Shown here: in pieces, positions 1 through 34,646 of the stretch | Numbering within the stretch: position 1 is the first letter of the stretch | How the letters are laid out: each line of letters opens with the position of its first letter | Origin: Bradyrhizobiaceae bacterium | GTDB lineage: Bacteria; Pseudomonadota; Alphaproteobacteria; Rhizobiales; Xanthobacteraceae | Length of the DNA: 34,646 bases | Assembly (NCBI GenBank): GCA_947481635.1 | Contig: CANKHJ010000029.1 | Location: 1 to 34,646, forward strand | Direction of reading: 5' to 3' | Made by a program: the position numbers and the translations under genes | The notes under the pieces: generated by a model | Databases searched by the model: none | What the model was told of the DNA's origin: nothing | What the model saw: only the letters and a program-made list of their open reading frames with translations

Positions 1-132
1 GAACGCAACATCGTCGAGCGTTTCTTCAATACGATCAAGCATTTTCGAGCAATCGCAACGCGCTACGAGAAGACTGCGCGGAATTTTCTAGCAGGCCTTC
101 ATCTGGTTTGCGCGCTCGCCTGGCTCAAATGA
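1..132 (+). CDS. IS5-like transposase, C-terminal fragment
   Basis: The frame is open from the first base to the TGA at 130-132 and encodes 43 residues. It contains ERFFNTIKHFRAIATRYEK followed by a hydrophobic end with ALAWLK. This matches the C-terminus of IS5-family DDE transposases, where the final catalytic Glu lies in the ERFF(N/S)xxK region and is followed by R(x)xATRY(D/E)K. The rest of the gene lies outside the window, so the fragment is cut by the window edge and is not necessarily broken in the genome. The stop codon overlaps a candidate terminal inverted repeat, as is common in compact IS elements. Family assignment is firm at the level of motif recognition; the exact IS name cannot be given. 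Confidence 0.82.
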   Translation, partial: ERNIVERFFNTIKHFRAIATRYEKTARNFLAGLHLVCALAWLK

Positions 133-141
133 CGACAGGCC
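1..141 (+). mobile_element. Right end of an IS5-like insertion sequence
   Basis: Immediately after the transposase stop the sequence TGACGACAGGCC runs into CTAG. Reversed, this reads like a typical IS end (GGCCTGTCGTCA), and CTAG or TA is the kind of target duplicated by IS5-family elements. Coding similarity to a substrate-binding protein starts directly after CTAG, which supports a boundary near 138-145. The left end is not in the window, so the inverted repeat and target duplication cannot be verified. Confidence 0.55.
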
Positions 142-351
142 CTAGGGTTCCAGCAGATGAGCGAGTTCATTTATGAATCCGGCATCACAATCCTTGGCCC
201 GTTGCCCCCGGAAATCCAAAACTGGACGATTTGGTCCACTGGGATTCCGAAGGTTGCAGAACGGCCGGATGCTGCGAAGACGCTCCAGGGGTTCCTCGTG
301 GATTCTGAACAGGTCTGGAAGGCAAACGGCGTCGAACCAATGTTGAAGTAG
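142..351 (+). pseudogene. 3' remnant of a molybdate-type periplasmic substrate-binding protein gene
   Basis: The frame reads GFQQMSEF followed by ESGITILGPLPPEIQ and then a GIPKVAERPDAAKTLQGFL stretch, ending at TAG 349-351. This is the C-terminal lobe pattern of ModA-like extracellular solute-binding proteins, where a GxQQxSE(L/I) segment precedes a VGPLPxExQ segment and a final helix with AAxxFxxFL. Coding similarity begins right at the IS end, upstream of the first ATG (157), so this is most simply a gene whose 5' part was removed or separated by the insertion. About 68 residues remain of an expected 230-270. No ribosome-binding site precedes 157, so expression as a small protein is unlikely. 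Confidence 0.62.
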
Positions 352-437
352 GACCTGTTGCGGACTCCGGATTACCGAAGGACGGCATCGCTTCGCTCGC
401 CCATGCCAGCCATGACAGCTCATCGGGAAGTGGCACC

Positions 438-677
438 TTGGCCAAGGCCCTCAAGACCGCCTATCTCAAACACGGGATCGACTATCGGCTGAGTCGCTTT
501 CAAACCAGCCCAAATTCCGGCGACTGGTTCATCGTCGTGCAGTACCCCGACCAGGCGGCCTATCAGCAGGCGCAGGCCGCTATTGTGCAAGACCGCGAAT
601 GCCAACAATCCTTTGCCGAGATTGCAAAGATCGCGAAACGGATCAGCCGGGAAATGGTCATCGATCTCGATCTATAA
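438..677 (+). CDS. Small protein of unknown function, possibly 5'-truncated
   Basis: I do not recognise this family. From the TTG at 438 the product is 79 residues, containing SGDWFIVVQYPD and an Ala/Gln-rich helix, ending MVIDLDL. The alternating hydrophobic strand plus helix is reminiscent of small ferredoxin-like alpha+beta (NIPSNAP/ABM-like) folds, but that is only an impression. The frame stays open upstream to about 309 without an ATG or GTG, and residues encoded before 438 look compatible with coding, so the original start may have been lost in the rearrangement that also truncated the upstream transporter gene. Its stop TAA (675-677) interlocks with the stop of the convergent MFS gene (672-674). 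Confidence 0.45.
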   Translation: MAKALKTAYLKHGIDYRLSRFQTSPNSGDWFIVVQYPDQAAYQQAQAAIVQDRECQQSFAEIAKIAKRISREMVIDLDL

Positions 678-1919
678 CGGCGCCGCTCGTCGGGACATCG
701 ACAATACCACGACAGCCGTCGCCACGATCAATGCGCCGACCCAATAGGGCGCGGTGATGCTGAGCGGAGACAGCGCTCCGGCAAGCAGGGGCGCCAGCGT
801 TCGTGACAGCGATTGCTGGGACTGGTTCGCGCCTTGGACCAAGCCTTGCGCGTCCGGGGGCGCGGCATTGGCGATGATGCCGCTCATGGATGGCTGGAAC
901 AGCCCGTCACCCAACGTCACGACGATAATCGTCGCGAACATGAACTCGATGGATGGGACGAAGACCAGACACGCGATCATCGCAAATCCGATCGCATTCA
1001 CCGTCAGTCCGAGGCCGGCAAGGCGTTCGGCCCCGAAACGGGGAAGCAGCAGGCGCGTCAGCAGTCCCTGGCTGATGATGTCCATCACGCCGACGGCGAA
1101 CAGGGTCCAACCGATCCCTTGGGGGCCGAGTTGCATGACCCGGCTCAGGAAGACCGAAAAATTGCTGTAGAGAATCGCGGCGGCAAAGAAGAACAGGAAT
1201 GACACCGCCAGTGGAACGCGCATCGGTACGAGGCGCAGCACGTGCGTGAGCTGCCCGAACGGGTTGAGCTGGCGCCATTGCCAGGCTGCGTGCCTTGCGC
1301 CGGGTGCGATGCTTTCCGGCAATGCGACGGTGACCCATAACGCATTGCCCAGCGTCAGTGCGGCCGCGGCAAACAGCGGCGCTGACGGCGAGATCGCACC
1401 CAGCAGGCCGCCTGCGACCGGCCCCAGCATGAAGCCTGCGCCGCCGATCGCGCCCAGCAGGCCGTAGACGCGACCGCGCTCGGCCGGGGCGAAGGTGTCG
1501 GCGACATACGCGTAAATCGTGCTGATGTTGCCGGCGGTCAGGCCGGCGATTACGCGACCGGCAAACAGGACCCACAAGGCTCCGCCGATGCCGAAGATCA
1601 GATAGCCCAAAGCCCCGCCGAGCAGCGACCCGATGAGGATCGGGCGGCGGCCGTAGCGATCGCTGAGCGCACCGAGGACCGGCGAGGCGAAAAACGCGCA
1701 GAGCCCGAACACAGAAAAAATCAGCCCGACATACAAACCGACCTGATCCGGCGCGACATAGTCGCCGACCAGGAACGGCATCACCGGCAGGATCAAGGTG
1801 AAGCCGGTGAAATTGAGGAAGACCGAGACGGCGGCGACGATGACAGAGCCCTTCACACGAGGCGCGCTGTCGGATGCCGGTGTGTGTTGTAGGTCGTCCA
1901 ACGCAACGCTCCAGATCAA
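672..1919 (-). CDS. MFS drug-efflux transporter (TetA-like)
   Basis: The 415-residue inner-membrane protein has about twelve hydrophobic segments, as expected for a drug:H+ antiporter of the major facilitator superfamily. The motif A loop GALSDRYGRRPILI lies between TM2 and TM3, and the antiporter motif C GFMLGPVAGGLLG lies in TM5. Motif A followed by this motif C is characteristic of 12-TM exporters such as TetA, Bmr and related multidrug pumps. The substrate cannot be read from sequence; TetA class resemblance does not prove tetracycline resistance, and chromosomal alphaproteobacterial homologues are mostly uncharacterised. No TetR-like repressor is adjacent. The gene is isolated: its 3' end meets a small unknown ORF and its 5' side is a 257-nt spacer. 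Confidence 0.85.
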   Translation of the reverse strand: MIWSVALDDLQHTPASDSAPRVKGSVIVAAVSVFLNFTGFTLILPVMPFLVGDYVAPDQVGLYVGLIFSVFGLCAFFASPVLGALSDRYGRRPILIGSLLGGALGYLIFGIGGALWVLFAGRVIAGLTAGNISTIYAYVADTFAPAERGRVYGLLGAIGGAGFMLGPVAGGLLGAISPSAPLFAAAALTLGNALWVTVALPESIAPGARHAAWQWRQLNPFGQLTHVLRLVPMRVPLAVSFLFFFAAAILYSNFSVFLSRVMQLGPQGIGWTLFAVGVMDIISQGLLTRLLLPRFGAERLAGLGLTVNAIGFAMIACLVFVPSIEFMFATIIVVTLGDGLFQPSMSGIIANAAPPDAQGLVQGANQSQQSLSRTLAPLLAGALSPLSITAPYWVGALIVATAVVVLSMSRRAAPL

Positions 1920-2010
1920 GGTTCACCCGGAGCAGTGTGTCGACTGACAACCACACGGACGAACCGACGCGACCACATGGGCCGCGCGAGGATCGTCGGG
2001 GTTCTCAGGA

Positions 2011-2029
2011 GCGCCGCATTCGGCGGCGC
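2011..2029. repeat. Short GC-rich inverted repeat
   Basis: GCGCCGC at 2011-2017 and GCGGCGC at 2023-2029 form a perfect 7-bp stem with loop ATTCG. It lies in the spacer between the GIY-YIG gene (ending at 2177) and the start of the MFS gene, both on the minus strand. There is no U-tract, so an intrinsic terminator is not supported; a structured 3' UTR or incidental hairpin is possible. Confidence 0.35.
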
Positions 2030-2176
2030 CGCGAGGAACAGAGCTTCCGTGACATAGCAGGCATGACACGGAAGGGCTTGGGCCTACCCAGACCAAGCCA
2101 GCCTTTTCGACATGCCAAAATAACTTCGGTTGCGAAGCGGTGCAACCTGCTTTGCGGCGGATGGTCGCGCCCCGAA

Positions 2177-2461
2177 TTACGGCAGTTGTCGCGCCAGTTG
2201 CTTCCGGAATGCCCGATCCCGCTTGAGATGCCATTCCCGGCTCATGGCTTCCTTGCGCGTCGCGAAATGTTCCGAATGCAGTAGCACCCAGGTTCGTCCC
2301 TTGGTCGAGCGGGCGCCGGTGCCGGCATTGTGGCGCGCCAGCCGCCGCTCCAGATCATTGGTCCAGCCGACATAGGTCAGATGCCGGTCGGCGCCGCGCC
2401 AGCCGAGCACGTAGACGACGCAATCCATCGCGTGATCGGCCTTTGGGCGCCCTGCAACCAT
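2177..2461 (-). CDS. GIY-YIG domain nuclease-like protein (YhbQ/UPF0213 type)
   Basis: The protein carries the compact GIY-YIG endonuclease fold: VVYVLGW for the first motif, TYVGWTNDLERRLARHNAG for the second including the catalytic Arg, and SREWHLKRDRAFR with the metal-binding Glu. This matches the short single-domain group found singly in many bacterial chromosomes, for which DNA-nicking activity is inferred from fold. From the ATG at 2461 the product is 94 residues; a later ATG at 2428, directly before the domain, gives 83 and is equally plausible. It is divergent from the HPF-like gene, with only about 60 nt between the starts, so promoters must be closely spaced. Confidence 0.82.
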   Translation of the reverse strand: MVAGRPKADHAMDCVVYVLGWRGADRHLTYVGWTNDLERRLARHNAGTGARSTKGRTWVLLHSEHFATRKEAMSREWHLKRDRAFRKQLARQLP

Positions 2462-2524
2462 CGTCCCCACACCGCGTTGACCTTTACGGATCAATTGCCG
2501 ATCCGGGCAACAAGAACGGTGTGT

Positions 2525-3100
2525 ATGATGCAGATTCCCGCCGAAATCTCATTCCACAACCTCCCGAGTTCCCCCGAAATCGAAGCCGAGATCCGCCAGC
2601 GCATCGGCAAGCTGGAGAAGATCTACGATCGTATGACCACCTGCCGCGTGCGTGTCGATCAGCGCAATTCAAATGGCAGCGGCACGATACCACCGGTGGT
2701 GCGGATCGAACTCAGCCTGCCAGGGCGCAAGGACCTGGTGGTGACCCATGAGCCGGAGCATCTTCAACGCAAGTTCAAACACCCGGACGTTCACAACGCT
2801 GTCCACGAGGCGTTTCACACCGCCGAGCGTCAGCTTGCCGAGTTCAAGTCCCAACTCACCAATCATAAGGCAGCGGGCACGCATGAGGCTGCGAATGAAT
2901 TCTCAGGCCAGATCGCAGAAGTCACGCCGGGCGAGGATTTCGGCTTCCTACTAACCAAGGAAGGCGGGCTGCTTTACTTCCATCGCAACAGCCTGCTGAG
3001 CGGCGACTTCAACACGCTCAAGCGCGGCATGCCGGTTTCTTATATCGAGGAGATGGGTGACACCGGCCCAACCGCAAGCAAGGTCCGGCTGCGCGTTTAA
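2525..3100 (+). CDS. HPF/RaiA-like ribosome-associated protein fused to a cold-shock domain
   Basis: The N-terminal about 110 residues (MMQIPAEISFHNLPSS onward) resemble the ribosome hibernation factor fold (HPF/RaiA, S30AE), with the beta-alpha-beta-beta-beta-alpha pattern. Residues about 127-191 form a cold-shock OB-fold: SGQIAEVTPGEDFGFL provides a degenerate RNP1 and LLYFHRNSLL an RNP2-like strand, ending ASKVRLRV. Known HPF proteins bind the 30S decoding region and stop translation; cold-shock domains bind single-stranded RNA. A combined role at ribosomes or on mRNA is inference. The first ATG of the ATGATG pair at 2525 was chosen; 2528 is also possible. The gene ends 37 nt before a palindromic repeat that separates it from the convergent L,D-transpeptidase gene. 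Confidence 0.8.
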   Translation: MMQIPAEISFHNLPSSPEIEAEIRQRIGKLEKIYDRMTTCRVRVDQRNSNGSGTIPPVVRIELSLPGRKDLVVTHEPEHLQRKFKHPDVHNAVHEAFHTAERQLAEFKSQLTNHKAAGTHEAANEFSGQIAEVTPGEDFGFLLTKEGGLLYFHRNSLLSGDFNTLKRGMPVSYIEEMGDTGPTASKVRLRV

Positions 3101-3137
3101 CGCCCGAGTTTGTCCCGGTAATCATCCCAATCACGGT

Positions 3138-3266
3138 CGTCACCCCCCGCGAAAAGCGGGGGGTCCAGTATTCCGTGCTCCATCGATAGGTCGCGGAATA
3201 CTTGATGCCCCGCTGGAGCCTGTCATCGGGCGGCGCGTTCGCGGCGACCCGTTGGCGGGGCATGAC
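3138..3266. repeat. Family II palindromic repeat, copy 1
   Basis: The segment starts with a short hairpin (CCCCCCGCGAAAAGCGGGGGG), runs through AGTATTCCG, a central ATCGAT and CGGAATACT, and continues to a GGCGGGGCATGACA end. The AGTATTCCG/CGGAATACT arms pair. The copy at 30681-30770 shares the same order: hairpin, (T)CCAGTA, central CTATCGATAG, and a mirror-image end. It fills the gap between the convergent HPF-like and L,D-transpeptidase genes. The right half of this copy is more diverged and longer than that of copy 2. Confidence 0.7.
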
Positions 3267-3325
3267 AATCGAGAGAGTTGCGAGCTTAAGCGAGATTGAT
3301 TCGTTTCAATCCCGGCGGAGCGCGT

Positions 3326-4924
3326 CTAGCGAAGGCCGCCCCAGCGATCGCCGAAATTATTCGACGGCACCACTGGCTGTGCCCCCGCGATCGTAGCGGT
3401 CGCTCCGGCCGGCTTTTTCTCCGGCTCATCCAGCGGCTGCGGCCTGGCAATAGCGCCGGCATTCTGCTGCGGTCGCGGTGCGGCGCTGGCCTGGATCGCT
3501 CCCGGCGGTCGCGGCGCATCGGCCGGAGCCGAAGCGGTCTGGTAGCGCGGCGCGGGTGGCGGCGATGCCGGAGCGGGCGCTGGGGTTGCGGTATCCGATC
3601 CGCGCAGGCCGACGAAGCGCGTGGCGCGCTCGATCATCGATGGCGCCGCTGGCTTCTTTGGTTCTTCCTTGGGCGGCGCGATCTGCGGGGCTTTGGCCTG
3701 CTGAATCACCGGCGAAGCTTTAGGCGCTGCGTCCTTCGCGGGCGGCGCCTTGCTGGCTGGGGCTGACGAGAATAATCCGCCGAACAGGCCGGTACCGGTG
3801 TTGACCGTCTTCGCCGGCTCGGCCACCGCAACCTTGGTTTCGACCGGCGTCTCGGCAACCAGCGTCGGCGATGCGTTCATGCCGGCGCCGGGGATCACTG
3901 CATGCGGCGGCACGGTGCCGGGCGCGCGGGACGGAGCGAGCGAACGGACCATGCCATCATTTGTCATTTCCGGCTGCGAGATCGCGGCGACGAAGACCGG
4001 GTTCATGCCGCCGTCGCGGCCGGTCCGGATCGGCGCCGTCGGCACATTCGCCATCGCCAGCCGGGTGAATTCGACATCGTCTTTCTGCTGCTTCTCACCA
4101 ACCAGGGCGACGATGTCGTCCGGCGTCTGATAAACAGGACACACCTCGGTCGGCTTGAATTTCAGCGGAGAGGCGTTGGCCGGCTGCGCGTCGAACACGT
4201 ATTTGCGCTCGCAGACGTCGACCTTCGGCTCATGGCGCGTGACCTCGAAATGGTCGTTGCCCTGCTTGAGCATCTTCCAGAATGCGAGGTGCGGATTATT
4301 GCGATGCTTGGCCATGTTCGCGCCGGTCATGCGGAACGGATAGGCCTGCACCTGGAACGATTTCTGGCCGCCGAAGAACGCTTCACGCGCCAGCGCGTAA
4401 AGTTCGGCGATCTGTTCGTCGGTCATCGAATAGCAGCCGCGCGACGAGCAATCGCCATGCACCATCAGGTGCATGCCGGTCCGTCCATGGGCTTTGTCGA
4501 AGGAGTTCGGGAAACCGAGATTGAAGGCCAGGTAATATTGGGAATTCGGATTCATCTGGCCGGGGGTGATCGCGTAGAAGCCTTCCGGCGCCTGGCGGTC
4601 GCCTTCCTTGATCTTCGGGCCCAGCTCGCCGGACCAGCGGCAGATCGGATAGGTCTTGAGCAGCGCATAGCTGCCGGACTTGTCTTCCTTCCAGACCTCA
4701 AGTTCGGATTCTTCCTTGAAGATGCGCACCAGGATCGGCGCCTCTTTGGACATCATCTTCTGCTCGATATCGGCGAGCATCTTGTCGGAAAGCGGCGCGA
4801 GCGCGCGGCCATTCGGGGCGGGGCCGTCCATATTGCAGCCGCCGAGCGCAAGCATGGCGACGATCGCGCCCGACGCGAGCAGCGCGCGGGCGATCGGCCG
4901 ACGTTTCAACGCACTACTCAGCAT
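3326..4924 (-). CDS. Lipoprotein L,D-transpeptidase family protein (YkuD/YafK type)
   Basis: The 532-residue protein begins with a signal peptide ending in a lipobox (MLALGGC, Cys30), so it should be lipid-anchored. Residues about 60-260 form an L,D-transpeptidase catalytic domain of the YafK subtype, with MVHGDCSSRGCYSMTD carrying the conserved His156 and catalytic Cys164 of the HGx(n)S-R-G-C signature. Such enzymes make or cut 3-3 or lipoprotein links in peptidoglycan. The last about 200 residues are rich in Pro, Ala and Lys and probably disordered, making this much longer than E. coli YafK (about 246). It is the last gene of a minus-strand run, separated from accA by a 377-nt gap with a repeat, and converges on the HPF gene. 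Confidence 0.85.
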   Translation of the reverse strand: MLSSALKRRPIARALLASGAIVAMLALGGCNMDGPAPNGRALAPLSDKMLADIEQKMMSKEAPILVRIFKEESELEVWKEDKSGSYALLKTYPICRWSGELGPKIKEGDRQAPEGFYAITPGQMNPNSQYYLAFNLGFPNSFDKAHGRTGMHLMVHGDCSSRGCYSMTDEQIAELYALAREAFFGGQKSFQVQAYPFRMTGANMAKHRNNPHLAFWKMLKQGNDHFEVTRHEPKVDVCERKYVFDAQPANASPLKFKPTEVCPVYQTPDDIVALVGEKQQKDDVEFTRLAMANVPTAPIRTGRDGGMNPVFVAAISQPEMTNDGMVRSLAPSRAPGTVPPHAVIPGAGMNASPTLVAETPVETKVAVAEPAKTVNTGTGLFGGLFSSAPASKAPPAKDAAPKASPVIQQAKAPQIAPPKEEPKKPAAPSMIERATRFVGLRGSDTATPAPAPASPPPAPRYQTASAPADAPRPPGAIQASAAPRPQQNAGAIARPQPLDEPEKKPAGATATIAGAQPVVPSNNFGDRWGGLR

Positions 4925-5190
4925 CCTGGAGATGCCCCCGCGCCTGGAATTAATAACCGTTAGCCTTAAGGACCGATGATCGCAAGCCGCGCGACCCCGT
5001 CAGCGGTTAGAGCATGCGTATGGTGAACGCCCGGTAAATTGAAACCGATCAAGGGCTTGCACCAATCCCACGGTCGCGGTGGAGATGACCCTCGCATTCC
5101 CAGCCCGACCCGGAAACGCTGGCCCAAGACTTGGGAGAGATCAAGGCAAGGTCTGGAACTTGGTTGATGTTCCCGTGCCCCGGGCAGCGC
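4925..5190. other. Intergenic leader of the L,D-transpeptidase gene
   Basis: This unannotated stretch lies between the L,D-transpeptidase start and a palindromic repeat. Part of it is less GC-rich than the genes, especially around 4950-4980 (ATTAATAACCGTTAGCCTTAAGG, read in pieces), which would suit a promoter firing leftward. I see no convincing -35/-10 pair, RNA gene or coding frame. Confidence 0.4.
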
Positions 5191-5296
5191 CGTCATTCCG
5201 GGGCGCGCGACAGCGCGAAGCCCGGAATCCATATCCAAGCACCGACCTCGCGTCTGGATTCCAGGTTCGCACCTGCGGTGCGCCCCGGAATGACGG
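5191..5296. repeat. Family I palindromic repeat, copy A
   Basis: The outer arms are CGTCATTCCGGGGCGCGC at the left and GTGCGCCCCGGAATGACGG at the right. Inner arms CCCGGAATCCA and TCTGGATTCCAGG also pair, giving a long interrupted hairpin of about 106 nt. The same architecture recurs at 11876-11980, 17456-17564 and 33118-33243. It starts just beyond the accA stop (5302 on the minus strand, 5 nt away). Confidence 0.9.
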
Positions 5297-5301
5297 CCTT
5301 G

Positions 5302-6258
5302 TCACCCGATATTGCGGCCGATGGCCAGGAATTTCTGGCGCCGCTGCTGCCGAATCGCCGCCGGACTGAGGCCGTCGAACTCGGCCAAGGCGTTGGCGAT
5401 GGCCTCGCCGGTCGAGACGATGGCGGCGGGCGGGTTGCGATGGGCGCCGCCGATCGGCTCGGTGATGATCTGGTCGATGATGTTGTATTTGGCGAGGTCT
5501 TCGGCGGTGATCTTCATGTTGGTTGCCGCCTCCTGCGCCTTGGTGCTGTCGTGCCACAGGATCGAGGCTGCGCCTTCCGGCGAGATCACGCTGTAGATCG
5601 CGTGTTCCAGCATCAGCACCCGGCTTGCGGTCGCGATCGCGATCGCGCCGCCGGAGCCGCCTTCGCCCAGAATCACCGCGACATTCGGCACGCTGAGATT
5701 GAGGCAGGCGTCCGTCGAGCGCGCAATCGCCTCAGCCTGGCCGCGCTCCTCCGCGCCGATGCCGGGATAGGCGCCAGCGGTATCGACCAGCGCGATCACC
5801 GGAATCGAGAAACGGTCGGCCATTTCCATCAGCCGCACCGCCTTGCGGTAGCCTTCGGGCTTGGCCATGCCGAAATTATGCTTGAGGCGCCCCTCGGTGG
5901 TGGAGCCCTTTTCCTGGCCGATGACGCAGACGCTGGCGCCGCGGAACCGGCCGAAGCCGCCCACCACGGCGTCATCGTCGCCGAATTTGCGGTCGCCCTG
6001 CAGCGACACGAAGTCGGTGATCAGTCCGGCGACATAGTCGAGGCAATGCGGGCGCTGCGGATGGCGCGCGACCTGGGTCTTTTGCCATGGGGTGAGGCTG
6101 GAATAGAGGTCGCGCAGCGCAACCGCGGCCTTGGTCTCGAGCCGCGAGATATCCTCCTCGATCGCGACCGGGTTCTCGCCCGACTGCATGGCCCGCAATT
6201 CTTCCACCTTGGCCTCGAGCTCGGCCACCGGCTTTTCAAAGTCGAGATAAGTGCGCAT
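5302..6258 (-). CDS. accA: Acetyl-CoA carboxylase carboxyltransferase subunit alpha
   Basis: This 318-residue protein matches AccA in full length (usually about 315-325). It starts MRTYLDFEKPVAELEAKVEE, the typical N-terminal helix, and contains GDRKFGDDDAVVGGFGRF, RLMEMADRF, DTAGAYPGIGAEERGQAEA and GEGGSGGAIAIA, which build the crotonase-fold carboxyltransferase site. With AccD it forms the alpha2beta2 complex that transfers carboxyl from biotin-BCCP to acetyl-CoA, giving malonyl-CoA for fatty acid synthesis. The zinc finger is absent, as expected, because it belongs to AccD, which is not in this window. accA follows xerD on the same strand after about 120 nt. A palindromic repeat begins 5 nt after its stop. 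Confidence 0.96.
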   Translation of the reverse strand: MRTYLDFEKPVAELEAKVEELRAMQSGENPVAIEEDISRLETKAAVALRDLYSSLTPWQKTQVARHPQRPHCLDYVAGLITDFVSLQGDRKFGDDDAVVGGFGRFRGASVCVIGQEKGSTTEGRLKHNFGMAKPEGYRKAVRLMEMADRFSIPVIALVDTAGAYPGIGAEERGQAEAIARSTDACLNLSVPNVAVILGEGGSGGAIAIATASRVLMLEHAIYSVISPEGAASILWHDSTKAQEAATNMKITAEDLAKYNIIDQIITEPIGGAHRNPPAAIVSTGEAIANALAEFDGLSPAAIRQQRRQKFLAIGRNIG

Positions 6259-6377
6259 CCGAGCCTAGATGGGGGTGTGTTCGTCAAAATTGAATGAGAG
6301 CGGCGAAACTGGCCTTTGCGATGACGACAAGTCAAGGCGCGGGGGCGGGATGGGTTGTTCCCAGCCGGTGGGGTCGA

Positions 6378-7328
6378 TCAGGTATCGGTCAGCGGGTGCA
6401 GGTCGCGCACCAGGCTTTTCAGCCGTTCTTCCAGTACATGGGTGTAGATTTGCGTGGTCGAAATGTCGGCGTGGCCGAGCAGTGTCTGCACCACGCGCAG
6501 GTCGGCGCCGTTATGGAGCAGGTGACTGGCGAAGGCGTGCCGCAGCACATGCGGGCTGACATTGCGCGCGGCGATTCCGGCCATCGCGGCGAGATCCTTC
6601 AATTCGCGCGCGAAATGCTGCCGCGACAGGTATCCGCTTTCGCCGAATGATGGGAACAGCCATTTCGAGGGCTTCGCATCGCCGGCTTGCGCCAGCAGTG
6701 CGAGATAGTCGGCCATGGCGCGTTTCGCGGCGTCGTTGAGCGGCACCAGCCGCTCCTTGCCGCCTTTGCCGCGCACCGTGAGCATCTGCGCCCGTCCGGT
6801 CGCGGCCGAGCGTGGCAGCGCCACCAGTTCGGAGACGCGCAACCCGGTCGCGTAAAGCGTCTCGAGCAGGCAGGCGAGCCGCGCCGCGCGCAGCCGCTGC
6901 GCCGGTGACGCGGCCGGCGCGGCCATCGCGACGCGCGCTTCCTTCAGCAGCGTATCGACCTGCCCGATGCTCAGGACCTTGGGGAGGCCGCGGCCGCGTT
7001 TCGGCCCTTCGATCACCGCCGCCGGATCGTCGCCGCGCCGGTTCTCCGAATACAGGAAGCGATAGAGCTGGCGGATGGCAGACAATTTGCGCGCGACGGT
7101 GGTGGTCTTGAAGCCGCGCGCGGCCATTTCGCCAAGATAGCCGCGGATATCCTGGGTCGCGGCGGCCGCGATCGTGCCGCCGGTCGCGGTCAAGGCCGCG
7201 GCGAAATCATCGAGGTCGCGCCGGTATGCGTCGAGCGTGTTCTTCCCGGCGCCGCGTTCGGCCGCGAGCATGTCGAGAAACAGCGCGATCAGCGTCTCGT
7301 CGGTGTGTTGCCGCGCCGGAGCTGCCAT
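6378..7328 (-). CDS. xerD: Site-specific tyrosine recombinase XerD
   Basis: The 316-residue protein has an N-terminal SAM-like core-binding domain (about residues 8-100) and a C-terminal catalytic domain. All catalytic residues are visible: Arg in ATGLRVSELV, Lys in RGKGGKERLVPL, His-x-x-Arg in HVLRHAFASHLL, and His plus the nucleophilic Tyr in LGHADISTTQIYTHV. XerD acts with XerC at dif to resolve chromosome dimers. Assignment to XerD rather than XerC or a phage integrase rests on length, the N-terminal ALFLDMLAAERGAGKNTL pattern and position beside accA and near aroKB, an arrangement I recall from related genomes. A 48-codon membrane-protein gene ends 7 nt upstream on the same strand, suggesting co-transcription. 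Confidence 0.88.
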   Translation of the reverse strand: MAAPARQHTDETLIALFLDMLAAERGAGKNTLDAYRRDLDDFAAALTATGGTIAAAATQDIRGYLGEMAARGFKTTTVARKLSAIRQLYRFLYSENRRGDDPAAVIEGPKRGRGLPKVLSIGQVDTLLKEARVAMAAPAASPAQRLRAARLACLLETLYATGLRVSELVALPRSAATGRAQMLTVRGKGGKERLVPLNDAAKRAMADYLALLAQAGDAKPSKWLFPSFGESGYLSRQHFARELKDLAAMAGIAARNVSPHVLRHAFASHLLHNGADLRVVQTLLGHADISTTQIYTHVLEERLKSLVRDLHPLTDT

Positions 7329-7335
7329 CGCTGCC

Positions 7336-7482
7336 TCAGCGTTTCATGAAACGGTCGGGCGGCACTGGGACCGTGATGTCGCGCGGCTTCGGTTCGAACC
7401 AGGTCGCCAGCGCAAACATCCCGCCATAGACGACGCCGCCCAGGACGCCCACGATCAGGAGAAATCGGAACAAACTCGGCAT
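7336..7482 (-). CDS. Small single-pass membrane protein of unknown function
   Basis: The 48-residue product begins MPSLFRFLLIVGVLGGVVYGG, a single hydrophobic helix of about 20 residues, followed by FALATWFEPKPRDITVPVPPD, a polar Pro-rich tail ending RFMKR. The ATG at 7482 was chosen because the frame upstream is not protein-like. I recognise similar tiny proteins upstream of xerD in related genomes but know no function. The stop lies 7 nt before the xerD start, so the two are probably one transcript. The start faces aroKB divergently across a 193-nt spacer. Confidence 0.7.
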   Translation of the reverse strand: MPSLFRFLLIVGVLGGVVYGGMFALATWFEPKPRDITVPVPPDRFMKR

Positions 7483-7675
7483 GATGGGGACCGGTCCGCT
7501 CCGGGTAAGCTCATGACCGCATGTTCGACGGCCGAGACAGACATTGCGCCGGAACAAGCTCAGGTGACGGGCCGAGTAGCACCATGTTCGCGTCGGACTG
7601 GCAAGAGGCGGCGGTTTGGTCGTTGTCTCGGCCGCATCTTTGTGGAACTTATGCTGCCGGGCAAGGACCTCATTA

Positions 7676-9432
<1,757 letters not shown>

Positions 9433-9436
<4 letters not shown>

Positions 9437-10710
9437 GCGCCGCCGAGTGGTTCACGCTGCTCGGCATTGTCCTTTGTTTGATCGCCGTTGCGTCGCTGTG
9501 GTGGAGCGAGGCGACGTTGACTCTTGCCGCGCGCGCCAGCATCGCCCGGCTTGAGAAGCAGGGCAATGCGCGTGCGAAAACCGTGAATCGCCTGCTGGCG
9601 GGGCAAGAGACGCTGATCCGCGTGCTGATGGCCGGCCGCGTGGTCGCCATCGTGATGGCCGCCGCACTGGCGTCCGCCAGTCTGCATGCGCGGTTCGGCG
9701 CGTCCGGCGTCGTGTTGGCGATGGTGGCGACGGCGATCGTCATCGTATTCGTGTGCGTGTTGACGACCGCCGTGAGCGTGACCGAGCGCGCGACGCTCGC
9801 CGCTGCCACCCCGGTCCATCTGCTGGTGCGGCTGATCGGCCCGGTGCTGGTGCCGTTTGAGATTACGGCGCGCTGGCTGCTCGGCCTCGCCGGCATTCGC
9901 GTCGCCGGCGACCTGCCCGTATTGACCAGCGACGCGTTGCGCGGTGGCTCCGATCATGTCCGGCGCGGCAACGACATGGAGAAACAGAACCGCGACATGC
10001 TTGGCGGCCTGCTCGAACTGCGCGAACTCACCGTGTCCGACGTGATGATCCATCGCACCGAGATGGTCACCATCAATGCCGGCGAGGCCGTGGCGGACGT
10101 GGTGCGCGCCATGCTCACCGCGCCGGTGACGCGCGTGCCACTCTGGCTCGGCTCGCCGGAGAATATCGTCGGCATCCTCCACGCCAAGGATCTGCTGCGC
10201 GCGATACAGAATGCGCGCGGCGATCTCGATAAGCTCGACATCACCGCGATCGCACGGCCGCCCTGGTTCGTGCCCGACATCCGTCCGCTCGACGAGCAGT
10301 TGCGCGCGTTCCGCCGCCGCCGCACGCCGTTCGCGCTGGTGGTCGACGAGTATGGCGAGGTGATGGGTCTCGTTACACTCGAAGACATCATCGAGGAGAT
10401 CGTCGGCGAGATCACCGACGAACATGACCGCGAACTCACCGGCGTGCGTCCGCAGCCGGACGGCTCGGTGGTGGTGCATGGCGGCGTGCCGATCCGCGAT
10501 CTCAACCGCACCATGGATTGGCAATTGCCCGACGAGGAGGCCACCACGGTGGCCGGCCTCGTGATCCACGAGGCACAGTCGATCCCGGAGCCCGGCCAGA
10601 GCTTCACCTTCCACGGCTTCCGCTTCCGCGTGCTCCGCCGCAACCGCAACCGCATCACCGCGCTGCGCATCACGCCGCTGCTGCGACTGGCGCAAGCCAA
10701 GGCGAGCTGA
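9433..10710 (+). CDS. HlyC/CorC-family membrane protein (CNNM, CBS pair, CorC_HlyC domains)
   Basis: The 425-residue protein has a CNNM (DUF21) membrane domain in about the first 160 residues, with helices near 5-25, 60-85 and 92-115. Two CBS domains follow (about 205-325; SDVMIHRTEMVTINAGEAVADV and FALVVDEYGEVMGLVTLEDI read as parts). A C-terminal CorC_HlyC domain (about 340-420) contains VVVHGGVPIRDLNRTMDW. Family members are linked to Mg2+/Co2+ export or homeostasis, with CBS domains sensing Mg-ATP; older haemolysin labels are misleading. Its ATG overlaps the aroKB stop in ATGA, implying translational coupling. The link with aroB is common in this bacterial group from memory, but a functional reason is unknown. 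Confidence 0.9.
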
Positions 10711-10795
10711 CTCTATGTGCTGTCACCTTCTCACAAAACACACCGCCGTCACGCCCGCCCGGCCATGATGAGGAGGTGTTAAGGGGCAAGCGACG

Positions 10796-11095
10796 CTACG
10801 TCGCTACCGGAACCCGCTTGGGCTGCGACTCCTCGCCCGGTGCACCGGCGTGAATGGCCAGCGCGTGAACGCCGCCGGCCAGCTCATCAGCCAGGATTCC
10901 ATTAACCAGGCGATGGCGTTCGAGCCGGGTCTTCCCTACAAAGGCCGCAGATACGATATAGACCCTGAAATGGGTCTCGCCGCCGGGCCGGGCGCCGGCA
11001 TGTCCCGCATGCTTGCTGGATTCGTCCTCAACCTCGAGAATCTCGGGCGCGAAAGCGGCGGTTAATTTCGTCGCGATGACATCTTTGGTTCGCAT
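10796..11095 (-). CDS. BolA family protein
   Basis: The 99-residue protein starts MRTKDVIATKLTAAF and contains ESSKHAGHAG, the usual loop of BolA proteins, then FRVYIVSAAFVGKTRLERHR and LVNGILADELAGGVHALAI, the conserved beta-alpha-beta core with RHR(L/R)V. BolA proteins pair with monothiol glutaredoxins and take part in iron-sulfur trafficking; some bind DNA and affect morphology. The ATG at 11095 was chosen over an in-frame site 12 codons upstream because homology begins there. It converges with the CNNM gene (85-nt gap) and diverges from the dnaJ-like gene (127-nt gap). Confidence 0.92.
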   Translation of the reverse strand: MRTKDVIATKLTAAFAPEILEVEDESSKHAGHAGARPGGETHFRVYIVSAAFVGKTRLERHRLVNGILADELAGGVHALAIHAGAPGEESQPKRVPVAT

Positions 11096-11222
11096 GCCGC
11101 CCGCATAGCGAGAGGGATATGCCGTGGTCAATGGTGCGTTTTACGAATTTCGTCGCGGAATGGGCGTGTTGCGTCTGTCAAGACTTGAAGGTTGGGACGC
11201 GAAGTCCGCATAGTCATCGGTC

Positions 11223-11867
11223 ATGAAAAACGATTCATCTGACTCACCGCTATTTGACGGCATCCGGGTCAAGCCGTCGAAGGACCGCCGGCTGCGCAAG
11301 CCGATCGAGGCCGCGTGCGAATGGCCAGGCTGCAAGGCCGAGGGCGGCCATCGTGCGCCGAAGGGCCGCGAGGAGAAGCAATACTGGAACTTCTGCCTGC
11401 CGCACGCGCGCGACTACAACGCGTCGTATAATTATTTCTCCGGCATGACCGTTGCCGAGATCGCGGCCTGGCAGAAGGACGCCATCATCGGCCATCGCCC
11501 GACCTGGAAGATGGGGCAGGGCGGCACCGGCGCCGCGACCGAGCGCTCCGGCGCCGCGCGCTTCCGCCGCGATCCCAACGATCCGTTCGGCCTGTTCCGC
11601 GAGATGGGCGGAGCGGGAGCCAAGGCGCGGGCCAAAGCCAAGGCCGAGTCGGCTGGCGACGGCGGCGTGATCCGCAATGCGCAGAAAAAGGCGCTCGAAA
11701 CCCTCGGCTTCGAAGGCGGCGCGACCTCCGCCGAGGTGAAGGCCCGGTTCAAGGATCTGGTGAAGAAGCATCACCCCGATGCCAATGGCGGCGACCGCTC
11801 CACCGAAGACCGGCTGCGCGAGATCATCCAATCCTACAAATACCTGAAGTCGATCGGCTTCGGCTGA
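11223..11867 (+). CDS. J-domain protein (DnaJ-like molecular chaperone)
   Basis: The 214-residue protein has a C-terminal J-domain (about residues 155-213) with the diagnostic KKHHPDANGGD tripeptide HPD that stimulates DnaK ATPase. The N-terminal half contains CEWPGCKAEGGHRAP and WNFCLPHARDYN, a Cys/His pattern that may bind zinc, and a Gly/Arg/Ala-rich middle. A C-terminal J-domain differs from classical DnaJ, where it is N-terminal, so this is a specialised partner and not the general chaperone. It lies divergent to bolA. A palindromic repeat starts 8 nt after its stop. In related genomes I recall it directly preceding cobS; here an efflux pair lies between. Confidence 0.86.
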   Translation: MKNDSSDSPLFDGIRVKPSKDRRLRKPIEAACEWPGCKAEGGHRAPKGREEKQYWNFCLPHARDYNASYNYFSGMTVAEIAAWQKDAIIGHRPTWKMGQGGTGAATERSGAARFRRDPNDPFGLFREMGGAGAKARAKAKAESAGDGGVIRNAQKKALETLGFEGGATSAEVKARFKDLVKKHHPDANGGDRSTEDRLREIIQSYKYLKSIGFG

Positions 11868-11875
11868 ACACGCAC

Positions 11876-11980
11876 CGTCATTCCGGGGCGATGCGAAGCA
11901 TCGAACCCGGAATCCAGACACAAGCACTGATGACGGGTCTGGATTCCGGGGTCGCGCTTTCGCGCGCCCCGGAATGACGG
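11876..11980. repeat. Family I palindromic repeat, copy B
   Basis: Left arm CGTCATTCCGGGGCGATGCG, then AACCCGGAATCCAGA, centre, TCTGGATTCCGGGGT, and right arm GCGCGCCCCGGAATGACGG. It begins 8 nt after the dnaJ-like stop. A short extra fragment, GGTCATTCCGCG, at about 11990-12001 looks like a partial third arm. The remaining spacer up to 12106 probably holds the RND operon promoter, but I could not choose a site. Confidence 0.9.
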
Positions 11981-12106
11981 GTCGAGTGCGGTCATTCCGC
12001 GCAGGCTTAGCCGCCGCTCCGCTCTATTTTCATCTCTGACCTGAACCATTTTGCGGATGGGGCGTCATTGACGAGCCGGGTCTGCGCGCCGGCGCGCAAC
12101 GTTGAG

Positions 12107-13201
12107 ATGGTCATGAAAACGCCTGTGATCGCCGCCCTGGCCCTGGTCGCGGCGGTGGTCGTTGTGGTCGGCGTGGTGAAATATCGCGGCGGAGCCGCTG
12201 CGCAGAATCCGGTCCAGACCAAGGCCGGGGCGTCAAAGGCCGCCCGCGTGCCGGTCGAGACCGCAAAGGCGCGCGCGTCGAAAATCACGTCCGACATCCG
12301 CGCCATAGGCAGCCTGCAATCCGATGAATCGGTGCGGATCGCCCCCGAGATTGCCGGACGGCTCGCCGAGATTCTGTTCTCGGAAGGCGACACGGTGAAG
12401 CAGGGCGATGTGTTGCTGAAATTCGACGATTCCCTGGTTCGGGCCGAAGTCGTCCAGGCGCAGGCGCGCCAGGAACTCGCCAAGGCCAACCTCGGTCGCG
12501 CCACCAGGCTTGCCAGCACCGGTGCTGGAACCACCCAGGATCGCGACGAGGCGACCGCCGAATTCGCGCAATCGCAGGCCGCGATCGAGCTTGCGAGCGT
12601 GCGCCAATCGAAACACGCGGTCACAGCGCCGTTCGCCGGCGTGGTTGGCATCCGCAACGTCTCGGTGGGTGCCTTCGTCGCGATCGGCACCGAGATCGTC
12701 AATCTCGAAAAGATCGATGCCTTGAAGGTCGACTTCAAAGTGCCGGAGATCTTCCTCGCCAAGATCGCGGTCGGCCAGACCATCGAGGTCATCGTCGATG
12801 CCTATCCCGGCCGCACCTTTCCCGGCACTATCTATGCGATCGATCCGATGGTCGATGTGAATGGCCGCGCGATCCAGCTTCGGGCGCGCTTGCCGAATCC
12901 GGACCGCGTGCTGCGGCCAGGTTTATTCGCCCGCATCGTGATCAAGGGTCTGAGCGAGGAAACCGCGGTGTTCGTGCCGGAGAGCGCGCTGGTGCCGCGC
13001 GGCGGCGAGAGCTTCGTCTATCGCATCGATGGCGACAAGGCGGTCGAGACCAAGGTGCGGCTTGGCGAACGCAAGGGCGGCGAGGTCGCGATCCTCGAAG
13101 GCATCATGCCGGATGCGGTCGTCGTCACCGCCGGTCATCAGCGGCTGCGCGATGGCACGCTGGTAGAAGTGGTGCCGCCGCCGCGCGCCGCGAACGGGTG
13201 A
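12107..13201 (+). CDS. RND efflux periplasmic adaptor (membrane fusion protein)
   Basis: The product (364 residues from the ATG at 12107; MKTP at 12113 is equally possible) begins with a single hydrophobic anchor (VIAALALVAAVVVVVGVVKY) and continues as a HlyD/AcrA-type adaptor. RIAPEIAGRLAEILFSEGDTVKQGDVLLKFD is the lipoyl half-motif (given here as one visible block, about residues 70-100), a short alpha-hairpin follows, and HAVTAPFAGVVGIRNVSVG is the second lipoyl half. It should bridge the RND pump and an outer-membrane channel. An in-frame TTG at 12068 was judged too far upstream. The pump gene starts 9 nt downstream, so the two form an operon. No TolC-like gene is present in the window. 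Confidence 0.9.
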   Translation: MVMKTPVIAALALVAAVVVVVGVVKYRGGAAAQNPVQTKAGASKAARVPVETAKARASKITSDIRAIGSLQSDESVRIAPEIAGRLAEILFSEGDTVKQGDVLLKFDDSLVRAEVVQAQARQELAKANLGRATRLASTGAGTTQDRDEATAEFAQSQAAIELASVRQSKHAVTAPFAGVVGIRNVSVGAFVAIGTEIVNLEKIDALKVDFKVPEIFLAKIAVGQTIEVIVDAYPGRTFPGTIYAIDPMVDVNGRAIQLRARLPNPDRVLRPGLFARIVIKGLSEETAVFVPESALVPRGGESFVYRIDGDKAVETKVRLGERKGGEVAILEGIMPDAVVVTAGHQRLRDGTLVEVVPPPRAANG

Positions 13202-13210
13202 TCCGAGCCC

Positions 13211-16200
13211 ATGTTTGAATTCTGCATCCGGCGGCCGGTCTTCGCGACGGTCCTCAGTCTGATCATGATCCTGGTCGGCGTCGTCTCGTATCAGCGGCTC
13301 AGCGTGCGCGAATATCCCAATATCGACGAGCCGACCGTCTCGGTCTCGACATCTTATCCTGGCGCTTCGGCTTCGATCATCGAAAGCCAGGTTACGCAGG
13401 TGCTGGAAGGCTCGATCGCCGGCATCGAGGGGATCGACGTTCTCGAATCGACCAGCCGCGCCGAGACTAGCCGCATCACGGTGCGGTTCCGGCTCGGCAC
13501 CGATCCCGACGTCGCGGCGAGCGACGTGCGCGACCGCGTCAGCCGCGTGCGCCGCACGCTGCCCGATGAGATCGACGAACCGCGGATCGCCAAGGTCGAG
13601 GCCGATGCGCAGGCGATCATGTATCTGGTATTCCGCAGCGAGAATTTGGGCGCGCTCGAACTCACCGACTATGTCGACCGTTTCGTCGTCGACCAGTTGA
13701 AGAACCTGAACGGCATCGCCGACGTCACGATCTTCGGCGAACGCCGCTACGCGATGCGGGTGTGGATCGATCGCGAACGGCTCGCCGCCTACAATTTGAC
13801 GATCCAGGATATTGAAAGCGCGTTGCGCGCGCAGAATGTCGAATTGCCCTCCGGCCGGATCGAAAGCCGGGACCCTGAGTTCACGGTGCTGTCGCGCACC
13901 GGCCTCGCGACGCCCGAGCAATTCGGCAATGTCGTCGTGAAGCTGGCCGACGGCTATCAGGTCCGGCTGCGCGAAGTCGCGCGCGTCGAACTCGGCGCCG
14001 CGGATGAGCGGCGCAACAACAGCTACAACGGCGGGCCGGGCATCATCGTCGGCATCATCAAGCAGGCGACAGCCAATCCGCTCGATGTGTCCAAAGGCGT
14101 GAGCACGGTATTGCCCGCGATCAGTGCATCGCTGCCGCAAGGGCTCACCGTCGAGATCGGCAATGACAGCGCGGTGTTCATCGATCGCTCGATCAACGCG
14201 GTGCTCCATTCGATCATCGAGGCGATCATCCTGGTCGTGATCGTCATCGTGTTCTTCCTGCGCTCGTTCCGGGCCTCGATCATTCCGGTGATCACGATCC
14301 CGATTTCGCTGGTGACCACGTTCGCGTTGATGTACGCGCTCGGTTTCAGCGTCAACACATTGACGCTCTTGGCGATGGTGCTGGCGATCGGGCTGGTCGT
14401 GGACGATGCGATCGTCGTGCTGGAGAATGTCTACCGTTACATCGAGGAGGGGATGAAGCCGGTCGCCGCCGCGATCAAGGGAACGCGCGAGATCGGCTTT
14501 GCCGTCATCGCCATGACGCTGACGCTCGCGGCGGTCTATGCCCCGGTCGCGTTCGCGCCGGGCCGCACCGGCCGGCTGTTTCTGGAATTCGCGCTCACAT
14601 TGGCCGGCGCGGTGGTGGTGTCCGGATTCGTCGCGCTGACGCTGACGCCGATGATGTGCTCGAAGCTGCTGCGGCACGAGCCCAATCCGGGACGGATCGC
14701 CTCCGCGCTCGACCGCGGCTTCACCGCATTCGAGACCGGCTATCGCCGCTGGCTGACCGCATCGCTGCGGTTTCGTCCGGCGGTGCTCGGCGTCGCGCTG
14801 CTGGTGGCCGCATCAAGCGTCGTGTTTTTTTACGCGCTGCCGTCGGAGTTGGCGCCGATCGAGGACCGCGGCGTGGTCAATGTGCGCGGCTCGGCGCCCG
14901 AGGGCTCCACCGTCGGTTACACCAGTCGCTACGCCAATCAGGTCGACGCCATTCTGGCCCAGGTGCCCGAAGTCGCATCGCGCCTGACCATTATCGGCTC
15001 GCCCGAAGTCTCCGACTTCATGTCGATCGGCCGGCTGAAGGATTGGGAGGAGCGCGACCGCAAGCAGCAGGCGCTCACCGCCGAGATCGGCCCAAAACTC
15101 CGTCGCATCGCCGGCGTGAATGCATTTGCCAGCGATTCACCCTCGCTCGGCGTGCGTGGCTCCTCGCGGCCGGTCGAGGTGGTGATCCAGACCTCTGGGA
15201 CCTACGAAGAATTGCAGCAGCATGTCGATAAGGTGCTGGCGCGCATCGAAGGCAGCCCGATCCTCACCAATGTCGACACCGACCTGAAGCTCAACAAACC
15301 ACAATTCACCATCGAGCTGGACCGCGCCAAGGTCGCCGACCTCGGCCTCGACGTCTCGGCGGTTGGGCGCACGCTCGAGACGCTGCTCGGCGGTCGCCAG
15401 GTGACGCGGTTCGAAATGAATGGCGAGCAGTTCGACGTCTATGTGCAGCTTGCCGCCGAGGACCGCGCGTCGCCGACGACACTCTCGACGATTTTCCTGC
15501 GCGGCGCGCAGAACGAAATGATCCAGCTCTCGAACGTGGTGCAGGTGAAGGAATCGGTCGCGCCGAAGGAGCTGAAACGCTTTAACCAGCTGCGCGCCGT
15601 GACGATTTCCGCGAATATCGCGCCGGGCTACGCCGTCGGTGACGGCCTTGCCGCGCTCGAAGCCGCAGCGAAAGAAGTTCTCCCGGCCGGTATCCGTACC
15701 GACGTCAGCGGCCAAAGCCGCGAATTCCGCGCCGCGGGACAGAGCCTGATCTTCGTGTTCGTACTGGCGCTCGGCTTCATCTATCTGGTGCTGGCGGCCC
15801 AGTTCGAGAGCTTCCGCGACCCGGTCATCATCCTGCTGACCGTTCCGCTGTCGATGACCGGGGCGCTCGCCGCGCTCTATTTCGCCGGCGGCACGCTCAA
15901 CGTGTTTTCGCAGATCGGACTGGTCACGCTGGTCGGCCTGATCACCAAGCACGGCATTCTGATCGTCGAATTCGCCAATCAGCAGCAGATCGCGGGCCGC
16001 AATCGCGTCGAAGCGGTGATCGAAGCCGCCGGCTTGCGGCTGCGCCCGATCCTGATGACCACCGGGGCGATGGTGCTCGGCGCGCTGCCGCTCGCGCTGG
16101 CCAGCGGCGCCGGCGCCGAAAGCCGGCAGCAGATCGGCTGGGTCATCGTCGGTGGCATGACGCTGGGGACGCTGCTGACACTGTTCGTGGTGCCGACGGT

Positions 16201-16291
16201 CTACAGCTTCATGGGGCAGCGGCACCGGGCCGCCGAAGCCGACGACCTGGAGGAGGAGCCGGCGGCGCACGCGCCTGCTTCCGGGGCGTAA
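13211..16291 (+). CDS. RND multidrug efflux transporter permease (AcrB/MexB-like superfamily)
   Basis: The 1026-residue length and the repeated architecture (TM1, a large periplasmic loop, TM2-7, a second loop, TM8-12) match hydrophobe/amphiphile-efflux RND pumps. The start MFEFCIRRPVFATVLS is typical. The proton relay in TM4 is seen as VVDDAIVVLENVYRY, and the TM10 lysine region as GLITKHGILIVEFANQ. Periplasmic porter domains include SYPGASASIIESQVTQVLE and SSVGGK-free funnel segments. It probably exports lipophilic drugs or detergents with proton influx, partnered by the adaptor encoded 9 nt upstream. Substrate is unknown. A 14-nt perfect palindrome begins right after the stop, before cobS. 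Confidence 0.93.
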   Translation: MFEFCIRRPVFATVLSLIMILVGVVSYQRLSVREYPNIDEPTVSVSTSYPGASASIIESQVTQVLEGSIAGIEGIDVLESTSRAETSRITVRFRLGTDPDVAASDVRDRVSRVRRTLPDEIDEPRIAKVEADAQAIMYLVFRSENLGALELTDYVDRFVVDQLKNLNGIADVTIFGERRYAMRVWIDRERLAAYNLTIQDIESALRAQNVELPSGRIESRDPEFTVLSRTGLATPEQFGNVVVKLADGYQVRLREVARVELGAADERRNNSYNGGPGIIVGIIKQATANPLDVSKGVSTVLPAISASLPQGLTVEIGNDSAVFIDRSINAVLHSIIEAIILVVIVIVFFLRSFRASIIPVITIPISLVTTFALMYALGFSVNTLTLLAMVLAIGLVVDDAIVVLENVYRYIEEGMKPVAAAIKGTREIGFAVIAMTLTLAAVYAPVAFAPGRTGRLFLEFALTLAGAVVVSGFVALTLTPMMCSKLLRHEPNPGRIASALDRGFTAFETGYRRWLTASLRFRPAVLGVALLVAASSVVFFYALPSELAPIEDRGVVNVRGSAPEGSTVGYTSRYANQVDAILAQVPEVASRLTIIGSPEVSDFMSIGRLKDWEERDRKQQALTAEIGPKLRRIAGVNAFASDSPSLGVRGSSRPVEVVIQTSGTYEELQQHVDKVLARIEGSPILTNVDTDLKLNKPQFTIELDRAKVADLGLDVSAVGRTLETLLGGRQVTRFEMNGEQFDVYVQLAAEDRASPTTLSTIFLRGAQNEMIQLSNVVQVKESVAPKELKRFNQLRAVTISANIAPGYAVGDGLAALEAAAKEVLPAGIRTDVSGQSREFRAAGQSLIFVFVLALGFIYLVLAAQFESFRDPVIILLTVPLSMTGALAALYFAGGTLNVFSQIGLVTLVGLITKHGILIVEFANQQQIAGRNRVEAVIEAAGLRLRPILMTTGAMVLGALPLALASGAGAESRQQIGWVIVGGMTLGTLLTLFVVPTVYSFMGQRHRAAEADDLEEEPAAHAPASGA

Positions 16292-16305
16292 CCGCCGGCC
16301 GGCGG
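16292..16305. repeat. Perfect 14-bp GC palindrome after the RND stop codon
   Basis: CCGCCGGCCGGCGG lies immediately after the TAA at 16289-16291. It could fold as a short stem or bind a protein dimer, but has no U-tract. In the same 172-nt spacer before cobS, ATATCTG occurs twice (16320-16326 and 16330-16336) separated by CAC; this may be a binding site or chance. I see no cobalamin riboswitch here. Confidence 0.45.
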
Positions 16306-16463
16306 CCCTGGACCGGGCGATATCTGCACATATCTGATATTCCGAGGCTTTTCCGGCGGCGGGGGCGGCTTTCGCTCGCCGCAGGCTTTCTGCTAAGTTG
16401 CCTTGGAATCCGACCCTTACCGCCGAAAGATCGGGGCTCGCGTTCCGCGCCCACGGAGGATCA

Positions 16464-17450
16464 ATGACTGCCGCAGTGCAAGAAAAGGCCGGCCTGCCCG
16501 ACATGAAGGTGTCGGTGCGTCAGGTTTTCGGTATCGAGAGCGACATGGACGTGGCGGCCTATTCGGAAACGACGGAGCACGTCCCGGAGGTCGACCCGGA
16601 CTATCTGTTCGATCGCCCGACGACGCTCGCGATCCTGGCCGGTTTCGCTAAGAACCGCCGTGTCATGATCACCGGCTATCACGGCACCGGCAAGTCGACC
16701 CATGTCGAGCAGGTTGCGGCGCGGCTGAACTGGCCCTGCGTGCGCGTCAACCTCGACAGCCACATCAGTCGTATCGATCTGATCGGCAAGGATGCGATCG
16801 TGATTCGGGACGGCATGCAGGTCACCGAATTCCGCGACGGTATCCTGCCCTGGGCGCTGCAGAACAATGTCGCGCTGTGCTTCGACGAATATGACGCCGG
16901 CCGTCCGGACGTGATGTTCGTGATCCAGCGCGTGCTCGAATTGTCCGGCAAGCTGACGCTGCTCGACCAGAACAAGGTGATCAAGCCGCATCCGGCATTC
17001 CGCCTGTTCTCCACCGCCAACACGGTGGGCCTCGGCGATACCTCGGGCCTCTATCACGGCACGCAGCAGATCAACCAGGGCCAGATGGACCGTTGGTCGA
17101 TCGTCACGACGCTGAATTATCTGCCGCATGACAACGAGGTGAACATTGTCCTCGCCAAGGCACGGCACTACCGCACCGATGCCGGCCGCGACATCGTCAA
17201 CAAGATGGTGCGCGTCGCCGACCTGACGCGCAACGCCTTCATGAATGGCGACATCTCGACGGTGATGAGCCCGCGTACCGTGATCACCTGGGCTGAGAAT
17301 GCCGACATCTTCCGGGATGTCGGCTTCGCGTTCCGCGTGACCTTCCTGAACAAATGCGACGAACTGGAGCGCCCGATCATCGCGGAGTTCTATCAGCGCA
17401 GCTTCGGCCAGGAATTGCCGGAAAGCGCGGTCAACGTCGCATTGAGCTGA
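16464..17450 (+). CDS. cobS: Aerobic cobaltochelatase subunit CobS
   Basis: The 328-residue AAA+ ATPase matches CobS throughout. Walker [10 protein letters not shown] and Walker [14 protein letters not shown] are clear, followed by [22 protein letters not shown] (sensor and arginine region) and [13 protein letters not shown]. CobS with CobT forms the MoxR-type chaperone ring that drives CobN to insert cobalt into hydrogenobyrinic acid a,c-diamide in aerobic cobalamin synthesis. The ATG at 16464 follows GGAGGA by 3-4 nt (a rather tight but strong site). CobN is not in the window. A palindromic repeat begins 5 nt after the stop and fills the gap to cobT. Confidence 0.96.
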
Positions 17451-17455
17451 AGGCT

Positions 17456-17564
17456 CGTCATTCCGGGACGATGCGAAGCATCGAACCCGGAATCCAGATG
17501 AGAATGAGAGCATAGCCTGATCTGGATTCCGGGTTCGCACCGTCGGTGCGCTCCGGAATGACGG
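17456..17564. repeat. Family I palindromic repeat, copy C, between cobS and cobT
   Basis: Left arm CGTCATTCCGGGACGATGCG and AACCCGGAATCCAGAT; right arm TCTGGATTCCGGGTT and GTGCGCTCCGGAATGACGG. It occupies 109 of the 122 nt between the cobS stop and the cobT ATG (17573), ending 8 nt before that ATG. The ribosome-binding region of cobT therefore lies at the edge of, or inside, the right arm of the hairpin. Confidence 0.92.
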
Positions 17565-17572
17565 GAACCGAG

Positions 17573-19468
17573 ATGGCCTCCAACATCAAGCCGAAGCCTT
17601 CGCCGAAGGAATCGCCGGTCGAGCCGTTCAAGCGCGCGGTTGCGGGCTGCATGCGCGCCATTGCGCGCAAGCCCGATCTGGAAGTCTCCTTCGCGGCAGA
17701 ACGGCCGGGCGTCGCCGGCGAGAAGGCCCGGCTGCCGGAGCCGCCGCGCAAGCTCTCGGCGCGCGATGCGGCGATCGTGCGCGGCCACGCGGATTCGCTA
17801 GCGCTCAAGATCGCATGCCACGACGCCGGGGTGCACCGGCGCATCGCGCCGGGCGGCCAGCAGGCGCGCGCGGTGTTCGAGGCGGTGGAGCAGGCGCGCG
17901 TCGAGGCGATCGGCTCGCGCCGCATGGCCGGCGTGGCGCAGAATCTTTCGGCGATGCTCGACGACCGTTTCCACCGCGGCAAGTTCGACGAGATCACCGA
18001 CCGCGCCGATGCGCCGCTTGAGGATGCCATCGCGATGCTGGTGCGCGAGCGTCTCACCGGGCTGACGCCGCCGCCGGCCGCCAAGAAGCTGGTCGAGTTC
18101 TGGCGTCCGATGATCGAGGATCGCGCCGGTCGCAACCTCGACAAGCTCGAACGGCTGATCGAGGACCAGGAGCAATTCGGCGACGCGGTGCGCGATCTGC
18201 TCGAGTCGCTCGACATGGGCGAGGATCGCAGCGCCGAGTCCGACGACGAGGACAGCGCCGAAGGCGATCAGGACAGCAGCAAGGATCAGTCCGGCGAGCA
18301 GGGCGAGAACCTGCAATCCGAGGATTCCGACGCGCGCAGCGAAGAGACCGATTCCTCCGGCGACGAATCCGCGGAAGCGGCCGCCGAGGCGATGGATTCG
18401 CTCTCCGCCGACATGACCCAGGACGTCGACATGGGCGACTCCGAGGTGCCGGGCGAGCAGCGCCGCCAGCAGAAGCGCGGCATGAACGAGCCGCGCGGCC
18501 CAGACTACAAGCCGTTTACGTTGCGCTTTGACGAGACCATCGCGGCCGAGGATCTGTGCGAGCCGGAAGAGCTCGATCGTTTGCGCGGCTATCTCGACAA
18601 GCAATTGTCGAGCCTGCAGGGCGTGGTCGCGCGTCTCGCCAATCGTCTCCAGCGCCGTCTGATGGCGCAGCAGAATCGCGCCTGGGAATTCGACCTTGAG
18701 GAAGGCCAGCTCGACGCTTCGCGGCTCTCGCGCGTCGTCACCGACCCGATGCATGCGCTGTCGTTCAAGCGCGAGAAGGACATGAATTTCCGCGACACCG
18801 TGGTGACGCTGCTGCTCGACAATTCCGGATCGATGCGCGGCCGCCCGATCACCGTCGCCGCGACCTGCGCCGATATCCTCGCGCGCACGCTGGAGCGTTG
18901 CGGCGTCAAGGTCGAGATCCTCGGCTTCACCACCCGGGCCTGGAAGGGCGGGCAGTCGCGCGAGAACTGGCTCGCATCCGGCAAGCCCCAGAATCCCGGC
19001 CGCCTCAACGACCTGCGCCACATCATCTACAAGTCGGCCGACGCGCCGTGGCGGCGCGCGCGCAAGAATCTCGGATTGATGATGCGCGAGGGGCTGCTGA
19101 AGGAGAATATCGACGGCGAGGCGCTCGACTGGGCGCATAAGCGCCTGCTCGGGCGCACCGAACAACGCAAGATCCTGATGATGATCTCGGACGGCGCTCC
19201 GGTCGATGATTCGACGCTGTCGGTGAATGCCGGAAATTATCTCGAGCGCCATCTGCGCTGGGTGATCGAGGAGATCGAGACGCGTTCGCCGGTGGAGCTG
19301 ATCGCGATCGGCATCGGTCATGACGTCACCCGCTATTACCGTCGCGCTGTGACCATCGTCGATGCCGAAGAGCTGGGCGGCGCGATGACCGAGAAGCTGG
19401 CCGAATTGTTCAGCGAGGCCGGCACCCCCGAGCCGCGCCGCTCCGGCACGCGCAGGCACATCGCGTGA
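17573..19468 (+). CDS. cobT: Aerobic cobaltochelatase subunit CobT
   Basis: The 631-residue length and plan match CobT: an N-terminal helical region, a strongly acidic Asp/Glu/Ser-rich linker (about residues 215-300), and a C-terminal von Willebrand A domain. The MIDAS motif DNSGSMRG begins near residue 416, and [15 protein letters not shown] is the later VWA segment. CobT pairs with the CobS ATPase to power cobalt insertion by CobN. The ATG at 17573 ([14 protein letters not shown]) was chosen since residues upstream would be encoded by the repeat. No strong Shine-Dalgarno is visible (GGGAACCGAG only). The stop overlaps the GTG of the next gene. Confidence 0.95.
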
Positions 19469-20517
19469 ACTCATTTCCCGTGAATTTTTGCCGCGCCGCG
19501 TTTCACGCGCTCGCCATCGTTGCGCTGCTGGTGCTGTTTGCCGCTATTCCGGCGGAAGCCCAGAACACCAAGGCGGTTCCGCCGCCGGTCGCGGTGCAGG
19601 TCAGCGCCGTCCCGATCGAGGCTTTCGATCCGCGCGATACCGCGCGGCGACGTTTCGGCGCGCTCGATTATCGTGGCGGCGTGGTGCTGTCGTCATCGAA
19701 CAAGGATTTCGGCGGCATCTCCGGCCTGAGGCTCGCGCCGGATGGCACGTCATTCTTCGCGGTGATCGACAAGGGGCGCTGGCTCAAGGGCCGCATCACC
19801 TATGACGGCGCAGCACCCTCGGGAATGGCCGACGTGACGATGGCGCCGGTGCTCGGCCCCGACGGGCAGCCGCTGTCGCGCCGCGGCTGGTTCGACACGG
19901 AATCGATCGCGGCGGATGGCGACACGCTCTATGTCGGCATCGAGCGCGTGAACCGGATCGTGCGCTTCGACGCCAAGGCTGTCCTCACCGCCGGCATCAC
20001 CGCGCGCGGCCAGCCGCTCGATGCGCCGCAGATCGGCAATCTGCTCAACAACAAGGGTCTCGAAGCGCTGGCCTTCGTGCCGCGCGGGCTGCCGCTTGGG
20101 GGGACGCTGGTCGCACTCTCGGAAAGCACGCTCGATGCCGACGGCAATATTCTCGCGTTCCTGATCGGCGGGCCGAGCCCCGGCGCCTTCGCGGTCAAGC
20201 GTAGCGCCGATTACGACATCAGCGACGCGGCGACATTGCCAGGCGGTGACATCCTGATCCTGGAGCGGAAATTCTCCTGGGTCTCCGGCGTCGCGATCCG
20301 CATCCGGCGCCTCGCCTTGGCCGGCCTCAAGCCGGGCGCGACGGTCGATGGGCCTGTGATCTTCGAGGCCGACTTCGCCTACCAGATCGACAACATGGAA
20401 GCGCTGGCGGTGCATCGCGCCCGCGACGGCGCATTGGTCCTGACGCTGATCTCGGACGACAATTTCTCGCCGATCCAGCGCACCCTGCTGCTGCAATTCA
20501 CCCTGCGCGACGAATAG
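19465..20517 (+). CDS. Secreted esterase-like/phytase-like protein
   Basis: The 350-residue product begins with a Sec signal peptide (hydrophobic [19 protein letters not shown], cleavage after AEA). The mature part contains [47 protein letters not shown] and [14 protein letters not shown], then [10 protein letters not shown] and [10 protein letters not shown]. These fit the beta-propeller 'esterase-like activity of phytase' domain (PF13449-like). Substrate is unknown and phytase activity is not implied. The GTG start at 19465 overlaps the cobT TGA, so it is probably coupled to cobT translation, though a role in cobalamin is not evident. It ends 34 nt before a bidirectional terminator shared with rpmB. 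Confidence 0.82.
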
Positions 20518-20551
20518 AGCGCTGCATCACGTCAGGCCGACGGGAAAAGAA

Positions 20552-20586
20552 AAACGCCGCAGCGTCCTAAGGAAGCTGCGGCGTTT
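20552..20586. terminator. Bidirectional intrinsic terminator
   Basis: AAACGCCGCAGC at 20552-20563 pairs perfectly with GCTGCGGCGTTT at 20575-20586 around an 11-nt loop. A-rich and T-rich flanks allow termination in both directions, fitting its place between convergent genes (phytase-like, plus; rpmB, minus). Confidence 0.85.
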
Positions 20587-20623
20587 GAATTCGTAATCGA
20601 GCGTCAGCTCGAAATCAGCAAGC

Positions 20624-20929
20624 TCAGGCGGTGGCAGCGGGAGCCGCAGCGGCGCGCTTCTTCACGACCGCCTGCTTGATCTTCAGCGCCTTGGACCCAA
20701 GCGTGTCGTTCTTGGCCTTGAGCAGGAAGGCATCGAGGCCGCCGCGGTGATCCACCGAGCGGAGCGCATTCGCGGAAATCCGCAGGTGCACCGAACGCTC
20801 CAGGGCATCCGACATCAGGGTGACGTCGACCAAGTTCACCATGAACCGGCGCTTGGTCTTGATGTTCGAATGGCTGACCTTGTGACCCGTCTGGGGGCCC
20901 TTGCCGGTCAATTCACATCGCCTCGACAT
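20624..20929 (-). CDS. rpmB: 50S ribosomal protein L28
   Basis: The 101-residue protein starts [21 protein letters not shown] and continues [12 protein letters not shown], then [21 protein letters not shown], diagnostic for bL28. Alphaproteobacterial L28 is longer than the 78-residue E. coli form because of a C-terminal basic/Ala extension, seen here as [19 protein letters not shown]. The ATG at 20929 was chosen because homology begins exactly there. A good promoter lies about 80 nt upstream and the gene ends at a strong terminator, so it is probably monocistronic. Only one zinc-ribbon Cys is seen, suggesting the zinc-independent form. Confidence 0.95.
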
Positions 20930-21007
20930 GGCGAAAACCTTCTGCACTGGCCCGCGCGCGGCGCTGGGCGGAGGAAACCTGAACCCACGGGTGGGGATTG
21001 GACGGGA

Positions 21008-21037
21008 CGTATAGTGGAGGGCGGGGAGGGGCGTCAA
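21008..21037 (-). promoter_or_regulatory. Probable housekeeping promoter of rpmB
   Basis: On the minus strand TTGACG (21032-21037) and TATACG (21008-21013) are separated by 18 nt, a good match to the sigma-70-type consensus. Predicted transcription start near 21001 gives a leader of about 70 nt before rpmB. Confidence 0.6.
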
Positions 21038-21154
21038 GCACGGCCGCTGCCTTGATCGGGCCAAGATGCCCCGTCAAAGCATCGATTCACCCGCATTCCC
21101 TTCGCCCGGCAGGACGCTAGAGTGCAGGCCTGATTCGTCGATTTCCGGGACGGA

Positions 21155-22009
21155 ATGATGCGTGTGATGCCGCCACGGCCCGGCCTGCTTCCGCTTCTGG
21201 CGGGACTGGCCCTTTTCGCCTGTTCCGGAACCCTGGCCAAGGCTCAAAAGGGTGACGCGGCCAAGCTTGAGGCCCGGTATGTGGCTACCCTTGCCGGCAT
21301 CTCGATCGGCCGCGGCGCCTGGGTGGTCGAAATCACGGACGATCAGTTCACCGCCGCCGCCAGCGGCACCACCGCGGGCGTGATGCGGGTGTTCTCGTCC
21401 GGAAAGGGCACCAGCGCCGCGCGCGGCTCGATCACCGGCGGTCGTTTCGTCCCCAACGCCTATGCCTCCAACGTTACCGCCGACAAGCGGGCCGACGACG
21501 TCCGGATGGCGATGGTCGGCGGCGCGATCAAGGAAGCTTCGGTCAATCCGCCCCCGATCCCGGACCCGGACCGGGTCCCCCTGACCGAGGCGCATCGGCG
21601 GGGCGTGATCGATCCGATGACTGCCTCCCTGGTGCGGGTTCCCGGCACCGGCGACGTGCTCGGGCCTGAGGCCTGCGGCCGCTCGGCGTCGATCTTCGAC
21701 GGCCGCATCCGCTATGACCTGCGCTCGGAGTTCAAGCGCATGGACAAGGTCAAGGCCGAGACCGGCTACCAGGGCCCGGTCGTGGTCTGCGCCGTCTATT
21801 TCGACCCGATTGCCGGGCATATCCCGGATCGCACCGCGATCAAGTTCCTGAGCGAGCAGCGCGACATGGAAGTCTGGCTGGCGCCGATTGCCGGCACCCG
21901 TGTGCTGGTGCCGTTCCGCATGGAAGTGCCGACCCCGGTAGGGCAGGGCGTGCTCCAGGCCACCGAATTCATCACCTCTCCGCTCTCCACCGCGGCCAAA
22001 AGCCAGTGA
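21155..22009 (+). CDS. DUF3108 domain exported protein
   Basis: The 284-residue product has an N-terminal signal peptide (LLPLLAGLALFACSGTLAKAQ; cleavage probably after AKA). The mature part begins EARYVATLAGISIGRGAWVVE, the usual opening of DUF3108, a beta-rich periplasmic or envelope domain of unknown function, and continues with VMRVFSSGKGTSAARGS, DPMTASLVRV and YQGPVVVCAVYFDPIAGH. Two mature Cys residues (in PEACGRS and VVVCAVY) could form a disulfide. The start MMRVMPPRPG fits a normal signal peptide n-region. It faces rpmB divergently and is followed 38 nt later by the FKBP gene, so both exported proteins may share a transcript. Confidence 0.82.
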   Translation: MMRVMPPRPGLLPLLAGLALFACSGTLAKAQKGDAAKLEARYVATLAGISIGRGAWVVEITDDQFTAAASGTTAGVMRVFSSGKGTSAARGSITGGRFVPNAYASNVTADKRADDVRMAMVGGAIKEASVNPPPIPDPDRVPLTEAHRRGVIDPMTASLVRVPGTGDVLGPEACGRSASIFDGRIRYDLRSEFKRMDKVKAETGYQGPVVVCAVYFDPIAGHIPDRTAIKFLSEQRDMEVWLAPIAGTRVLVPFRMEVPTPVGQGVLQATEFITSPLSTAAKSQ

Positions 22010-22047
22010 GACTGGAGGGCCGGCATTCGATTATGGAGAAACGCCCA

Positions 22048-22500
22048 ATGCGCGCCTTGTCACGACGAAACCTGATGGCCGCCTGCGCCGCCATCGCAAT
22101 CATGAGTATCGGATCCATGACTGACGACGCCTCCGCCCAATCCGGCAAGCCGATGACCACACCGTCCGGCCTCCAGATCATCGACACCCAGGCCGGCACC
22201 GGCGCAACACCGCGTCATGGGCAGGTTGTCGCCGTCCATTACACCGGCTGGCTCTACGTCAACGGCGCCAAGGGCAAGCAATTCGATTCTTCGGTCGGTC
22301 GCGGTCAGCCGCTTGAGTTTCCGGTTGGCACCGGGCGCGTGATCCAGGGCTGGGACGAGGGCGTGATCTCGATGAAGGTCGGCGGCAAGCGCACGCTGAT
22401 CATTCCGCCGCAGCTCGGCTATGGTTCGCGTGGCGCCGGCGGCGCAATCCCCCCCGATGCAACGCTGATTTTCGACGTGGAACTGGTAGGCGTGAAGTAA
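22048..22500 (+). CDS. Exported FKBP-type peptidyl-prolyl cis-trans isomerase
   Basis: The mature domain is a single canonical FKBP: VVAVHYTGWLYVNGAKGKQFDSS, QPLEFPVGTGRVIQGWDEG, MKVGGKRTLIIPPQLGYGSRG (each quoted as separate blocks) and IPPDATLIFDVELVGVK, including the conserved Tyr, Asp, Phe, Trp and Ile/Phe active-site residues. It accelerates proline isomerisation. An N-terminal RR followed by a hydrophobic stretch suggests export, possibly by Tat. The ATG at 22048 has GGAGAAA about 7 nt upstream; an ATG at 22033 and a GTG at 22006 are in frame and would lengthen the signal region. About 150 residues from the chosen start. Confidence 0.9.
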   Translation: MRALSRRNLMAACAAIAIMSIGSMTDDASAQSGKPMTTPSGLQIIDTQAGTGATPRHGQVVAVHYTGWLYVNGAKGKQFDSSVGRGQPLEFPVGTGRVIQGWDEGVISMKVGGKRTLIIPPQLGYGSRGAGGAIPPDATLIFDVELVGVK

Positions 22501-22584
22501 CTGGGCAACGCTGCGGCATCTTGACCACGCCTGCGTCTCGTCGAAAACTTGGGGTTCGCGGTAACCGCGGACGGGGGGTCTTCG

Positions 22585-23028
22585 ATGACATGCATTCGCA
22601 AGTCCAGGCTCGGTGCGGCATCGGTCACATGGCTGATGCTTGCCGGCTTTATCGTCTTGCTCGTGGGAGGCGTCGTTGGCGCCCGTGCGCAGTCGGCCGA
22701 CGAAAAGAAAATCGACGAGATCGTGCGCAAGGCGGAAGCCTCAGAGCCGGAAGATGGCTTCTGCGCCGGCACCGGCTGGCCGCCAGGCGACAGCCGGGAC
22801 GGGTTCACCGCCTTCCTGAAATCGGCAGCGGTCAAATCGTGGAAGATCAACTCATTCAAGAACGGCTCCTGCACGCTCGACCGGGTCACGCGCGTGCACC
22901 AGGAAAATGGCGGCAAATGCGTCACCTATTCGGGATGGACATGCGCGCCGGGCAAAACCTGCGGGACCTACAAGACCGTAGATTGCCTCAACCGACAGGG
23001 CGTATTCGTCACTCGCCGCGACGGCTAA
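22585..23028 (+). CDS. Cys-rich exported protein of unknown function
   Basis: I do not recognise this family. The 147-residue product has an N-terminal hydrophobic segment (WLMLAGFIVLLVGGVVGARAQ) with a likely signal peptidase site at ARAQS. The mature part holds six Cys: one in DGFCAGTGW, one in GSCTLDR, one in GKCVTY, one in GWTCAPG, one in GKTCGTY and one in VDCLNR. An even number outside the cytoplasm suggests three disulfides. The start MTCIRKSR was chosen because it gives a normal positively charged n-region. It follows the FKBP gene by 84 nt and is followed by a palindromic repeat. Confidence 0.65.
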   Translation: MTCIRKSRLGAASVTWLMLAGFIVLLVGGVVGARAQSADEKKIDEIVRKAEASEPEDGFCAGTGWPPGDSRDGFTAFLKSAAVKSWKINSFKNGSCTLDRVTRVHQENGGKCVTYSGWTCAPGKTCGTYKTVDCLNRQGVFVTRRDG

Positions 23029-23037
23029 GCTCTTTTT

Positions 23038-23160
23038 AACCCTTCCCCTCGCGGGGAGGGTCGCTCGCGTCAGCGGGCGGGGTGGAGGCTTTCTCAACGA
23101 GCGACAGCCGCGGCTAAGCCCCCCACCGCCAACCCCAACCCCTCCCCGCAGGGGAGGGGA
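23038..23160. repeat. Family III palindromic repeat
   Basis: A left hairpin (CCTTCCCCTCGCGGGGAGGG) and a right hairpin (CCCCTCCCCGCAGGGGAGGGG) flank an interior where GTCGCTCG pairs with CGAGCGAC and GGCGGGGTGG with CCCCACCGCC. This is a cruciform-like element of about 123 nt that starts 9 nt after the stop of the Cys-rich gene. A short related fragment (CTCTTCCGCTCGCGGGGGAG) occurs near 29218-29237. Confidence 0.75.
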
Positions 23161-23597
23161 GCGCACCGGCATTGTTGCGGCGTTCGGTTCCGATATCGCC
23201 CTCACGAATTAACTTAAGCCCGAACAACCCCCGCACAGCCGATTCACGATGTGGTGGGCAAGTCGCCCTTCGCTCCTACATGTCGCAGTGAACGACTCAG
23301 GACTCATCGCGAGTCAGCGATTCGGGCGCGGTTCGTTCTCACCTCGTTCCCAATGTTGAGCGACGGCCCGAATTCATGAAGCGGCCTGTCGCGTTGTGGT
23401 ACACGTTCGGATCGGCAGGCGCCGGGGGAGGCCTGCTGAAAAGGCGACAAATCCGGCGCGCGGGTGGCGTCGCCGGTCCGCTGTCCCTAAAAGGGCGTCT
23501 TCGGGGTGCCGACGACGAGTCCCAGGACTTGGCCGAAGCTGACCGAGCCGAAGCTGGCCGTGCATCCCAAATCCACAAGAGCAAGCGTGTCGCGTTA
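23161..23597. other. Long spacer upstream of the helicase gene
   Basis: This 437-nt stretch has no gene I can support. The helicase frame is open back to an ATG at 23376, but the 74 residues it would add are not protein-like. Short inverted repeats such as TGACTCGCGATGAG-type patterns near 23305-23325 are seen. A promoter is expected here; I could not select one. I looked for tmRNA, RNase P and SRP RNA signatures and found none. Confidence 0.4.
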
Positions 23598-26500
23598 ATG
23601 GCAATCTCCTTCTCCCCATCGCCGGTGCGCGATGCACGCGCCCGCGGCGCCGGTGTCACGGCCATTCTCGGCCCGACCAATACCGGCAAGACCCATCTCG
23701 CGATCGAGCGCATGCTGGGGCATTCGTCCGGCATCATCGGGCTGCCGCTGCGGCTGTTGGCGCGCGAGGTCTACAACAAGGTGGTCGACCGGGTCGGCGC
23801 GAGCGAAGTCGCGCTGATCACCGGCGAGGAGAAGATCAAGCCGCCCAATCCGCGCTTCTGGGTGTCGACCGTCGAGGCGATGCCGCGCGATCTCGACGTC
23901 GCGTTCCTCGCCGTCGACGAGGTGCAGCTCGGCGCGGATTTCGAGCGCGGCCACGTGTTCACCGACCGCATGCTGAATCGCCGCGCGCGCGAAGAGACGC
24001 TGATCCTCGGCGCCGCGACGATCCGCCCGCTGGTCGAGCGGCTGCTGCCGGGCGCGCATATCCTGACGCGTCCGCGGCTGTCTCAGCTCACCTATTCCGG
24101 CCAGAAGAAGATCACGCGGCTGCCGCGCCGGTCCGCGATCGTCGCCTTCTCGGCCGCCGAGGTCTACGAGATCGCCGAACTGATCCGCCGCCAGCGCGGC
24201 GGCGCCGCCGTGGTGCTCGGTGCGTTGTCGCCGCGCACCCGCAATGCCCAGGTCGCGCTCTATCAGTCCGGCGATGTGGATTATCTGGTCGCGACTGACG
24301 CGATCGGCATGGGCCTCAATCTCGATGTCGATCATGTGGCCTTTGCCGCCGACCGTAAGTTCGACGGCTTCCAGTTCCGCAAGCTCAATCCCGCTGAAAT
24401 GGCGCAGATCGCCGGCCGCGCCGGGCGCGCGACGCGCGATGGGACCTTCGGCACCACCGGCCGCTGCGAGCCGTTGGAAGACGAATTGGTCCGGGCGCTG
24501 GAGAGCCATTCCTTCGAACCGATCAAGATGCTGCAATGGCGCAATTCCGCGCTCGATTTCGCGTCGGTGGGTGCGTTGCAAGCCTCGCTCGCCGAGACGC
24601 CGAAGGAGCCCGGACTGACCCGTGCGCCGGTGGGCGAAGACATTCTGGTGCTGGAGCATTGCGTACGCGATCCCGACATCCGTGGCATGGCGAGCACACG
24701 TGAAGCAGTTTCGCGTTTGTGGGACGTGTGCCAGGTCCCGGACTATCGTAAGATCGCGCCTGCTACCCATGCGGAGCTTGCCGTCACCCTCTATGGATTC
24801 CTGAGTGGTGAGGGTAAGATTTCCTCAGATTGGTTTGCCCGCCAGGTGGCGTTGGCCGACCGCACCGATGGCGACATCGACACCCTCTCGAACCGGATCG
24901 CGCATGTCAGGACCTGGACTTATGTTGCAAACCGCCCCGATTGGCTCGACGATCCGGAGCATTGGCAGGGCGTCGCGCGCGCCGTGGAAGACAAGCTGTC
25001 CGACGCGTTGCACGAGCGCCTCTCCGAGCGCTTCGTCGACCGCCGCACCAGCGTGTTGATGCGACGGCTGCGCGAGAAAGACATGCTCGAAACTGAAATC
25101 AGCAAGACCGGCGAAGTTGTAGTCGAGGGCCATCCGATCGGACGGCTCGACGGATTCATGTTCGCACCCGATGCATCCGCGGCGGGCTCGGAAGCCAAGG
25201 CGCTGCAGGCCGCGGCGCAGAAGGCGCTGGCCGGCGAGATCGATTCACGCGCGGCCAAGGTTTCGGCGGCGGGCGACGAGCAACTCGTGCTCGCCTCGGA
25301 CGGCGCGATCCGCTGGCTTGGCCAGCCGGTCGGCAAACTGGTCGCCGGCGAAGACATGCTCAAGCCGCGCGTCCGCATCGTCGCCGACGAACAGCTCACC
25401 GGCGCGTCGCGCGATAGCGTGCAGACGCGGCTCGAACTCTGGCTCAAGACCCATATCGAAAAGCTGCTCGCGCCGTTATTCCAGTTGCAGGCCGCCGAGG
25501 ATGTCACCGGCATTGCGCGCGGCGTTGCGTTCCAACTGATCGAGTCGCTCGGCGTGCTGGAGCGCCAGAAGGTCGCCGACGACGTGAAAGGTCTCGATCA
25601 GGCCTCGCGCGCGGCGTTGCGCAAATACGGCGTGCGCTTCGGCGCGTTCCATATCTACATCCCGCCGCTGCTCAAGCCGGCGCCGCGTGCGCTCGCCACC
25701 CAGCTCTGGGCGCTCAAGGAAAGCGGCGCGGAGATCAACGGCGTCGACACCGTGCTCGGCCTCGCCGCCAGCGGGCGCACCTCGATCGCCGCCGACAAGG
25801 AGATCGCGCGCACGCTCTATCGCAACGCCGGTTATCGCGTGTGCGGCGAGCGCGCGGTGCGCGTCGATATCCTCGAACGCCTGGCCGATCTTATTCGTCC
25901 GGCGCTGATGTGGCGCGAGACCGCGCCCGGTCCGAAGCCGGCCGGCGCGTTCGATGGCCGCAGCTTCACCGTGACCACGGCGATGACCTCGCTGACCGGC
26001 TGTTCGGGCGAGGATTTTGCCTCGATCCTGAAGTCGCTCGGCTACCGGATGGATCGGCGCCCGAAGCCGCCGGAGCCGGTGATCGAGGCGGTGCCGGTCA
26101 TTGCGTCCACCGAACCCGTGGTCGAAAGCGCCGCGCCGGACGTCGATGCGCCGGCCGTTGCGGTTGATGAGCCCGCACTTGAGACGGTCGAGGCGATCGT
26201 CGATACGGCTGAGACTTCGGTCGCTGAAGCGCTTCCCGACAATCCCGAGACCGCTCAGGAATTCCCGCCGGTCGCGCAAGAAGAAGCTGCCGTCGAACCA
26301 TCGGCCGCTGCCGATCCGACTGCGTCGCCCGAGCCGACGGAAGTCTCCGTTGAAGCGGCGACTACAACGCCCGCCGAGCCGGAGATGATCGAAGTCTGGC
26401 GTCAGGGCCGCGCCGAAGGACAACAGCGTCCGCCACGGCACAAGCCGCAACGCCGCGACCGTCCGCAACGCAACGACCGTCCGCAGCCTGTTGCCGGCGC

Positions 26501-26873
26501 TCCCGCCGCGGCTGGCGAAGCGGTCGCGCAAGACGCCGTACAAGCAACCACGCCGGGCGATCAGAAGCCGGCCGAGACCGAACGCAGATTCCGCCGCGGC
26601 GGCGGTCGACCCGATAACCGCGACAATCGCGGCAAAGGCGACGGCAATCGTGAAGGCCGGCGTGATGAGCGCGGCAAGCCGGAAGCCCGCCGCGACTTCA
26701 AGCCGCGCGAGGATCGCGGCGATCGCGGTCCGCGCCGTGACGACCGGCCGGCCGAAAAATTCAAGCCGCGCGAAGAACGCCGCGAGCGTTACGAGAAGCC
26801 GCCGGATCCGAATTCACCTTTCGCCAAACTCGCCGCGCTCAAGGCGCAGCTTGAAGCGAAGGCACGCGGATAA
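23598..26873 (+). CDS. SUV3-like DExH RNA helicase with long disordered C-terminus
   Basis: The product is 1091 residues from the ATG at 23598. Helicase motifs: Walker A GPTNTGKT (25-32), motif II DEVQ (107-110), LILGAAT (motif III), VATDAIGMGLNLDVDHV (motif V) and QIAGRAGR (270-277, motif VI). GPTNTGKT with DEVQ is the signature of SUV3-type helicases, which in mitochondria unwind RNA for degradation; bacterial members are probable RNA helicases. Residues about 300-810 are alphaproteobacterial extensions. From about residue 815 the chain is low complexity: first acidic and Pro/Ala/Glu-rich, then basic with many Arg, Gly, Asp and Pro, like RNA-binding tails. The S4 protein gene follows after 32 nt, supporting an RNA-related operon. 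Confidence 0.88.
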   Translation: MAISFSPSPVRDARARGAGVTAILGPTNTGKTHLAIERMLGHSSGIIGLPLRLLAREVYNKVVDRVGASEVALITGEEKIKPPNPRFWVSTVEAMPRDLDVAFLAVDEVQLGADFERGHVFTDRMLNRRAREETLILGAATIRPLVERLLPGAHILTRPRLSQLTYSGQKKITRLPRRSAIVAFSAAEVYEIAELIRRQRGGAAVVLGALSPRTRNAQVALYQSGDVDYLVATDAIGMGLNLDVDHVAFAADRKFDGFQFRKLNPAEMAQIAGRAGRATRDGTFGTTGRCEPLEDELVRALESHSFEPIKMLQWRNSALDFASVGALQASLAETPKEPGLTRAPVGEDILVLEHCVRDPDIRGMASTREAVSRLWDVCQVPDYRKIAPATHAELAVTLYGFLSGEGKISSDWFARQVALADRTDGDIDTLSNRIAHVRTWTYVANRPDWLDDPEHWQGVARAVEDKLSDALHERLSERFVDRRTSVLMRRLREKDMLETEISKTGEVVVEGHPIGRLDGFMFAPDASAAGSEAKALQAAAQKALAGEIDSRAAKVSAAGDEQLVLASDGAIRWLGQPVGKLVAGEDMLKPRVRIVADEQLTGASRDSVQTRLELWLKTHIEKLLAPLFQLQAAEDVTGIARGVAFQLIESLGVLERQKVADDVKGLDQASRAALRKYGVRFGAFHIYIPPLLKPAPRALATQLWALKESGAEINGVDTVLGLAASGRTSIAADKEIARTLYRNAGYRVCGERAVRVDILERLADLIRPALMWRETAPGPKPAGAFDGRSFTVTTAMTSLTGCSGEDFASILKSLGYRMDRRPKPPEPVIEAVPVIASTEPVVESAAPDVDAPAVAVDEPALETVEAIVDTAETSVAEALPDNPETAQEFPPVAQEEAAVEPSAAADPTASPEPTEVSVEAATTTPAEPEMIEVWRQGRAEGQQRPPRHKPQRRDRPQRNDRPQPVAGAPAAAGEAVAQDAVQATTPGDQKPAETERRFRRGGGRPDNRDNRGKGDGNREGRRDERGKPEARRDFKPREDRGDRGPRRDDRPAEKFKPREERRERYEKPPDPNSPFAKLAALKAQLEAKARG

Positions 26874-26905
26874 CAACACGCGGCTAACAAGACGAAGCGA
26901 GCGGT

Positions 26906-27283
26906 TTGGATCGTCAGCGCATCGACAAGTGGATCTGGCATGCGCGCCTGGTGCGCACGCGCAGTGCCGCTGCTGCGCTGGTCTCCACCGGCCATGTCCG
27001 CATCAATGGGCAACGCGACGATGCGCCAGGTCATGTCGTTCGCTCCGGTGACGTGATCACGGTCGCGCTCGACCGCTTGGTGCGCGTGCTGAAGGTGATT
27101 GGCTTCGCCGAGCGTCGCGGCGACGCCGACAGTGTCGCGCTGCTCTACGAAGATCTCCAGCCGCCGCCGCCGCCCGATCAGAAGCCGGCGGTAGCGCCGC
27201 CTCCCGAAGGCCGCGAACCGGGCTCCGGCCGCCCGACCAAACGCGACCGGCGCATGATCGATCGTCTGCAAGACGATGAGTGA
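26906..27283 (+). CDS. S4-domain RNA-binding protein (Hsp15-like)
   Basis: The 125-residue protein starts DRQRIDKWIWHARLVRTRSAA and continues VSTGHVRINGQ, VRSGDVITVAL: the alpha-L RNA-binding S4 fold as in Hsp15 (HslR), which recycles stalled 50S subunits carrying nascent peptide. The last about 40 residues are Pro-rich and basic. The start is a TTG at 26906, chosen because the S4 domain begins within two residues; no upstream ATG fits. It lies 32 nt after the helicase gene on the same strand. A role in ribosome rescue is family knowledge, and the operon with a helicase is inference. Confidence 0.85.
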   Translation: MDRQRIDKWIWHARLVRTRSAAAALVSTGHVRINGQRDDAPGHVVRSGDVITVALDRLVRVLKVIGFAERRGDADSVALLYEDLQPPPPPDQKPAVAPPPEGREPGSGRPTKRDRRMIDRLQDDE

Positions 27284-27419
27284 ATCTCTCCAGAATGACG
27301 CCGTCATCCATCGCCCCGACCGATGGGTCTCATCACTATTTGGCCGATTAATTTGATGGAGGGCCGGCCTATATCCGCCTTGTCGCTCACGAAGAGCGCA
27401 CCTCAAAAGGAAGAAGACC

Positions 27420-27647
27420 ATGACCAAGATCAAACTCGCAGCGGCTTCGCTGCTCCTGCTCGGCTCCGCCGCCAGCGCCTCCGCCTTGGAACTCCATGAC
27501 GTCAGCCTCTACCAGGCGCCGATCGCCGGCACCTATTACGCGAACCAGGCCGCGCAACAGGCCGATAACGCCCGGAACGCCTTTGCGCGTTCCGACCGCG
27601 CGCCGGTCGCCGCGGTGCAGTCCTCGACGGCCCAGGTGATCTGGTAA
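27420..27647 (+). CDS. Small exported protein of unknown function
   Basis: The 75-residue product has a clear signal peptide ([20 protein letters not shown], cleavage near ASA-LEL) and a short mature part rich in Ala, Gln and Asn: [20 protein letters not shown]. No Cys. AGGAAG lies about 8 nt before the ATG, a good ribosome-binding site, which supports expression. I know no function. It is followed by a strong hairpin and is likely monocistronic. Confidence 0.65.
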
Positions 27648-27676
27648 TCCACCGTCGACGGATCGTCGCCATCCCG

Positions 27677-27699
27677 ACGGCCGGCCTTGCGCCGGCCGT
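27677..27699 (+). terminator. GC-rich hairpin, possible terminator
   Basis: ACGGCCGGC (27677-27685) and GCCGGCCGT (27691-27699) form a perfect 9-bp stem with loop CTTGC, 29 nt after the small exported protein's stop. The following TGGCATTTCTG is only weakly U-rich, so termination may be partial. Confidence 0.6.
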
Positions 27700-27804
27700 T
27701 GGCATTTCTGCGGAAAGGCCCGATCCGGCGAGGGTCGAAGCGGTGCGCCCGCTTTACTCGCCGTTCTCGCTGCGGTAGGCCAGCCGCATCTGCGGGAGCG
27801 GTTG

Positions 27805-28140
27805 ATGACCTACGTCGTCGTCGAGAATTGTATTAAGTGCAAGTACATGGACTGCGTCGAGGTGTGTCCGGTGGACTGCTTCTACGAAGGTGAAAACATG
27901 CTCGTCATCCACCCGGATGAGTGCATCGATTGTGGTGTCTGCGAGCCGGAATGCCCGGCCGAGGCGATCAAGCCGGATAGCGAGCCGGGCCTGGAGAAGT
28001 GGCTCAAGGTCAACGCCGACTTCGTCAAGGTCTGGCCCAACATCACGATCAAGCGGGAAGGTCCCGAGGACGGCAAGGAATGGGACGGCAAGCCCGGCAA
28101 AGAGGCGCTGCTGTCGCCGGAGCCGGGCGAGGGCGACTAA
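27805..28140 (+). CDS. fdxA: 7Fe ferredoxin FdxA
   Basis: The 111-residue protein starts [17 protein letters not shown]. The first cluster motif [17 protein letters not shown] and the second [12 protein letters not shown] give the arrangement of the Azotobacter FdI-type ferredoxin with one [3Fe-4S] and one [4Fe-4S] cluster; the C-terminal extension of about 50 residues ([14 protein letters not shown]) is typical too. It carries electrons at low potential; the partner is unknown. The ATG at 27805 was chosen over a TTG one codon earlier. It precedes carD on the same strand, a neighbourhood I recall across Hyphomicrobiales, but a promoter lies between them. Confidence 0.94.
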
Positions 28141-28243
28141 CCGGCGCCGGCCGCTGCCGCCGGAATTCCCTTGAAAGTTAACCCTCCGGTCATATTTAGC
28201 CCCCGGATGCCCTGGAATACCACGTTTGCGGTGCCGTAAGGCT

Positions 28244-28271
28244 TTGATTTCGGCCGAAAATGTGGTATATG
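28244..28271 (+). promoter_or_regulatory. Possible carD promoter
   Basis: TTGATT (28244-28249) and TATATG (28266-28271) are 16 nt apart. Predicted transcription start is about 28278-28280, giving a leader of about 100 nt before the GTG of carD. Match is moderate. Confidence 0.45.
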
Positions 28272-28305
28272 ACGGTGAAATGAGCATAACCGCCGTGCCC
28301 GAGAC

Positions 28306-28330
28306 GCTCCCAGAAGGGGGCTTATTTTTT
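28306..28330 (+). terminator. Terminator-like hairpin in the carD leader (possible attenuator)
   Basis: GCTCCC (28306-28311), loop AGAA, and GGGGGC (28316-28321) form a 6-bp stem with one U-G pair, followed by TTATTTTTT. This is the form of an intrinsic terminator, placed between the promoter-like sequence and carD. A 28-codon frame from ATG 28280 to TGA 28366 runs through it. Confidence 0.5.
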
Positions 28331-28382
28331 CGGGTGTTCCAAGGGGATCGTCAACCAGGGGCGTGAGTTCCACGCAACGACA

Positions 28383-29159
28383 GTGGCCGGAAAAGCGCGT
28401 CAAAAGTCGAAAAAGACCTCGAAGGCCTCTGCCGGCGTAACTCGGCGGGCCAAGAAAGCGTCCCCTGGCGCAAGCCGGAGGACCTCGCATGCGTCGCGCG
28501 GACCAACCCCCCGTCGCGCCGCTCCCGTGTCCAAAAGCGCCGCCCGGCCCACAAAGCCGGAGGCGGCAGGAGCATCCCCTGGCATGACGACCAGCAAAAA
28601 GACCACTCAACGACAAGGCTTCAAGACTCAGGAATTCATCGTTTACCCGGCTCACGGCGTCGGCCAGATTCTGGCCATCGAGGAGCAGGAGATTGCGGGC
28701 GCCAAGCTTGAGCTGTTCGTCATCAACTTCATCAAGGACAAGATGACGCTGCGCGTCCCGACGGCGAAGATCGCCTCGGTCGGCATGCGCAAGCTCGCCG
28801 AAGGCCCGATCGTCAAGCGGGCGCTTGAGACCCTGAAGGGCCGTGCCCGCGTCAAGCGCACCATGTGGTCGCGCCGCGCGCAGGAATACGAGGCCAAGAT
28901 CAATTCCGGCGATATCGTCGCGATCGCGGAGGTCGTGCGCGACCTGTTCCGTTCCGACAGCCAGCCGGAGCAGTCCTATAGCGAGCGGCAGCTTTATGAA
29001 GCCGCGCTCGATCGCCTGTCGCGCGAAATCGCGGCGGTGCAGCGCGTCACCGAGACCGAAGCCGTCAAGGAGATCGAGGCCGCACTCGCCAAGGGCCCGC
29101 GCCGCGGACCGAAGCCGGCCGACGAAGCCGAGCCGGCCGTCGAGGACGAAGCGGCTTAG
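28383..29159 (+). CDS. carD: CarD-family transcription regulator
   Basis: The conserved part starts near MTTSKKTTQRQGFKTQEFIVYPAHGVGQI: the CarD/TRCF RNA polymerase-interacting Tudor-like domain, with LFVINFIKDKMTLRVP, then a helical C-terminal DNA-binding domain containing RAQEYEAKINSGD and RQLYEAALDRLSREIAAV. CarD binds the RNA polymerase beta subunit and stabilises open promoter complexes. A GTG at 28383 gives 258 residues with an Arg/Lys/Ser/Ala-rich leader of 67 residues; an ATG at 28584 gives 191, nearer usual length. The frame is open and compositionally basic upstream, so I keep the long form but rate the start as uncertain. The gene ends at a strong terminator. Confidence 0.88.
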   Translation: MAGKARQKSKKTSKASAGVTRRAKKASPGASRRTSHASRGPTPRRAAPVSKSAARPTKPEAAGASPGMTTSKKTTQRQGFKTQEFIVYPAHGVGQILAIEEQEIAGAKLELFVINFIKDKMTLRVPTAKIASVGMRKLAEGPIVKRALETLKGRARVKRTMWSRRAQEYEAKINSGDIVAIAEVVRDLFRSDSQPEQSYSERQLYEAALDRLSREIAAVQRVTETEAVKEIEAALAKGPRRGPKPADEAEPAVEDEAA

Positions 29160-29180
29160 CCGCAAAACATTTTGGTTGCG

Positions 29181-29216
29181 AAAAGCCCGGCGAAAGCTGG
29201 GCTTTTTGCTTTTTTA
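29181..29216 (+). terminator. Intrinsic terminator after carD
   Basis: AAAAGCCCGGC (29181-29191) pairs with GCTGGGCTTTT (29196-29206), one G-U pair, GAAA tetraloop, followed by a T-rich run to 29216. A textbook rho-independent terminator 21 nt after the carD stop. Confidence 0.9.
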
Positions 29217-29286
29217 CCTCTTCCGCTCGCGGGGGAGAGGTAACCGAATCCGCCTGTAGATTCGCGCTGCCGACAGGAATCCTCTC

Positions 29287-30360
29287 ATGCGTACCCATAA
29301 GATCGCAGCCATCCCCGGCGACGGCATCGGGACCGAAGTCATCGCCGCCGGGCTCGAAGTGCTCGCAGCCTGCGCCAAGCGCGACGGCGGCTTCGTGCTG
29401 GATGTCACGCATTTCGACTGGGGCTCGGATTATTACAAAACCCACGGCGTGATGATGCCGGCGAACGGCGTCGCGGCGATGCGCGCGTATGACGCGATCT
29501 ATTTCGGTGCGGTGGGTGCACCCGGCGTGCCCGATCACGTCAGCTTGTGGGGCCTGCGGCTCGCGATCTGCCAGGGGCTCGACCAATACGCCAATGTGCG
29601 CCCGACGCGGGTGCTGCCCGGCATCGAGAGCCCGCTGCGCCACGTCAACGGCGGCGAGCTCGACTGGGTGATCGTGCGTGAGAATTCCGAGGGCGAATAT
29701 TCCGGCCAGGGCGGGCGCGTGCATCGCGGCCTGCCCGAGGAGGTCGGCACCGAGGTGGCGATCTTCACCCGCACGGGTGTGACGCGCATCATGCGCTTCG
29801 CGTTCGAGACCGCGCGGGCGCGCCCGCGCAAGTTCCTGACCATCGTCACCAAGTCGAATGCGCAGCGCCACGGCATGGTGATGTGGGACGAGATCGCCGC
29901 CGAAGTGGCCGCAGAATTTCCCGACGTAACCTCCGACAAGATGCTGGTCGACGCGATGACCATGCGCATGACGCTGCATCCGCAATCGCTCGACACCATC
30001 GTCGCCACCAATCTCCACGCCGATATCCTGTCCGATCTCGCCGCCGCTTTGGCCGGTTCGCTCGGCATCGCACCGACCGCGAATCTCAATCCTGAACGCA
30101 AGACGCCCTCGATGTTCGAGCCGATCCACGGCTCGGCCTTCGACATCGCGGGCAAGGGTATTGCCAATCCGATCGGCACCTTCTGGACCGGCGTCATGAT
30201 GCTGGAGCATCTCGGCGAACGTGACGCGGCGGCGCGGTTGATGGGTGCAATCGAGCGTGTCACCGCCGACAAGGCGTTGCACACCCCGGATCTCGGCGGC
30301 GTCGCCACGACGCGGCAGGTCACCGATGCTATGTTGCGCGCGCTGGGTTGGAACCAATAG
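29287..30360 (+). CDS. Tartrate/D-malate dehydrogenase (isocitrate/isopropylmalate dehydrogenase family)
   Basis: The 357-residue protein starts MRTHKIAAIPGDGIGTEVIAA and has the family's substrate and metal residues: DWVIVRENSEGEYSGQGGR, KSNAQRHGMVMWD, VDAMTMRMTLHPQSLDTIVATNLHADILSD in successive blocks, and EPIHGSAFDIAGKGIANP. The ENSEGEYSGQGGR loop and SDYY-KTHGVMMP segment are typical of the TtuC/DmlA branch, which oxidatively decarboxylates D-malate or tartrate with NAD and Mn/Mg. Length matches DmlA (about 361). Exact substrate within the branch is not fixed by sequence. It is 70 nt downstream of the carD terminator and 41 nt before a small membrane-protein gene. Confidence 0.88.
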   Translation: MRTHKIAAIPGDGIGTEVIAAGLEVLAACAKRDGGFVLDVTHFDWGSDYYKTHGVMMPANGVAAMRAYDAIYFGAVGAPGVPDHVSLWGLRLAICQGLDQYANVRPTRVLPGIESPLRHVNGGELDWVIVRENSEGEYSGQGGRVHRGLPEEVGTEVAIFTRTGVTRIMRFAFETARARPRKFLTIVTKSNAQRHGMVMWDEIAAEVAAEFPDVTSDKMLVDAMTMRMTLHPQSLDTIVATNLHADILSDLAAALAGSLGIAPTANLNPERKTPSMFEPIHGSAFDIAGKGIANPIGTFWTGVMMLEHLGERDAAARLMGAIERVTADKALHTPDLGGVATTRQVTDAMLRALGWNQ

Positions 30361-30401
30361 GCCGCGACGCGGTTGATCGCGCGGCAAGAGGGAACTTTAT
30401 C

Positions 30402-30656
30402 ATGGGCATTATCTGGACCATCATCATCGGCTTCGTCGCCGGCATTATTGCGAAGTTCATCACCCCGGGCAGCAACGAGCCGCAGGGCTTCATCCTCACC
30501 ACGCTGCTCGGCATCGCCGGCGCCTTCGTCGCGACCTATCTGGGTCAGGCCATGGGCTGGTACCTGCCCGGCCAGGGCGCCGGACTGATCGGCGCCGTGA
30601 TCGGCGCGATCATCGTACTGGTGATCTGGGGCGCGTTCCAAGGCCGTCGGGCGTAG
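30402..30656 (+). CDS. GlsB/YeaQ/YmgE-family stress membrane protein
   Basis: The 84-residue protein has three hydrophobic Gly-rich segments: MGIIWTIIIGFVAGIIAKFI, then GFILTTLLGIAGAFVATYLG, and LIGAVIGAIIVLVIWGAF. This is the transglycosylase-associated (GlsB/YeaQ) family, small inner-membrane proteins often induced by stress; the enzymatic label is historical and no catalytic residues are seen. AAGAGGGAAC precedes the ATG at 30402 by about 9 nt. A palindromic repeat starts 25 nt after the stop, before the convergent M48 gene. Confidence 0.88.
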   Translation: MGIIWTIIIGFVAGIIAKFITPGSNEPQGFILTTLLGIAGAFVATYLGQAMGWYLPGQGAGLIGAVIGAIIVLVIWGAFQGRRA

Positions 30657-30680
30657 TCACTATCTCACGTCACAAACGGT

Positions 30681-30770
30681 GTCGCCCTCCGCGAAAGCGG
30701 GGGGCCTAGTATTCGCCGGCCTATCGATAGGACACGGCGTACTGGACCCTCCGCTTTCGCGGAGGGTGAC
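30681..30770. repeat. Family II palindromic repeat, copy 2
   Basis: Left end GTCGCCCTCCGCGAAAGCGG and right end CCGCTTTCGCGGAGGGTGAC form long complementary arms; CCTAGTA pairs with TACTGGA partly, and the centre is the palindrome CTATCGATAG. The whole is close to a 90-nt perfect hairpin. Located between the convergent GlsB-like and M48 genes. Confidence 0.85.
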
Positions 30771-30796
30771 AGCTGTCATGGATTTGAGCGTTCGAA

Positions 30797-32266
30797 CTAT
30801 TCGACGACGATCTTCACCTGATCGCCGGGCTTAAGCCGTTCGCCGGCCTCGAGTCCGTTCAGCACCAGGAAGCGTTCCATCGGACGATCCGACACCGCCA
30901 TCTTCGCGACCAGCTTGTCGATGGTGTCGCCGGATTCCACGGTGACCACCTTGAGCTTCAGCGGCTTTGCCTGCTCGATCTCGGAAAGGCTCATGCGCCG
31001 GAAGGTGCCGACCGACTCGCGGAAGCTGCGGTCGATCTCCGCGCTGCGCGCCTTCGCGGCGTAGATGAAGCGATAGACGTCGCTGCCGAAGCGCACCGCG
31101 TAAAGCCGGAACTCCCAGCCGTCGCCCTTGGCCATCGCGGTGGCGGCGGGCAGGCCGTTGAGTTCGAATTCCTCGACGCTGTTGGCGTCGATATTCTCCA
31201 GCCAGCCCGATTTGAGATAGGCGGCAAGGCTCTGGTCGCCGGGCACGCGCACCACGTCGACGCGCATCGCCTGGTTGCCGTTGTCCTTGAGCCCGAGCAC
31301 CGCCTGCGCGGTGTTGTCGAGCGCGAAGGCATCCGGCGCCATGAAGGTGAAGCCGAGCTTGGGATGCAGGAAGCGGCGGCCGCGCACGAAGCCTTCACTC
31401 GGATCCTCGCCATAGACCATGCCGTCGATGCCGGCGAGATAGACCTGGCGGTCGCGCTGCCCGGCGCCCGGCGCGCTGAATTGGCGTGCGCTGACCTGCG
31501 CATTGCGCACCCGCTCCGGCGTGTTCGGATGCGACGACAGAAAGTCCAGCGAGCGCGGATCGTCGCCCGTCCGCGCCGCCGGCTTGAGCGCGGCGTTGCG
31601 GCCCATCGCGGAGAGGAAGCGCACCGCGCCGTAGGGATCATAGCCGGCGCGCGATGCGATGCCGACGCCGATGCCGTCGGCCTCGAATTCCTGCTGCCGC
31701 GAGAAGCTCGCCAGCGCGATCTTCGATTTGGCCAAAGCGAGCGCGCCGTTCTGCGGATCGTTGAGCACGTCGCTGTTGACGCGGCTGACGATCGCCGCCT
31801 GGCGCGCCTTGTCCTCGCGCATCGCCGCGTGCTGCGCGATCACATGCGCCATCTCGTGCGAGAGCACCGAGGCGAGTTCGGCATTGTCGTTGGACAAAGC
31901 GAGCAGCCCGCGCGTGATGTAGAGCTGGCCGCCGGGCAGCGCGAAGGCGTTGATCGCCGGCGAGTTGAGAATGGTGACGCGATAGGCGAGGTCCGGCCGA
32001 TCCGATGCCGCGACCAGCTTGTCGACGATGCCGCCGGTCAGCTTCTCGAGCGCGGCATCCTCATAGGCGCCGCCATAGGCCGCCAGGATGCGATTATGCT
32101 CGCGCTGCGCGGCGGGCGTCATCTCTGCCTGCTTCGGCTTCTCGGGCGGCAGCTTGATGTTGCTCGCGAGCTGCGACGACGAGCAGCCGGCGAGCAGCAG
32201 CGCGGTCAGCGCGGCAAAAGCCACGCCCCGCACCATGCCAAATCGCTGTCTACTCTTCGTCATCAC
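30797..32266 (-). CDS. M48-family lipoprotein metalloprotease with LysM domain
   Basis: The 489-residue product has a lipoprotein signal (TALLLAGCSS; Cys28). The zinc motif HEMAH is at 137-141 and the third ligand is in EFEAD (193-197), as in periplasmic M48 proteases such as BepA/LoiP. A middle region of unknown fold includes GFTFMAPDAFALDNT. The C-terminal about 50 residues form a LysM domain (VESGDTIDKLVAKM, LNGLEAGERLKPGDQVKI), suggesting peptidoglycan contact. It probably degrades or processes misfolded outer-membrane proteins. The nuclease-like gene ends 3 nt upstream on the same strand, so both are likely one operon. Confidence 0.9.
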   Translation of the reverse strand: MMTKSRQRFGMVRGVAFAALTALLLAGCSSSQLASNIKLPPEKPKQAEMTPAAQREHNRILAAYGGAYEDAALEKLTGGIVDKLVAASDRPDLAYRVTILNSPAINAFALPGGQLYITRGLLALSNDNAELASVLSHEMAHVIAQHAAMREDKARQAAIVSRVNSDVLNDPQNGALALAKSKIALASFSRQQEFEADGIGVGIASRAGYDPYGAVRFLSAMGRNAALKPAARTGDDPRSLDFLSSHPNTPERVRNAQVSARQFSAPGAGQRDRQVYLAGIDGMVYGEDPSEGFVRGRRFLHPKLGFTFMAPDAFALDNTAQAVLGLKDNGNQAMRVDVVRVPGDQSLAAYLKSGWLENIDANSVEEFELNGLPAATAMAKGDGWEFRLYAVRFGSDVYRFIYAAKARSAEIDRSFRESVGTFRRMSLSEIEQAKPLKLKVVTVESGDTIDKLVAKMAVSDRPMERFLVLNGLEAGERLKPGDQVKIVVE

Positions 32267-32269
32267 GCG

Positions 32270-33025
32270 TCAGTTCCGTGAGATCTCGATCTGCTCGGGC
32301 CGGCTCGCCTCGATGCGCGGCCCGTTGCGATCCTCGATGAAGCCGCGCACCGTCAGGCGGCTCTTCTCCAGCGCGCTGCGTGTGACGCCGGCTTCGGCGA
32401 AGGCACGCTCATGGCGCTTGAGGATCGTGACGGTCAGCGCCTCCGACCAGCGCCTGCCGAAGTTCACATATATCGTGCCGCCGCTCTCGCGGACAGACAC
32501 GACTTCGCCATGCACCACGGCGAATCGCCCGACATCGCTCAGGAGCTCGCGTCCCTGCGCCGCGCGGCGCACCGAATAGACCGGATCGGCCCAGAGGCCA
32601 AGCTTAGCGTCCCGGGCTTTTCGCTCGGCGGTGCTCAGCGACCGGGCACACGCCGAGGTGCCGATCCGGACCCCGAGCCGCGCCTGGCCGGTGGTCAGAA
32701 GCTCATGCTGGATCAAGCTCTTGCCGTCCGCCAGCGCGGCGAAGGCGGGAACTCGGCGATAGCGGTCCGGCCCGGCTTCGGCGCGCCGTAACGTCACAGG
32801 CCGGCCCTGGATCAGATCGTGCAGATGATTTTGGTCGCCTGACGGCACCTCGATACCAGCCAGCAGGATCTCACGGCCATCCTGCAGCAAGAAGCTACGG
32901 CCATCGACCGCACGAGCGACCACGCCACCCTCAACAGCCTCGTCGCCGCACACAGCCACGTCGTCGGCCCGCGCATTGGCTGTGAGCGCGGCCGCGATGG
33001 CACAGGCCAGCAGGGTGATACGCAT
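32270..33025 (-). CDS. Exported staphylococcal-nuclease-like protein, catalytic residues missing
   Basis: The 251-residue product has a signal peptide (LLACAIAAALTANARA). Residues about 35-160 follow the SNase OB-fold: VARAVDGRSFLLQDGREILLAGIEVP, then GRPVTLRRAEAGPDRYRR and HELLTTGQARLGVR. Aligned by eye with nuclease A, the DGDT acidic pair is DGRS, Arg35 is Leu, Asp40 is Glu and Glu43 is Ser; only the Arg87 region (DRYRR) is kept. Activity as a nuclease is therefore doubtful. A second C-terminal beta-rich segment (VVHGEVVSVRESGGTIYVNFG) resembles another OB-like domain. The ATG at 33025 was chosen for the signal peptide. It is 3 nt from the M48 gene. Confidence 0.78.
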   Translation of the reverse strand: MRITLLACAIAAALTANARADDVAVCGDEAVEGGVVARAVDGRSFLLQDGREILLAGIEVPSGDQNHLHDLIQGRPVTLRRAEAGPDRYRRVPAFAALADGKSLIQHELLTTGQARLGVRIGTSACARSLSTAERKARDAKLGLWADPVYSVRRAAQGRELLSDVGRFAVVHGEVVSVRESGGTIYVNFGRRWSEALTVTILKRHERAFAEAGVTRSALEKSRLTVRGFIEDRNGPRIEASRPEQIEISRN

Positions 33026-33117
33026 GGCCGGAAAGTCATCCCCCGCCGCCGGCCACAGGCCAGGCGGCACGGTGATAAATGAGCGCCGGATTAGGGCGGC
33101 ATCGCGGCGGGCGCGGC

Positions 33118-33243
33118 CGTCATTCCGGGGCGCGCGCCAGCGCGAACCCGGAATCCAGGCGCAATGGCAGTCGTGGGGGTGTTGTTGCGACGGAGCTTGT
33201 GTCTGGATTCCGGGTTCGCACCGTTGGTGCTCCCCGGAATGAC
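33118..33243. repeat. Family I palindromic repeat, copy D
   Basis: Left arm CGTCATTCCGGGGCGCGCG and AACCCGGAATCCAG; right arm TCTGGATTCCGGGTT and GTGCTCCCCGGAATGAC. The centre is about 20 nt longer than in the other copies. It ends 3 nt from the stop codon of ku (TAA, 33247-33249 on the minus strand). Confidence 0.9.
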
Positions 33244-33246
33244 AGC

Positions 33247-34218
33247 TTACGCCACCTTCTTCCTCTTCCCAGCCTTCGCGGGCGCGGCCTTCGCTTGAGC
33301 CTTCGGCGCAGCCGCGGCCTGTTTGGCGGCCTCTTTGCTCTTGCCGCCCTTGATCGGGAATTTGAATTGCGGCGACTTGCGCTGCTCTTCCTGTTTGGCG
33401 GGCGAAACCTTGCGCGCCTTGCCGGCTGGCGCCTGCTTGTCGTCGGAGATGCTGCGCCGGAGCGCGTCCATCAGGTTCACGACATTGCTGGCCGGTGCCG
33501 CGGGCTTCGCCACCGCGACCGGTTGCCCGGCCTGCTTCTGCTTCAGCATCTCGACCACGGCTTCCTCGTAGCGGTCGACGAATTTCGCTGGCTCGAAGTC
33601 GGCCGCCTTGCTGTCGAGGATATGCTCCGCGAGCTGCAGCATGTCTTTCGGCACCTTCACGTCGGTGATGTCGCTGAAATAATCCTCGGCGTTGCGCAGT
33701 TCATAAGGATAGCGCAGCGTCGTGCCGAGCAACCCTTTGTCCCAGGCCTGCAGCATGATCACGCGCTCGCGCTTGGCCAGCACGACGCGCGCCAGCGCGA
33801 CCATGCTCTTGCCTTCCATCGCGTCGCGGATCACCGCAAACGCGTCCTGGCCGACCTGGTCGGTTGGCGCGATGTAATAGGGGCTGTCGAAATAGCGCTC
33901 GTCGATCTGCGCGCGCGGCACGAACGAGTCGATCTCGATGGTGTGATTGCTTTCGACCGCGACCGCGTCGAGCTCCTCGTCCTCGACCTGGATATAGGTG
34001 TTCTTCGCGACCTCGTAGCCCTTGACCTTGTCGGCCGCTTCCACCGGCTCGCGCGTCACGTCGTCGACGAGTTGCTGGCGCAGCCGGTTTCCGGTGCTCT
34101 TGTTGATCTGCCGGAACGCCACGCGTTCGCTCGATGACGCCGCGGTGTAGAGCGCGATCGGGCACGAAACCAGGGAGAGCTTGAGGTAGCCCTTCCAATA
34201 CGGACGAGGCGCGGGCAT
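33247..34218 (-). CDS. ku: Ku protein, bacterial non-homologous end joining
   Basis: The 323-residue protein starts PRPYWKGYLKLSLVSCPIALY, the hallmark of bacterial Ku, and contains RQQLVDDVTREPVEAADKVKGYE, DSPYYIAPTD and LLGTTLRYPYELRN. The core (about residues 1-260) forms the DNA-end-binding ring. The last about 70 residues are Lys/Ala/Pro-rich, as in Ku proteins whose basic tails bind DNA and recruit LigD. The ATG at 34218 has GGAG 5 nt upstream; a GTG two codons earlier is possible. LigD is not in the window. A family I repeat begins 3 nt after the stop. Confidence 0.94.
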   Translation of the reverse strand: MPAPRPYWKGYLKLSLVSCPIALYTAASSSERVAFRQINKSTGNRLRQQLVDDVTREPVEAADKVKGYEVAKNTYIQVEDEELDAVAVESNHTIEIDSFVPRAQIDERYFDSPYYIAPTDQVGQDAFAVIRDAMEGKSMVALARVVLAKRERVIMLQAWDKGLLGTTLRYPYELRNAEDYFSDITDVKVPKDMLQLAEHILDSKAADFEPAKFVDRYEEAVVEMLKQKQAGQPVAVAKPAAPASNVVNLMDALRRSISDDKQAPAGKARKVSPAKQEEQRKSPQFKFPIKGGKSKEAAKQAAAAPKAQAKAAPAKAGKRKKVA

Positions 34219-34410
34219 GAGCACTCCATACGCAACACAAAAACTGTCGCCTTAAGGATAAGTCGTGAGGCGGCAAGTGTGGAGTCTAACCACGTTTGAA
34301 TTAATAGACGTGCTAAACGCATGTTCCCGGATTGTTCGCGCTTGTATGCTTTGTCGCGAATGACCGACAAGCTGTTGTAGTTCGTGCGCCGCTTTACCGT
34401 TCCTGTGGAT

Positions 34411-34431
34411 GCACAGCGCGACGCGCTGTGC
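34411..34431. repeat. Perfect 10-bp inverted repeat near the tRNA fragment
   Basis: GCACAGCGCG and CGCGCTGTGC are separated by one A. The site lies between the ku start (34218) and the plus-strand tRNA-Arg half (34447). The one-base centre makes it more likely a protein-binding site than a hairpin. Confidence 0.5.
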
Positions 34432-34446
34432 TAGTCACAACGAAAT

Positions 34447-34488
34447 GGCCCCGTAGCTCAGCTGGATAGAGCATTGGTTTCCTAAGCC
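34447..34488 (+). tRNA. tRNA-Arg(CCT) 5' half (fragment)
   Basis: The acceptor 5' strand GGCCCCG, TA, D-stem GCTC, D-loop AGCTGGATA, GAGC and an anticodon arm with TTCCTAA (anticodon CCT at 34481-34483) are all present. After AAGCC the sequence no longer folds: no variable loop, T-arm with TTCRA or 3' acceptor CGGGGCC follows. It is therefore a half gene, as left at an integration or rearrangement site, or a contig-edge artefact. Sequence beyond it is notably AT-richer. Confidence 0.65.
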
Positions 34489-34572
34489 GTAGCTCTTGCA
34501 AGCTAAATCTTTGAAATTTCTGATGCTCGCTGATTGCTAGGCATGCCGTAGGCATCCGGCAACAAAAACGCG

Positions 34573-34646
34573 CGACCCCGGCATGATTCTAACATGCGAC
34601 CCCCGCTTTAGGAAAGCGATGATCTATCCAGCTGAGCTACGGGGCC
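34573..34646 (-). tRNA. tRNA-Arg(CCT), full length but atypical
   Basis: On the minus strand 74 nt fold as a tRNA: acceptor GGCCCCG/CGGGGTC (one G-U pair), D-loop AGCTGGATA, anticodon arm TCGCT-TTCCTAA-AGCGG, variable loop GGGTC, T-arm GCATG-TTAGAAT-CATGC, discriminator G, no encoded CCA. Two features are unusual: the D-stem GCTC/GATC has a mismatch at 11-24, and the T-loop has A in place of the near-universal C56. A T-run follows at about 34562-34567. It could be a decaying copy. The 5' end coincides exactly with the window edge. Confidence 0.7.

Follow-up and report, generated by a model that had tools for sequence, protein, structure and literature searches.

Why do two tRNA-Arg(CCT) sequences face each other at the very end of a contig, and what has become of the host gene to which one of them belongs? 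The window analysed here, 34,646 nucleotides in length, is one entire contig (C29) of a 338-contig, 4.89-Mb draft genome (G000), so that it stops at the first base of the minus-strand tRNA. A first-pass annotation had described the plus copy as a 5' half forming an inverted repeat with the minus copy, and had proposed an integrative element with its attachment site in the anticodon region of the tRNA.

The host tRNA-Arg(CCT) gene is split between two contigs

33247 to 34224, minus strand: host flank gene for Ku, a protein of non-homologous end joining (TIGR02772 of NCBIfam at 280 bits against a cut-off of 150)
34447 to 34485, plus strand: 5' half of the interrupted tRNA-Arg(CCT) gene of the host, forming the host side of attL and ending with the anticodon loop
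34479 to 34485, plus strand: recombination core TTCCTAA, the 7-nt anticodon loop and the longest sequence common to attL (window) and attR (contig C149)

The Ku gene is the immediate left neighbour of the split tRNA site. The inverted repeat (34447-34485 and 34608-34646) spans 39 nt with 92% complementarity (BLAST E 3.2e-9 in a search within the window's own genome), and the first 24 nt of the two copies are identical, as the first-pass annotation had noted. ARAGORN and Rfam called a tRNA for the minus copy only and not for the plus copy. The missing host 3' half was found in the same draft on the minus strand of C149 (11447-11489), near the contig end, where it contains ACCAA, which pairs with the stem TTGGT of the window, and an encoded CCA. 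When 34447-34485 and C149:11447-11489 are joined at the anticodon loop, a perfect 77-nt tRNA-Arg(CCT) results, CCA included, with four stems that are all paired. This 3' half and the second copy of TTCCTAA, a repeat of the core having been expected further right, bear out the proposed use of the anticodon region as attachment site.

A relative (G014) with synteny to the window genes at 27.6-33.7 kb carries an intact tRNA-Arg(CCT) at the matching place (L083 7073-7149), and an intact gene is also present in G040 (L062), which shows partial synteny with the window's left genes; the remaining loci of the 12 compared gave no such match. With the genes of C149, the 12 loci gave a single weak match, in L088 at 30% identity. 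Of 40 relatives, G004 alone has a match to the SDR gene of C149, and there it lies on a different contig from the tRNA; the C149 genes do not adjoin tRNA-Arg(CCT) in the relatives checked. No single assembled contig of the draft joins C29 to C149. Both contigs break off close to the att sites, C29 at the first base of the element's tRNA (34646) and C149 about 154 bp into the element from its opposite end.

Beyond the core on the element side there is no tRNA continuation at attL or attR, and neither junction is called as a tRNA. With a recombination core of only 7 bp, the tRNA is rebuilt at neither junction; at attR this follows from the DNA preceding the C149 3' half, which is not tRNA. An ordinary island would instead rebuild the tRNA at its other end, and the second tRNA would be an unrelated pseudogene inside it. 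PMC4383910 describes rebuilding as the common arrangement (Islander), and it occurs at tRNA-Arg(CCG) in the same genome and, apparently, in the viral record G324. However, the non-tRNA DNA before the C149 3' half and the failure to find an intact host copy in the draft make an ordinary island very unlikely here. The conventional element at tRNA-Arg(CCG) offers a contrast within one genome: that tRNA is intact on C113 (L081 10510-10583), and C201 (L080 83-1580) repeats 50 bp of its 3' part next to an integrase. The 50-bp core rebuilds tRNA-Arg(CCG), as opposed to the 7-bp core at tRNA-Arg(CCT).

The element carries its own tRNA-Arg(CCT)

34572 to 34646, minus strand: element-borne tRNA-Arg(CCT) without encoded CCA, with a C11-T24 mismatch and A56 (ARAGORN; Rfam, 49.4 bits)

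The minus copy lies 86 nt from the core, on the side of the element, and points towards the junction. Its full length, the 11-24 mismatch and the A at position 56 had all been correctly observed before. Two points can be added to the first reading, namely that the minus copy would be the element's replacement tRNA and that the host gene is not rebuilt. The element and host tRNAs differ at 8 of 74 positions (66/74 identical). Five of these differences lie in the anticodon stem, where pairing is kept in all, and the rest are T24, which causes the D-stem 11-24 mismatch, A56 and A59. All 17 distinct tRNA-Arg(CCT) from relatives (L051-L092) have G24 and C56, and all 17 encode the CCA that the element tRNA lacks; a paired D stem and C56 are also found in each of the five other element tRNAs compared. 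T24 and A56 may reflect a base-calling problem at the contig end or real decay.

Apart from the minus copy, the draft yielded no intact CCT tRNA. No other CCT tRNA is present among the 38 typed tRNA matches (Rfam/ARAGORN), and a pattern search of the draft with up to two mismatches yielded, beyond these two tRNA-Arg(CCT), only a CCG tRNA. The disrupted host gene is likewise single copy as far as the draft's tRNA list shows. However, tRNA-Asp, tRNA-Ile and tRNA-Arg(TCT) were not found among the 38 matches, and as the lack of tRNA-Asp and tRNA-Ile marks the list as incomplete, "sole copy" is valid for the assembly only.

By the established wobble rules, a cell that has tRNA-Arg(TCT) may be able to do without tRNA-Arg(CCT). 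The element tRNA could then be a decaying passenger in a split host gene, with tRNA-Arg(TCT) reading AGG and no compensation needed. Such decay would fit the change of two positions that are conserved in all 17 relatives' tRNAs and in a copy from the Baikal genome described below, an Rfam score that is the lowest of the 38 tRNA matches, and the presence of tRNA-Arg(TCT) in several relatives. On the other hand, the anticodon-stem changes all keep pairing, the Baikal copy is intact, and tRNA-Arg(TCT) was not seen in this assembly, with its incomplete tRNA list. We consider a mere passenger unlikely and hold it to be highly probable that an element split tRNA-Arg(CCT) at the anticodon loop without rebuilding it and brought a replacement tRNA-Arg(CCT) along. 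The replacement, changed at two conserved positions, may be weak, and its decay at T24 and A56 would be tolerable if tRNA-Arg(TCT) reads AGG.

The element end resembles an integrase attachment site

34486 to 34571, no strand: element end from the core to the putative replacement tRNA; not tRNA, with arm-type repeats and a layout like that of L232
34538 to 34555, plus strand: putative arm-type integrase sites, a motif pair of two TAGGCAT 11 bp apart

The spacer, which had been described as AT-richer, is moderately so (GC 0.45 for 34462-34547). The paired TAGGCAT motif was matched once in the window and never in 100 shuffles. A partner pair, also 11 bp apart, was found on the minus strand of C149 (L038) at 11611-11628 (0 in 200 shuffles), and the paired motif occurs a single time in each source. 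A split tRNA core flanked by TAGGCAT pairs has the look of the attP of a tyrosine integrase. Directly past the core, at 34487-34495, the element sequence CCGTAGCTC equals tRNA positions 5-13; this likeness may be due to chance or may go back to an earlier copy of a tRNA. Promoter and terminator scans gave nothing at the window end or in L232. A sigma-70 consensus scan found no promoter upstream of the tRNA in the Baikal relative, and the corresponding upstream region of the window lies past the contig end.

The first-pass annotation had also considered an inverted chimera, and the position of the inverted pair exactly at a contig end of a 338-contig draft would suit a chimera or fold-back produced in assembly. 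Yet a fold-back is hard to reconcile with eight differences between host and element copies or with the presence of the arm sites; moreover, a like element end occurs in another assembly (L232), and the layout recurs in IMG/VR contigs and in the genome of a Sphingomonas faeni isolate. A chimera is thus highly improbable. An interruption at the anticodon loop also brings to mind a group I intron, which is known within tRNA-Arg(CCT) in Agrobacterium. No intron family reached the gathering score in the window, in C149 or in five stretches of like-built elements, and a TTCCTAA core on both sides is unlike an intron, which leaves this explanation with next to no probability.

Search for the element body and integrase

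The body and integrase of the element were not located in the G000 assembly. A tyrosine integrase had been expected, and a PF00589 search gave five matches, none of them attributable to this element. The protein at C29:6426 is a XerC/XerD-type recombinase (NCBIfam), and the integrase on C201 is located at the tRNA-Arg(CCG) site. The two integrases of C20 and C254, like the integrase fragment of C113, may be linked to the element; no TAGGCAT was found near them save one single motif in C254, which was additionally inspected by ORF list and PHROGs (C20 and C113 by TAGGCAT only). The integrase of a complete viral element (G320) and an ORF of the Baikal genome as queries against G000 returned nothing convincing. 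With the far end of the element (the C149 tail), 3 of 296 family genomes were matched, being G000 itself and two weak cases, and in phage and plasmid collections no place covered 80% of the 200-nt query. A tRNA on a Methylorubrum megaplasmid (H27) was accompanied by no split copy when 1.2 kb was inspected by eye.

Similarly built elements in other genomes

A pattern for tRNA-Arg 5' halves gave 83 matches in 82 IMG/VR stretches. According to ARAGORN, 22 of these are not intact tRNAs, 18 with a CCT-type and four with a CCG-type loop. An inverted complete tRNA-Arg(CCT) lies 111-168 nt past the core in three of them (L131, L132 and L157, all CCT-type). When 21 of the records were scanned whole (that of L124 being left out), the only further matches over the cut-off were in G324, where an intact tRNA at the far end is apparently a rebuilt gene, and in G340, where the match is a tRNA-Thr. 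The L131 record (G320) holds a complete element of 29.0 kb on one contig, with the core CGGTTTCCTAA, attL, a tRNA at 652-728 on the minus strand, an integrase frame at 27976-29349, and attR at 29508 with the host 3' half.

Named genomes contributed 35 stretches, between 185 and 8000 nt long, one of which (L233) is an intact tRNA. Among the remaining 34, a different complete tRNA-Arg(CCT) is present in five (L207, L209, L213, L232 and L234), and L229 has a tRNA copy whose 5' half is identical and which may be a rebuilt gene. The L207 case is weak, its host 3' half not having been found by pattern. The split halves elsewhere are mostly without a replacement in the fetched stretch (19/22 in IMG/VR, 28/34 in genome contigs), which counts against the replacement reading.

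L232, from the Xanthobacteraceae MAG Baikal-deep-G39, has the same TAGGCAT arm motif and the same inverted tRNA, but with G24 and C56 (72/74 identical to the element tRNA of the window). Its host 3' half was not found by pattern with at most one mismatch, about 1.1 kb being covered beyond the tRNA. In Sphingomonas faeni MA-olki (L209), attL and the inverted tRNA are on one contig and attR on another; the split end reads like IMG/VR L157, and a single position of the T stem is left unpaired when the host tRNA halves are joined. A Hyphomicrobiales MAG (G342; L247, JAFKKO010000054.1, about 1667-16863) contains a complete 15.2-kb element between both host halves, with the core TTTCCTAA and the element tRNA in direct orientation. 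Its genes encode an Arm-DNA-bind_3 integrase, a primase, a C5 methylase, an HATPase, a Z1 protein that matches the PADLOC Helicase_II and MzaC profiles, and Vsr. No recognised phage structural genes were seen among the proteins scanned, and G342 has the appearance of a defence-type island more than that of a phage. Integrases are present in the like-built elements G320 and G342. In G344 (L234, JABDAT010000009.1, 4353-6800), the 2.4 kb between the host halves are what is left of a decayed element: part of an integrase, a third, incomplete tRNA at 5607 and a complete tRNA-Arg(CCT) that has been retained. Pattern searches of G000, G341, G342, G343 and G344 gave no further intact CCT tRNA.

Comparison with known systems

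The closest match to the C29/C149 locus appears to be tRNA-dependent lysogeny, which was shown genetically in mycobacteriophages (Guerrero-Bustamante and Hatfull 2024, PMC10865867). As described there, the host tRNA is not rebuilt, a tRNA of the same isotype is carried, and paired arm sites surround the core; the core is short in Fionnbharth, Cluster L, Mollymur and Gaia too (8-17 bp in their Table 2, 7 bp here). The targets of those actinobacteriophages are tRNA-Lys, -Ile2 or -Leu, whereas here it is tRNA-Arg(CCT), and the element tRNA is inverted, at a distance of about 75-170 nt from the core, in the window, L232, L132, L131 and L209. Unlike the phages with genetics, the present element is known from its sequence and is only putatively a phage. 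Its body lies outside the window, and its like-built relatives include IMG/VR contigs and the island G342; judging by them, the setting is not actinobacterial. The same paper states that the frequency of tRNA-dependent lysogeny outside actinobacteriophages needs further work.

Prophages of Sinorhizobium meliloti AK21 and RU11/001 are described from sequence as splitting tRNA-Leu(UAG) (PMC11476347), and by that description they share with the present element an alphaproteobacterial host, a central tRNA disruption and a replacement isoacceptor in the prophage, although the tRNA is another one and the likeness is one of description. The phiLM21-like prophages are reported in PMC12429752 not to show tRNA-dependent lysogeny. 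Lj965 of Lactobacillus johnsonii, a Firmicute prophage and in this unlike the element here, is said in PMC10865867 to leave its tRNA unrestored and to encode a cognate one; it, too, is likened by description. Islander-type islands (PMC4383910) also have their att site in a tRNA gene, with an anticodon-centred crossover in many, but are described as restoring the tRNA at one junction, here restored at neither. Judging by the title of a report by Castillo (2018), the integrative elements (ICEs) of Acidithiobacillus reportedly recombine at the tRNA anticodon stem/loop segment, which would be the same att site.

The phages HeidiAbel (Bas97; L238, PQ850606.1), MQ-4 (L094, ON853583.1), PPpW-3 (L093, AB775548.1) and Persinger (L239, MT613935.1) have a complete tRNA-Arg at a distance of about 120 nt from an anticodon stem-loop of tRNA-Arg(TCT) that stands alone, just ahead of the integrase. 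The phage tRNA was typed as TCT by ARAGORN in PPpW-3 and MQ-4, and by eye in HeidiAbel and Persinger. DNA of PT1, Alux-21 and in part Arya is similar to these phages. On this layout these phages are candidates for tRNA-dependent lysogeny. Against this, HeidiAbel, which requires restored O16 O-antigen in E. coli K-12, is reported to give clear plaques and no lysogens, its lifestyle being called enigmatic (PMC11990801), and PMC5754474 refers to the integrases of PPpW-3 and Arya as pseudogenes. The attP region of Bas97 had no megablast match in E. coli genomes, so no integrated copy was found.

Proposed mechanism and significance

We infer that a mobile element, by means of a tyrosine integrase, entered the anticodon loop of the only host tRNA-Arg(CCT) gene found in the draft. 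The sequence itself shows the split, with the 5' half remaining at attL (window 34447-34485) and the 3' half on C149 at attR, as well as the short core, the paired repeats as putative arm sites, and a complete tRNA-Arg(CCT) of the element, 86 bp inside attL and directed towards the junction. This tRNA would be expressed and make good the loss of the host tRNA, in the manner of tRNA-dependent lysogeny, provided that a replacement is needed at all; it probably keeps the decoding of the cell normal. Excision would restore the host gene and at once take away the element's copy.

No description of tRNA-Arg(CCT) replacement elements was found in the open-licence literature, and as the search was limited to that literature this absence is weak evidence. 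New are the target tRNA-Arg(CCT), a putative defence-type island that uses tRNA replacement, and a decayed remnant with a kept tRNA; the latter two go somewhat beyond known tRNA-dependent lysogeny. Replacement of a tRNA, shown recently in mycobacterial phages, is here extended to other bacteria. Worked tRNA-Arg(CCT) examples come from Sphingomonas faeni and from one MAG each of Xanthobacteraceae and Hyphomicrobiales, the Hyphomicrobiales case being a defence-type island and not an evident phage. Island finders that demand a rebuilt tRNA would probably miss such elements, and a simple search rule is a split anticodon-loop site with a nearby intact tRNA of the same isotype. The integrase fragment beside the kept tRNA in G344 suggests a route for the fixation of foreign tRNA genes. 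It is possible, although we would call it doubtful rather than probable, that the tRNA swap is a widespread lock-in of phages and non-phage, defence-carrying islands in Proteobacteria. Such elements could be lost only by exact excision, and their decay would leave the foreign tRNA as the sole copy, so that tRNA genes would be replaced by horizontal transfer.
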